NCBI GenBank assembly: GCA_037042185.1
Contig: JAXQJY010000024.1
Location: forward strand, 992,001 to 1,056,000
Direction of reading: 5' to 3'
From: Sordariomycetes sp. S80-01Y
Taxonomy: Eukaryota > Ascomycota > Sordariomycetes
Length of the DNA: 64,000 bases
How positions within the stretch are numbered: position 1 is the stretch's first letter; the number at the start of each line of letters is the position of its first letter. This document shows, piece after piece, positions 1-64,000 of the stretch. Below the pieces are notes generated by a model. The model saw nothing but the letters and a program-made list of their open reading frames with translations. It was not told where the DNA came from and ran no database searches. Made by a program: the position numbers and the translations under genes.

Positions 1-1117
1 TCGGCGCCGGGAATTAACTGGGGCTTGGCGCTCAACCTAAATCACGGCGGTCCTCGGGCCCCGGTTTTGCCGCCCATCCGCCATCAGCCCATTTTCTGAC
101 CCCGGGATTTCGGACTTAACTACGGGTAGCACGTCGCATGTTTGAGATGACTGCATAGATTGTGGAGAATAGATCGATGAAGCACAGGCCGGTCATCGAA
201 TGGTTTAGAACTTTTCCTCAACATGCCAACATCCGGTAACATGAGGCGTGTTGAGCACAAGTCATTGTGTCCAACGCTCGACCTCAGGTAAAAACGCGAG
301 GTCAGGATTCTCAGTCAATATTGAAATTGAAAACTATTTGAACGTAAGCTATATTAGTTCAGGACGTGATTGAAAGAATAGATTGAAGCAACGGTCCGCC
401 TGCACTCATTCGCACAACACCTGATTGCTCCTTGACCGGCCGTAGGGTAGGTGCGGCAACACTAGGCTGGTGGATTGAGCTCTCTGGAGTAAATGCTTTC
501 AATACGGGGTAATGAAGTAAGCTATGCAGTACCACCATCCGCTCAGTTCTGCATCATCCAAAATCATATAGGATATCATTGCGAGAAAATCGTGACATCT
601 TCAACCCACGTAGGGGTCGACAGGGGCCGAGTCTGCCCAGTCAGCCTGGCGGTACTGCTCCAAACAGATCTTGGTCCGCATTGGCTCACATAGGCGCCCA
701 TGCGGCTGAGCCAGCTGCCGCAACACGCACTGGTCAAGCCAGGTAGCAGTCAAAATGAATCAGGCTGTACATCGAGCCATGATCGAACGTGCCGACACTC
801 AACCGACAAAAGAAGCTGCGTTCTCTCGGTTGAGATATGATACACGGGTGATGGGCTGTTGAGCTAGTAGCGCATGGACACCGCCGACAGCTTCTCAATT
901 CTAAAGCCATCAACTGACGCTAAACGACCTTCGGGACGCATAATAGAATCTGATCATGCGACTGATATATCATCTCAGCCCTGCTCTTGCTTTTCTGTCA
1001 AGGCGCCAGCTGCGCCCCAACGCTGCCAACCGCCGGCGGCTCGCTCATCCCCGCAAGTCACCGAATCTCCCTCGCGCATCTTTCGGATGAGAAGATTCAT
1101 CGCTTCATGAGCTGAAA
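1..1117. other. No recognised gene
   Basis: Only short open frames without recognisable motifs are present here. The last part is presumably promoter and 5' leader of the NACHT gene that follows. No repeats or RNA genes were seen. Confidence 0.5.
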
Positions 1118-4100
1118 ATGGCAGAGTTGGCGGCACTTGGACTCGCTGCGAACGTCGCGCAGTTCGCATGCTACGGGCTCCAGACCGCGAAATACCTCTA
1201 CAAAGCCCACAGCGACAGCGACGACTTCAAGGACGACAGGGAGAGGATAGATGCCGTCGCCAACCACCTCGATACATCATTGTCCCAGCTTCAGAGTCAT
1301 GGATCTTCCAGCACCAAACGCAAAGATCTGGACGATCTCGTCAAGCTTTCAATCAAAATCGGCAAGAAACTCACTGCGAAGAGAGAGAAGCTCGCAGCCG
1401 CCGACAAGACGACTTGGCTTTCCAGGGCCGTCTTCTCTGCGCGAGCCTTGTTGAGTAAGACGGAAATCGAGCGGCTTCTGAACCAACTCGTCAGTCTCAG
1501 GGATCAGATATCACATCACCTCATCACAGAGTCACGGCAGGTCTCTTTCTCCGTCAATACCAACCCTGCTAACAACGAACAGCCAGTCGGTGGGTTTGCT
1601 GAACCGAGATATGGGCGCGTTGGGTCTCAAGATCCAAGAGAACCATGAACAAGCCAAGACACAGCTTGAGACCCTTCATCGGGATCTTCAATCATGGGAA
1701 AGGAACATGAGAAATCAAAGCGAAACCGAAATGCTCCAGCTGTTGCAAAAGATGGCAGAGCAGTCTGCGGCGGCCGCCGAACAGTGTCTTTTAAGACGGA
1801 AATACGAAGATGTACTCAAGAGCCTTTCGTTTCCGGAGATCGTCCAACGCCATTCAGAAATCCCACTCGCTCACCGCAACACATTCATCTGGGCTCTCAA
1901 AGATGATTGCACGAACCTTTCACACTGGCTGAGAGAAGGTGAGGGGATTTATTGGATTCATGGCAAAGCAGGTTCTGGGAAATCTACTCTAATGAAGTAC
2001 TTGGAGCAGGAAGCGAAGACTAGGGACGACCTTTGCATTTGGGCCTCCGGGCGTCCGCTCGTCCTCGCTAGCCATTACTTTTGGGCGATTGGCACAGACA
2101 TCCAGCGTAGCATGAAGGGTCTGCTACAAACATTGCTATTCCGAGTCTTTATTCAGGATCCTGAGATAATACCAATGGTGTGCCCCGCCAGGATGGAGGG
2201 CTCGTACACTCATCTGTGCACGTGGAGTCTAGAAGAGCTGCAAAAATGTTACGAAAAGCTGTCGGCGCTCGATCTACCTTCGAGGATTTGCTTCTTCATC
2301 GACGGTCTTGATGAGTACCAGGGCGACCGGGAGGAACTTGTCAAAACAGTCAAGACCACCGTACTGTCGAGAGGGATCAAGCTATGTGTCTCCAGTAGAC
2401 CTTGGCAACGATTTGAAAAAGCCTTTGGCGACAACAATGAGTGGAAGCTGGCGGTCCACACTCACACTTGTGCGGATATCTACCTCTATGCTCAGGAGAA
2501 ACTCAATTCAAACGAGAGGTTTCGACAATTGCGGCAACGTAGCCCTGGAGAGGCAGACACTTTAGCGGACAACGTCGCCAAGTCTTCTGACGGGGTATTC
2601 CTCTGGGTATACTTGGTTGTGAGACAACTTTTGGAAGGACTTGAGGAGTACAATGAAGACATTCCCAAGCTCACCAGCCGACTCGGAGATTTCCCAACAG
2701 ATTTAGAGGACTATTTCAGACGCATGTTGATGACGATCGATAAAGCGTATCATTATGAGAGCAGCGTCATCTTCAGCATGCTGATATCTGCTCAAGATCA
2801 AATCAGCACGGGGTTGACAATGGCCCGGCGGGTATTCGTTCACGCGCTCTCATATTTTGGCGAGGAAAGTCTTGACTCTGCTTTTCAAACCGGGCTGCTC
2901 CCTAAACTACGGGAGCTCTGGAACTTGGATAGCATGTACTACCCCGGGCTGGACTACCTCGATTCGCCGATGGAAGGTGAGAGACAGTCTCGCTTTGAAG
3001 AAATAGCCAAGGAAAGGCGAAGGGTCTCTTCGAGGTGTAAGGATTTGGTACATGTTTATCAAGGGGCGCCTGAGCTGCAATCCATCACGCCTGGCTATCG
3101 GATCGGCTTTCTGCATCGAAGCGTCAGTGACTTCCTAGTTCTTCAGACTACTAGGCAGACCATTGAAGACCGACTAGAATCGCAAGACGACATACGAACA
3201 GTGGGTCTCCGGGCACGTGCACAAGCCTATCTGTTCTTCTTGGGCCTTGCGGGTGAACAGTCTACAGTTGATCGCCGCCATGTGTCCAAAATCATGTTCT
3301 TTCGTGTCATTCAAATTGTTAAGGAACTTGACATGGTCAGGCCTGCTGAGAGCCAGCTGATTTTATTCCTTTTGTGGTCTCTTTTCCTCAAACAAGACCA
3401 AGACCAAAATCCCATGTCTGCACCAAACGTGGGCTTCCTCGACCTTGGTCGGAACTCTCATTGGAAATATTCGCGAGACAAACGTCTTGCTGAAAGCCTT
3501 CAGCCACTAATTCGAATTACAGGGCAGATTTATTCATTCTGTGGAACTGCTTTCCACGACCGACACGACTATCGGGAGTTTGATCTCTGGAAAAGTTCCC
3601 CCGCGAGACAAATACAGACAATGTATGGGTCGTTAACGTGCTCACGATGCTGGAAGGATCTCTTTGAACAACCCCCAACATCCGGAGATCGAATAATAGC
3701 AAAGATATTGATTGCGACTAACCTGTTGTGCTTCAACGCCGCGGGGCCTGGTGCCAACTTAGAATCCAATGCAACCACTGGCATTGAAAGGTTGCCAGAC
3801 AGCCTAAACTACCCGAACCCGCCGGAGAAAGCCAACTTGGGTCTTGTTCAGAATTTGATCGCCGCTCTAGAGCCCGACGGGAAGAACTTCGACCGCCGTT
3901 TCCAGAATCTGTGGGCTGTATTTCTTGAGATAACCTGCTTCACGCGTGGTAGGAGCGGAGAGAATCCAAGCTGGACCTCAGAATTCTTTAGCAACTTCAG
4001 AACCGTCGTTGAGATATTGGTTCGCTACGGCGCAGCTCGTAACTTACGATTTTCTGAATCCAGCGATATCGGGCGTCATTTTCGAAAGCTGATGGGACTC

Positions 4101-4346
4101 GATATTATCTCAGCGTTTAACAAGGTGTCTTCTTCATCCTTTGAAATAGACACGCTGGAACTTTTGCAGTCGACTATGGACATCTGCGCGGACGAAGAGT
4201 GTGGTACAGGTGTTTCCCCACAGCAGAAGACCTTTGATATGAACTCTGGCCGTGTCGTGCCTGAGAAAGGCTTGGCATCCTCGATCATGTACCAAGTGCC
4301 GATCTGGGTGCGACTCAAGGGCTCAATCTACGGCGTTTCCCGTTAA
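1118..4346 (+). CDS. NACHT-type STAND NTPase (NLR-like)
   Basis: Predicted 1,060-residue protein in two exons: 1118-1540 and 1587-4346. The 46-nt intron has a GTCTCT donor, a GCTAAC branch site and a CCAG acceptor, and joins the two frames in phase 0. Residues 1-141 resemble the helical N-terminal domain often found in fungal STAND proteins (starting MAELAALGLAANVAQF), followed by a coiled-coil-like stretch. A NACHT domain follows: Walker A GKAGSGKST at about 267-275 and Walker B-like FFIDGLDEY near 375. The C-terminal half is long and shows no ankyrin, WD40 or TPR repeats that I can see, so the sensor part is unidentified. Family knowledge: such proteins act as signal-responsive switches in fungal non-self recognition and programmed cell death. 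Specific role here is inferred from architecture only. A further 3' exon cannot be excluded. Confidence 0.85.
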
Positions 4347-4896
4347 ATCTTGTGTCGTGTTGAGCAAGTATTGGACTATGTTGGCTGAAATACGCTCGGA
4401 GAAGCCAAGGCTCGAATGTCTATGTTCGGAGTCACAAGGCTGTGCTGCTCATCGGGAAGTTAGCTGCTACGAGATAAAACTGGGCGAACGCTGGGGCGGC
4501 AAGAGTGAGCGAGCTACGGAATCCTCGACGTTTGAACGCAAGTATCCGCTGGCCGACCAGCGCCGCCAAGAGCAATGAGCATTTAAGGCAGACTTGTCTT
4601 TTCATCTGCGAGACTTTGGCGAAAATGCCAGAATCTTTGCACCCACGAAGTCTTGGGGATGTGCATTAAGTAAGAGTACTGCATGGGTGCCAACCTTTAT
4701 CGACCGTGTGGGCTGTCTTGTCACACTGATCACCGCTGCGCATGGGCAAGAACCCCTGACGCACAAGATCTGTGACTCGAAGAGGTATAGTAATACCTTT
4801 CATTTGAGATTAGATGGCTAGAAACAGAGGTAGGTGAGGCCAAATATCAATTGCTCGGGGATGCTTTGAAAGCTCTAAGTGAGTTGATCTTGGAAT
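4347..4896. other. Intergenic, convergent gene ends
   Basis: Region between the 3' ends of the NACHT gene (+) and the zinc-finger gene (-). Nothing distinctive seen. In particular, no minus-strand frame encodes the acetyltransferase domain that normally follows an ESCO zinc finger. Confidence 0.5.
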
Positions 4897-5607
4897 TTAC
4901 AGCCCTGTTGAGCTACCAATTTGCCTCCTTTTCAAAACAGCAGCATGTCTCTTTTTGTGATACCTTACATCGTCGGCATATGACGGATTCCACACTGTAT
5001 TACAGAGTCGACACTCCGAGAAGGCAGCCCGGGAGGATATGTTGAGAGTCGTCTGTATACTGGGTGCTGATTTGAGTTTGTGGGATTGAGGCTTCCCGTC
5101 GGGTGCGAGGGGGCTTGAGACTCCCCCTGGCGGCTCATCGTTCTCTTTGTCTTCTTCTGGAACATCTGATGGTAGGCGAGGCTTCAACCGAAGCAGGCGT
5201 GGACCTTTCCTCCTTCGCTTTGACGTTGACTCTGGTTCTTGTGGCTCTGCCGGCTCCTCATCCACTTTCTTGTCCAATATCTCCTTTGTGCCTTCCAAGC
5301 CCCTCTCTTTGACTTTCGGTGGTATTGGCTTGAAGAAGCTCATGATAGATCCCTTCTTGACCTTCGGTTCGATCGACTCTTCATCAGGCTCCTCCCTGAA
5401 TTCTTTCGCTACTGGCGATTCGGGTTCCGCTAGCACATTCTTGCCAACAGAAGGCAGAGAGCTTTCCTCTTCCTTAGATGTGTCCTTAGCAGCCGTCAAT
5501 GACGAAGGCTCATGCGTGGTCTTGCGCTTCTTGCTGGCTGGCGCTTCCGGGGTCGAGGATCGGCGGCCGTACGTCAAGAGTGGTTTATCGCGTCTTCGGT
5601 TGAGCAT
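4897..5607 (-). CDS. Stand-alone ESCO/Eco1-type zinc-finger protein
   Basis: From Met at 5607 the protein has 236 residues; the frame is open up to 5784, so a longer start is possible. The N-terminus (KPLLTYGRRS) resembles the basic N-terminus of Eco1/ESCO cohesin acetyltransferases. The middle is charged and low in complexity. The C-terminus holds a single C2H2 finger: C-x2-C in CRLCNTVW, then two His in RYHKKRH, preceded by QTTLNISS, which looks like the PIP-box-like lead of the ESCO finger (zf-C2H2_3). In Eco1 the finger is followed by a GNAT acetyltransferase domain; here the protein stops about 17 residues after the finger. It is therefore either a finger-only paralogue or a truncated gene. 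A nuclear, chromatin-related role is inferred from the domain alone. Confidence 0.65.
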   Translation of the reverse strand: MLNRRRDKPLLTYGRRSSTPEAPASKKRKTTHEPSSLTAAKDTSKEEESSLPSVGKNVLAEPESPVAKEFREEPDEESIEPKVKKGSIMSFFKPIPPKVKERGLEGTKEILDKKVDEEPAEPQEPESTSKRRRKGPRLLRLKPRLPSDVPEEDKENDEPPGGVSSPLAPDGKPQSHKLKSAPSIQTTLNISSRAAFSECRLCNTVWNPSYADDVRYHKKRHAAVLKRRQIGSSTGL

Positions 5608-6191
5608 GCCAACTTTGGTTCTAATTCTAATCAGTATGGGCGGTTCAAAATGCACAACAGACAGACGTACACTGAGAACTGAGGGGATGGCGATATCATG
5701 GTGTGTGGGTATGTCGCGTGCCTGGACGCGTTCGGGTCCCAATGCGGAGATTTTGAGGCGGCGATGGAGGTGCGCAGTCTTCAAAAAAGGGACTTGCGCT
5801 GCGAAAACAGCATGGTCTCGCTCGTTAAGACAGTTTCGCTAGCATTCCAGAGAAATAGGGCGTGCGGTGGAAGAGGTGAGGTTGCGGTGCATGGGTGTAA
5901 ATAGCCCCACCAAGAACGCGTTGAGACGCGACTGGTCGTGATGCGACGCGACGTCACATGGATCCCTGGGAGACCCCAAGTCGCTGCGGCAGTGGGTCGA
6001 CACAAACAATGGTGTTGTTGTTTTGGGCCCACGGAGCACGATTCTTTATCGTTTATCAACACGATGATACAGTGATGAGTTGTAGACGCCATGTTAAGGC
6101 CATGACTCAATATTCAGGGCCATCAAAGCCATCTGTCGTGTTGTAGCAATGCTAGGTCATGTCTCGTCAGTCATCAACCTTCATCGACCCC
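5608..6191. other. Intergenic / upstream of zinc-finger gene
   Basis: Between two minus-strand genes. It must hold the promoter of the zinc-finger gene. Residues read upstream of Met 5607 (to 5784) are open but do not look conserved. A possible GTACGT donor lies at 5670, but its acceptors do not restore the downstream frame. Confidence 0.4.
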
Positions 6192-7062
6192 TTAATCGCC
6201 TTCGTTCTTCTTGACAGCTCGCTTCCTGACGCCATATGCACTCTCTTCCTTGCTTTCGATCAGCACCTCTTTACCCTCCTTTTCCTCCTCGTCCCCCAGC
6301 ACCCACGTGTCAACCACCTCCTTGACCTCCTTGACAGCCTCTTGCTTCCCCTTTGCGTCGCCCATCTTCCAGACGTATATTGAGTAGACTGCCACCTCCG
6401 CAATAGCCACAACTAGGCCGCCGCCCATCGTCAGGAACAACCTGGCGGGCAGACTCCACCACCGTGCCGCCACCCACAGCGTCCCAGCAACGCCGAAGAT
6501 CGAGACGAGGAAGTTAAACAGCAGCAGTAGCTGCCTGTGGATTTCGTTGTATGTCACGTCGTCGTCGCCAAAGTCCTCCTTCGACGTGGGCTGGTTCACC
6601 ATCGCGAACGCGCGGGCCGAGGCGTGGGGGTATCGCTGGTAGAAGGTCTCGACCTGGGGAGGGTTGACCATTCGGGAGTAGGACCTTTCTTCTTCTTCGC
6701 GACGTAGACGAGCCATTAGAGCCTTGTATTCGGGCGTCTGCGAGTTGTAGTCAGCATGTGCCACTGTTGACAGTTAGGACAGTGAGGAGCAGCCGTACAG
6801 GTTCCTTTTTGGGCGGCGGTGGTGGTATGTACACTTGTGACCCCCGTAGAAGCTGCTCGAGGCTATGATCTGATGCTTTCGACTTCCAAAGGTCGACTAT
6901 TTGACCGTGGGATATGGGCTTCCCAACTGCGGGTTCGTCGAGTGACGGCTCTTTCGAAGCTGTCGTAGCGGCATCATCTGGAGCTTCGGCATTTTCGGTC
7001 GCTTGATTTGGTCGCAGCTTCAGCGCCTCCACTACGGGCGTCGTCATCGTAAGCAGCACCAT
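6192..7062 (-). CDS. VMA12: V-ATPase assembly factor Vma12 (TMEM199-like)
   Basis: Two exons, 7062-6799 and 6737-6192, joined in phase 0 over a 61-nt intron with GTACGG donor, CTGAC branch and CGCAG acceptor; 269 residues. Splicing creates the family hallmark: a proline-rich stretch (VYIPPPPPKKEP) directly followed by TPEYKALMARLRREEEE, then a Tyr and Met-Val. Two hydrophobic segments follow (LLLLFNFLVSIFGVAGTLWV and a second ending in VYSIYVW), as expected for this ER membrane protein. The C-terminus is acidic and lysine-rich. Family knowledge: Vma12 works with Vma21 and Vma22 in the ER to assemble the membrane sector of the vacuolar proton pump. It is divergently arranged with COQ1, with about 430 bp between starts. 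Confidence 0.9.
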
Positions 7063-7490
7063 CTTGCTGAATCTGCGCCGAAAAAGGGCGTTCGTACACT
7101 AATCAAGACAAAAATGTAGGTGGCATTGAAGATGGCAATCGGGATGGTGACGTTGCTGTTCCGCGTGTTTGCCTGGCAATCGACCCTGCGTCAGGCCCCC
7201 GCCAATCACAGCCCGCCATCTCACATTAAGGTGGGCACCTCGGCCTTCCGGCTGGGACCGTTTTTAGTGCCATTGGAAAAGTTCGGAACGACTCGAAGAA
7301 ATCATCGCAACCGCCGGAAGCTTCACCACCGGCTGGGAATCTCATGATACGCGCCCTGTCGTAGCGACTCTACCTTGGACCTTTCATGCTCGAATTTGGG
7401 GACATCTGACTCTAGATTCCACTCGCCTACGACGCGCCCTCTTCTCCTCCCACGGTACGCGACTGACATCACGACTTCGACTCTCCCATC
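7063..7490. promoter_or_regulatory. Bidirectional promoter region VMA12/COQ1
   Basis: 428 bp separating two divergent start codons, so both promoters must lie here. No single strong TATA element was recognised. Confidence 0.5.
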
Positions 7491-8898
7491 ATGCAGCTCC
7501 GACCAGGGGCCGCAGTCCTTCGTGACGCCTCGCGACTCGCGGCAACTCCGACATGTCACCTCTGTCACTCTCCCATACTCTCAGTGACCCTCCCGAACCG
7601 TCGGACGCGTCGTCTTCTGCACAACAGCCCGCGTCATGACTCCGCCTGGGCCGCCGCCGTCCAGGTTGCCTCCAACATGGTGGGCAATGTCGTCAAGAAC
7701 GCCGCAAAGACGCACGCTCCCGGCATGACGGTTGACCCATTGAGGACGGTAGCGAAGGAGATGCAGCATCTTACGGGCAACATCCGCAAGCTCCTTGGTT
7801 CGGGTCATCCTAGCTTGGATAGGGTTGCAAAGTACTACACTCAGGCGGAGGGCAAGCACGTGCGACCTTTGATCGTGCTGCTCATGTCGAGGGCTACGCA
7901 CCTCTGCCCCAAGGCGGATTTCCAGACTACGAGGGGTGACGGAATCGATACGTCGATATCACCGATAAACATCCTGGCCGACGTCAACCCTTCAGCAAAC
8001 CCGCTCACCGCGCCCGACACACGCGAGATGCCAGAGGAGGGCAACCCCGACATTCTTCCTTCGCAAAGACGCCTAGCTGAGATCGCAGAGCTGATACACA
8101 CAGCTTCTCTACTCCACGACGACGTCATCGACCACTCCGTATCCCGCCGAGGCTCCCCCTCTGCCAACCTGGAGTTTGGCAACAAGATGGCCGTCCTAGC
8201 AGGCGACTTCCTCCTCGGCCGTGCCTCCGTTGCTCTCGCCCGTCTGCGCAATGCAGAGGTCGTTGAGCTCTTGGCTACTGTCATCGCCAACCTCGTAGAG
8301 GGCGAGTTCATGCAGCTCAAGAACACAGAGCGTGACGAGCGCAGCCCGAAATACACAGAGGACACACTTCGCTACTATCTCCAGAAGACGTACCTCAAGA
8401 CAGCTTCTCTCATCAGCAAGAGCTGCCGTGCGGCTGCGTTGCTGGGCGGTGCCGATGCGAGGACGGTGGATGCCGCGTACAGCTACGGAAGAAACTTGGG
8501 TCTAGCGTTCCAGCTGGTAGACGACATGCTCGACTACACGCGGAGTGGAGCCGACCTGGGCAAGCCGGCTGGTGCGGATCTGGAGTTAGGGTTGGCGACG
8601 GCGCCGTTGCTCTTTGCGTGGAAGCAGAGGCCTGAGCTGGGGGCGCTGGTAGGCAGGAAGTTCGAGCAGGAAGGTGATGTTGAGAAGGTGAGTCTCGTGA
8701 TGATCGGAACTTGAGACAAGGTGCTAATGAGTTTAGGCTCGCGAGCTGGTGCTACAAAGCGACGGTGTTGAGCAGACCCGTGCTCTAGCGCAGGAGTACT
8801 CCGAGAAGGCCATGGCCGCCATTGCCGACTTCCCGGAAAGCGAGGCAAAGGACGGGCTGATGGAGATGGCCGAGAAGACGATCAGGCGACAGAAGTGA
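7491..8898 (+). CDS. COQ1: Mitochondrial polyprenyl diphosphate synthase
   Basis: Two exons, 7491-8687 and 8737-8898; the 49-nt intron has GTGAGT, GCTAAT and TTTAG signals. Protein of 452 residues. The N-terminus is rich in Arg/Ser/Thr without acidic residues, consistent with a mitochondrial presequence. Isoprenyl synthase motifs are intact: GKHVRP near 121-126, first Asp-rich motif DDVID at about 210-214, and second DDMLD at about 344-348. The loop between about 145 and 195 is long, as in other fungal Coq1 proteins. The C-terminal exon (ARELVLQSDGVEQTRALAQE) is typical of the family. Function from family knowledge: builds the polyprenyl tail of ubiquinone in the mitochondrial matrix. Tail length cannot be read from the sequence. 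Confidence 0.93.
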
Positions 8899-10094
8899 TG
8901 GACGGAATCGAGCGACGGAGCGGCAACAGTGACTCGTACCAATCCTTACTCCCACCACCACGATGATCATGCAACTCAACCCACCTACGGATCTGGTGTC
9001 ATGTACAACTATCAAAATCAACCACTTGTATCAGCAACATACGGCGCACGGGGAACGGAACGGTGTGCGAATAGAAGAATGGGCGGATAGATGGGCTGGG
9101 CTGGGCTGGGCTGGTTCGTTTTCTTGTAAACGCTGGGACGGCATATAGAAGAGAACAGAGCACAGGGGCTATGTTGTCGGCATTTTCGCTGACCAGCAGA
9201 CAGCGACAGGCAGCTTGTAATCACTAAATGAGGCAACCGGAATTTGAATGCATATGCAAAAGTTCATCGTGTTGTTGCAAGCATTCTCACCACACCCTCA
9301 CTTTTGCTTCTCCCGGCCAGCCAGCGCAAATTGTTGAGGCGGTGATCGAGTAAGCGAACGACGGTCTAATTTCAGTCTTACTCGACAATTACTCGACGAC
9401 TGCAACGTCGCGACGCGCATCTCCGCGGCGGTGAGGCACTGACAAGTGTTGCCACTAGGTGCGCAGGCGAATGCGCGCCCGAACCCTTTCTGCAGCGAGG
9501 TGTTGCATCGTTATGCGGGGTGCTGCATGGATTTTGCCTGACGTTCGCTAGGAACTCGCATCGCAGCTTCGGTGCTCCATCAGAAGGGCTGCGGTCATTG
9601 AGGCCTGGTGGTTGGCAAGCTCAGCCGTCGTCGTTCGAGACGAGCAGGTCAGATGAGCGTCGTGACATGTGACGATCACTCAAGGGCTCGTTCCTGGATT
9701 CCCGTTACGCAACAACTGGCTCTGAGCCTTCCATCTGGACGCATCCAGACATCGTGAGCAGCCTCATCCGGGCAGCTCCCAGTTCTGATCGGATAATAGT
9801 TACGTACGTGCGCATCGGAGTTGGCCGCCCCAATCTCTCCCGGCGACGCTCGATCCCTAGCCCGCCGGGGTCCTGCTCGCAAGAGCGCTGGAAGGAGGAA
9901 GATCCTCGCATGCCCAGAGAGAGAAAAGTCTGAGAGAAACGGGGCGGCGGAGCGTCCGAGGTGCGAATGGCATCACTTTATAGAAGAGGAATTACTCGAT
10001 ACTATCGAGCAAAGCCGCTGTCAGACGTTGCGCAGCGCAGACGCTGATTGGTCCGGGTTGAGCTGGGGGAGGATTGGGCGGACTTGGCCGGGTC
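8899..10094. other. Long intergenic region, 3' of COQ1
   Basis: No convincing gene. A short direct repeat of GGGCT (about four tandem units) lies near 9093-9113. From about 9400 the DNA is GC-rich and has many short open frames with no family resemblance. The right end grades into the GATA-site cluster upstream of allantoinase. Confidence 0.5.
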
Positions 10095-10652
10095 GATAAG
10101 CCTCTGACGCCTTTATCGGAGCGGGAATCAGGGACTGATTCAGGATAAGCCCGAAAAGGGCCTGATAAGGTTTTCGGAGCCAGGACAAAGGAGCCGCCAT
10201 TCTTCGCGAGATCCCGATGCGTTGGAACACAAGGGAGCTGACCAAAGAACGCCCAGAGATAAGGAAACGAGGCTTCGACTTATCACGGATCGCGGGGGAT
10301 AAACGAGGCACGTCGCGATAATGCACCCCGCATCCCAGGATAAGAGCAAACTCACCCAGGGTCTGCCTCAACCAGCAGCGAGCGCCTTCACTAGAAGACC
10401 CGGCCGACCAGCGATCCGAGGTCCGAAAACTGAAGGAGTCCACGATGAGGCGGGACCAGCGGCCCCTGGTTTCCCATCGAGTAATGGAAACAGACTCGTC
10501 CGTCAGGCCCCGAGGGAGGATACGGAAAGGCGCCAACGTTGCCTTCTGATCACCCGCCTTTCCTTATCTTGCAGTGCCGCCGCCGCCGCCCCACCACGAC
10601 ACTTTTCGAGGGGCACGGCCGGCTGCGATGTCCTCTTATCGGACAGGATAAG
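10095..10652. promoter_or_regulatory. GATA-factor (AreA/NIT2-type) site cluster
   Basis: Within 558 bp there are nine GATAAG cores (plus strand 10095, 10144, 10164, 10258, 10339, 10647; minus strand 10279, 10563, 10635), two GATAAA (10298 plus, 10112 minus) and one GATAAT (10317). HGATAR is the known binding site of the fungal nitrogen regulators AreA/NIT2 and of AreB-type repressors. The cluster ends about 210 bp before the allantoinase ATG, so nitrogen catabolite control of that gene is a direct inference. Confidence 0.8.
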
Positions 10653-10859
10653 GGGTGCGTGGCTTTGCTTTGCGAGTAAAAAGGCGCGTCCTTCGCTCTT
10701 CATCTGGCCTGGGAGTTCTATTAGTATTTCGAAGGTTTCCTTACCATAAACTATCATCTTTTTTTCCTTCGTAGAAGTGCTGCCTTGCAAGCCCCTTTCT
10801 GCGTGTTACTGCCGCTCATTTAGCATTGTCGGTCACACACACCCTCACAACCACACACC

Positions 10860-12461
10860 ATGGCGGTTCAAGAGAACGTCGTCGTCCTCGTGTCGAATCG
10901 CGCAGTGCTGACCCTGCCCGACGACTCCCTCATCCTGACACCCGCTACCATCACCATCTCGCCGTCGACGGGCAAGATCCTCTCCACACATTCCTCCATC
11001 CTGCCACAATCATCCTTCCCGCCATCAACAACATACATCGACCACTCGCCCAAGATCCTGCTGCCCGGTCTCGTAGACGCCCATGTCCACCTCAACGAGC
11101 CTGGCAGGACGGAATGGGAGGGCTTCTGGACCGGAACCCGGGCTGCGGCCAGTGGAGGTGTAACCACCGTCGTCGACATGCCCTTGAACGCCATCCCTCC
11201 CACGACAACCGTCGCCAACTTCAAGGAGAAGCTGCGGGCTAGCGTTGGAAAGTGCTGGGTCGACGTTGGCTTCTACGGCGGCGTCATCCCTGGCAACGCG
11301 GAAGACCTTGTTCCCCTGGTTGAGGCTGGAGTCCGCGGCTTCAAGGGCTTCCTCATCGAATCCGGCGTCGACGAGTTCCCCGCCGTTTCCTCAACAGACA
11401 TCGCCCTCGCAATGGACAAGCTGAAGGACTCGCCGACGACCCTTATGTTCCACGCTGAGATGATTCCTCCCATTTCCGACTCCGTGGGTGACGCCGTCCA
11501 ATCATCCGACGCACCACTCGCTCCGACAGGCGACCTGACCGCCTACCGCACATTCCTCGAATCACGGCCCCCGTCGTTTGAGACCTACGCTATCGAGGAG
11601 ATTCTGGCCCTCGCACCCGCGGCACCGAACCTGCAGCTTCACATCGTCCACCTCTCGGCCACGCAATGCATCCCGCTCTTGCGCGCCGCTCGCGCAAACG
11701 GCATCAAGGTCACCGCCGAGACCTGCTTCCACTACCTTGGGCTGACATCGGAAGAGATCGAGGCGGGTGATACAAGGCACAAGTGCTGCCCGCCAATTAG
11801 GGAAGAGAAGAACAAGGATGGGCTGTGGGATGAGCTGATGGCTGATGAGAGCTGCATCCGCACTGTCGTGTCGGACCACTCGCCGTGCACGCCGGAGCTG
11901 AAGCTGCTTCCAGGCCATCTTGATCATCCCAGCATGCTGCATTCTGACTCTGGTATTGATGTGACAGTACCCGAGGAGGAGATCGAGAAGGCAAAGGCAG
12001 CACAGACCGGAGCCACACTCGCGGGTGGCCGGGGCGATTTCTTCGCGGCCTGGGGTGGCATATCGAGCGTCGGTCTCGGGTTGCCCATCTTGCACACCAA
12101 GTCGCAGGAGCGCCTCTCAAGGCATCAAGTCGCGCCCACAATCGTCGACATCGTGCGTCTGTGCTGCCAGGCAACGGCGGCGCAGGTCGGTCTCTCGCAT
12201 CGCAAGGGCGGGCTGAAGGCGGGTATGGATGCCGATATCTGCATCTTTGACGAGTCGGAAGCCTGGACCTTTAGTCAAGGGGACATGCGATGGAAGAACA
12301 AGTGCAGTCCCTGGGAGGGCCAGGAGTTCCTCGGCCGGGTGAGGGAGACGTGGGTGAGGGGCCAGAAAGTGTTTGAGATGGGCGCTAAGGGAGGCGACGG
12401 CATGGGCTTTGTCGAGGGCAAGCCTGTGGGCGAGAGCATAACCGAGAAGCGAGTCTTTTAA
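10860..12461 (+). CDS. DAL1: Allantoinase
   Basis: Intronless 533-residue amidohydrolase with a good start context (ACCATGG). It hydrolyses allantoin to allantoate in purine degradation, releasing nitrogen for growth. Metal ligands of the cyclic amidohydrolase family are visible: DAHVHLNEPGRTEWEG with HxH at 75 and 77, a lysine at 162 in RGFKGF (the residue normally carbamylated), His 198 in MFHAEM, His 264 in LHIVHLS and Asp 339 in VSDHSPC. The region 98-110 (SGGVTTVVDMPLN) is typical of allantoinases and separates it from dihydropyrimidinases. Length matches the family. No other purine-catabolism gene is adjacent. The upstream GATA cluster fits expression when preferred nitrogen is scarce. 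Confidence 0.95.
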   Translation: MAVQENVVVLVSNRAVLTLPDDSLILTPATITISPSTGKILSTHSSILPQSSFPPSTTYIDHSPKILLPGLVDAHVHLNEPGRTEWEGFWTGTRAAASGGVTTVVDMPLNAIPPTTTVANFKEKLRASVGKCWVDVGFYGGVIPGNAEDLVPLVEAGVRGFKGFLIESGVDEFPAVSSTDIALAMDKLKDSPTTLMFHAEMIPPISDSVGDAVQSSDAPLAPTGDLTAYRTFLESRPPSFETYAIEEILALAPAAPNLQLHIVHLSATQCIPLLRAARANGIKVTAETCFHYLGLTSEEIEAGDTRHKCCPPIREEKNKDGLWDELMADESCIRTVVSDHSPCTPELKLLPGHLDHPSMLHSDSGIDVTVPEEEIEKAKAAQTGATLAGGRGDFFAAWGGISSVGLGLPILHTKSQERLSRHQVAPTIVDIVRLCCQATAAQVGLSHRKGGLKAGMDADICIFDESEAWTFSQGDMRWKNKCSPWEGQEFLGRVRETWVRGQKVFEMGAKGGDGMGFVEGKPVGESITEKRVF

Positions 12462-13807
12462 AGAGGACGAGATAAGCAGTGATGGATTGACGGGGTGTGA
12501 TCTTCTGATGGAGAAGGTTGAATAAGTGGCATCGTGATTGGAGATCGGTCATGAGGGGGATGGCCGCATCGGAGAAGAAGCTCCTAAGTATGACATTCCG
12601 AAACTACCATCATTGGGAAGGAGCGACCAAGGACATTACATAGCGACATGCATAGACTCGGTGCTTGAATGATTTATGACTCAGATTGATTTAATTACCT
12701 AGGTACTTATTTCTCGATCATATGTCCGTTTTCCGTTTCTCTTAATACCTAAGTAGTAGTCTAGAATTCAAACTCCGTTGACGGTGACTGCCAAGTTATT
12801 GTATACATGGCAGAACTTGGAAAGATCCATGTTACGCCTATTCGTAATTTGTCTAAGTTATCATATGAGTTGTGCGAATGTTATTCTATATTTATCAATT
12901 GATCTCTAATGACAGCGCAATAAAAAACCCTGTTGCATGACAGGTATAGGGTAGGTCAGTACGTCGGTCTGTGGGCTACAACCAGCGAGGCTGATCCCTT
13001 GTTAGCAACTGCTCAGTGACAAGGAAATGCATATCAAATGCGTTGATGAGACAAGCTATGAGAAGGAACCTTTGAGAGTCTCAGAAAAGAACCAAGTATT
13101 CTCAGTTGTGTCGCTGGCATGTCCACCCTCCTCTATACGCGCTGGGAGGCTGGAGTGCGCATGGTAGGGATCAAAGGATGGTCTCGTGCCGGGCTACCAA
13201 TAATAGAAGTGCCTCACCTCAGCATATTCTGCTGAGCCTCCAATTTGCTTTATACGGGGCATGGTAGAAGCAGCCTCGATCGAAACCCTTGCGATGGCTT
13301 GAAGTCTAAGGCTTTGATCCAACGAGCACCGATCTTTCCTCATTGAGATCATTTTGAACAACAAGAGAGAAGGTATAAAACGACAGACTTGATCCCATGG
13401 TTCTCATTATAGTAAATAAAAGGCGACATATAGACTCAGAGAATTTGGGTTGGCAAATCCGGCAACGATTGCCGTTGTCTTTTCATCACTTGACACTTGA
13501 GGTGGAGAGGCTGGGCTTACGCATCGGCACAGAAGAAGTTCCATGGTCTAGTTCTTTAAGACCGGCTGGTTTCTGCGATGCTCTAGCGTTTTCAGCTCAT
13601 GCAGCCGATCTCATGGATGAAGCTCTAGACTGAGAGCCTGATGCGAGCCGTGCGCCTCAGAGCCTCGTCTGAGCGGAAGAGCGGCTTAGACGGCAGGGTT
13701 CTTTACCCCCGCCTTCAAGAAAAAACACTTCATCACATTTCTAATGATCTTTCTTGAAAGCCTATGGTGAGACTTTGTTGAAATTTGCCCCTATCATTTC
13801 AAAAGCT
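12462..13807. other. AT-rich intergenic region
   Basis: Contains a markedly AT-rich stretch at about 12640-12930 with the palindrome TACCTAGGTA near 12698. A TATA-like TATAAAA lies at 13374-13380, about 430 bp before the next gene's ATG. Between them a 78-codon open frame (13397-13633) has no recognisable motif; it may be an upstream frame in the leader of the next gene. Confidence 0.45.
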
Positions 13808-16800
13808 ATGTCGTATCCTTCTGGATACTCTGACCTGCCAGAGGTCGTCCCATCAAGCGGCTATCCCTCATTCACACCACTCAAACGCCATGACCAACCC
13901 TCAAACACCATGCCACAACCGTCAAGCGCCTATGCCCATGGGCTAGAATACCGTCCAGCCCCTCCAACGAAAGCGCCGACATCGACGGACCCGGAATCGC
14001 CGCCAATCGCCCCGCAGTCTTCCTATCAGCAGCGCGGACAATGCTGTAATTGCAGGCGTACAGTCAAGATATGGAAGTGTGTTCAGTGTGATGACTCTTT
14101 TTGCGACGAATGCTGGCCAGAAGAACGTCCCCATCGGGTGAGAGCTGCCCCAGCTGCATGGCACCACTTGGCCGACTCCCCCGCTAACTCATGTTGCTCT
14201 GCCAGCCGGGTCGGGTTGGTATAGATGGCCGCCCTCATGAGAAGGTCGACGAAGAGGTCGTTGATCGGCTCCAACAAGTCTTTGGCCGCCTGTCCAAGCA
14301 AGAGCAAGACCTTCGCCACGAAAGCGACATCAGCACTACCTGGTTTGGGGTTGATAGGGAAGGAGATAGCTCCTATCTGCACTACTCGAACCGACTTATT
14401 GATATCCTGCAAGATCAAGCTGGGGATCGCCAAGAACGCTTTCCTCAACTCGTTTCGTTTGTAGGCCAGACGGGTAGGCTTGTCCCTCTGATATCTGAAG
14501 GAATCTCAAAACGTTGCTAAGATTTATCTCCGCAGGCGCGGGAAAAAGTACCATAATCAAGATGTTGATCAATCGTGAACAAGCACGTACCGAAACCACC
14601 GGCCAAGCCTCATCGCCAGTCCCAGGATTGGTCGGTGACAACATTCCAACAACCGGCAATGTTCATCTATACGCGGATCCTGGTACTCATCATGCGCAGA
14701 AGCCTATCTTGTATGCAGATTGTGAAGGCATGCAGGGAGGTGAGCATCCACCTAGGGGTCTGACACGTCGGGAGGTCATCGAGACGTCTCGGAAGCCCAG
14801 ACAGATGGTAAAGAACAAGCTGCGTAAAAGGCTCTCGTGGCCTGATCTGCCTAAGAAGCAGTCTCGAGAGTTTGCCGTTCGTACTTTGTTCCCACGAATA
14901 CTGTACACATTTTCCGATGTCGTCGTCTTTGTTCTCCGCGAAGTCAGGTACGATTCGCTCATTTGAACTCTATGGAGAAGGTGAACTGACGCACAATTTC
15001 AACCGCACAGAACATTTCAAAGTGAAGTCCTCAAACAGCTGGTCGTCTGGGGCGCCGCATCCGTGGACAAATCGCTGAACCAGCCGACCTTACCACACGT
15101 CATCATCGTCGTCAATGCAGCTGATAGTGGCATCGATGAGGGCCAGTGGGACCCCAATTATGCGACAAAAGAGCTGCTTCGTGACTACGAAAACTCCGTG
15201 CATCAAGTTCCAGAATTGCGCGAGATTCTCGCCAAGTTCGATGCACGAGAAAGACGCCCTCATACGACTAAGGAGCTCTTGGAACGATACTACTCATCAG
15301 TGACGGTCGTCAAGATACCTTCAAAGGGCCGCTATATGCAGATGGATGATCAGGTTGGAACACTGTACAATCTCATCTCGACAAAGTGCATCCAGTCGCA
15401 TGCCGACAAGAAGAGAATCCGCATGTCACTTAACGCCGAAAGACTTCCACAATACGTCAGCATGGCTTATGAGCATTTCTCACGGCGGTTGGATGAGCCT
15501 TTCGACTTCGTAGAGGCAGCGCGTCGCTGCGCTCCTCTGCCCCAGGGCTTCGGCGGGCATGTATTGAATCTGATTCTTTCCTTGTCTCTGCATAAGCATG
15601 GGTGGGACAAGAAACCAGAAGATCTCCTGAGTCGACTCAGCCCCTTGATCGCGTCGTGCATTATGCTTGCTGTCATTAGGGACAACACACAAGGTGAGAC
15701 CACAGATTGCATAAAGTTACATCAACGTAAATGCTAATATATCGCAGGCGCATACGAGACACTCTTGTGGGACACATACAGGGAGCCTCTCTACTCATGC
15801 CTGACAGAGTTCTGTGATAACTGGCTGAGCTGTTCCTTTGAACAGAATGGCATTCGCTGCTACAATGCGAAGAACTCTCACAGCAAAGGTCATCAGTCCT
15901 CCCAGGGCAAGATTCTCAGGCGTGGAGGCTATCAGTCATCCTTTGACCTGTCAGCCTTCTTCCACGTGTGGATGGAGGACATTGGCCGTAAGATCGACCG
16001 CCAAAACTTCGAGCTCTTAAACCAGGACTTCGGTGAAGAGACGCAGCACATCCATCGACTGCACCGCCAAGTTGTGGCGACGTTCTATCGAGAGGCGACA
16101 TCAAGAGAAGTGTCCCTTTTCAAAAGCCATCTGACCTGTCTTTACTGCGTGCGGAAGGTGCCCGAGAGTATTCTGCCGTGTGGACACATTCTGTGCAAGC
16201 CTTGCATTCAGGCTCTGGGGAAAGACAAAGAGCATGGTTGGTATGAGCTTGATTGCTGTCCGCTACATCCGAGAGAAACGCGTTGGCCGGAGAGGGCGTG
16301 CATCCGCTTCAAACCCAAAGATGCTGGAGTCCGCGTTTTATGCATGGACGGGTAAGTGAAGCGTAAGACTTGGTGGTATAGCCTCAGCTAACGGAGATTC
16401 CAGCGGTGGTGTCAGAGGACTCGTTGAGCTTGCAATCTTGCAGGCGATAGAAAGCGAGCTTTATGGTGCGATCCCGATTCAGAATTTCTTTGATCTCATT
16501 GTCGGAACGAGGTAAGATTTTCCAGCCTTGCAAGAGGTCACCAAGAAATCTGTGGAGTAATTGCTAGTGTTACTAACGTCAAAAGCACTGGCGGCATTGT
16601 TGCCCTAGGCTTAGGCATAAAACAATGGAGGGTTGCAGAGTGTCGACGTAACTTCAGGAACTTCGTCGAGCAGGCTTTCACTAAACGTCCCTTCAAGCCG
16701 CTGGCTATACTCAGCCACAAGAGCTACTACAAGACAAAGCCCTTGGAAGCAGTTTTGACGCAAGCTTTTGACAGCAACTCGCTGCTCTACGGAGGACCCA

Positions 16801-18405
16801 AGCCTGGCAGCTCAACATCGATCCGTGTCGCCATTACCTCGACGCTCGCTACCGAGAACAGACCAGTCATTCTATCCAACTACAACACTGGCGGAGAGCG
16901 AGACCATTGTGAGTCACATTTTGTCGTCTTCCGTCTCAAACATGACGACAGCTGACTCTTCGTCAACAGTGCCGTACCACTTCATTAGACCCCGTGAGCC
17001 CACAAGGGAGATGAAGGTTTGGGAAGCAGCACGAGCCACTGCTGCGGCTCCGCCGTATTTCAAGCCATATGTCAAGCCGGAGTCTGGAACTGCATTTGCT
17101 GATGGAGCAATTCATAATAATTGCCCCGTCAGAATTGCCGATTCAGAGCGCAAGTTACTATGGGAGGATGTGAGCGATTGGCCCGCAGACATGCTACTTT
17201 CACTGGGAACCGGTTTGAGCGGTGTCGACCGGGGCAGCAAGTCGTCGAGCAAGTTCTACGCTGGCTTCGGGGGGCCGATTGATCCCACTCAACATCGTAA
17301 CGTTGCAGGACTCAGCTACCTGTGGAGGACCGCAAGCAGCATCATTGATGACCAGCTCAACTGCGAGAAGATATGGAAGGACTACCAAGCGAATGTTGCG
17401 GCCCCGAGCAAGGCACATGGTGCTGAAGCGCGGCGCCGGAACATCCGGCTCAACATCACTTTTGACGGTGACAGAGCTCGTCTTGACGATATCAGCTGTC
17501 TGGACCGTATAGAGCAAGAAGCCCAGCGCCTGATTCAGGAAGACAAGCTCGAGATAACCGAAATCGCCCACAGGTTAGTGGCTAGCTGCTTCTACTTTGA
17601 TAAGACAGGATGCCCTCCGTCCAGAGTAACTGGAGAATATGTTTGCTACGGTAAGTTTGCTCTCTCCTTTGAGGCCGAGAAGCTACAATACTAATTGAAA
17701 TCGGTAGGTAATATTCGCTGTCGCCTTAACGAAGGCAGTGAAGATCTCAGGGGCCTCGGTTACATCTTGGAACGGCTCACACGCGGTACAATCTTCTCAC
17801 CACATTTCTATCTCCAGGAAAACTTCCAGGGATTGGATGAGAAGGAGCACGAGATACCTATACCCGTCGATACCATTCGGAATATGTGCAGTCGTGGATC
17901 GTTTCAATTGCCGACAAACCTAGCTATCAACGGCTCCGGCCAGTCCAGCTTGACACGGATCTCATTGCGCCTGCAATCCCAACCATATGGCAAGTCGTAC
18001 AACCTCAGCTACGGCGGCTCAATGAGACACACGGTCATCGAGCCTTATCTGTCAATCAGTGGGTTTCCCAGAGAGCTTTGGACACAGGACAATGCAATGT
18101 CACCGCCTTTGGATCTTGAGGATCAGCGCGACAACACCTCCAACCCGTGGAGCCCCGACTCATTCTTGGCTCCGTCCGCAGTTCCGCGTTCTGTGTCCGA
18201 CCCTGAAGTCCCAACGGTCCTGCGCAAGACCAGAAGTCGATTTATGAAGAGATCCTCGGGTCTCTCGGCTTGGGCCACACAAGGACACAGATATTCTGAT
18301 TCCAACGTCGCCAGCTTGACAATATTGGAGGATGACCCTGAAGGCTTGCGGTCAAGCACCGAAACGGACCCTACGAGCCCAGCGACCAAGTCGCTTCTTT
18401 ATTGA
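13808..18405 (+). CDS. B-box-like/GTPase-like/RING/patatin fusion protein
   Basis: Nine exons, 1,368 residues: 13808-14137, 14206-14473, 14536-14947, 15011-15693, 15748-16351, 16404-16511, 16586-16908, 16970-17650, 17708-18405; every junction has GT-AG signals and keeps the frame. Domain order: Pro/Ser-rich N-terminus; Cys/His finger (C82, C91, C94, C99, C102, H109); P-loop GQTGAGKST at 197-205, split by an intron; DxxG-like DCEG at 261-264; a NAAD box at 372-375 where GTPases have N/TKxD; RING finger about 695-738; patatin domain with oxyanion loop DGGGVRG (765-771), nucleophile GTSTGG (Ser 802) and DGA (Asp 954). The catalytic dyad is complete, so lipid acyl hydrolase activity is likely. 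I infer nucleotide-controlled activation, with the RING possibly adding ubiquitin-ligase function. Similar fungal proteins are often named FabD/lysophospholipase-like. A decayed copy follows directly. Confidence 0.82.
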
Positions 18406-18896
18406 GGAGAAAGGACCGATATTCCAAGACTAATATATGTAGTATAAAGGGGTCTACTTCTAATATCCAGTGGGGAATATGTTGAAGAAAGAATAGCAGA
18501 AATACGCATACAGAGACCAAGTGGTTCCAAGAATATTTTGATGCACCAACGTTCGTGCTGACCATAAAATGGGTGGTACCCCATTGACAAAGCTGTTATG
18601 AGTGAGAACAAAGGCATTTAGGGTCATGAGGGCGTACACTTTCGAAACCTCGTAAGGTAAATGCGATATGGTAAAGAAACCTGTTTTAGAAGCACCGGTC
18701 AGTGAAGAATTCAGATACCATCTACTGCTTCACCGCGTAGCGAGAAAAGAAGGGTTCTCTAGCAACTAATCCACATGCTAAATGGTGTATCTAAAGTTGA
18801 CATCCCCCTCAATTGTGCTGCGGCACGAAGAGCAGAGGTCTGTGCATGCCTATCTTCGGAGCTTTGGGGAATTGAAGGACTGACATATATATTTAG
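18406..18896. other. Spacer between tandem copies
   Basis: No gene seen. It does not contain the finger, P-loop or DxxG exons that precede the corresponding point in the first copy, so the second copy lacks its 5' third. Confidence 0.5.
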
Positions 18897-21800
18897 AGCC
18901 TTCCAGACCAAAGTTTTGAAATAGTTGATCACATGGGCAGCTTCTTCAGTGGACAAATCCGTCAATCAGCCCAAGCTGCCACATGCCATTATCGTGGTCA
19001 ACGCAACTGATAGTCGCGTGGACAAGGCCCAATGGGACCCAAAGCATGCAACCGAAGAGCTTTTCAGAGACTATCAAGAGTCTATCCAGCAAGTCTCTGA
19101 GCTACAAGATATTACGAGCAACCTCAGCGCGCAGAACAAACGAGTCGACACGGCTAAAGAGCTCCTCGAGCACTTCTACTCCTCGGTCACGGTTCTGCGG
19201 ATACCTACGAAAGATCGATATAAGCTGCTGGATGAACAATTCTCGAAGCTGTATCGTCTCATTAATGAGAACTGCGCCCGCTCCCACCGGCATAAGAAAC
19301 AAATTCGCATGTCGCTCAACACCGTGCGGCTGCCCCAATATATCGGCATGGCGTTCGCCCATTTCTCGAAGAAGAAGGATGAGCCGTTTAACTTCTTAGA
19401 AGCATCTCGTCGTTGTGCGCCAGCACCTAGAGGGTTTGGTGGGCATATTCTCGACTTGATCGTGTCTCTGTATCGAATTGAAGGATCCAACTCCGGAGAC
19501 TGGCTCACAAGCATTTTGATCAGTCTCAGCCCACTGATTGCCTCTTGCATCATGTTGGCCGCATTGAGGGATAATACACAAGGTAGCAAGGCCTCCATCA
19601 TAATCTGGGGATCTGAAGTGGCCTGCTAACAGATCATAGGGGAGTATGTCGACCTGCTCAAGTTCAATTACCGGGAGATCCTCAAGAACTGTCTTATGGA
19701 GTTCTGCGACAATTGGTTGGGGTGTGCCTTTGTACATGATAAAGTGCGATGTCGGAACGCAAAGAACTTCCACCACAAGGGACATCAAGGACCTTCAGGT
19801 TACGTCTTCAATGGCGGGGGGTACCAATCGCCGGTGCACTTCCCGACTCTGTTTGAAAACTGGATGACTCAGATTGCCGCTGACATCACGCGACATAAAG
19901 CCCGGAATCAAGAAGAAGCGTACGGGAAAGAGGAGGACCTGATTCACGATCTGCACCAGGAAGTCGTACAGAGCTTCTACGAGCAAGCTACCACGGCGCT
20001 GGAGGTGCAGTTGAGGAGCCCGTGGACATGCCTGTACTGTCTCAGACGTGTCCCGGAAAGCACACTGCCTTGCGGGCATACCTTGTGCAAGCCATGTGTC
20101 AAGTCGTTAGGAACCTCCAGGGACCAGGGCGTGTTCGAGTTGGACTCGTGCCCTCTACATCCAAGCACGCTGTGGCGGCAGCCGGCGAGCATTCGTTTCA
20201 AGCCTGATGAAGCAGGCGTGAGAATGCTCTGTATGGACGGGTACGTGCAAGAGAGACATGAATAGAACAAGCTGATGATGGCCACAGTGGAGGGGTGAGA
20301 GGCCTCGTGGAGTTAGCCGTTCTCCAAGCCATTGAGAACGAACTAGGGGGATACGTCCCCATCCAGCATTTCTTCGACCTCGTCGTTGGAACCAGGTGAG
20401 ATGAGAATGATTGCACCCCTATAAGACCTGGAACTGATATGACAGCACTGGGGGATCATTGCCCTGGGCCTCGGAGTGAAGCAATGGCGAGTCTCGGAAT
20501 GCCAGGAGATTTTCAAGAAGTTAGCTAAGAAGGCCTTCACCCGGAGAGCGCTGGTGAAGGCTGTTGCTGTCAAAAGCAAAAGCTGGTACAGAACCAAGCC
20601 AATTGAGGAGGTTCTCAAGGCATCGTTTGGCGATGGTTTATTGTTCTCTGGCGGGGAAGAGAATTCCGAAGGTGGCAACTCAGGGCCCATCCGTGTAGCG
20701 GTAACAGCGACCTCCGCAACGGAAGGGAATCCCGTCATTCTGGCGAACTACAACACCGGGGCTAGGAGGACCAAAGGTATGTCAATCTCAAGGGCAACCC
20801 TGGCACAAAAGGCTGATTTCTTGTCCTCAGTGCCGTACTACTTCCTCCGACCGCACAGATCATCTCTCGAGTTCAAGATTTGGGAGGCGGCCAGGGCCAC
20901 ATCCGCAGCACCGTCATATTTCAAGTATTTTGAGAAATCAGAGACCAGAACAGCTTACGTCGACGGCGCAATCTACTACAACTGCCCCGTGCGGGTCGCC
21001 GAACATGAGCGGAAGCTAATCTGGGAGGAGGTCGGCGACTGGCCAGCTGATATCCTGCTATCTTTGGGCACTGGCTTGAGCTCATCTGAAGTGCAAGAAA
21101 GGGGCCATGACTCTAAGAGGAAATACTTTGACGTCGATCCGCATCAGAGCACTGACCGGCACGGTGATGTGGACGGATGGAGAGGTCTCTTCCGAACGAT
21201 CAAAGGAATGATCGATGACCAGCTCGACTGTGAGAAGACTTGGGAAGACTACTGCACGCAAGCTCCTCTGCCCAAAGGGGCACACCACGATGAGAGCAAC
21301 AGGCGCAACTTCCGGATCAACCTTACGTTCCCAGGTACGAAGCCGCGGCTGGACGATGTGTCGGACTTGCAAAGGCTGGAAGATGAAGCCAATCGCTTGG
21401 TTAAGTCTGGTAGCGTTATGTACGAGATCGTTGAGGTCGCACACAGACTGGTCGCGAGCTGCTTCTACTTCCAAAGGACGAAGTGCAGCGCCGGACAGAA
21501 GATTGGGTCATACGAATGCACAGGTGACTCTTCGACTCCCCAATCGTTAAGTGATGCTCCTGTACTTACGAGGCCCAGGGAACATCCGCTGCCGATTCAT
21601 CGAAGGGACACAAACATCAAAGGTCTTGGGAAGATCATGCGCAAATTCACCTTGGGCGCCGATTTCGTGCCCTTCTTCCACGTGCAGGAGAACTACGGCG
21701 CTCGCGACGAGGAATCTTTCCAAGCGCCCATACCCGATGCAACAATCCAGAGAATGTGCGACGTAGGGTCGTTCCGCATGCCTACGGATATCCTGATAGA

Positions 21801-21950
21801 GGGGTCCAGGCACTCGAGCGTCTCCCGCCTGTCGCTCTGCCTTCAGCCGGGCCATTACGGATCTCATAATGATCACAAAGACCCGCGAATCGATTAATCC
21901 GAGAGGAGCCTGCTATCAATCAGCGGTTTCCCCAGACCTCTGTGGGAAGT
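18897..21950 (+). pseudogene. Decayed tandem copy of the GTPase-RING-patatin gene
   Basis: Colinear with the upstream gene from its residue 337 onward. It keeps the same intron positions (introns at 19583-19639, 20241-20287, about 20396-20445, 20777-20830 and about 21525-21579), the NATD box, the RING (CLYCLRRVPES to CPLHP), DGGGVRG and the DGA motif (YVDGAIYYNCPV). Missing are the N-terminal finger and the P-loop part. The copy opens with a stop where the first copy has Gln, has no in-frame ATG near its start, and loses frame at the nucleophile region (about 20450) and again near 21610. Residual similarity to the C-terminus of copy one continues past the stop at 21897 to about 21950. The shared introns show DNA-level tandem duplication. 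An mRNA could still be made, but a full enzyme is unlikely. Confidence 0.75.
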
Positions 21951-23413
21951 CGGAGATTTGGAGGTACCGTTGCCTGCCAACCTTCGTCCTGCCTCTGGGG
22001 CCAGACTTTCGAGTGCACGCACTGCTGCCGGCCCTCGAAACAGACACAAGCCACTTCCGATACATGGCAACGGCCAGGGAAAGCCTCAGACGTGGTCACG
22101 GTTGAAGTCTCTGCTTGCAACAAGGAACTCTTCGTCGCCTCAGCTCCAAGAGGAGAAGGGAGGCGGCGAAGCAAGGACCAGCAGCACCACAGACCTGATC
22201 GAAAAAGAGACGGGGCTTTGAAATAGTCGAGGCGAATGTGCAGTGCAGATGCAGCATAGAATTTCAGCACATAACGCTGGATATATATTCAGACCATCGG
22301 CGTTGACGAACTTGGTTGCTGGGGGTAAAAGAGGCGTCACGGGGAGCTCTGCGTTGCGTGGTCGTGCTTATCGTCAGAATAGTGAAAGGCATTGGATAGA
22401 CCAGATGCAACCCGAGCTCCTGCAGGAGCAAAGGTTCTACAGCTTCAAGAGCCTACAGATTTCGAGATTACGTTGAGAACCCAATGCGTTTTGAATGCCA
22501 TTCTTTGGGGGGGATACGACGACATGGCCGAGCAATGTCTCAAACAAATGTGTCGTGCTCGCAGCAGCCATGGACTGGACGTGTCGGCGCCACAACCGAG
22601 GTCGCGGTCTGGAACATGTGTCAAACAAGAGTGCAAGACACAGAAACCAGAAATCAAGGGTGCCATGTGCTCAACGGCGCAGATCGTTCGAGAGGCCAAG
22701 CTTCTGCCAATGCGAGGCTTCGGATGGGGAGCGTTCCGGTGAGAAGATGAATGAGCCTATTTGAGGGGGGTGTGCGGGGAAGACGAGCTGTTGGAACGAG
22801 GATCGGCGGGGAATGCTTTTGTTGGTCGTGTTCTAGCGCTTCGATGCTAAGCCAAGCGCGTAACCCGAGGGATTGATCAGAGTTAAGGTGCAGTTAAGGC
22901 GCATTTAAGGTAGTAATTATAGGGGGCGACGGGGCGAGGCAGGGCAACGCGCCAAGCGATCATGTTCGAGCCAACTGCCCGCAGTGGAACTCATCTTCCC
23001 ACTACAGGTTCGGGCCCCGGTCCGGCCCACCAACGTTGCATCCCATCATCAATCTCATAGCACAATTGACAGGGTCCTGTCCGTCCCTGTCGGTCCTGTC
23101 GCAATCAATCGACATTTCCGCCAAAAAGGCTGTCGTCCGTCTTCGCCATCTTGTTTCTGTCACCTCATCTCATCAGCAGTGGCTCTTCCTTCCTTCTTGC
23201 CGAGTTGGCGCGCCTCATCCTCTCGTCGTCATAGATCAATCAGACCTCACCTCTCAATTCGACGACCCCTCACCCCGTCAACCGTCGAACCTCCAATCTC
23301 GCTCAGCTTCCAGCCGACGCCCCGCGATCCGACAACGTGGCTGAAAGAGCGCGACCTGTCCTGCCATGAGCTGCCACTAATCAATCCCCTACGACTCGAC
23401 GCTGACCGCCACA
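21951..23413. other. Intergenic, upstream of ABC transporter
   Basis: No gene recognised. Three copies of a TTAAGG-type element occur between 22883 and 22912. The last 400 bp are C/T-rich and look like the 5' leader of the transporter gene. Confidence 0.45.
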
Positions 23414-26400
23414 ATGGCTGACGCTCAGTCCAGCGACGGCAGTGTCCTCAAGCACGACCTCGACAAGGACACCGCCGTCGCCCGTCGCTTCTCACTTTCC
23501 GGCGCCAACAAGCTCAGTCTTGAAGATGTTGAAGCCGTCTCAGCCTCCATCCGGGATCTCGCCGTCTCTGTTGACACGGCGCCGTCGTGGGTTGAGCCCT
23601 CAACGTACGGCTCGCTGTTTGGATCCAAGTTCGACACGACACCGCAGATCAAGACGCTGCTGCACTCTGTCGCTGCCGACTTCCAGCCTGGATCCTTGAC
23701 GGCCATCATCGGAGGGAGTGGCAGCGGGAAGACGACGCTCTTGAATACAATGGCTGAGAGGGTCATGAGCTCGAGATTGGCGCACAGCGGGACCGTGCTC
23801 TTCAACGAGAAGCAGGGCGTGCATTCCGTGAGACATGCATATGTCATGCAGCAGGACATCCTCCTACCGACCTTGACGGTCAGGGAGACGCTCCAATACT
23901 CGGCCGACCTGCGATTGCCGCCCTCGACATCGAAGCAGGACCGTGTCACCGTCGTTGAGGAAGTCATTCGGGAACTTGGGCTGAAGGAATGCGCGGACAC
24001 GAGGATCGGAAACAGTCAGCATCGAGGCTGCTCGGGCGGCGAGAAGAGACGCGTGAGCATTGGCGTGCAGATGCTGGCCAACCCATCGGTGCTTTTCCTC
24101 GACGAACCGACCACTGGTCTCGACGCCACGAGCGCGTTCCAGCTGGTGCGCACCCTGAAGAAGCTGGCGCAGCAGGGCCGGACAGTCATCACCACCATCC
24201 ACCAGCCTCGCTCCGAGATTTGGGATCTCTTCGACAACCTCATCGTGCTGACAAAGGGAAGCCCCGTGTATTCTGGGAGCATCCCGGAGTGTCTGCCTTG
24301 GTTCGAGGACCTGGGCTTCCGCATCCCGCCATTCGTCAACCCTGCCGAGTTCGTCATTGACATTGCTGCCGTAGACAATCGATCGCCGGAGCTTGAGGAG
24401 GAAAGCAACACAAGGGTCAACAGATTGAAGGACGCATGGGCCTCGGAAAGTGCCAGACGGTACGCACCATCTGAGAAACCAGCGCAAGATAAGGGCAAGA
24501 AGATAAAGGCGTCCAACACCGAGAAGCATGCAGGCTTTGTTAGACAGACAACGGTTCTGACGCATCGGACCTTCAAAGTCACCTATCGCGACCCCATGGG
24601 CATGGCTGCCTGTATCTTCGAGGCCGTCATGATGGGTCTTGTTTGCGGCTACCTCTTCTTCGACCTGGGGCGGGACCAGCCAGGCATCCGGTCCCGGTAC
24701 GGTGGCTTGTACACAGCGGCTGGCCTCCAAGGCTACCTGATCCTGCTCTTCGAGCTCTATCGAATGACCATCGACATCCCCTTGTTCGACCGCGAATCGT
24801 CTGAGAACTGCGTTGATGCCCTGCCCTATATCCTGTCTCGGCGACTCGCTCGCTTCCCCACCGAGGACATCCCGGTCCCCTTCATCTACGCCACCATTTT
24901 CTACTTCATGGCCAACTTCGAGCGGGAGGTGTCCAGGTACTTCATCTTCCTCGGCATTTCCATCATCAGCCATTACATTGCCGTGACCTGCGCCATGACC
25001 TGCGTCGTCGCCGTGCGGAACTTTGCCGGCGCAAGTCTCATTGCTAATCTGGTGTACACCCTCCAGAGTATGGCTTGCGGCATGTTTATACAGGTCGACA
25101 ACCTGCCCGTCTACGTCCGCTGGCTGAGATGGATCACTTACACCTTCTTCTCCTTTGGCGCATACGCTGGCAACGAGTTCGAAAACAACTTTTACGACTG
25201 CCCAGTCGGCGGGCCCGACGACCCTCGCTGTCGCCAGTTCACCGGCAGCTTCATCATGGACTCCCTTGGCTTCCCACCGAACTGGGTATGGAGACCCATC
25301 GTGATCATGATTTCCTTTGTCGTCTTTTTTGTCACTCTGTCCGCAATCGGCTTGCGCTTCTTGAAGGTCGAGATGACGATAGCTCGAGCCAGGACGTCAG
25401 ACACCGATCTGTCCGCTGGAAAGGAGAAAATGGCTGCCAAGTCGATCGAGGAGATTCGCGCTATTGATCTCGGTCTTGAGAACTTCTCGTTGGACCTGGA
25501 CAAGCGTTCGGCAAAGGGCAAGAAACTGCCGCGCAAGACCATCCTCCATCCTCTCAACGCGACGTTTCAAGCCGGTGTGTTGAATGTGATTATGGGTCCC
25601 TCTGGCAGTGGTAAGACATCACTGCTCAATGCCATGGCTTTGCGGCTGCGCAACTCAGTTGGAACCAAATACCGCCCCTCTGGCAAGCTCAAGTTCAACG
25701 ATGCTGAGCCGTCCGACATGGTCATCCGCTCGGTCTGCTCTTATGTCTGCCAGGAAGACGACGCCTTGCTTCCGTCCTTGACCGTGAGGGAGACTTTGCG
25801 GTTTGCAGCTGGCCTGCGCCTGCCGTCATTCATGAGCAAAGAGGAGAAGAACAGGCGTGCCGAAGATGTGCTGATGAAAATGGGCCTCAAGGATTGCGCC
25901 GACAACCTCATCGGAAGTGATCTCATCAAGGGCATCTCAGGTGGAGAGAAGCGTCGCGTCTCAATTGCGGTCCAGGTGCTGACCGACCCGCGCATCCTGC
26001 TCCTCGATGAGCCGACCTCTGGCCTTGATGCCTTCACCGCAAGCTCCATTATGGAGGTCCTCCAGGGTCTCGCCAACGAAGGCCGCACTTTGATCCTGAC
26101 CATCCACCAAGCACGGTCCGACCTGTTCAGGCACTTCGGCAACACGCTTCTCCTCGCACGCGGCGGTTCACCTGTGTACGCCGGCGCAGCCAAGGAGATG
26201 CTGGGCTACTTCAGCCGTCAAGGGTACGAGTGCCCCACGCACACCAACCCAGCAGACTTCGCGCTGGACATGATCACCATCGATCTGCAGCACGACGACC
26301 GAGAGGCGGAGAGTCGAGAGCGCGTGAAGAAGCTGGTTGAGCACTGGGACATGTACGGCAACACCGGCATGCCGGAGCAGCGCCTGGAGAAGATCCAAGA

Positions 26401-27418
26401 AGACGAGGAAATCCAAGCCGAGCCCGAGAAGGGCTCGCTCGAGATCCAGGCAGCCGGGCAAGGGAAGCGACCTTCTCTCGCGGTTGCATCCCGCAAGTCC
26501 TTCAACAAGGCTTCCCTCTCGACTCCCGCCGAGTTGGGCGCCCTCATCCGCAAGCGCGCGCCACTCACAACCACTCTCCCTCTCCTGTTACACCGCGCAC
26601 TGATAAACACCCGACGTCAACCGGATCTTATAACCGTCCGTCTCTCGCAGGTCACCGGTCTCGCCGTCGTGCTGGCCTTGTTCTTCGCGCCCCTGAAGAA
26701 CGATTACTTCTCCGTCCAGACGCGCATGGGCTTCGTGCAGGAGATTGGCGCCTTCTATTTCGTCGGGATGCTACAGAACGTGGCCGTCTACCCCGCCGAG
26801 CGGGATGTCTTCTACCGCGAGCACGATGATGGCATATACGGCGTCGAGGCCTTTCTCGCCTGCTACACTATTCTCGAGGTGCCTTTTGAGGTCGTAAGCT
26901 GTCTGCTCTTTGGCGTGCTCGGTGCCATCGCCGTCGGCCTCCCACGTACCGTGACCATGTACTTTGTCACCGTCTTCTCCTGCTTCGGCATAGTGTCCTG
27001 CGGCGAGTCCCTCGGCATCATGTTCAACACGCTCCTCCCGCACACGGGCTTCGCCGTCAACGTCATGGGCGTCTTCCTCTCCGTCGCCAACATCATGGCC
27101 GGCGTGCTGTCCATCGACATGCCCGACCTGTTCAAGGCCGTCAACTACCTCAGCCCCATCCGCTACGCCACCCGTGCGCTGGCTCCTTACTCCCTGCGGG
27201 GCGTCGAGTTCGGCTGCAACGACAGCCAGAGGCTCCCGGACGGCAACTGCCCCATCGAGACGGGGGAGGATGTGCTGAAGCTGTATAACTTCGACGTCGA
27301 TCCGGTCGTGAACGTTGCGGCGCTGGCGGGGTGTGTGGTTATCTATCGCTTGTTAGCTTGGGCGCTGCTAAGGGCTGTCAAGGGCAGGTGGAGGGAGAAG
27401 ATGAAGAGTAGAGAGTAG
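23414..27418 (+). CDS. Full-size ABCG (WHITE-like) ABC transporter
   Basis: Single-exon protein of 1,334 residues with NBD-TMD-NBD-TMD order. First nucleotide-binding domain: Walker A GGSGSGKTT (about 100-108), signature CSGGEKRR (about 206-213), Walker B VLFLDEPTTGLD. Second: Walker A GPSGSGKTS (about 728-736), signature ISGGEKRR (about 840), Walker B ILLLDEPTSGLD. Both sets are complete, unlike PDR-type pumps where NBD1 is degenerate. Each half ends in a hydrophobic domain with about six membrane segments and a cysteine-containing extracellular loop (DCPVGGPDDPRC; GCNDSQRLPDGNC). The segment before the second TMD is acidic and variable. Substrate is unknown; lipid or xenobiotic export is typical of ABCG proteins. 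Two canonical ATP sites and the lack of PDR motifs place it with ABCG dimers fused in one chain. Confidence 0.92.
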   Translation: MADAQSSDGSVLKHDLDKDTAVARRFSLSGANKLSLEDVEAVSASIRDLAVSVDTAPSWVEPSTYGSLFGSKFDTTPQIKTLLHSVAADFQPGSLTAIIGGSGSGKTTLLNTMAERVMSSRLAHSGTVLFNEKQGVHSVRHAYVMQQDILLPTLTVRETLQYSADLRLPPSTSKQDRVTVVEEVIRELGLKECADTRIGNSQHRGCSGGEKRRVSIGVQMLANPSVLFLDEPTTGLDATSAFQLVRTLKKLAQQGRTVITTIHQPRSEIWDLFDNLIVLTKGSPVYSGSIPECLPWFEDLGFRIPPFVNPAEFVIDIAAVDNRSPELEEESNTRVNRLKDAWASESARRYAPSEKPAQDKGKKIKASNTEKHAGFVRQTTVLTHRTFKVTYRDPMGMAACIFEAVMMGLVCGYLFFDLGRDQPGIRSRYGGLYTAAGLQGYLILLFELYRMTIDIPLFDRESSENCVDALPYILSRRLARFPTEDIPVPFIYATIFYFMANFEREVSRYFIFLGISIISHYIAVTCAMTCVVAVRNFAGASLIANLVYTLQSMACGMFIQVDNLPVYVRWLRWITYTFFSFGAYAGNEFENNFYDCPVGGPDDPRCRQFTGSFIMDSLGFPPNWVWRPIVIMISFVVFFVTLSAIGLRFLKVEMTIARARTSDTDLSAGKEKMAAKSIEEIRAIDLGLENFSLDLDKRSAKGKKLPRKTILHPLNATFQAGVLNVIMGPSGSGKTSLLNAMALRLRNSVGTKYRPSGKLKFNDAEPSDMVIRSVCSYVCQEDDALLPSLTVRETLRFAAGLRLPSFMSKEEKNRRAEDVLMKMGLKDCADNLIGSDLIKGISGGEKRRVSIAVQVLTDPRILLLDEPTSGLDAFTASSIMEVLQGLANEGRTLILTIHQARSDLFRHFGNTLLLARGGSPVYAGAAKEMLGYFSRQGYECPTHTNPADFALDMITIDLQHDDREAESRERVKKLVEHWDMYGNTGMPEQRLEKIQEDEEIQAEPEKGSLEIQAAGQGKRPSLAVASRKSFNKASLSTPAELGALIRKRAPLTTTLPLLLHRALINTRRQPDLITVRLSQVTGLAVVLALFFAPLKNDYFSVQTRMGFVQEIGAFYFVGMLQNVAVYPAERDVFYREHDDGIYGVEAFLACYTILEVPFEVVSCLLFGVLGAIAVGLPRTVTMYFVTVFSCFGIVSCGESLGIMFNTLLPHTGFAVNVMGVFLSVANIMAGVLSIDMPDLFKAVNYLSPIRYATRALAPYSLRGVEFGCNDSQRLPDGNCPIETGEDVLKLYNFDVDPVVNVAALAGCVVIYRLLAWALLRAVKGRWREKMKSRE

Positions 27419-28262
27419 CTGCCGATGACTCCGACCCAAAATGCTGAATCTCTTTCCTTCTGATGTTTCACGCTGGACGTTGTTGAGGGTGAAGCAGTAT
27501 TGTTGTTGGCTGTCAAAGCGTCATCAGAAGCTATGACGCGCGTCCAACGAACCTCTGATGACTGCTGAAGACGGCGGAGTGTGAGCATCGGAACCTCTGA
27601 TCATGTGTAAACTTTGCCGTGAATTTGCATCCGGCCGTTCCAGTAGCGACTGTAGAAAGTCATTCATCTCTCGATAAGCAGTCACTCAATCCATCGGCGG
27701 ATTCTGACTTGTTACAGTGACAGGGCTGGTTGTGACATGGTTGCCTATTCAACTCGCTAGCCTAGGAGCTCAGCTCATAATCAACAAAGGGTGCCTCGAG
27801 ACACTCGGCCTGGCTCTCAACACAAAGCACCGCCAACCTAGCGAAGTTCATTGAACTATGATGTGAGATCAGGTGTCTAGTGGATCACAGCTGACGCACT
27901 TTATTCCTTGTACCTGCGTGGCATGGCGTTTTGGCGGCAGGGACGGCACGCAATTCTGCTCTCATCTCACCTTCAGGCCAAAGAAACATTTATTTCACGG
28001 CTGCTAAACATCACGAACACTGTATTCTATTTCAGTCTCAGACTTGGTGGAATTGGTGGTTGCTGCTCCTAAAACTCCTGTGGCCCTGTATCTCCCCGAA
28101 CCATGTGGCAACCCATCCATTCCACCCCTAGACAGCGGCCCTATGGTCTTCCCGACCCGTCCCTGTTTGCTTCTGAACTACTTCATCCTCCTGTCAGGAT
28201 CTTGTGACGGCCTTTCATCTTTAAAGGAAAGGGGCGTATTGGTCTTAGCCGCTTGTCCGTGC
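27419..28262. other. Intergenic, 3' of transporter
   Basis: Region between the convergent ends of the ABC transporter (+) and gene A (-). No gene or repeat recognised. Confidence 0.5.
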
Positions 28263-29060
28263 TTAAGCTCCGGGCTGCCCGTTCTCGGCTTCGTCGGTCT
28301 CGGCCTGTTCGCCCTGGGGCTGCGCGTTGTCGGACTGGGGATCTTCAGGCTGCTCATTTGCTTCTTGGGTCAGAGCCTCCTCCATCTCTCCGAAAGTAAA
28401 CGCACCGTGAATCGCCTCATCAGCCTCGGCCCCTAGCTCACCCACCAGGACTCCCCACTCATACTCATCATACAACGCCTCGTCCCAAGCGGCCTGCAGG
28501 TCGAGCGGCTCGGAGAGCATGGGCAGGTCGTCTTGAGAAATGTTAATCTCGTACTCGATCCCAGCCCCGCACCTGCACCGGGCCCGGAACGAGCCCCAGA
28601 TCGTCGACATGTCCAGGTCCATCATGTGGCGGACGGGCTCCCTGCGGGCCCTCTCCCACAGCGTCTTGGCCCAGAAGGACCACAGCTCCAGCCTCAGATG
28701 TTTCTAGCAAATGGGGTTGTGAAGACCTCTGACCGAGTACTCGGGAACCTCGAAGAGTGAGTAAGGGGCGAACTCCATGACGTTCTCCTCACGCAGGGCG
28801 CCGATGGTGGCCTCCCAGGCCCGCTCTACCTCTTCCGTGGTCAGAGTCGGCTCGCCGAACTGCTCGGGGCTCCCTGGGAACACGAAGTTAGCGGTCGGTT
28901 TGGCACGCATGGGTGGGTGGAACTCACAGTAAGCGGGAAGGGGGTACTGCTCTCTGGCACGAGCCGCCGCTTCCAGGACGATGCCGAAGACTTCGCTTTG
29001 GAGACGCTCGACGGTCTCTGGGTCCACCTCGTGGAGCAGGGGACGACCAGTGCCACGCAT
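28263..29060 (-). CDS. Gene A: uncharacterised family with in-frame UAG
   Basis: Exon 1 29060-28928, a 54-nt phase-1 intron (GTGAGT, GCTAAC, CCCAG), exon 2 28873-28263. To the in-frame TAG at 28706-28704 it encodes 100 residues; read past it, 247. Before the TAG: EPTLTTEEV, then LHNPIC. After it: KHLRLELWSFWAKTLW, a C-x-C pair (RARCRCG), DDLPMLSEP and an acidic Gln/Glu-rich tail. Genes B and C have a UAG at the same place and gene D has Trp. The four share PGPxLT-like, H-x3-C, R-x2-LW, C-x-C and LPML-like motifs, which shows coding constraint on both sides of the stop. The H-x3-C plus C-x-C arrangement could bind zinc (inference). Function unknown. Expression of the long form would need A-to-I editing (UAG to UGG) or readthrough. 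Confidence 0.7.
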
Positions 29061-29082
29061 GCTTCCTGGTGGATCGTGGGTT

Positions 29083-29115
29083 GTTGCTTGAAGGTTGCTT
29101 GAAGGTTGCTTGAAG
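29083..29115. repeat. Three tandem copies of an 11-bp unit
   Basis: GTTGCTTGAAG is repeated three times head to tail at 29083-29093, 29094-29104 and 29105-29115, just upstream of the gene A start codon. It may lie in the 5' leader. Confidence 0.85.
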
Positions 29116-30534
29116 CTGTTGTGGCACGGAAGATGTGAAGCGGCGAAGCTATGGAAGAAGTGATGGTAGATGTGAAAGGACGAGAGAAGAAAGGTTTGAG
29201 TTGGGGTTTTTCTTGGGGGATAGAGATGAGATCAGAGGAACAGTGGGGTGGAGATCAGAAAAGGGGCTAGTCACATGCAGCGTGGAAGGTCCCAGAGCCC
29301 CTTTCCAGCAGCTGTTCGCAACTGCGTCACGGTCTGGAACAGCTATGGCGTTTGCAGAAGTTCCTGCTCTCACGTGCAACTGCAGGGTTGACCGCCAGAG
29401 CAAGGCACAGCACCTTGAGAGTCCCTGCCAAATCTTTGCGCTTCGTGTGGGAGCCTTGCTCCGTCAGTGGACCTTTCTCGGATCGTGCTGGCGCATCTGT
29501 ATCTTCAGGGGCTCTGGGCTCGGAAGAAAGACTCCTAGCGAGACGGGAATAGAGACTATTTACTGGTTGTCAGAGTATTCAAAGAGTGGAAAACTACAAG
29601 CGTCTTGAACTCTCTCAGGAGGTCTGTCCACGGATCCCGCTCTTGATTATTAACGACATTGAACTTTCATTCGTCAAGGAGAGTGGCGCACGGCTCAGAA
29701 TAACTATGTGACACGGCTAACAGCAGTGGGGATGTTCCAGCGCCATAGACTACGCGAGCTGACATTGACTGCTTTTGGATGGCGGTGAAGTGGATGGATC
29801 AGTGAAGAAGAATTGAACTGTTTTCGTCTCAGCGAAATCTCGCAGGCGGCGACGCCCATTGACGATACCTTGCCTTCAGCGAGGTCGAAGCGCGTGGATC
29901 AGCGGAAGACGACGCAAGGGTTTATGCAACGAATCAAATGGCTTTGTCATCTTATGCAGAGCAAGATATTGCAGCCTCCTCTGCATTATGACTTCTCCGT
30001 AGTCAAGTACAGATGCGACGCTCCAGGATCCCGATGCAGTCTGAAGGTGAGAACAAAGACACAACAAGCCTTTTCAGCATTCAGTCTTGCCACCGAAGTT
30101 ACATATAGATTTTAAATAGCCAGAAACCATAGTAGACTTCAAGAGAAGACCTCAGTTCATGTCATACCATAGGGAGCTCGTGTCACAGTGTGGTCAATAC
30201 GGAGTGCTATTGCTCTAAGTCGGATGGGATGCCAGTCCAGGTTGGGTGATCTCGCTTCCAAATCAACCGTCCACTTGACTGAGATCATCCCTCCGAGCTC
30301 GTTACAGCTAAACCGTTGCTCTCCATCTCCATGTTCCTGCGTCCAGGTAAAAGCTTTAATCACCAGCATCGCAAGCTAATTCTCAAGCCAATTCTCCCTG
30401 CCCTGAGTTGCTTCTTCCATATCCTGATGCTTGTCGTATCTCAAGTCTGTGGTGCCTCTTGTAGTGGCGTCGAAGCTCTTCTTCATCTAACATCAATAGT
30501 ACCGCTGAATGAAGTCGCAACCCGAGATGGAAAC
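29116..30534. other. Intergenic between genes A and B
   Basis: Holds the promoter of gene A on its left side. Otherwise only short open frames without motifs. No further family member found. Confidence 0.45.
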
Positions 30535-31178
30535 CTAGGCGGTGCGCCTCTGCTTCAGCATGGGAAGGTCCGTGGCAGGGTTCATGATCATGCCGAAAGA
30601 TCGGTCAGTCATCCCGCACTGGCAGTAGACGATGCCTGGGCGGTCGATCGGGAAATACCGCGGATTCCGAACCTCTACCCGCTGCAAAGCGCGTTGCGCG
30701 TGTTCAACCCAGCGCTGGAACAGGTAAATCCGCAGGCGGCGCTAGCACACTGCATCATGACCGCCTTCAGCGAAGCCGTCGTCGAAGATGGGGAAGACAT
30801 CGTTGGCGACCTGTCCCCTGAGGAAGAAGGCGTTGTTGATCCCGAGGAAGGTTTCAGGGGCGGTAAGCTTCGGACCGGGAACCTCTGAATAAATATGCGT
30901 TAGAAGGGGGTCTGCTCGAGAGGACCTTGGGGAAACTCACCGCCTGGGAGAAGGGTAGCAAGGGCATTGGCGAGGCTTGAAGCTGGGATGGTTGGGACGA
31001 TCTGGTTGCTTGGCGTAGACTGACCATCAGCAGCGACGGTGGAGAGGTTCTCCATCGAGGCAGCGCGGTCCGTGGCCCTGAAAGCCTGGAGCTCATCGAG
31101 GTCCGTGTCGTTGCAGAGACGGATCTCGGTCAAGTTGTCAGGCTCGCCATCATTGTTCTGGGCACGAGTACGATCCAT
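30535..31178 (-). CDS. Gene B: uncharacterised family with in-frame UAG
   Basis: Exon 1 31178-30941; 56-nt phase-1 intron with GTGAGT donor, TTCTAACG branch and TTCAG acceptor; exon 2 30884-30535. The frame has a single TAG at 30744-30742, giving 126 residues before it and a further 68 after it. Exon 2 opens with EVPGPKLTAPE, matching YPGPTLTLQE of gene C and the equivalent part of A. The UAG follows HDAVC and precedes RRLRIYLFQRW; further on are YCQCG and ATDLPMLKQ, both conserved in gene A. Exon 1 is hydrophilic and has no recognised motif. The intron position and phase are the same as in A and C, so the three form a clade. The 5-bp GGCGG/CCGCC complement (30765-30761 with 30739-30735) could enclose the UAG in a hairpin. 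Function unknown. Confidence 0.68.
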
Positions 31179-31813
31179 TGTGCCGTTGAGTGAGGGTTGT
31201 CAAGGATGTGTAAAGGTGTTTTGGTTTCTGAGAGTTGCTTTGACAGCAAACGAAGGCTTGTGAGTTTGGGTTTCGTGGATGAGAAGAAAGGAAAGGAGAG
31301 AGGTTCGGGGGCGCTGAAAAAGCTGAAGGGGGTGCAGCGGAGCCCCTGGACTCTTGCCAGCTCCCGAATAGTGACTGTTTACATGTGCATAAAGGAGCTG
31401 TTCACTAGCGCCCAGCTGAACGCCCTTGGGACGCTCGGGGCCTGACCGTAGCAGGGTCACCCGTTGAGCAAGCTTCCTTGACCTGGCCGGCTCTAGAGTT
31501 GAATCTATCACTTTCTTGGGTCAGTATGGGAGATCGCTCCCACTTTATTTTCTACGCTTAGCCTTGCGTTCATCAGTCCTACCAAGACACTGGTGGAGAG
31601 TAGACGCAGAACATGCGTTGGCAAGGCCTTCACGCAAAGCTAACATTCGCTATTTTGAGTGCTAACAGCTTCATGAGACCTTTGCTATCTTTGTCTGCCA
31701 TACAAATGACTTTCATTTCCATCAACAAAATCACCTAGACGAAGGTGCAGTCCTTGTCTCACTGATTGTACCTGCTGCTGCTCGTTCCCCGACAATCACC
31801 CTGGGAGAGTAGC
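31179..31813. other. Intergenic between genes B and C
   Basis: Upstream region of gene B and downstream region of gene C. No gene recognised. Confidence 0.45.
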
Positions 31814-32420
31814 TCACTCAACCACAGGTTGTGTCTCCCGCAGGCAAGGTAGACCATTTTCCTCATCAATAGCTACCGAGTAGACCTTGTCAGGAACGCA
31901 GATGCATCGATAAGTAAGCGGGCCCGCGGCATTCAGCCACTCAATGAAATCGTGGATCCCATCGTTGGGCCGCCCTTGCTGATAAATAGTCCAGAGATGC
32001 GTCGCCAGTTGGATCCACAGCCACTGACGCATGTGCACCTAGCAATGTGTGGAGTGATAACCCTGAACCTGGATGGTTTCGTGGTTGTAGAAGGGCATGA
32101 GCCATTGGATCGCGTTGAACTCGCGGTGCCGAGCGATGTGCACTGCGTGGGCAACTTCTTGAAGCGTCAAGGTCGGTCCAGGATACGCAGCTGAGAAGTC
32201 AATAGTTGCTCCCGGGGAATCAGGCAGGAAGGGGAAGTTCTTGAAGGCACTTACAGTCTTGATCAACTAAAGTAGACTCCTGGGAGCTAGCGACAGATCC
32301 GTCCGATCCGTCTGGGGTGTTGTCGTTGGGCTGGGCTTCAGGCGCCGTGGCTTCCGGGGAAGGCTCGTCTGGATGGCCTTCGACAGGCTCATCGAGGTTC
32401 TCCTCTCTGGAAGGGGACAT
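31814..32420 (-). CDS. Gene C: uncharacterised family with in-frame UAG
   Basis: Exon 1 32420-32255; 64-nt phase-1 intron (GTAAGT donor, TTGAC branch, CTCAG acceptor); exon 2 32190-31814. A TAG at 32041-32039 divides the frame into 105 residues and a further 74. Exon 1 is acidic and Pro/Ser/Asp-rich. Exon 2 starts SAYPGPTLTLQEV; the UAG follows GYHSTHC and precedes VHMRQWLWIQLATHLW, then YRCICV and NGLPCLRE. Spacing from the UAG to C-x-C (about 44 residues) is nearly the same as in genes A and D, and no insertion is needed to align gene D's Trp with the UAG. This argues against an unrecognised intron at this point. The function is unknown. The protein is probably small and soluble, with no signal peptide or membrane segment. 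Confidence 0.68.
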
Positions 32421-33310
32421 TTTGTTGGTCGACGTGGTGACGTTGACAGGTAGTCAGATTGTGTTCCCACCGTGCTGCGTTGTGCGTAAGGGAGAAAGGA
32501 GCTGGAAGTGAGGCAGGTAATCTGAGTTTGGGCGGGGGATTTTTCAAGCTCGTGACCATAGCAGAAGGCCGAGCTGTCAGCAGCTGCCACTAAATTAGAA
32601 AGAGTCCCGCGTTCGAAGAGTCCTGGAGCGCGCTGTCTGCCCTGGAAAGCTAAACATTCGGATGACGAAAGCTCCAGTCCGATTATCCACCGTGACTGAA
32701 GAGACAAGTTCTCGATCAAAGGGCCCGAGTATATTCAAGGTATGTGGAATTTCCTCGCCGAAATTCGGAAGGCTAGGTTCGAGCCAGCCGCGTTCAGTAC
32801 CAGGTACACTGTTCCAAGAAGACCGTGTCCGCAGGCATCGAGCTTCCGCCACCTCCGCGAGATATATGAGAGATTAATGTTTTGCTTGCTGTCTGCCGGA
32901 AGTCTCCTGTCTTTGTACAGTACAGTCAATCGGAATACTACTAGTTGATTCATCTCAATCTCGCAGTGCGAATCAACAGTGTCAAAGACGCGATGACCAG
33001 GGGAATTTTAGGCCGTCTGCCCTTCTGGAGGGTAGAATGGAATCCAGGGATATAATATTTTGTTCAGCTAAAGTCTCGCGCCACGCCGGTCGCAGAGAGC
33101 CTGGGCTTAGCAGCTACCTCATCTCCCTGAGCTCATCACAACACAATAGTCACTCGAGATCGTCATGCTACCTTCTGTCTCTGGCATCCTTCGGCTCTAG
33201 CGTTGTAATTTGTCTCAATCAATTTCGATTAAGATACCCAAAGCGTCCATGCTAATTCCCAGCCGAAAAGATCGTTGGAGATCCGCCTTGCTAATCTAGA
33301 CGCCATCTAG
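32421..33310. other. Intergenic upstream of gene C
   Basis: Contains the gene C promoter. From about 32950 the sequence has short open frames only. No motif recognised. Confidence 0.4.
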
Positions 33311-33704
33311 GACAATGCAAAGGCTCCCCCGAACTCGAGCAACCTCGATACTGCCTTTGAAACATAGAACACAATTTCGGGTCTCCATCCAAGTACAGAC
33401 ATTCGATACCATGTCTCAGGCTTCAATAAAGTAGAAAAAGATGCCTTTAGAATATTGGGGCCTCTTCTGCCCGAGGATATGAAGCCCTACCTCCTGATCA
33501 GCAACTACATGTCTGAGCAATAGCGCTGCCACGTTGCGTGTCTTGAGGCTGAGATCCCCCTGATAACTGGATCAATGTCTTCAAAAGATCGCTGAGTTAC
33601 TGCGCAAGTGCTGGCACAGGACAGCTCTGGGACGATCTTAGATGATATGAGTACACAAACCCTCAAAGCCGCCCGATTAGCACCACACGATCCGACCGAT
33701 GATT
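33311..33704 (+). pseudogene. Decayed coding frame of unknown family (fossil)
   Basis: One frame over about 130 codons reads like protein (for example GFNKVEKDAFRILGPLLPED and KPYLLISNYMSEQ) but carries several breaks. It lies in an otherwise empty, rather AT-rich region. I do not recognise the family; it could be a host gene or part of a mobile element. The pattern would fit repeat-induced point mutation, which is inference. Confidence 0.35.
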
Positions 33705-34626
33705 GAAACAATCTTTTCAAACAAGACACATCAGAAGATTCAGTTTAAAGTGGTGCTCCTAGTAGTCTGATTTCGGGAGCGGCATCGACGAACCCAAAAC
33801 AATGCCCTTAGTCAATGCGGGCTCCTTCTTTCTATCCTCTTGGACAAGCCTTCAATCAATAGATCTGAACTTGTGTGGCGAACGAGTGGAGGTTACATTC
33901 AACTTTCAGATCAACCAAACATTTCACCTCTGGTCCAAAGAGCCTACGAGCTAAATTAAACCGCTTAACCCAGATAAGAATATCTGCGTTTCCAGCTAAC
34001 ACTTCTTGTCACCCAGTTTTGAATGCACAAGTACCCTCCCGAGGGAAATCTCCTGATACATCATCCCCTCAAATTTATCGAATACAATAACCAAACCCCC
34101 GTCACTATTGAAGGCAACGTTACATAAGCCCTTCATGCTTTTGCTGAGCTTCTGTTCCATTTTGTACTACAATCACCGACAGCCACACCTGACATAGGCC
34201 ATATAACGTCAAACAGAACCTAAATTCTCAATTCCAAAAATCAACGTTTTCTTCAAGTGTCACGTCACATATAGAAGAGGAAAGGTCACTCGCTTGTGCA
34301 CTTTGTCAAGTTTCTGGCAAATCAGGTCATTTCCATTGGTATGTGTCTCTCCCTATTCTCCTTTTGCTTTATTTCGCCAGTTTGTTGTTTACCCCTTTTT
34401 TTGCCCTTTTCTTCCATGTCTGTACTAAGCCGGCGACTCCTCAAGAACCCGCCACTTGTCTGTTCTGTTCTGTTTCTGTAGATAACCCTCATCGTGCGCG
34501 TCTCCAGCAAGTAGAGAGTGCTTCAGAACGACGCATCACAATACATGGATTTCTACCGTGTCAATTTGGCATCAGACATTTGTCTGTAATCTGGAAAGCA
34601 AAAGTCTGCCTGACGATGTCGTGGGC
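33705..34626. other. AT-rich gene-poor stretch
   Basis: Short open frames only, elevated A/T and many stops in all frames. Probably degraded DNA of the same kind as the decayed frame on its left. No terminal repeats seen. Confidence 0.4.
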
Positions 34627-35094
34627 TTAGTTCCTCTTGAAGGAAACCGAGCCAGCAAAAATATCCATCTTGTAAATGATAGAAGTTCCACAACAGATGC
34701 AGTAGTAATGCTTGTCGTAAGCAGGCACGTCTAAGGTTTCTGCATGGAGTGGCTCCCTGGTCTTGCCAGTGCGGATCATGTTGGTCTGGCAAGCCTTGCC
34801 GTAGCCAGTCCAGAGCTGCTGACGCTGCTTGCTCCAGCAACCAAGGGAGTGGCCGCCCAGAGTATGATCATGCGGGACATCGACACGGTACTCGTTGAAA
34901 GTACCCCTCACAACATCGCCCTCGATAGAGGAGGCCTCATGGAAGTAGAGCTTGGCACCTGGATAGAAGCCAGGCTTGGAAGCAGGACGAGCAGCCCTGG
35001 CAGCTGCGACATTGGCGAGGATCTCCCGACGACTTTTCTCAAGATAGTCAGGATCGTTGTACTCCAATTGACCAGAAACACCACGGAAAGGCAT
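34627..35094 (-). CDS. Gene D: family member with Trp at the UAG position
   Basis: 155 residues from Met 35094 (MPFRGVSGQLEYNDPDYLEK); the frame is open to 35280 but the upstream part looks like leader, with a possible GTAATT donor. It belongs to the same family as genes A-C: FYPGAKLYFHE aligns with YPGPTLTLQE, and GGHSLGCWSKQRQQLW aligns with GYHSTHC-UAG-VHMRQWLW. The codon after the conserved Cys is TGG at 34836-34834. C-x-C occurs in YYCICCG at the same spacing. Unlike A-C it has no intron before the PGxxL segment. It therefore represents either the ancestral state or an independently evolving branch. The sequence has several His and Cys (DVPHDHTLGGH) that could bind metal. No known domain recognised. 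Confidence 0.72.
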   Translation of the reverse strand: MPFRGVSGQLEYNDPDYLEKSRREILANVAAARAARPASKPGFYPGAKLYFHEASSIEGDVVRGTFNEYRVDVPHDHTLGGHSLGCWSKQRQQLWTGYGKACQTNMIRTGKTREPLHAETLDVPAYDKHYYCICCGTSIIYKMDIFAGSVSFKRN

Positions 35095-36191
35095 GTTCGC
35101 GATGTCAGAGATGGTGATTGATCTTGGTTCGAGTAGAGTGGTGCTTCTCGCAAGTCGCTTGTCTTTGGCTTGAGATAGGTTTGATAGAAAATCAGTAGAA
35201 GTCGGAATTACCTTTGAAATCGAGGAGTACTTATAGTTCGAACTGAATAGTGACTGGGACTTGGGAGTTTCCATTATCAAGGATATATCCGACGCTATTC
35301 ACTGATGCAATCTTTGGAACACGGCCTGCAGTGTGTGAACAAGGACGCATTGCTTGAGCGCCGCATGATTTTATAATACAGGATTTCGCTCTTGCTTCTC
35401 ATTCGGTAGTGTACTATCTAGAGTATCACGAGGCTATAGTGACTCTTACCCCTACTTGAGCCCGACAGCTTTTGGCTAAGACTAGCCGGGCTGGAACTGG
35501 CTTCTTTCCGCAGGCAAAGCGTGCAATTTGCTGATCCAAAGGCCATTGAAGCTCTTTAATTCACCCGAGAATAGCTGCATTCATGAGACCTGCACTTCTA
35601 GTTCTGCGCCTATGGAGGTACAAATGTTCAGGGGTCTGCCGAACAAATCTGACATAGCACAGGGATACTTCCACTCGAAATAAAACAGATCCGATGCGTT
35701 TTTGGAGCACTTGCAGGAAAAAATCTGAGAACAGAGGCGGCGACACCTGTATCACTTTTAGGACCGTATCGTCGCTTATACGGCCATACTGGGGATCCTC
35801 TGCATGCCAAAGTCGAGAGCATCGCACTGACTTGAGCCTGTCATCGTTCCTTCAACACAAGCTGCGATCAATGGACTGATTAATAACGCACCAGATTATG
35901 CATGAATCACTGTTGTAAACATTTAGTTTCCGCATCTAGGCATTGTCCATTGCCTAGCCAAAGAATCGTGTGCCGGGCCGCGTAATCGCCACTTCGGCTA
36001 CTCGTGTCAATCCCGAATATGATGGGGCAGCACCAAGAAGGTCGATCAAGCCATATGGAAGCACCACATCTTTGGGCTCAGAGGCTGGAATTTGAAGGGG
36101 ACTGTAGCTTCCGTAGGTGGGCCGAGGGTGTGGGGAGAGATGGGCGTGCAGGAACTCACGGATTTTCGAGGAGAAGGGCGTGCAGAAAATT
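35095..36191. other. Intergenic region upstream of gene D
   Basis: Promoter side of gene D followed by sequence with only short open frames. No clear gene. Confidence 0.4.
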
Positions 36192-36212
36192 ACCAAAGTT
36201 TCAAACTTTGGT
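36192..36212. repeat. 21-nt perfect inverted repeat
   Basis: ACCAAAGTTT and its exact complement are separated by one base. A C-rich run (about 36222-36246, mostly C with a few A or T) follows within 10 bp. It may be a hairpin or a dyad binding site; no gene-level context decides this. Confidence 0.8.
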
Positions 36213-37805
36213 GCTTTTCTGTACCCCCCCTCCCCCCCACCACCCCCGCGCGTTCACCTTGAACTTCTTTCGCTGGGCCTACTCACGCTTAGAACCTTCG
36301 TCTCTCCCCCTTCGTCTCCCATCCACACACTCCAAAAATTGGATCTGACGCAGGTTCTGCGGCTCAACATTAAGTGGTCAAGCTTTGAGCCCAGGATCAG
36401 GTCAGACGTTGGGCTTTTGTACTTGCTCCAAAGGCCAGTGATGGTTCAAGGGCGGCCGAGAGAACCTATGAAGAGAATCCCATCGAGCCAACATGGACGA
36501 AGCACAGGCCCGACATCATCTCATCAATTCTCTTATAGTTATGTATCTACGTAGTGTGTTACACCATCACAATAAGCGTCGTTTCGACTTTCCTCGTAGC
36601 AGCTGCCCTGCAGCATGCTTCTGCCAGCCCTGTGAACTCTGGAGGAGTGTGAGGTTGTCGACGGCCCAGTTGTGCTCCGGCGGAACGACAGCGCTGCTCA
36701 TGGAAACGCTGTCGAATGAAACTATAGGATGGCATCCGTATAGATCAACAACAAGTTCTGGTCATCGGGCTGGATTAGTGGTCGATACGAGCATTCAACA
36801 GTGTTTCGGCTTCATGGCTATCTATCTACTTGACACTTTGTGGTGGAACGCGATTGGAAAGGTTAACCAGGATGTATTGATCGTCCACTTTGAGACAAGG
36901 GTCAGACTCCCAACGGCTTCGTCGCACTATAAAGGCTCATGTCCGCTACAGTATGGAAGACGACAGTTTCACCACGATTCTCTGACATTCCATATTCGTG
37001 TGCTGGTCGAGCCACGGCTCGCAGGTGCTCTTGCAATGGAAATATTCACCGCTATTTCTCAATTTTCTACCGAAAATATGCTCCAAGGATAACACGATGC
37101 GTAAAGAGTGTAAAAGAATAAAGGCTTGGCTCCCCCAGATCGTAGCACCGGGACTGGAAGGAACACAAGCATCCTCAAATAGGCAATCTCGGGGCCGGTA
37201 ATAATGGGTCCCGGTCCGGACGCCGGATGCCCCGGACAGCACGACCGGTCGTAAGCATCCACAAGATCATGCCCAACGAGTTGTTATTCCTCGCCGGAGA
37301 TTTAAAACCTTTGTCAAGTAAACTGCTGCTTTCATTCCAATACCAGTGCTGTTCAGACGCATGACAGAGCCTTGATCGACTTCGCCAGTGCCTGTATCAA
37401 TTATCACGTCCCGGTGTAGGACTGATTGCGATCCAACCACTCAAACGCCCAGATTCAATGGAAACCACCTCAATCTGGAAATTTTGCATTAAGTGGCGTC
37501 CAGATGGATAAGGACAATCTGTTTGACTCATTGGCGCACTCTTCTTCCCGTTCCCCGGAGTGCTGTCAGGCTGTCCACTTCTCCGGAGTTCCCCAGCTAC
37601 GACAATATATGGCCTAATTTGAACGCTCATTCTCAATTCCACGAATTTCCATGGATCCCGTCGTTTCTGAGTAGAGTCAGAGACCTCATACTGTCACGCC
37701 CAACATGTGGACCGCGGTGCGGGCTGGACCCTAGCATGGCAAAAAAACAACTCATGGGTCTCAGCGGGAGCCTATCCGCCCATGGGCCCAAAAAGATTCA
37801 ATTCT
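36213..37805. other. Gene-poor region
   Basis: Starts with a C-rich homopolymer-like tract. An open frame of 199 codons (36493-37092) exists, but its composition is not convincing as a functional gene. Nothing else was recognised before the tRNA gene. Confidence 0.4.
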
Positions 37806-37901
37806 TGGGGTTAATGCGGATCGAACGCATGACCTTTAGATGATTCAGGATTGAAGTTATGTAGCTTCAATCTAACGCTCTCCCAACTGAGCTATAACCC
37901 C
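37806..37901 (-). tRNA. tRNA-Phe(GAA) with intron
   Basis: 96 nt including a 23-nt intron after the base 3' to the anticodon. The acceptor stem GGGGTTA pairs with TAACCCC, the A box is TAGCTCAGTTGG, the anticodon stem is TTAGA/TCTAA around loop TTGAAGA (anticodon GAA), and the T arm contains GTTCGATCC (B box) in a GCATG-like stem. The discriminator base is A. The removed intron begins CTACATAACTTC and can pair with the anticodon region as usual for such introns. Confidence 0.93.
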
Positions 37902-38291
37902 AATTATGGTGGAAGGGGGAAGCTCATGTGGGTTAAGTACGCGTGGGCCCCTCCAAGCTCCCCACCCACCTGACCAGGGATGCTGAAGAATACAGAAGAC
38001 TTTATCATATCGAGAATTTCCTGTTGCTATAGGCAAGTTGCCAAGGCTTCTGGTACATTTGGGCTTCGTGCCATTGGAATTTGACTGCAACCTATGCTCA
38101 ACTATTTCGCCTTCTCGCAGAGGGTTGCTCCTTAATATTCCACCAGAACTCATCTCGCAAGAGCAAGATTCTTCCCAATAGCAAAACTCCCAGCGCCGTG
38201 TCCATGCAACCACCAAACACTGTCCTTAACTCCCTTGACGTCTCCAACTGACTCGTAGTCTAGAGCTGCTCCGGTAGCAAGATAAGAACCC
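37902..38291. other. Intergenic, tRNA upstream side
   Basis: 390 bp between the tRNA and the 3' end of the next minus-strand gene. No gene seen. Confidence 0.5.
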
Positions 38292-39041
38292 TCAATCCCT
38301 CACAAACCAGAGACAAACAACCGGTTTCTCGTTCGGGTGACCGCTCCTGGTCCTATCCCACCCGATCTCACCAACAGTCTTCTTCACCATGTCCTTCTCG
38401 CCGCCATTGAAACAAAACCCCTTGTACCACGACCCGTTGCCCCCGGGCGTGATCTCGAAGCACCTGTTCTTCTTGGCCGTCTCGTTGCAGCACCCAAAGC
38501 CCTTGAGCAGCTCGCCGAGGGTAGTGCTGCAGGGGATGTGAGTGGCTCGAAACTTGATCTGCGCGCCGGCGGGCAGCTGCCAGGGGGCCGTGTTCGAGTG
38601 GAAGATGTGGGCCTTGGTGTGCTCGGCGGGGAAGAAGTAGTTGTAGCCCGGCTCGCAGCCCATCCCGCCGGAGGAGTTGGTCATCTGCGCGGCGGGCATC
38701 GCGCTGTCGATGTCGGGCCAGCCCTGGGGCATGCGGACGCCGTAGTTTCCCGCGCCATTGGGTTGAGCGGAATAGGGATAGGAGGCACAGGCCGGTGTGC
38801 AAGTAGTCGCGCCCTGACTCCAAGGCTGCTGAGGCCAGCCTACGTAGTGGTTTGCGTAAGCGCTGGCGTTCCAGTTCTGCCAGGGATTGCTGTTTGCACA
38901 GGCCCAGTTCTGCCAACCAGGTCCAGCGGTAGGCGGAATATATGGCTGAGATTGCCCAAGAAGGGGGGCCCCATAGGGAGCATGAGGAGGACGGCTGCCT
39001 CGGGCATCTCGGCCGGTAACTGGGTTCCAGCCTCCAGACAT
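38292..39041 (-). CDS. Conserved W/P-rich fungal hypothetical protein
   Basis: 249 residues from MSGGWNPVTG. The frame is open further upstream, but that part overlaps the last exon of the neighbouring gene in another frame, so Met 39041 is preferred. The N-terminal 110 residues are rich in Trp, Pro, Gln, Asn and Tyr (GPGWQNWACANSNPWQNW) and look disordered. The C-terminal 125 residues contain motifs I recognise from uncharacterised proteins conserved in filamentous fungi: YNYFFPAEHTKAHIF, APWQLPAGAQIKFRA, TLGELLKGFGCCNETAKKN, GNGSWYKGF and EKPVVCLWFVRD. No enzymatic motif or membrane segment is visible. Function unknown. Confidence 0.75.
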   Translation of the reverse strand: MSGGWNPVTGRDARGSRPPHAPYGAPLLGQSQPYIPPTAGPGWQNWACANSNPWQNWNASAYANHYVGWPQQPWSQGATTCTPACASYPYSAQPNGAGNYGVRMPQGWPDIDSAMPAAQMTNSSGGMGCEPGYNYFFPAEHTKAHIFHSNTAPWQLPAGAQIKFRATHIPCSTTLGELLKGFGCCNETAKKNRCFEITPGGNGSWYKGFCFNGGEKDMVKKTVGEIGWDRTRSGHPNEKPVVCLWFVRD

Positions 39042-39120
39042 GGTGTTGATGGCGGTTGAGACGACGTTATGGAAGATGGAGAGGAGCTCGAAGAGGAGGC
39101 CCAGGAACAATTGAGCTGTC

Positions 39121-39881
39121 TCACTGCTGAGGCTGCCAGGTATTGACCCAGTTCCCGATTGCCGGATCGAAGGAGGACACCCAGTTGCCGGGTGGTGTGG
39201 CGTAGAGGCTAGGATTCCAGTAGGCCTGGGATGCGGACGGGTGAAAGGCGAAGGGTACTGAGGCTGGGTAGTGAGAGAGCTGGTACGGACAGAAGGGTAA
39301 GTGATGCGATGATAGTCCCTGGCTGAAGCTGTGCGGAAGTGCTTGCTGCTCAGCACGGAGTTGAAGGGGTAGTGTCGGTAGTTGGACTTGATGCGGTGCT
39401 TGGAATGTTAGTTACAATCATGATGGAATAAGAATGTATGAACAGCAAGTGACCTAATGAGGAACCCAACGGAGGATTGTAGGAAGATACGCAAAGCCAA
39501 ATTTAGGAGAGCTCGAACTTTGGATCACATACCTTGCGTTTGCTCTCGTCGCGGCTCTGCATGAACCTGTTCTTCTTCAGAAATCTCCGTCCCTGAGCCT
39601 ATTTCCGACTCGGCTTCAAAGCTTTCTTGGGACGCCGAAGACCACTGCAACGGCTCGTAGTTGGGGTCAATGTCAAGATGAGCGGCAAAGACCTCCTTGC
39701 TCCAGAGACAGACGTCGTCCTCGTCGTAGAATGCACCGACGATAATCCACGCCCAGTGCGGCGGCCGCCCCGCGTAAATTTTGATGTACTGAGTGACGAT
39801 GAGCTTTGTAGCAGGGTATGGGAGGAAGCTCTCGTCAACGTCGTAGCCTGTGACTTCAGGGGTGACGCCGAGGAAGGACAT
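39121..39881 (-). CDS. Hypothetical protein, two exons, W/P-rich tail
   Basis: Exon 1 39881-39533 (MSFLGVTPEVTGYDVDESF), then a 134-nt intron with a perfect GTATGT donor, TACTAAC-like branch (ACTAAC) and an AAG acceptor at 39399 (an acceptor 12 nt further keeps the same frame), then exon 2 39398-39121; 208 residues. Exon 1 holds a conserved-looking core (LPYPATKLIVTQYIKIY, HWAWIIVGAFYDEDDVCLW) followed by an acidic linker. Exon 2 has no ATG of its own and ends in a Trp/Pro/Ser-rich tail (NPSLYATPPGNWVSSFDPAI, NWVNTWQPQQ). Composition of the tail is like the N-terminus of the next gene, which starts 80 bp downstream on the same strand. Family not recognised. Confidence 0.6.
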
Positions 39882-40825
39882 GGGTTTTGAACAGCGCAAG
39901 GAGATGAGAACTCGAACTGGTCCGGGAGATAAAGATTATGAGAGGGAAGAAAAGCCAGGCCAGCTTGAGGATAGATCTATATGGTCGGGCTCATCGTCGG
40001 GATGTCGAATGGTGATTCAGATAGATTGCTCGTGACGAAAAGGGGGTCTTCCACTGAAAGGGGCCAGCTGCCTTCCACAGCTCACGAGATGCAATCCTCA
40101 ACCATGATTCACCGTCTGTGACTTTGACAGTCACCGAACCTTACGGTGTAGGCGCCAGTGGTTGTTGATTGCCCATCGTCGCAGTTGCTGGCAGCCAGAT
40201 GCTGCCAATGACGAGGTTCGGAAAGCGAGGCAGAAATGCGATGAAGAGACATCGGATTCATGAGCAGCTATTCTTGAGCCATGTCAGCAAAAACATTATT
40301 TCCCGTGACGAGCCTCGGGCCAGAAGCAGCGGTCACGCGCCGTCCAACTTCAGACGTTCCTTGTCGTGATTCACAGACGCCCGCTTGAACGTCGACGATA
40401 TCGACGCGCTTCGCCGCCAAGGGAAACCTCAATCTAAGCGAGCACAACTCCAGACGGGGCGTTCTAAGGCATATTTAATTTGATTTTGAAGCCGGTATGC
40501 TGGAAGCAGATCTTCGGGTGACGCTGTGTGAAAGTCTGAATGTTTGAGCGTTCTCGAGACGGATCCTTAACCCAGCATTGCGGCTTGACATTACTCCTGT
40601 GCAGAGCAATAATCTTTCAATCGATGGGGGTCAGAAATGAGAAATTGACAATTGGTGGTCGTTCCTCGCGTTAGGCCGTGCATACAATACAATTCTGCGT
40701 GCAACCTGCTGAAATGATGCCAAGCCCTGTCCCTAAACCACGCTACAACGCCATCTGTCCCCAACGCCTTGCCGAAACTAAATATCAAAAAAAGACTGCT
40801 GACATGCCTGATCCATGCGTCTGCC
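39882..40825. other. Intergenic
   Basis: Between the start of the hypothetical gene and the 3' end of the ankyrin gene, both minus strand. No gene or repeat recognised. Confidence 0.5.
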
Positions 40826-41575
40826 TTACCGGTCGTCGTCACTGTCATCGGCTTGGACGACCCTAACTCCTCCAGCCATCTTTGAAGGATCAATGTTGAT
40901 CTTTGCAGGCGTTGCATTGCCCACGTACGCCTCCTTTCTCATCTGCTGCTTCTTCCCAACTTCCGTGACCAGGCCCTTCAAATATACCTCTGCTTGAACC
41001 GTTGCACTGTAAGCAGACGGGGTCCAGTTCCAAGCATTCCTCTTATCCACATCCGCACCAGCAGCAAGCAATGTACGCAGCACCAAGAGATTGCCATTGC
41101 CGCTCGCGAAATGCAGACAAGTGTTGCCCTCATTGTCTGATCTCCTCACAGCCTCCGTCGGTCCACATGGGACGTACGTCAAGAGGACTTGGAGTACCGT
41201 ATCGTGCCCACCCATGCTGGCCTCCATGATGGCATCACGCCCCCGTGCGTCCCTTCTCAGCACACAGCTACTATCCTTCTGCGAAAGCAACAGCACTACT
41301 TCAGTGTGTCCAGCCCGGGCAGCCAGCATCAGGGCGGTTTGATGGTTCTCGTTCAGCGCTGGGCAGGGCAGCTCGTGACCGTTGTCGAGGAGGACGGCGC
41401 AGACATCGCGTTTGCCGAGCGAGGCGGCGAGGTGGAGGTTCGAGTTGGACAGGCCTGAAGGAGAGGCATCGGGGTTATGGAGGAGAGATGGATGGGAGCT
41501 CAGGATTCGCTTGACGAGAAGGTCGTCACCTGCGTGGATGGCGCGTCGCAAGCGGATGGCGGGTTCGATCCTCAA
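40826..41575 (-). CDS. Ankyrin-repeat protein
   Basis: Intronless, 249 residues. About five ankyrin repeats are visible between residues 5 and 200: RRAIHAGDDLLVKRILSSHP, NLHLAASLGKRDVCAVLLDN, TALMLAARAGHTEVVLLLSQ, IMEASMGGHDTVLQVLLTY and TCLHFASGNGNLLVLRTLLA. The protein ends in a basic helix, then an acidic DDSDDDR tail. There is no NACHT, BTB or kinase domain, so it is probably an adaptor or scaffold. Small ankyrin proteins of this form are conserved in ascomycetes; the partner is unknown. Confidence 0.85.
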   Translation of the reverse strand: MRIEPAIRLRRAIHAGDDLLVKRILSSHPSLLHNPDASPSGLSNSNLHLAASLGKRDVCAVLLDNGHELPCPALNENHQTALMLAARAGHTEVVLLLSQKDSSCVLRRDARGRDAIMEASMGGHDTVLQVLLTYVPCGPTEAVRRSDNEGNTCLHFASGNGNLLVLRTLLAAGADVDKRNAWNWTPSAYSATVQAEVYLKGLVTEVGKKQQMRKEAYVGNATPAKINIDPSKMAGGVRVVQADDSDDDR

Positions 41576-42546
41576 CGGTCAGTCAGCAGTGATCACAGCA
41601 GCCATCTCGGGAGGCCTACATGGTGGGCGCCGTTTCATGTCGAGCGCATGAGGACTGACAGCCCGCGAGCGAAGCGAAGATGTTGATGAGCTGACGATGG
41701 GAGAAAGAGGTTGAAGGTGAAACGCCCTGTTGACTGCGCCCCTCGTGATGGCCATGACGTTGATTTGCGGGGGTATTCTGACTACCCTGCACGAGACGGT
41801 AAACAAGTAACAAGGCGTGGGCTGTACGGCTCACACCCATGTCGAATACCGAATTGATAGGGTTAATTGTTATATTCTATTAAAGAAGGAGAACGCCTTT
41901 TACAACAACAATTCTAGTTTATACGTGCCTTGGAATGTTTGGTGACACTAAGCCCATGTTCTCCACGGGTTCATCATTGATGAACCTAGTAAGGTCACAC
42001 TTCCATCAAATCAAATTCGGACAAGGTACAGATTTCCCCAGGTTTCTGAAATCATCAATTACATCCTAGGGCCCTAGGTAACTGAAATGAGAAGCACAAT
42101 GGAAGATTCTCAGACCCAGCATTCGCCCTGGTCGCATCGCACCACCATACCCCCAGCCAACCCAAAGCGGCAACGAGCTCTCAAACAAGCTTCTGATCGC
42201 GTGGCCGTAACTTCAGCCTCGACATCAGCCCTGATTCCGATCTGGGGGAGTTGGTGGGTTGATCGCCAGGAACATCGGAGCTAAACCCATCTTTGTGCGA
42301 GGGCGCGCAACTCTATGACGCGGTGATCGCGCAAGACACCATGACGACAGAGCTGGGAGTGACGACAACGGCGACGAAAGCTGGCGGGAAAAGAAAGGAG
42401 AGCCGGTTGGGGAATGTAAAAGGAGCACATCGACCCTTGGGAGCGAATAACTAGCCTATCCATCACCTGCTCAAGCTTTCCTCAATTAAACTATACGGTC
42501 AACTACTCGCCAAGCACTCTCAGCTCACCGTCCAAATACCGCCAAG
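41576..42546. other. Divergent intergenic region
   Basis: Between two divergent genes (ankyrin minus, DUF3140-HVA1 plus), so promoters of both are here. The stretch 41850-42060 is A/T-rich. No gene seen. Confidence 0.5.
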
Positions 42547-43579
42547 ATGAAGGACTCCAACGAAGTCGTCCAAGAGTTTAACGAAATTGTCAACATGACA
42601 TCCACCGAGCTCGAAAAGTGGCTCAAGTCCGATGATTCTCGCAGCGCAGGCTGGCCCAAGGAGGATGAGGGCGGCGAGTCTGTCGGCCACGATAGCGGGC
42701 GCAAGATTGTCGAGATCCTAAAGTCCAATCCCAACAAGGATCCGGAGAAGTACACCGATGATCAGATTTCTCACATGCGAAAGGTCGTTTCTTACTGGTA
42801 AGATTGTCTGTCAAAGGGCAGTGATGAGATTGAGTGCTGAGCAGCAGCAGCAAACGTCACCTCGCGCAGGAGAAGCAGAGCCACCAGAACAAGTCCACCG
42901 AAGAAATCAAGCAGACCAAGTCCTACGCATCCCTGAAGAACTGGGGCCACGACCCTCTCAAGGGCGAACAGAACGGCAACGACCAGGACGCGGAAGATGG
43001 TGACGACGAGGAGGGCGACACCCAGGAGAACGCGGAGCAGGAGAACGCGGAGCAGGAGAACGGAGAGAAGCAAGCAGGTGACAAGAGGAAGAAGGACAGC
43101 GGCACCCAGTCTGGAGCGAACAAGAAGCGTGAGACGCGCCAGGGCAAGGCTTCCACCAACGGACAGAAGAAGAAGCAGGATGACGATGAGGACGAGGAAG
43201 AGGGAGACGAGAACGATAACGAGGATGGTGACGATGATCAGGAAGCCAACGGCGAGGACAATAATGACGAGGAAGATGATGGTGACGATGATGAAGGCAA
43301 GTCTGGCGGGAAGAAGCCCAAGAAGGGTCCAAAGCCAGGTGACACCGTCAGTTGGCCCTGGGGCGGCGGCAACCCTGAGGGCAAGGTGCTCGACGTAAAG
43401 GGCGAAACGTAAGTTCCCTCCATCTGCACCTTCACGATCCCATGTTAACGGCCAACAGGACCGAGATCACCACCAAGCGAGGCAGCAAGGTCACGCGGCA
43501 CGGCGACCCCGAGGATCCAGCTGTGGTGCTAGACACCGGCAAGTCGAAGGCCGTCAAGTCGAACCACGAGCTCAATTAG
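42547..43579 (+). CDS. DUF3140-HVA1 (TUDOR-like) protein
   Basis: Three exons, 42547-42797, 42851-43408 and 43459-43579, with GTAAGA/CAGCAG and GTAAGT/AACAG junctions; 309 residues. Residues 1 to about 95 match the DUF3140 pattern (EFNEIVNMTSTELEKWL, SVGHDSGRKIVEIL, HMRKVVSYCKRHLAQE). The middle (about 120-235) is extremely acidic with Lys-rich blocks and is probably disordered. The C-terminus is an HVA1-type TUDOR-like domain: GDTVSWPWGGGNPEGKVLDV and RGSKVTRHGDPEDPAVVL. The HVA1 family is named after a hypervirulence-associated fungal protein. Nuclear or nucleic-acid-related action would fit the charge pattern but is not shown. The start is supported by the AAGATG context and by the absence of another in-frame Met. 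Confidence 0.88.
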
Positions 43580-45261
43580 GTTTACCAGAGGCGTCGAGGT
43601 CGTCTGACAGCCGAACACGGGGGTTCTGGTTTAATGAATGCCGAGGTTGTGTAAGAGACTGATATTTTATAATTGGATACCAAATTTTGAGATGAACAAT
43701 GGCTGCAGCCTCCCGCACGAAACTCTAGAGTCTTTCCGAAGCTACACTGCCTCAACGAGTGAAGCCATCACGACAGCTGCATCACAATGCCGTTGCAACG
43801 TCCGGCTTCCGTGTATGAGGCGCAGATGATGCGCATCCCAATGCGGTAAGAAACAAGATGATGAATATTTCGAAGTTCGGAAGCAAGCGACAGTGAAGAA
43901 GATCAGATTCTCGGGAGGTCAGCATGATTGTGCATGTTCTATTTTTGGGGCCCTGGTTTGTCAATGCGGCGGAGCTCAAGGGTCTGCATCGGCCGCCGAG
44001 CAGAGACCTGGACCTACTCAATTACTGCAGTTGTGCATTAGCTGGCCTATGAGATACATAGGCGTATATTTGTTAGTGTCATAGCATGGTCATGGACAGC
44101 GGCTGATAGAGCGCTTAAGCAGCCTTCCTGGACAGACCAGTCGACATCATACACATCGCCTGCTATTTTCAGCCACCTCAGCATCAACAGGCCCATTGGT
44201 ACGTGTTGCAGAGCCCCGAATGGATCCCAACTGTCAGCAATTGATTGGAATCATTTCTTTCCATAATCAAGAACAAACAAACCATCGAACGAGCCTTCGT
44301 CCCCCCGCCGAGGTCCGCCTTGCTGCCAGCAATGCTCACTGCTGACTGCATCTTGGGGAAATTGGTGTCAGCTGCCAATGCCCACACCGCTCCAATGGTC
44401 GACTCTACAGCCCAACACGCTTCCATCAGCAGCTTCGGACTCAGTTGATGAGAAGGAGTCGCAGGCTCGCCAACCTAGACGCGCCAAAATCTCACGCGCA
44501 ACGACCGAGTCCGACTTGGTTCGTGAGACATATCGACGTTGTGCCCTCTGCGGCCTCGGAAGCGCAAAGAGCCGTCGCAGACACGAAGCTGTTATATCTT
44601 TTTGACTTTTCCATATACCTCTCGTCATGCATAGATCTGCCACAGAAGTCCATCAGGCCATGACCAGTCTTCCAAAGTTTCAAGCGGTTGTGCTCGGCCC
44701 CGAGCGACCATCACCCCTGTACTAGACTCAGCTCAGCCTCCTGCAGCCCTAACACAGACGCCAATGATAAGCGCAAGCGCGAGTGAGACCCGACATGCGA
44801 CCCGGGGCCTCCCCAGCCCCCAGGAACAAGTTAAACGCAGCCTCAACCCGGAGGCGCACAGGCAGTGTCAGCACTCAGACTTATGCCTGTTCCCGCCGAC
44901 CCACGAGGCTGATGGAGGAATACACTGCGCCTGCTGTGGGTTGGAGCCAGGGCCTGGTGGCTGACCAAATCTATGTTTGGGTTCTTACCAAGCCGCATGG
45001 CCTTGCCCGCCAGCGCATGGCGTCGTGAGATGGGCGAGGCCATGCTGGTGAGCTCGACCGGGGGTGGGAGATGACTTTGATTGCCTGGATGTCGTTGAAG
45101 ATTTCCTATATCATCTCGAGCGCGTCCTGGCTCAATAACTTTTGGACTTCTGTATCCAGCATCACCAACAAGCTTCACCTCAAGAGCAGTCGACCAGCCT
45201 ACTTCACCTCGACTACCTGCTACTCCTCCGACCAACACTCAACAACCACAGAATAACCATC
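43580..45261. other. Intergenic, 1.7 kb
   Basis: No gene recognised. The last 200 bp are C/T-rich leader-like sequence for the cupin gene. Short frames on both strands show no motif. Confidence 0.45.
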
Positions 45262-46059
45262 ATGTTCTTCTCCAAGCTCGCCCTTCTCGGCTCTGCGGCC
45301 CTCGTCGCTGCCGCCCCCGCCAACGAGCCCCGCGAGTCCTCCATCGACTCTGTCCTCCCCGAAATCGTGCCTGTCAACACCCAGGCCAACAACGAAGACC
45401 TCATTGCCAAGCTCTTCACGGCACCCCAGCAGGAGGACCGCACCAAGCTCCTCAACCGCCCCGGCGACTACGTCTTCGACTTCGCCGACGTCGACCCCCC
45501 GGAGGGCGCCGCTGCCGAGAACGGCTTCGGCGGCGTCTCCGTCTCTGCCCACGCCAAGAGCATGCCCGCCCTCATCGGCCTCGACTCCGCCATGACGGTT
45601 GCTTTCCTCGGGCCCTGCGGCATGAACACGGCCCACGTGCACCCGCGCGCCACCGAGCTCAACATCATCGTCAAGGGCCGCCTCGTCACCAACTTCATCG
45701 TCGGCAACGGCCTCGACCACATCGCCAACACCATGGAGACCTTCCAGATGAGCGTCTTCCCCCAGGGCGCCATCCACCAGGAGTTCAACCCTGACTGCGA
45801 GGAGGCTGTCTTCGTCGCCTCTTTCAACCACCAGGACCCGGGCGTGCTGTCCGTCGCCCAGGGTTTCTTCGGCCTGAGGGACGACGTCGTCGAGGCCACC
45901 CTAGGTGGGCCCGTCACCTTCAACGGTGCCGACGTAGACTCCTTTAGGGATACCATCCCCAGCAACATCGCCCTCGGAATCGACGCCTGCCTCGACAAGT
46001 GCGGCATCCAGCGCAATGTTAAGCGCGACCTCGCCGATATCCTGCCAAAGCGCAAGTAG
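45262..46059 (+). CDS. Secreted germin-like / spherulin-like cupin
   Basis: Intronless, 265 residues. The start at ATG 45262 gives a clear signal peptide (MFFSKLALLGSAALVAAAPA), cleaved near residue 18-20; the open frame further upstream is leader. The cupin metal-binding set is complete: H125 and H127 in AHVHPRATEL, E132, and H172 in FPQGAIHQEF, as in germins. Germins are manganese proteins with oxalate oxidase or superoxide dismutase activity; spherulin-like fungal relatives are mostly uncharacterised, so no reaction can be assigned. The C-terminus has two Cys (DACLDKCG) that may form a disulfide with C119 or C179. It is probably extracellular. Confidence 0.88.
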   Translation: MFFSKLALLGSAALVAAAPANEPRESSIDSVLPEIVPVNTQANNEDLIAKLFTAPQQEDRTKLLNRPGDYVFDFADVDPPEGAAAENGFGGVSVSAHAKSMPALIGLDSAMTVAFLGPCGMNTAHVHPRATELNIIVKGRLVTNFIVGNGLDHIANTMETFQMSVFPQGAIHQEFNPDCEEAVFVASFNHQDPGVLSVAQGFFGLRDDVVEATLGGPVTFNGADVDSFRDTIPSNIALGIDACLDKCGIQRNVKRDLADILPKRK

Positions 46060-46304
46060 ACGAGTTGGACGGAGGATCATTACATGAGATGATGCCTGCA
46101 TTGGATGGCGCAACGGCGTTTCGGTATTAATTTTGCTTCTAATACCACTAGACTTATCCTTTTATACTTATTTTGCAATTGATCGACATGCTTTTAATTA
46201 AGGCTCGTCTCAACGTACCGATGCTTGCGTAGCTGCGTTTCCCATCGTGAAGATCTGATGCCCCACTGCCTACTACAGTAATCTTGCCGGATGGTTGTAA
46301 AACC

Positions 46305-48041
46305 TCACGACGACAACTTCATAAAGAAGTATCTCTGCGCTTCGAACAGTCTCAAACTCTCCGCATCTTTCCTTATGTCCTCCGGAATACTCTCCTCGCC
46401 CGGGTTCTCCGGATCAAAGATGAACGGCCCATCGACCTCACAGGTAACATCCTCCTTAGGCAGTTTCCCTTCATACAGGAAGTCCCGAACGTACTTGACG
46501 TAGCAGCTAGACGGATGAGAAACGCTGCAATGGCCGTATCCATTCATGGTCACCAGCCTAGACCCTGGAAAAGCTTCTTTCGCAGCTAATGCCGACACGA
46601 CGGGTGTAACGGGGTCATACTTTTGCGTCAAGATGAGGAAAGGCGTAGATAGCTCGACAGGCCCTTTCGGGTTGAAATCATGACGGGGCAGACGCCATTG
46701 CTGCTTGATGTAGAAGCGGTCATTGATCGTCGGGGCGAACCGTGAGCTTGTGAGGTTGGGCAGAATCATTTCCAGAAGTGCTTTCCTGTCTTGTGGCCAA
46801 TGCTCCGGTCCGGTAAGACCGTCATTGTTCATTATAAACTCAAAAGCCTCGTTCCCAAATGGAACGGTAGGATGCAGGCCGTAGCGGAGAAAGAAATTCG
46901 TCGGGTCGCCTTCCAGTAACTTGGCCAGATTTTCGGCCAGGCCGTACCAGGTGATTGGCGTATAGACAGAGCGGAAGAAGGCTTCGTGCCAGAGTGTGGT
47001 ATGGTCAATGGTCCCATAATGTGTACTATTGACGTATACATTCATGGGCTGCTTCTTGAGCTGTTCACCCAGGATATCGATTTTGTCAACGAGCTCTGTC
47101 ACATTCTTCGCTACCCTAGTGAGGGCGCAGATTTCACCAGCCCGGAAGCACTCCTCAAAGAAACCCTCGAGCGTGTGGACAGTGTCAGTCATCATCTCCA
47201 TCTTTGGCTCGGAAGTGTAGAACTGAAAGACATTCGCGACACCGTCGAGGATCATCCTCCCCACCCGTTCCGGGAACAGCATACCGTAAGTCTGGCCCAG
47301 AAGTGTTCCGTAGCTGAGGCCCCAGTAATCGAGCTTTTCCTGGCCCAGAGCGTCAAGGATGGAGTTCATGTCTGCAGCAGCTTGAGGCGTGTTGATATGT
47401 TGCCCGTACTCGCCCGTCGTGTCGGCGCATGCTTGTGCGTAGTTCTGCGTCCAGGCGTAAATATCCGGGCTGTCTTGTATGATGTCTCGGTTCCTTTTCC
47501 CTGAACGATCGCGACGGGTCTGTGCGTCTGGGTAGCACAAGGCCTCTGGCTTTGATCCATTGACGCCTCGCGGGTCGAACGCCACGAGGTGGAAACCCTC
47601 CCCGACCATGAGATTCAAGGCTTCGCCGACTCTCCAGAGATATCCGACGCCGCTGCCGCCGGGGCCGCCCGGGTTGAGCAGGACATTTTGGCCATGTTTG
47701 GCTTCATGGCCGCGCATGCGGATGACGGGAATCTCAAAGATCTTGTCACCCGACGACTTGGCGTCAAAGTGATCCATGGGCACGCCGATGGTGGCGCATT
47801 CTAAGAGATGGCCCGTAATGTCGCCGCAAGTTGTCCATTGAAGGGTTTCCCCTGCGTAGGTCTGGAACTGTCCGAGCCTCCCATAGCCTTGGTATACTTG
47901 GTATAGGTACCATGGTATCAAAATGAGACTCGTATACTGTATGATCTTTCTCAGCCGTCCGTAGGGCGGGGATTCATGGTTGGTGTCTGAGGGTTTGGAC
48001 GCAGGTTTGGACGAGCTCTTCTCGCTGCCCTCTTTGGCCAT
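46305..48041 (-). CDS. Membrane-anchored alpha/beta hydrolase (TAP-like peptidase family)
   Basis: Intronless, 578 residues. A single hydrophobic segment at about 33-50 (IIQYTSLILIPWYLYQVY) after a Ser/Lys-rich start suggests a type II anchor rather than a cleaved signal. The catalytic fold is that of prolyl or tripeptidyl aminopeptidase-like hydrolases: oxyanion motif NPGGPGGSG at about 123-131, AFDPRG, nucleophile elbow GLSYG (Ser 243), an Asp in LTQKYDPVTP and His in GYGHCSVSHPSSC. The last is the TAP-like C-terminal domain signature. Substrate probably short peptides released at the cell surface or in the secretory system (inference). Convergent with the cupin gene, 245 bp apart. Confidence 0.87.
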   Translation of the reverse strand: MAKEGSEKSSSKPASKPSDTNHESPPYGRLRKIIQYTSLILIPWYLYQVYQGYGRLGQFQTYAGETLQWTTCGDITGHLLECATIGVPMDHFDAKSSGDKIFEIPVIRMRGHEAKHGQNVLLNPGGPGGSGVGYLWRVGEALNLMVGEGFHLVAFDPRGVNGSKPEALCYPDAQTRRDRSGKRNRDIIQDSPDIYAWTQNYAQACADTTGEYGQHINTPQAAADMNSILDALGQEKLDYWGLSYGTLLGQTYGMLFPERVGRMILDGVANVFQFYTSEPKMEMMTDTVHTLEGFFEECFRAGEICALTRVAKNVTELVDKIDILGEQLKKQPMNVYVNSTHYGTIDHTTLWHEAFFRSVYTPITWYGLAENLAKLLEGDPTNFFLRYGLHPTVPFGNEAFEFIMNNDGLTGPEHWPQDRKALLEMILPNLTSSRFAPTINDRFYIKQQWRLPRHDFNPKGPVELSTPFLILTQKYDPVTPVVSALAAKEAFPGSRLVTMNGYGHCSVSHPSSCYVKYVRDFLYEGKLPKEDVTCEVDGPFIFDPENPGEESIPEDIRKDAESLRLFEAQRYFFMKLSS

Positions 48042-48473
48042 GTTGATGAGTCTGTGGCACCAAGTGCTGTATAAAGTGATTCTGGATTATTGAAAGGCCC
48101 TTTCCTTGCCACATGTGAATGAAGTGCTCCCCGAGAGGCTGAATGCTGTCTTTAAGTCTTCAAAGATGACGCGGGGAGAAACACAGAAGCCGCTGTATAT
48201 GGTCGGTCCGACTCATTTAGGCAGATGCACCCGAGCCGTGGCGACGACGCACGAGCTGACAGGGCTGATGACGATGCTTCAAGTATTGGCCAATGTTTTA
48301 TTTTCATATTTACTGAATCGTGAAATAATTGACTTTCCACGCAAGCATGCCGCGTCAGTCCTTCATGTACATACGTGTCGACATCACGCTGCCTAGCAGT
48401 CCCAGCCTGCAAGCAACAAATTCCAAGCCCAAAGTTCCCTCTGGAACTTGTCCCACATCCGTGTCCTCCTCGC
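48042..48473. other. Intergenic
   Basis: Promoter of the membrane-anchored hydrolase and 3' side of the cutinase gene. Nothing else seen. Confidence 0.5.
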
Positions 48474-49237
48474 CTAAGCAGAGCCAGCAGCGTTGATCTT
48501 CTCAGCCAAGAAGTCCGCCGCGGGGCCCCGCGCATCGCCTGTGTAGGCAAAGTGCGGCGCGACGACGATCAGCGTGCCCTCGCACACGAGGTCGCCAGCG
48601 TTGCAGAAGATCTCGGTCCGGTCGACGGGGTAGTTGGGGATGGACTCGTCGTTCTGTTGGTTCTTGGTGTAGCCGAAGAGCACGGCGCCGACGACCTGGT
48701 CCTGAACCGCGCCAGAGAGCTGCGAGAGCGCGCCGGCAACGACGGCTGTGCCCTGCGAGTAGCCGCCCGTGACAACAGCGGCGTTGGGGCACTTCTCGTT
48801 GGCGAGGTTGTACAGACGGATCGCCTCGTTGATGGCCGCCTGAGAGGTACCGGCGGGCAGGGCGTTGTCACCCACAGAAGCGTCGTAGGGGCCGCCGACG
48901 CCCTGGACCCAGATGTCGCTGAAGTCGCGCTCGAGGGCGCCAGCCAAGGCTGGACCGGTGCTGCCGCCCTATGTCACTGTCAGCGGTTATACTTGTGCGA
49001 TCCAAGGAGCAAGCTTACGATGTTGCCGGCCTCGCCAGTGGCACGGGCAAAGATGAGGATGGAGCCGGGGCAGGATCCAGCATCGCCATCCTCGAGGTCA
49101 TTGCGGGTGCTGCCGAACTGACGAGCTTCGAGAGACGGAGGGGGGGCCAGGGAACTACCGGGCTGACGAGCATCGAGAGCCGGAGGGGCGGCCAGGGCAC
49201 TGCCAGCGAGGAGGGCGGCGATTCCGAAGGACTTCAT
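48474..49237 (-). CDS. Cutinase
   Basis: Two exons, 49237-49019 and 48968-48474, with a 50-nt intron (GTAAGC, CTGAC, CATAG) in phase 0; 237 residues. Signal peptide MKSFGIAALLAGSALAAPPA is followed by a short pro-region in which two similar Pro/Ala/Arg-rich segments occur (PPALDARQPGSSLAP and PPSLEARQFGSTRND). The cutinase core is intact: CPGSILIFARAT, nucleophile motif GYSQG (Ser 144), Asp 199 in NAGDLVCEG and His 212 in VAPHF. Cysteines at the usual disulfide positions are present. Hydrolyses cutin or other polyesters outside the cell. Length and intron position are typical. Confidence 0.95.
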
Positions 49238-51235
49238 CGTGGCGGTTGCAAGGGATGAATCTGAAGAGACGGGATAGAAGAGTTGGACTGAGACTAGTGT
49301 GCTTGCTGTCGTTGCTGGTGATTCTCGTCCTAATTTACGGGCAACGGAAGCCTCTTATACCTGTGCGACTTAGACGCCGAGGACGTGCCTCCACGATGCT
49401 CCAAACAAGCAACGTCCAAGCCCTTCGCTACAGGCCATGAATGGAGAAAGCCAAGCGGCAGAAGCCGAGGCAGCAAGCACTCTGCAGATCAATCCTCGAT
49501 AACATCACCAGAGATGGTATAGCCTGCCTCCAAAAGATCATCCCTCCGTCTGCAACGAGGTGCTCTAGCTGCTCGGGAGTCAGTTCGGCAGGGGGCTGTC
49601 ACCGCCCAGAAGTGGAGCCGACGTTGGATCGCGGCGGCTTAGTCTCGAAATGTCAGGGCAAAAGTAAGTCGACGCGAGTAATGAGCCTTGAAACGTTTGG
49701 CTGCCCGTGAAGGGTGGCATGGTGAAGCGTCGAGCGTCTGGATATCCACCCTCAAAGCCACGCCGCCGGCAGTTTCAAAGCCCACCAATCTTGGCATCCC
49801 AGTCTACGTTGGAACATACCGAGGCGCCTCGGCAGACCAAAGTCTGGGGTGCATTTTCGAGGACGGCAGAGCACGGGATGTGCACTGCAGCGTCACTATG
49901 CGGAAAAGCTTGAGAGGGAAAGAGGAGGAAGAGGGCAGAGGGCTTTGCGGGGGAGGCTCAAGCTCAAGCTGAAGCCGGTACGGGAAAGTCCCGAAGCCAG
50001 GGGACGGTCTGTGGGGTCTGAAGCTAGACCTGTTCAGTGTTCGAGTTGCGAACGCTTAGGGTGTTTGCGACGATGCAGGAGGGCCATGTGGGCGTCCCAT
50101 TCGCAAGATTCGATGGAAAAGGAAATCCGTGGAGCTGTCAATCCGCCGCTCGGCTAAGAAGCCTAATACTGTCGTGGGAAAGGTGACGGGGCAGCGCTGA
50201 TCACTCCGTGCCCAGGCCACTCGTGAGTGGCTTACACGTCAATGGTGGTGTCTCAGCCCGGACAGCCTGCCAGAAAGGGTTTAAAACATGCACTACACGC
50301 GGTGAGAATGAACCATCTAGAAGACTCCTCGTATTGGAAAGGCGACTAGGGCTGAGTCAAGGCCGGCATTCCAGTCGATCACGCCATGGTCGAGGGACTT
50401 TGGTCTTCTCCAACCTCCAAGTAGGTTCGCTAGTCCACAGAAGGCACGTCCTCGCCTCTCCAACAGCTACGAGTTCGCCTCTTGACTGCTGTAAGGCACC
50501 CCCAAGTCGCAAAGTGGGATGCACACCAATCATAGTAGTAGCACTTCACTTCTGACCAAACAGAGGCGACGATTCGAGTATACGAGCCACTAAAATTAGA
50601 TGATCAACTATCAGGAAGCCGGGGTCTCTTCACCACTTTCCACGCTTTGTAGTTAAGACATCATCAATCACGCTCAGCACCTCGAAACGTGGGTCCGATG
50701 CTTGGGAGGTGACTTACAGCAGTCAAGGGGATCTATTGCGAGGATAGATTTTGAGTAAAACAACGACGGACAGTTGTCTTCGTAATTACGACGGTGAATG
50801 AGTCAAGCCACCAGTGGATTGACGGATCCATAGCTTGACCGCAGGAATCCTTCTCAAAGCGTCGTGAAGTTGGTGCTACCAGCGCAATAAAAGCCCCAAA
50901 AGCACCAAGATCCCCGCATCCCAATGTCTGGCTTGTTATTGTCAACCACCACAAATCGCACGCTGACGCTGCCTACGGTGCTCACCCTGTCAAAATCCAC
51001 CGGATCACCTCAATTGTCCGCCCATAGCTGTTAGTCGGAACTTGATCCAACACCGAAAAACCGCGTCACCGCAGCATCATGAAAGTATAAAGTGATGACG
51101 GTGAGCTGATTGTGAGGATGAACTATCATCAACACCTCAAGAGCAATTATCTCAAGAAATAGATCCAACAAAAATCCCTCCTCATTTCTCTCAGAACGTC
51201 TACTCGTCCAAGCCGCTTACAGCCCTACCAACACC
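49238..51235. other. Intergenic, 2.0 kb
   Basis: Divergent promoters of the cutinase (left) and the VOC protein (right) must be here. A TATA-like TATAAAG lies at 51086-51092. No additional gene recognised despite several short frames. Confidence 0.45.
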
Positions 51236-51694
51236 ATGACGATCGATCACAGCCAAGTCACAGTCTCTAACGACTCTTACCCGGAGCAGCTCAAGCTATA
51301 CACCGAAGCCCTCAAGCCGCTCGGCTACGAGGTGCGCATGCAGTTTGGTCCCTATCATACTGGATTTGGCTCGCCCGCGTCCGACCTCAGCGACTACAAG
51401 CGCGCCAACTTCTGGCTCACGGGGATCGAGGACAAGCCCAACTACAAGACGCACCTGGCATTCACCGCCAGCGGTAAGATGCCAAATAACCAAGTCCATT
51501 GAGAGGTCGCTGACAGTTGAACAGACCGTGCCCAAGTCGATGCCTTCCACGCTGCCGCCATGAAGAACGGCGGCACTGACAATGGCGCACCCGGGCCGAG
51601 GCCACACTATCATTCCAACTATTACGCTGCCTTCTTCACGGATGCGGCGGGCAACAACATCGAATGTGTCTGCCATGATGCTCCTTCTTCCTGA
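51236..51694 (+). CDS. Glyoxalase/dioxygenase-superfamily (VOC) protein
   Basis: Two exons, 51236-51473 and 51525-51694, phase-1 intron of 51 nt (GTAAGA donor, GCTGAC branch, ACAG acceptor); 135 residues. The protein starts with His/Ser-rich MTIDHSQVTVSN and has YTEALKPLGYEVRMQFGPY, FWLTG, KTHLAFTAS, then AQVDAFHAAAMKNGG, PHYHSNYYAAFFTDAAGNNI and ECVCH. This is the two-repeat beta-alpha-beta-beta-beta pattern of small VOC proteins, ending in the usual D-x2-GN-x-IE motif. Members range from lactoylglutathione lyases to resistance proteins; the specific reaction cannot be assigned. Confidence 0.88.
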
Positions 51695-52799
51695 TTGAGT
51701 GAGCTTTTGCACTGAGCGGCTGTTGAAACATTATTTCGAGCGTAGGAGTTCTTGGCAAGGACAGTTGTCAACTGGTGAAAGGAAGTAATCCAAGGCCACC
51801 TTAGTAAAACTGAGACTGAGGTAGTGTTGAGTAGGGTTGAAAAGGGATTGGTACTCGCTATGATAATAATAAACATCGATTGGTGCGTTTCTTGTTTCCT
51901 CTCTCTTCGCCGCCCCTATGCGGCACTGTGCCCACCTGAAACACCAGCAGATCTGCAACAGGAGTCCATTGGCAGTATCAGGTCTTCAGCGCCCAGAACG
52001 GGGGCACTGATATCCAAATTAGCGTTTCAGGAGCTTTATAGCTTATTTCCATGTTCGATCCGAAGAGAGGCTCAGATCGGCAATCCTGGAACAGAAAGCG
52101 ATTCATGGTTGACACAACTGCCAATCACGACGCCTGACCTTGCAGCGATGATAAAACAAGCATTTCAAAACACTCACGTATCCACATCGGCGGTAGAACC
52201 ATGTCAGTCAAAATCCTAACCACTTTATTTGCGAAAGTCTTGGCCATATGCCTCGCCCGTGGGCTTCTTGCGAATGGTGCGTGAGGCGCACAGATCGGAA
52301 GCCCACGTCGTCATCAGACAGGATCGAGGTAAAGTCGCAGTCAATTCCTATTTGGCCGAGCTAGAAACAGCTTCGACGAATAGACGCGAATCTATATAGT
52401 GCCCAATATTGCATGCTGCCTCCCACTGCCGACTGATCTCGCGTAGACGCGGAGGCTGTCACTCCGCCCTATCCCAAACAGCTGGACGCCTGGGTCGACG
52501 GGCCGGCCTCTGACAAGCTGCGACGTCAGGATGTTTTGCAACGGGGTCATTGGTGCGAAAAGACCGCCGAGGTGTCGAAACGGCAAGCCCATCGCTCTCC
52601 TGTTTCAAACACTTCGAGACGATCTCACGAATACAGACGTGGGCGTTTACGCTCCGTCTCGGCCGACTCCACTGCGTGATGTGAGTCTTGTATAAGAAGC
52701 CAACCTCAACGGCCGAGGTTGCTCGGTTCACTCTTCCAGTCATCCAGTTCAGATTCGCTTCTCTTCCTGTCGCAGCCCGGTGCTCCAGCCATCTTCAGA
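51695..52799. other. Intergenic
   Basis: 3' side of the VOC gene and promoter of the AA9 gene. No gene recognised. Confidence 0.5.
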
Positions 52800-53588
52800 A
52801 TGCTCTCCTCCCAGTCCCTGGCGCTCGTAGCGGCCGCCCTCCCAGCGGCCTTCGCCCACTACAACTTCGAGACCCTCATCGTCAACGGTGAAGCCTCGGA
52901 GCCCTACCAATACGTCCGCCGCACCACCAACTCCAACTCCCCCATCGAGGATGTCACGTCCCCCAACATCGTCTGCAACCAGGGCGGCAACGACGCCGAC
53001 ATCCGCGCCGCCACCGAGACCATGGAGGTGGCCCCCGGCGACGAGGTCGGCTTCGACATCAACTCTGAACTCGGCCACCCCGGCCCTCTGTACGTCTACA
53101 TGAGCAAGGCTCCTGACGGTGTTGCCGCTTCCGACTACGAGGGCGACGGCGAGTGGTTCAAGGTATACGCCTTGACCACCAGCAACATCGACACCGAGAT
53201 GGGTCTCAGCTGGGCTACGTTCCCCAACAACCAGGGTGGTGCCCAGAACTTCACCTTCACTCTCCCCGAGGACCTCGCCCCTGGCAACTACCTCATGCGC
53301 GGCGAGCACATCGGTCTCCACGGAGCCGGCAACGAGGGTGGTGCCCAGTTCTACATGGGCTGCGCCCAGCTCTCAGTCACCGGTTCCGGCTCTGCCACCC
53401 CTTCCAACACCGTCAAGTTTCCCGGTGCTTACTCTTCCACCGACCCGGGCATCCTCATTGGCATCTACTACCCTCCTCCCCAGGAGTACATCTCCCCTGG
53501 CCCGCCTGTCTGGCCCGAGGACTGCGAGGACCACACCCTCAACTCCTGGGGCCAGGACAGCGACGGCGACTGCAACCCCATGCCCTAG
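52800..53588 (+). CDS. AA9 lytic polysaccharide monooxygenase
   Basis: Intronless, 262 residues, no carbohydrate-binding module. The ATG at 52800 yields signal peptide MLSSQSLALVAAALPAAFA and, after cleavage, a mature N-terminal His 20 (HYNFETLIVNG), which forms the copper histidine brace with His 93 (ELGHPGPLYVYMSKAP). Other AA9 hallmarks: RGEHIGLHG (His 170, 174), Gln 183 and Tyr 185 in QFYMGCAQL. Cys pairs are conserved. The C-terminal 35 residues form a Pro-rich loop ending DSDGDCNPMP. Function: oxidative cleavage of cellulose or hemicellulose outside the cell. The longer open frame upstream of 52800 is leader. Confidence 0.95.
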   Translation: MLSSQSLALVAAALPAAFAHYNFETLIVNGEASEPYQYVRRTTNSNSPIEDVTSPNIVCNQGGNDADIRAATETMEVAPGDEVGFDINSELGHPGPLYVYMSKAPDGVAASDYEGDGEWFKVYALTTSNIDTEMGLSWATFPNNQGGAQNFTFTLPEDLAPGNYLMRGEHIGLHGAGNEGGAQFYMGCAQLSVTGSGSATPSNTVKFPGAYSSTDPGILIGIYYPPPQEYISPGPPVWPEDCEDHTLNSWGQDSDGDCNPMP

Positions 53589-54401
53589 GCATTTGGGCAT
53601 AGTGCGTTTGCGTTCGGATATATATACTGTTTTGCATGTACATAGCGATAGTCTGCCGGCAGAATTGAAACGATGAATGACTGAGCATTTGGAGTTATGC
53701 ACAATGTTTGTCCAGGGTCACATCACATTTGAGGTCTCAAGAAAGTATGGAACATAACGCTCATGAAGCAAAGTCGACTTCGGTCTCATTGATGCGCTTC
53801 ATTTCACCTAAATTGTCCCAATCTGCGCCTGTCGCCGGTCCTGGCCGTTTCTGATCGTCGCCGGCACTATTGGTGACTGCCACCTCCTAAACGCCATTAA
53901 CATGTTCACTTGCTGCATCGATAGAAAAGACTGAAATATATGCTGCAGGCTTCTGGACAATTCAACGAGAAGGTATTGGACCGAGCGGATTGCTGAGACG
54001 GCAGTTTTGTGGAAACTTCCTTTCTGGCTAGCTCAATCGTACGCCACAAAAGTGTGGGTGCTACATCTTCGTACATCTTTATTTAAGGTGCCGACGTGAA
54101 GACCTTGTTTGCCTGTATACCTCTGTAGTTCAAAGTAGGCCTCTTTTGAACTGCGAGCATGGGTCAGGTCAAAGAGGGTGATGTTGTGATCAGGGGCATC
54201 CCCGTCAGCCAAGGTTACCGGGTAGTCCTCCAAGGAACAAGACTCAGTGCTGCGAAGCTATTCCTCTAAGGCACAAGCGATGGGCGACAAGGGGTGCTCT
54301 ATGCTAACAGATAATGGAAAAGCACAGTCAAAACCTCAAGGCAGGCCTCGTCATTCAATCGTGGAATCGTGGTATCTCTCTATCCTGTCCACCGCATGCA
54401 T
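53589..54401. other. Intergenic, convergent ends
   Basis: Between the AA9 gene (+) and the SDR gene (-). No gene recognised. Confidence 0.5.
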
Positions 54402-55445
54402 CTATTGCCCCTTCTCAATCTCGTAGAGCTGAGGCACCAGCTCGCCCAGGCACTCCCCGAGCCCCCTCCACCTCAGCCCAAGGGTCTTTTCCGCGTCCGT
54501 AGCGTCAATCTTGAAGTGCGTCTGCGCCTCCCTCCTACCCGTCTCGCCAACGGGCACCCTTGACCTCAACTTCGGGAAGGCCTTCCTCGTCACGTCCGCG
54601 ATCTCCTGGTTGCAGTAGACTCCCGCGGCCAGCAGATACCTGCCCCCGGCGGCTTCCGGCTTCAGAAGGCTTTGAAGATGGGCGTCTGCGACGTCGCGGA
54701 CGTCCACCCAGACGGGCCCCTTGGTTGGGGGCACGGGCGATGACTCTCCGGCAGATACCACCGCCTGCACCAGCGCGTTGCTCGTATTCAACTCGGCTGT
54801 CGAGCTAGGCTTCGCCCCAGGTAGAAACGCCCCAAAGACCATGGCCGGACACAGGCTCACGAGGTCGAATTGCGGCCTCGCAGTCTTGACGAAGTCCCAA
54901 GCTGCCGTCTCGGCAGCAGTCTTGCTCGCGCGGTACGCCGTGGGCGCGTTGGGCGCCTTGACCCCGTCCTCGTAGGTCAGCGGGCTCCAGTCGCGTGCCG
55001 AGTAGGTCTTCTCAGGGGCTGGCCCCGCGTCGGCGTCGTAGATGCAGGCGAAGCTGTTGGTCTGCACCACCCTCCGGACCGACTTGATCTGGCTCGCCGC
55101 TTTCAGGAGGGCCGTGGTCCCCTTGACGGCCGGGATCATGAGGTCCTGCTCGAAGTTGGTCGTCGCGTAGCTGAAGGGGGCGGCGAGGTGGAGGATGGCG
55201 GCCGGGGCGAGGTCCTGCAGCTGTCCGAGGTAGGCGTCCGACGAGGTTATGTCGCCGACGATGGCCATTCGCAGGTGAGGATGCGAGCCGTGGGTCTTGA
55301 CGACGGCTGCGGCTTTTGCCTGGGTTCTGACGGTCCCGATAACGTGGTAGCCCTGGCTGAGGAGGACAGCAACGCAGTGTTGAGCGATGAAGCCGTTGGC
55401 GCCCGTCACGACCACGGTCTCAGGCGGCTGTATTGACGACGCCAT
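54402..55445 (-). CDS. Extended SDR, dihydroflavonol-reductase/Gre2-like
   Basis: Intronless. Starting at MASSIQPPETVV (55445) gives 347 residues; Met at 55457 and 55532 are possible longer starts. NAD(P)-binding motif TGANGFIAQH near the N-terminus, an early basic position (TVRTQAK) favouring NADPH, LHLAAPF, and catalytic YRASK (Tyr, Lys) with a conserved TNSFA serine. The C-terminal half has WVDVRDVADAHL, typical of dihydroflavonol 4-reductase-like and Gre2-like carbonyl reductases. These reduce aldehydes and ketones, including in secondary metabolism. The substrate is unknown. It is the first of four oxidoreductase, regulator and hydrolase genes toward the right end of the window. Confidence 0.92.
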   Translation of the reverse strand: MASSIQPPETVVVTGANGFIAQHCVAVLLSQGYHVIGTVRTQAKAAAVVKTHGSHPHLRMAIVGDITSSDAYLGQLQDLAPAAILHLAAPFSYATTNFEQDLMIPAVKGTTALLKAASQIKSVRRVVQTNSFACIYDADAGPAPEKTYSARDWSPLTYEDGVKAPNAPTAYRASKTAAETAAWDFVKTARPQFDLVSLCPAMVFGAFLPGAKPSSTAELNTSNALVQAVVSAGESSPVPPTKGPVWVDVRDVADAHLQSLLKPEAAGGRYLLAAGVYCNQEIADVTRKAFPKLRSRVPVGETGRREAQTHFKIDATDAEKTLGLRWRGLGECLGELVPQLYEIEKGQ

Positions 55446-57977
55446 TCTCGAAGGCATCTTGTAATCTGGAAGGAGCGTCGAATGTTTGACAAACGTCACA
55501 AACGACGTGAGATGGTGATGCTCGCGAGGCACCGAGAGCTACAGCGTCGTGTTCGACAACAGGTGCAGTCAGGAGGCGTTTCCGGGTCTGTTTGATATCT
55601 CTCGGAAAATAGGAGCACTCAAAGTCTGGAAAGGGAAAAGGGGGCCACAATGAGGAGTCGAAGACATCGGCTGTTGAAGAAGGCCGACTCCCATCCCCAC
55701 CGTCGCCCGTGGCCAGATTCTTATTCCCCCCATCCTCACCATGGCAATGGATGGAGGACGCCAGCCCACACCCGCTATCCGACGCCGTGGCTGATTAGCG
55801 GCTTGCCCGTCCGGGCCTTGAATCATTCCAGCTGCTTACACTCGCGGGGGGCTCGAGCCATGGCAGAGGAAGAGGAGGACGAGGACGTTGCGACGGCTGC
55901 TGCGAGATGCCCGCCGCGTTCCGCCAATGTGGGTTTATGGGTGCCGGGTGGGGGACTCGAGCCCTGTTCTCCGGCGCATAAGACGTCAGTTTGCAGGGCT
56001 TCTCGGCTGTGCCAATATATCGCGTCTCCTTGGTCCCAGTGAGTGCTTCGCTTAGTCCTCGTCCCTCCCGTCGTGGGCTCACGTGAGGACTATGCACGTT
56101 CTGTAACAACCCGTACCGGGATCCGTGTGTGTGTGTGTCTGTGCTGTGTGCTGTGTGTGCTGTGCGTCCCTCTTCGTGTAAACGGCTATTATGCGCTCAG
56201 TGGGCTGTCAGCCGTCGCATCGAGGGAGGAGCTCAAGCGCGCACCCGCGTCCCCATTGATCGGAGACTTCTCTCCCCCAAGTCTCCTTTTGTTCAATCGA
56301 GGCGCATTGTTCAGGCCCGGCGGACTCGCGATGCCGAATGCGCTGTCCTCGCCCGCCTGCGCGCATCGCTCTACCACCCCGCCCAATCCGCGGCACGACA
56401 TCGTAGGGCTCTGATTGTTCGCGTCGGAATCTATCTCGCATCGATCTGCGGAGGTGGCGGCCGGGCTGGAGGGTCTGCCAACCCCGTGAGCGGCCCCTCC
56501 CCTCCAGCTCGGCGTCGCTTGCACGGAGCCGGCGCCAGACGAAGCCATTCGCTGAGCTGACCGCCAACTACCTCAGCCCAGCCCATTGGATGTCAGCAGC
56601 CTGCCTGGGTGGGAAGCCGTTATGGAATGTCCCGCGAGAACATTCCGCGGGAGTGGGAGGGATGGAAATACACGTGTAAGTGGAGGAACAGACCGGGGGC
56701 AGCAAACCCCTCCCGGCCCAGCACCCAGGCTTTCGATGATGAGGTGCAGCATCTCGCATGCCGACGGCTGCTAACGCATTGGCCCGTATGCGAGTTGACA
56801 TAGGCCAGAAGACCCCTTGGGTCAGCGAAATGGTCGCAGTGGCCCGAGACCTCTCGGCGCTCTGCTGCTCTTGAGGACCACCTAAGGAACTCCCTCGAAA
56901 TCGATACTCTGGACCTTGATTGCGATCAACTTGACCGCTTGCAGTGCGGTGTTGTTGCAGCCTTCTCTGGGTTGCTTGTGCTCTCCAGCATCTGCCGGGC
57001 GGCTCCAATTTCGGCGGCTGGGCTGCACTACTCAATATGGTTCTCGATTCGCAAGTTCTCGTCTATTAATTACGAACATCAATAAGAAGCCCCATTCTCG
57101 ACAGAGCCACCACATCCGGCCCAGATATTCGCCGAAGCACACACCTGCATTTCGGTTGCCGTTCGAATACCTCGCCCTCACTCTCGTCGACCCCATGCAT
57201 CTCGATCTGATAACATCCGCTCCGCCCTCTAGTCTTGTATCGACTGAACTAACGATTAGAAAAGAATTGCTGCCAAGATGGATTCGACGCCGCCGGTGCT
57301 CACTCGCAACTGCGAAGGGCACACATCGTACCTTGACACAAGTGGAAGATTGATGGGAATGTCGTTTGCGAGTGTGATATATATACTGAGCGGCATGTCG
57401 GCCTCGTAGAAAAGTCCCGTTCGAGCTGGTTTGTCATCGATGGAGGGAGTGTTCAGTATCGTGACCAAGCTGTAGGACGGCAGTTGTTTTCGGCCATTGC
57501 CACTTATCCGATGTTGGCAGACGTCGCTTGTGAGCTGCAAAGACTGACTGAAATGAACGCAAAGCTTCCCCCATGCTAGATACCTCTTGTTATGGGGCAG
57601 ATCAGCTGCATCTGTGTCCTTTCCATGGGTCAGGAAGGTCTTCTCGTACATTCGCGGGCGTGGAGATTGGGTCATTGTGCGATGACGTCGATGAGATAGA
57701 TGCCGGCGTTGCTCAGCTTCTCCTCGCCATGACTTTTCGATTTACCGCGACGGAGAAGCATTCGTGTGGTCGTTGGAAGAAATTTGTTGACATGGCCATA
57801 GAAAGGCATCTAGCATGCCCAACCACCGGAGTCGAGGGCCAGCTAAGAGCTTTGGGTTTTAGCCAAACACCTTGCCCAAAGATTTGGCATAAACCACAGC
57901 CTTTAGGATCGCCCAGAATGGGCGAGCTCGTGTGGCAGGTTCCTGTCTGTGCAACGGAAGCACCTCGGGTGGCCCGC
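55446..57977. other. Intergenic, 2.5 kb
   Basis: Promoter of the SDR gene on the left. A GT-rich microsatellite lies at about 56125-56165. An inverted repeat GGAATGT / ACATTCC spans about 56624-56646. A tRNA-like segment near 55940-56020 does not fold into a full tRNA. Several open frames without motifs. No gene called. Confidence 0.45.
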
Positions 57978-59969
57978 TCAGAACACAACCAGTCCATGCA
58001 TCTCCTCATATCGAATCTTGGCCCAATTCACAACTGCACCGGTCCCCTCCGTTCGATCCCTCTCCCTCCACACACGCTCAACCAGGTCCCTCGCGTTGTA
58101 CACATAGCCAAACCCGCAGGTGCGTTCCATGACCATCAGGCGATCTTGGATGACGGCCCGCTGCTCTAGCCTGTAGCATGCGCCGCCGGCCATGACCAGT
58201 GGGAAGAGTAAGCATGGCTCTAGCGGGCTGCCGTAGCGGATCTTTTGCACCGAGTCCAATATGCCCTCGACGCCCTGGGGCACCTTGGGGTGTTCCGGCT
58301 CGTAACCATCAACGATCTGATGCAGCCGCAGCCTCAGAGCGTGCTCAAACGCCAAGGTTGCGTACAGCGCATCCTCGTCCGCGGGGGCCAGGCGGTTTAC
58401 GGCGCGATTGAGCCCGCCGTAGTCGTAGGACCATCGATCGATGCGCCCTTCAATTCGAGCCGCCTCGTTGAGAAATGCGGCGTCCGACGCTGCATCGTTG
58501 TGGCGGGTGCTGCGCTTGTCCGCTAGGCTGTTGATTTGGTCAACCAGATGGAAAAGCTCCTTTGGTATCCCGTACACGGCCGAGTCTTCAACATCAGCAG
58601 AAGGCGTCATGCCTTCAACCGCCGCAGCGTCCCTGGCCTCGTCTTCCATGAGCGGTGGTCGGCAGGTAGAGACGGTTGCTGCTGAGTCCAGGAACCTAGA
58701 CAGGCGTAGGAGGAACTTGTACTGCCCAGTGTAGAGATCCACGTTCTGTCTACGTAGCGTTGCTAGCAGCCTCTTTGCCCCCTTTAGATGGAATTTCCAG
58801 CCCTCGCTTTGCCCATCGAACAGCTCCGTCATGCACAGCAGCAGGCTGCTAACCAACGCAACGTCGGCACTAGTGTGGTTGACATGCGGCAGCAGACGTG
58901 CCAGAGAATGTGCGGCCTCGCTCTGGTGCAGAAGGCCTCGGTTGCCCATCGTGGGCTGCATCTTCCTCCAATGGTTCCCCGAGAGGGCCAGCAAGCAATG
59001 CAAGACTAGCTCGTTCGAGTGAGCCATTGGCAGGAGGTAGTTGATATACGGGTTCGCAGAGGTGTTCGATCGCCGGGAGAGTAACGGGGACACGATCGTG
59101 GAGTAGTGGTTGAGAAGTGCTCGGTCGTGGGGTGATTGGAGCTGCGGCAACAGTTGCGGGACGTATAGCGACAGCGACACCGGTTCGGAAGGGTTCGGAG
59201 AATTGAAGTGGCTCGTGGGCGACACCATCTCATACCACGGAGACGTGCTCGTCATGCTCGTGAGCTCCCACGGGGACGCGTTGTCGAATGAGTTAGCAAC
59301 AGATTGCGAGTTGTTGGCCTCCTCCACGCCGTCACCAGAGGTCATGGACTCCCTCTTTACGCTCATCAAACTGGTGGGCGAGCTCATGACCGGGCTATGC
59401 TGGCGGATGCTTATCTGGCCGTACGGTGCTCCTGTCGAGACCGGAACAAGTGTGGGAGGTACTGGCGTCGGCATGGTCGCAATCGGTGAGGCAGACGTCG
59501 CGTTCGTCGCGGCCGGCGTGACGGGAGTGTCAAAATGTTGCTGGTTGGGTTGCTCATGCTGGATCGATTGATATTGCTGCTGCTGCTGCTGCTGCTGCGC
59601 CTGCTGTTGCAGATGAGCCTGCTTCGCGCGCTGCTTCGCATGCTTGTCAACCTTCTCCTTGGCCCGTTCTGGCGGCCACTGGCACTCGAGGCACAACCTC
59701 CTGCAGTCACCACACTTGGGCTTGACCTCGTCGCACTTCTTCTTGCGCTGCTTGCACATGATGCATCCCGTCTGGACCCTCCGTATCCGCGCTTTCGGTG
59801 CATCGACGGTGTACGCTTCGTCCTGGGCGGCAGACGCTGGCGCCAGGCCGTCGCTGCGTGGTCGGCATGGCAGGCTGAGGCGCGTGCAGCGCGAGCAAGG
59901 CAGGTTGCCGTCACAGGCTTGCTTGATTTGGGCGCAGCGTTGGCACACAGGGCGTCGCTCGGTCGTCAT
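57978..59969 (-). CDS. Transcription factor with two tandem Zn2Cys6 clusters
   Basis: Intronless, 663 residues from Met 59969 (MTTERRPVCQRC). Two complete binuclear clusters occur one after the other: C9, C12, C19, C25, C28, C35 and C69, C72, C79, C86, C89, C96. The second has the usual basic loop (CIMCKQRKKKC), the first is less basic (CQRCAQIKQAC). A Lys-rich linker and a Gln tract (CAG/CTG-type repeat near 59573-59610) follow, then a Ser/Thr/Pro-rich region. From about residue 270 a fungal regulator domain of the Fungal_trans_2 type is visible (LLNHYSTIVSPLLSRRSNTS, LLALSGNHWRKM, LLPHVNHTSADVALVSSLLL). It is a nuclear DNA-binding regulator. Position beside an HSL-type hydrolase and near an FAD monooxygenase suggests local pathway control. 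Confidence 0.92.
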   Translation of the reverse strand: MTTERRPVCQRCAQIKQACDGNLPCSRCTRLSLPCRPRSDGLAPASAAQDEAYTVDAPKARIRRVQTGCIMCKQRKKKCDEVKPKCGDCRRLCLECQWPPERAKEKVDKHAKQRAKQAHLQQQAQQQQQQQQYQSIQHEQPNQQHFDTPVTPAATNATSASPIATMPTPVPPTLVPVSTGAPYGQISIRQHSPVMSSPTSLMSVKRESMTSGDGVEEANNSQSVANSFDNASPWELTSMTSTSPWYEMVSPTSHFNSPNPSEPVSLSLYVPQLLPQLQSPHDRALLNHYSTIVSPLLSRRSNTSANPYINYLLPMAHSNELVLHCLLALSGNHWRKMQPTMGNRGLLHQSEAAHSLARLLPHVNHTSADVALVSSLLLCMTELFDGQSEGWKFHLKGAKRLLATLRRQNVDLYTGQYKFLLRLSRFLDSAATVSTCRPPLMEDEARDAAAVEGMTPSADVEDSAVYGIPKELFHLVDQINSLADKRSTRHNDAASDAAFLNEAARIEGRIDRWSYDYGGLNRAVNRLAPADEDALYATLAFEHALRLRLHQIVDGYEPEHPKVPQGVEGILDSVQKIRYGSPLEPCLLFPLVMAGGACYRLEQRAVIQDRLMVMERTCGFGYVYNARDLVERVWRERDRTEGTGAVVNWAKIRYEEMHGLVVF

Positions 59970-61104
59970 GGCGGGATTTTGGATTAAAAGGAACAAGAAA
60001 ACTGGTGGAATATGGTGCACGCGGCGCACTTATCGGGGGGGTTCGATCCGGGGAGGAGAGGAGAGGAGACTTCGGGTCAAGTTTAGGGGTCGGATTTCGG
60101 TACTGCTCAGCAGCCGGTTGCGTCGGAGGCCATGATTAAGTGATCGGAACCAGGTGGAATTCGAACGGTTGAGGCTACTAGCATTTACCTACTGGCAGTC
60201 TGGACAAACAGGTGAAGACGGTGAGGAAATCGAGGGAGATGAAGAAGTTGGGGGAGAAACCGGGGTGAGTTGAGGAAGGGACGATGGACGGGAGCTTCCC
60301 ACGTCCCATTTGAGGGGCACGGCAGGTGCTGTGGGAACTTGGCTGTGTCGCAGCTGCCAAATGTTACATGAGCTGACAGTCGGGGAGCCGGATCCAGCGC
60401 CGGGGCTGCCTGACAAGCTTCTCTTCAGCGGCTGATCCCAGCAGAGAAGGTGCGATCCCGCTCGTGATTGGCGCGCCCGACAGCGTGGATAGGCGGATGC
60501 CCCCGAAGCTCCAGCGCCGGTGTCCACTAAGATAGGCCTCTGCCGTCATTTCACCACGGCCTCCCAGCGACCAACTCAACTCACCCGCCATCGCACGCCG
60601 CCGAACTCTTTTCCTCACTGCCTTGGAATGTCATTTTTTCTTGCCAAAGACTGCTTCCGCTGGTCTGGGTGAGCCCAGCGACAGCGGCATCAATTCGGCC
60701 AAAATGCGCATACCCGGAGGCGAAGATCACCAACTGACACCCTCCCCGTCGTCCCTCGCCTCCTCCTTGATGGCACCCCTGTCGGCACTGCGCACGCGGG
60801 TGCAGCAGTAGCTTCGCGGCATCTCAACAAATGCCTCCCTCCGAGACCGCACGCCGGCCAATCACCCCCCGAGTCGCGGTAGCATCTGTCCGAGGGACCT
60901 GAGGACAAACAGTTGACCGACACACCGAGCGTTGGAGTTGCTTCCGGACGAGAGGAATTCGCTTCTGTTGGTTCCTCATGTTGGTTTCCTCCACGGGCCG
61001 GTGGCAGCACAGCCGAGGTGCGACTGGCAGACGGCCAGATGCCCCGATGAAGCCATACCTGCATACGTGCCGAGTGACGCAAGGGTCTCCTGGGCTGGAG
61101 GGTC
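59970..61104. other. Intergenic upstream of transcription factor
   Basis: 1.1 kb holding the regulator's promoter and the 3' side of the hydrolase gene. No gene recognised. Confidence 0.5.
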
Positions 61105-62118
61105 TCACATGTCGTGGTGCGCCAGCCGGATCTCCCTCGCCGTCTTATCGATGAACTCGCTTGCCTGCCAGAGATCCTTATCCATATGCATGAAGGGGTG
61201 CGGCACGCCGGGGAATCTCCTCAGCGTGACCTCGTTGCCCGCCTCGGTCAACTTCCTCGCGTACGCCTCGCCTTCGTCCCGGAGAGGGTCGGCGCCCGCC
61301 GTGTACATGACCGTCTTGCACAAGCCGCTGAAGTCGGGCGCGGTGAGGAGGTTGGCGTACCAGCCGACCGAGGGGCCCATGGTCTCACGCTTGAGTTTGT
61401 CAAACCAGGCTAGACGGGCCCAGTTGAGAGTGGGAGCGTGCTCGTTTTCGCGCATGGAGGGCCAGGGAGACTCGGCCGCGGAGGCGTACTGGGAGAGGTC
61501 ATCAATGACGGGTGTCCCGACGGCGACGAGCTTGAGGGGAATGGAAGCGTCGCGGGCGAGGTGGGCGAGAGCGAGAGCTATGGCTCCTCCGGCCGAGACG
61601 CCGCCCAGGGAGATGCTGTCGGGCTTGATGTTGAACTTGGAGGCACCGTGCTGGTGAACGTATTTGAGGGCCTCGAAGCTGTCGGTAATGGCGATGGGAA
61701 AGGGGTGCTCGGGGACAAGACGGTAAGCCACGTCGACGACGACGACGTTGGCCTTGACGCAGAGGTGCTGGCAGATGTGAGCCTCAGTCTCGAGGTCCCC
61801 GAGCCCCCAGCCTCCGCCGTGGTAGTCGATGTGCACCGGCCACGGCCCGGGCGTTGCTGGTTCATACACACGGAGCGGTATGTCGGTGCCATCCTCAAGC
61901 GGGAACGTGGTGTCGTACGTCTTGCCAACCTCGGGTGCCGGACCCGTGCCGTAGCTGTAGAGACGCGAGTAGTTTTCCCTCAGCTTGCCCAGGTCGATGG
62001 GCTTCATGGGCGTGTTGGCCACGTGGTCGTTGTAGAGCTTCTCGAAGACGGGATCCAACTTGCCCGCCATGGAAGGGTGCAGCGGCTGCAAAGCCTCGTG
62101 TTTGCCGTCCGAGGCCAT
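61105..62118 (-). CDS. HSL-type alpha/beta hydrolase (esterase)
   Basis: Intronless, 337 residues, no signal peptide. Hormone-sensitive-lipase family motifs: oxyanion HGGGWGLGD at 100-108, then VVDVAYRLVPEHPFP, nucleophile GVSAGG (Ser 175), Asp in YTAGADPLRDEG and His in VPHPFMHM. Length matches cytosolic esterases of this family, which hydrolyse small acyl esters or lactones and are common in fungal secondary-metabolite and aromatic degradation clusters. It is divergent from the FAD monooxygenase, with about 750 bp between starts, so the two may share a control region. Confidence 0.93.
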   Translation of the reverse strand: MASDGKHEALQPLHPSMAGKLDPVFEKLYNDHVANTPMKPIDLGKLRENYSRLYSYGTGPAPEVGKTYDTTFPLEDGTDIPLRVYEPATPGPWPVHIDYHGGGWGLGDLETEAHICQHLCVKANVVVVDVAYRLVPEHPFPIAITDSFEALKYVHQHGASKFNIKPDSISLGGVSAGGAIALALAHLARDASIPLKLVAVGTPVIDDLSQYASAAESPWPSMRENEHAPTLNWARLAWFDKLKRETMGPSVGWYANLLTAPDFSGLCKTVMYTAGADPLRDEGEAYARKLTEAGNEVTLRRFPGVPHPFMHMDKDLWQASEFIDKTAREIRLAHHDM

Positions 62119-62865
62119 CGTGGGAGTTGTAATTTGCGGTTGGAGTAGATGTTGAGGTGAGGAGGAGGGGATCCCGCCAGCTACCTTGGCTACGGATGAG
62201 AGCTACATATAGGCCGACGCTAGTCGACGGGAATCTGGCTGTCAGATCTACGCCGTCGCAAATCTGGAGGCGGTAACTCTGAAACAAATTCCTGAGCCTC
62301 AATATTGCTTTGGGGCTCTGGGGTTCTGGGGCTCTGGACTGATTCCTCCCATCCACGCTGAGAGACAAAGCGCGCCAAGTGGCCGTCGGAACTGGCGGCG
62401 CTACAGAAGCTGTCGGATTGCAGAGTGGCCCTCCCATCCCCTCCCCTCCCCTCTTCGCTTAGCACTACCGACGGTGCGCGCGCGCTGCCCCTCAGTTCAG
62501 GCGTCGCTTCGCTGGAGCCGTGAGATGGTCCGCTCTCGGGCCAATAATGTATAATGTCGACATGATCTGACCTGCATCTGTCGATCACAGCCAACGTCGG
62601 GATGCTGCTCCCCAATAATACGAGCTGGCGCCAGCGCAGAGGCTGACGGCCACCAGTGGCACTGACACTGCACCTGCGCAGTAGGACTATGGAAGGCGAC
62701 GGCGCGGCGGGAGCTTGAACCTGAGGAGGGGCACCGCGAGGGGTTCGAGAGGATCTCCCGCATCACGTCCCCCTCAGTGATCCGCCCCCCAGGACCCTGC
62801 CAGTGCCATCCTCAGGCTGCCCAGACACCAAAAGCCACTCCCGTCGCGAGTCAGTTGACGAAACC
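62119..62865. promoter_or_regulatory. Divergent promoter region, esterase/monooxygenase
   Basis: 747 bp between divergent start codons. It contains a run of CCCTCCC-like repeats near 62430-62455. No defined regulator site assigned. Confidence 0.5.
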
Positions 62866-64000
62866 ATGGCCATCGCTCAATCACTGCCCCAGGGAACGCC
62901 TGAACAGCCCGTCATCATCATCGGCGCAGGCGTCGTCGGCCTGACGCTCGCGCATGGGCTGGCCAATGTGAGTGTCGTCCATCCCACCGGGTGCGGACCT
63001 TGCCCTTTGGGGTCCAACAAGCAGGAGAACAACAGCAAGGCTTGACTGCCTGCTCTTGAGGTCAATGGCTGCTTCTGGTGAATTGGGATGCGAGACAATG
63101 TGCTAACGATGCGCGCTCGCCCAGGCCGACATTCCCTTTGAAATCTACGAACGTGATGAGACGACTACGTCGAGAGACCAGGGCTGGGCGATTACGCTGC
63201 ACTGGGCGCTGGCGTTTCTGAGGCAGCTGCTGGACTCCACGGCCTTGGAGCGCGTGGATGCCACCCAGGTCGACCCCGAGATCGCCAAGAATGACACGGG
63301 CAACTTTCTCTTCCTGAACTTGGAAACCTTGGAGACCAAGTTCCGCATCCCGCCCAACGACCGGCGACGCGTCGGCAGATTGAGGTTCCGAGAGGCACTG
63401 CTCGAGGACCCGAGGGTGGGCGGCAAGGTGCACTGGGGGAAGAAGCTCAACAGCATCGATGTTCAACAAGATGGCAGCGTCAAGGCCACATTTGTCGATG
63501 GACACAGCACGGTGGGCAGCGTCATCGTTGGTGCTGAGGGCACCAACTCGCGCACGCGCCAGTATCTCTGCCCGGAGACGTACAAGAACCACCGCCTCGC
63601 TGTCAAGCTCCTCGGCGCGGGTGTCAACATGACGCCCGAGCAAGCTACACCTTTGCGCCAGATCGACCCATTGCTGTTCCAGGGCTGCCACCCCGCAACG
63701 AACAACTTCCTCTGGGTATCAACACTGGAGACCCCCGCCACGAACGGCAGCGAAGGAACGGGGAAGGAGTACTACAAAATGCAGCTTATCCTGTCCTGGC
63801 CGGTCGGGACGCCGGAGGACGAGCATGTTCCCGAGACAGATGCCGGGCTGGCGCAAGAAATGAAGCGACGAGCAGCCTCCTTCCACCCAACCCTCCGGCA
63901 AGCCGTTGACCTCGTCCCCGAGCACGACGGCGTCCGCGAGATCGTCATTCAAGACTGGCCCTGCCTGCCCTGGGACAACCGCTCCGGCGCCGTGACCCTT
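62866..64000 (+). CDS. FAD-dependent monooxygenase, 3' end outside window
   Basis: Exon 1 62866-62967 encodes MAIAQSLPQG then the Rossmann dinucleotide motif IIIGAGVVGLTLAHGLAN (GxGxxG at residues 20-25). A 157-nt intron (GTGAGT to CCCAG) in phase 0 leads to exon 2 at 63125, open to the window edge; 326 residues are visible. Exon 2 starts ADIPFEIYERDETTTSRDQG (the acidic ribose-binding strand end), with a later VIVGAEGTNSRTRQ that matches the second FAD/NAD(P)H motif (GxDGxxSxxR). This is the salicylate-hydroxylase/para-hydroxybenzoate-hydroxylase-like group of flavin monooxygenases common in fungal secondary metabolism. The third FAD motif (GDAAH) is expected beyond the window. The intron is longer than others here. 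Confidence 0.88.

What the first reader, a model, noticed from the sequence alone, without database searches (positions are those of the whole stretch)
28263..32420. Three tandem paralogues carry a UAG at one conserved Trp codon: predicted A-to-I mRNA editing (UAG to UGG) targets
Seen: genes A, B and C (minus strand) each have one in-frame TAG (28706-28704, 30744-30742, 32041-32039) directly after a conserved H-x3-C. Paralogue D has TGG in the gap-free aligned position (34836-34834). Protein-like conservation continues after the stop in all three: R-x2-LW-like helix, C-x-C about 40-45 residues on, then DLPML/DLPML/GLPCL. The three have diverged strongly, share a phase-1 intron, yet keep both the UAG and the open downstream frame. 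Known: sordariomycetes such as Fusarium, Neurospora and Sordaria edit A to I in sexual tissue, preferring UAG, and some genes with a premature UAG become full-length (UGG, Trp) only there. Inference: this is such a family, expanded in tandem. Programmed readthrough is the alternative.
Basis: partly seen in the sequence, partly recalled or inferred. Interest (0 to 1): 0.92.

Follow-up and report, generated by a model that had tools for sequence, protein, structure and literature searches.

The report
Fungal gene trio sharing one stop
[quoted passage not shown] this is a known kind of gene switch, but it has not been shown here.

Summary
Genes A, B and C each carry one in-frame TAG at the stated coordinates, directly after H-x3-C; paralogue D has TGG there. 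Protein similarity continues after the stop: over the next 17 codons the anchored score is not reached by any of 20,000 random registers, nor by any of 6,483 neutral simulations matched for DNA identity. Nine columns are invariant in all four paralogues, including H and C before the site and C-x-C after it.

No credible in-frame intron removes the TAG, RIP is absent, and no recalled leaky-stop motif follows it. So the post-stop part was selected as protein, and some bypass of UAG is likely. A-to-I editing (UAG to UGG) explains this best: it is documented in filamentous ascomycetes and would restore the Trp seen in D. There is no RNA evidence. The hairpin test is inconclusive, and the fungus's class and editing enzymes are unknown.

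The family matches nothing in Pfam and has neither the zinc fingers nor the neighbouring deaminase of ZAO/CHE1. It looks like a new, tandem-duplicated member of a known kind: genes with premature-stop correction.

The parts
28263..29060 (-). Gene A: exon 1 29060-28928, intron 28927-28874 (phase 1), exon 2 28873-28263; 247 codons counting the internal stop, plus the final stop
   Evidence: codon-usage score best in the true frame before and after the UAG
28704..28706 (-). In-frame TAG of gene A (codon 101), after HNPIC
28266..28703 (-). Gene A frame after the UAG, 146 codons, R-x2-LW and C-x-C, then a long acidic tail
30535..31178 (-). Gene B: exon 1 31178-30941, intron 30940-30885 (phase 1), exon 2 30884-30535
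30742..30744 (-). In-frame TAG of gene B (codon 127), after HDAVC
30538..30741 (-). Gene B frame after the UAG, 68 codons
31814..32420 (-). Gene C: exon 1 32420-32255, intron 32254-32191 (phase 1), exon 2 32190-31814
32039..32041 (-). In-frame TAG of gene C (codon 106), after HSTHC
31817..32038 (-). Gene C frame after the UAG, 74 codons
34627..35094 (-). Paralogue D, single exon, 155 aa, no internal stop
34834..34836 (-). TGG (Trp) of D in the gap-free aligned position

Best explanation
A, B and C are a tandem family of small proteins, probably intracellular and metal-binding, whose mRNAs carry a UAG inside the conserved domain. Unedited mRNA gives a truncated product that lacks the second half (C-x-C) of the conserved H-x3-C...C-x-C set. 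Adenosine deamination of the UAG (read as UGG, Trp, as in D) gives the full-length protein, so editing acts as an on-switch. Shown: the shared stop, the paralogy (weakest for B), and protein-level selection on the part after the stop. Inferred: that the bypass is A-to-I editing, by a Tad2-Tad3-Ame1-type or other deaminase, that the residue is Trp, that it is tied to sexual development or stress, and that the four residues bind metal.
For: Post-stop protein similarity anchored at the stop, with random-register, out-of-frame and neutral controls. Nine invariant columns spanning both sides of the stop. Codon-usage score best in the true frame on both sides in A, B and C; A's UAG ranks first of the 25 interior stops with coding-like flanks, out of 139 examined in six frames. 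All three stops are UAG, which A-to-I editing turns into a Trp codon, while D has TGG. No in-frame intron with branch motif and good donor, no RIP (0 of 254 bins), no CUA or CARYYA (recalled motifs) after any of the three stops (bases). Published precedents: PUK1 plus about 70 genes with UAG in the ORF in F. graminearum, and CHE1/zao.
Against: No transcript or peptide data. Hairpin-loop probability of the A in genes A, B and C is 0.23, 0.42 and 1.00 in +-30 nt folds (mean of 393 background UA sites 0.37) and falls to 0.05 or less at +-50 nt in all three. Flanking bases match the reported weak preferences only in part. No deaminase among the 75 of 75 long ORFs scanned, although the known machinery need not be local. 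B and C stand out little in the codon-usage scan (9th and 22nd of 25). The fungus's class is unknown, and editing is not known in all ascomycetes. The constraint on the post-stop part could in principle predate the stops.
Confidence: 0.62

Rival explanations
1. Programmed translational readthrough or a suppressor tRNA decodes UAG in these mRNAs, giving a low level of full-length protein, without RNA editing.
For: The same conservation data fit any mechanism that bypasses the stop.
Against: The six bases after the stop (AAACAT, CGCCGC, GTGCAC) are unlike one another and lack CUA or CARYYA (recalled motifs; bases). The only tRNA that Rfam finds in the window has no sign of being a suppressor, but its anticodon was read only by eye and the rest of the genome is not held.
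Confidence: 0.13
2. A rare or stage-specific intron, perhaps using the TGCTAG as 3' splice site, removes the stop.
For: All three stops read TGCTAG, an acceptable fungal acceptor. Gene A has a GTGAGG donor 89 nt before the end of the TAG with CTTAC/CTCAC branch-like motifs. Gene C has one in-frame 150-nt candidate with a GCGAGT donor but no branch motif.
Against: 0 of 57, 28 and 20 candidates for A, B and C are in frame with both a branch motif and a donor score of 5 or more. The 8 gene A candidates with a donor of 5 or more of 6 share that one donor, are all out of frame and end in an early stop. An intron ending at the TAG would also remove the conserved H-x3-C.
Confidence: 0.07
3. The stop is genuine: the short N-terminal proteins are the products, and the downstream part was lost so recently that it has not decayed (pseudogenes), or is kept for another reason.
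For: No expression data exclude it; the protein-level constraint could predate recent stops.
Against: It needs three independent recent nonsense changes at one codon (B and C have 36 and 54 codons one step from a stop), or one old stop followed by long conservation, which the neutral runs make unlikely (all three frames open in 0.40-0.47% of runs near the observed divergence). No RIP.
Confidence: 0.1
4. The downstream part is translated separately by re-initiation or from an internal promoter.
For: In gene C an ATG is the third codon after the stop.
Against: A and B have no ATG at that position; the post-stop parts lack the H-x3-C half.
Confidence: 0.05

Closest known systems
PUK1-like premature-stop-correction (PSC) genes of Fusarium graminearum, Neurospora and others (PMC4817773, PMC11156358)
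   Same: In-frame UAG in an otherwise conserved coding frame, UGG restored by A-to-I editing; a false intron is tempting to gene callers.
   Different: Here three tandem, strongly diverged paralogues share the site in a protein family without any Pfam match; editing not observed.
CHE1 / OLD-ZAO module (PMC11169179, PMC12754623)
   Same: UAG correction in a gene family (zao-1, zao-2); in CHE1 the zinc fingers lie after the stop.
   Different: No zinc-finger match after the stop, and no deaminase among the 75 long ORFs of the window.
Spore-killer genes with edited stops (rfk-1 of Neurospora, SKC1 of F. verticillioides; recalled, no call)
   Same: Small fungal proteins whose reading frame is extended by UAG editing in sexual tissue (recalled).
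   Different: Here the part after the stop is conserved between paralogues; no sequence comparison was possible.

Membership tests
Fungal PSC-edited genes (UAG to UGG) | One in-frame UAG inside an otherwise open, coding-like frame | tested here: met
   strong for A, moderate for B, weak for C by codon usage
Fungal PSC-edited genes (UAG to UGG) | Protein conservation continues after the stop | tested here: met
   weaker for B in gapped pairs
Fungal PSC-edited genes (UAG to UGG) | A homologue has UGG/Trp at the site | tested here: met
   Paralogue D only; orthologues out of reach
Fungal PSC-edited genes (UAG to UGG) | Edited A lies in a predicted hairpin loop (reported for 62.4% of sites) | tested here: inconclusive
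   +-30 nt minimum-energy fold: 1 of 3 (C). Loop probability for A, B, C: +-15 nt 0.33, 1.00, 0.99 (393 background sites: 0.62); +-20 nt 0.70, 1.00, 0.99; +-30 nt 0.23, 0.42, 1.00 (background 0.37); +-50 nt 0.04, 0.01, 0.05; +-100 nt 0.05, 0.37, 0.09
Fungal PSC-edited genes (UAG to UGG) | A-to-G in RNA, not in DNA | not testable with these tools
   no RNA data
Fungal PSC-edited genes (UAG to UGG) | Host is a Sordariomycete or another class with mRNA editing | tested here: inconclusive
   Gene content fits a filamentous ascomycete (my judgement); class not determined; no genome held
OLD-ZAO / CHE1 | C2H2 zinc fingers after the UAG | tested here: not met
   no Pfam match for the pieces or for exon 2 with X at the stop at E up to 10
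OLD-ZAO / CHE1 | Adjacent OTT_1508-like deaminase gene | tested here: not met
   no deaminase family at E up to 0.01 in any of the 75 ORFs of 150 aa or more (list; scans); exons shorter than that were not scanned
UstYa-like (DUF3328) proteins | Pfam match; HxxHC motifs (recalled) | tested here: not met
   no Pfam match; of the four paralogues only C shows HxxHC
RIP-mutated pseudogenes | High TpA/ApT and low (CpA+TpG)/(ApC+GpT) | tested here: not met
   0 of 254 bins pass; TpA/ApT 0.33-0.95 in the bins from 28001 to 35251

The most novel reading that the evidence does not exclude
A protein family unrelated to ZAO that independently evolved, and kept through tandem duplication and extreme divergence, a UAG placed between the two halves of its metal site, so that one deaminase switches a whole gene array at once from inactive stubs to active regulators.
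Probability: 0.25. Interest if true: 0.75.

Novelty: new member of a known kind. Interest (0 to 1): 0.58.

Why it matters
If edited, this would be an old UAG kept while the rest of the proteins diverged almost beyond recognition. That would be strong evidence that a premature stop in a fungal gene can be a selected control element and not a tolerated defect. The three paralogues and the UGG sister also form a natural series for finding what directs the editor to a site.

Tried and rejected
Relatives elsewhere: the two profile scans could not start because the alignment has no conserved stretch. Single-protein scans gave no relative for D in viral contigs or for A's post-stop part in genome contigs and viral contigs. 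C's post-stop part gave one locus, L001; the match lies inside a long ORF that I read as a phage terminase, and I dropped it as chance. B was not used as a query. These collections are prokaryotic and viral by description, so absence says little.

Solved structures: one match for D at E 0.51, none for exon 2 of A. A fold of D with three sibling rows reached mean pLDDT 43 and was not searched further. A first alignment of separate pieces was misaligned and not used. The AA9 comparison did not place the fungus.

Stop-flanked open frames in the patatin-like genes (stops at 15735, 17692 and 19627) looked like further cases but lie in intron-like stretches with GT...AG ends (my reading; the loose rule saw intron candidates at two of the three). 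Of the other 19 interior stops listed, 17 lie antisense to evident genes by my reading; two (45026 and 7117, plus strand) do not and were not pursued.

RIP, an in-frame intron, and UstYa or ZAO membership were tested and rejected. The hairpin test was kept as inconclusive.

Novelty searches showed no title about a tandem family with a shared UAG in the rows listed; searches had more papers than rows. The library is open-access only, and Qi et al. 2024 (Sci Adv), on restorative editing of PSC genes, was not held.

Full report
What is there. On the minus strand, four genes lie in a row: D (35094-34627), C (32420-31814), B (31178-30535) and A (29060-28263). A, B and C each have one short phase-1 intron (54, 56 and 64 nt, donors GTGAGT, GTGAGT and GTAAGT, acceptor CAG) 6 to 10 residues before a conserved Leu; D has none. 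Each of A, B and C has one in-frame TAG after H-x3-C, and D has TGG at the gap-free aligned codon.

Is it a family? Gapped local alignments against 1000 shuffles gave, before the stop: A-B 189, A-C 1, A-D 190, B-C 32, B-D 45, C-D 23 shuffles at or above the observed score; after the stop: A-B 11, A-C 0, A-D 1, B-C 46, B-D 388, C-D 37. So A, C and D are related, and B is related with support from the intron position and the anchored test. A four-member profile finds no fifth member in the window at better than E 3.4, and the repeat search saw only short, 71-83% alike direct matches, so the duplications are old. Nine columns are invariant in all four: L, E, G, H, C before the site and R, L, C, C after it. 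An H-x3-C plus C-x-C set suggests a metal site, which is inference only; the structure model was too poor to test it (mean pLDDT 43). No Pfam family matches the pieces or exon 2 with X at the stop. None of the four starts with an obvious signal peptide (my reading).

Is the part after the stop protein? With the stop as anchor and no gaps, the 17 codons after it score 20, 31, 18, 7, 4 and 15 for the pairs AB, AC, AD, BC, BD and CD. The sum, 95, compares with -110.6 +- 22.7 for random registers (0 of 20,000); the +1 and +2 frames sum to 9 and -5; one of 106 shifted registers ties the B-C score. Neutral simulation was run at five mutation levels, 4000 runs each. The observed three-pair score of 58 was reached in 1727, 296, 21, 2 and 0 runs as mean DNA identity fell from 0.62 to 0.53, 0.45, 0.41 and 0.38. 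Among the runs within 0.04 of the observed identity of 0.39 (0+117+1564+2380+2422 = 6,483) none reached it; all three frames stayed open over 68 codons in 0.40-0.47% of runs at the last three levels. Shuffled post-stop DNA is open over its full length in 0.8%, 13.4% and 3.6% of cases for A, B and C. Third-position GC is 0.77, 0.78 and 0.59 after the stop against 0.75, 0.69 and 0.63 before it. The codon score is best in the true frame on both sides in A, B and C, weakly in C; DNA identity by codon position shows no clear pattern. Among 139 stops in six frames with long open flanks (29 TAG, 30 TAA, 80 TGA), 25 have coding-like flanks on both sides; A's UAG ranks first, B's 9th and C's 22nd, so that scan alone would not have picked C.

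What it is not. No in-frame GT/GC...AG intron with a branch motif and a good donor removes the stop: 0 of 57, 28 and 20 candidates; gene C has one in-frame GCGAGT candidate of 150 nt without a branch motif. Gene A has a GTGAGG donor giving 8 candidates, the shortest 89 nt ending at the TAG itself; all are out of frame and end early. This is the sort of false intron that annotation introduces at edited stops. RIP indices are ordinary (0 of 254 bins RIP-like). The bases after the stops share no readthrough motif (motifs recalled). No deaminase family appears in any of the 75 ORFs of 150 aa or more.

How it most likely works. Something must get ribosomes past UAG. In filamentous ascomycetes a documented way is A-to-I editing of UAG to UGG: PUK1 and about 70 further genes in F. 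graminearum, CHE1 in hyphae, and zao-1/2 on virus infection. That all three stops are UAG, and that D has UGG, fits. The published preference for hairpin loops does not clearly show here: in +-30 nt minimum-energy folds the A is in a stem in gene A, an interior loop in B and a hairpin loop in C. Loop probabilities average 0.55 against 0.37 for 393 UA sites of 12 coding sequences at +-30 nt and 0.77 against 0.62 at +-15 nt, and at +-50 nt they fall to 0.04, 0.01 and 0.05 (averages mine). All three have G at -3, C at -2 and U at -1, then GAAA, GCGC and GGTG; the reported weak preferences are G at -3, U at -2, G at +2 and A/G at +3 and +4, so the fit is partial. Whether the trigger is sexual development, stress or virus cannot be told.

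Limits. No whole genome is held and the collections gave no relatives, so the class of the fungus, its Ame1, and orthologues with UAG or UGG are unknown. Gene content (NPHP3_N/DUF7791 NLR-like protein, Zn2Cys6 factor with Fungal_trans_2, AA9, cutinase, ABC transporter, short introns) fits a filamentous ascomycete (my judgement).

What I read. Parts 1 and 2 of 3 of PMC12754623 and PMC11156358; found passages of PMC11169179, PMC4817773, PMC11087585 and PMC7306014; other papers as search listings only. Honda et al. (OLD-ZAO) and Qi et al. were not read.

Verdict. The editing interpretation is likely but unproven, and it would make this a new, tandem-expanded member of a known kind.

Noticed in passing
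window 37806-37901, minus strand: A tRNA gene (Rfam tRNA, 59.4 bits), apparently with an intron, that ARAGORN with bacterial settings missed.
   Followed up: partly
window 13800-18405 and 18925-22221, plus strand: Two neighbouring related genes with RING-like and patatin-like stretches; the first also has a P-loop-like GAGKST, and the second copy seems to lack the N-terminal part (my reading).
   Followed up: partly
window about 1118-4346, plus strand: NLR-like gene with NPHP3_N, NACHT and DUF7791 domains.
   Followed up: no
window 48474-48968, minus strand: Cutinase domain, E 1.9e-42.
   Followed up: no
window 36176-36228: Inverted repeat, 26-nt arms with 1 nt between them, 85% complementary.
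   Followed up: no
window 28792-28704, minus strand: GTGAGG donor with CTTAC/CTCAC and the TGCTAG of the stop codon: a possible false-intron trap for gene annotation in gene A.
   Followed up: yes
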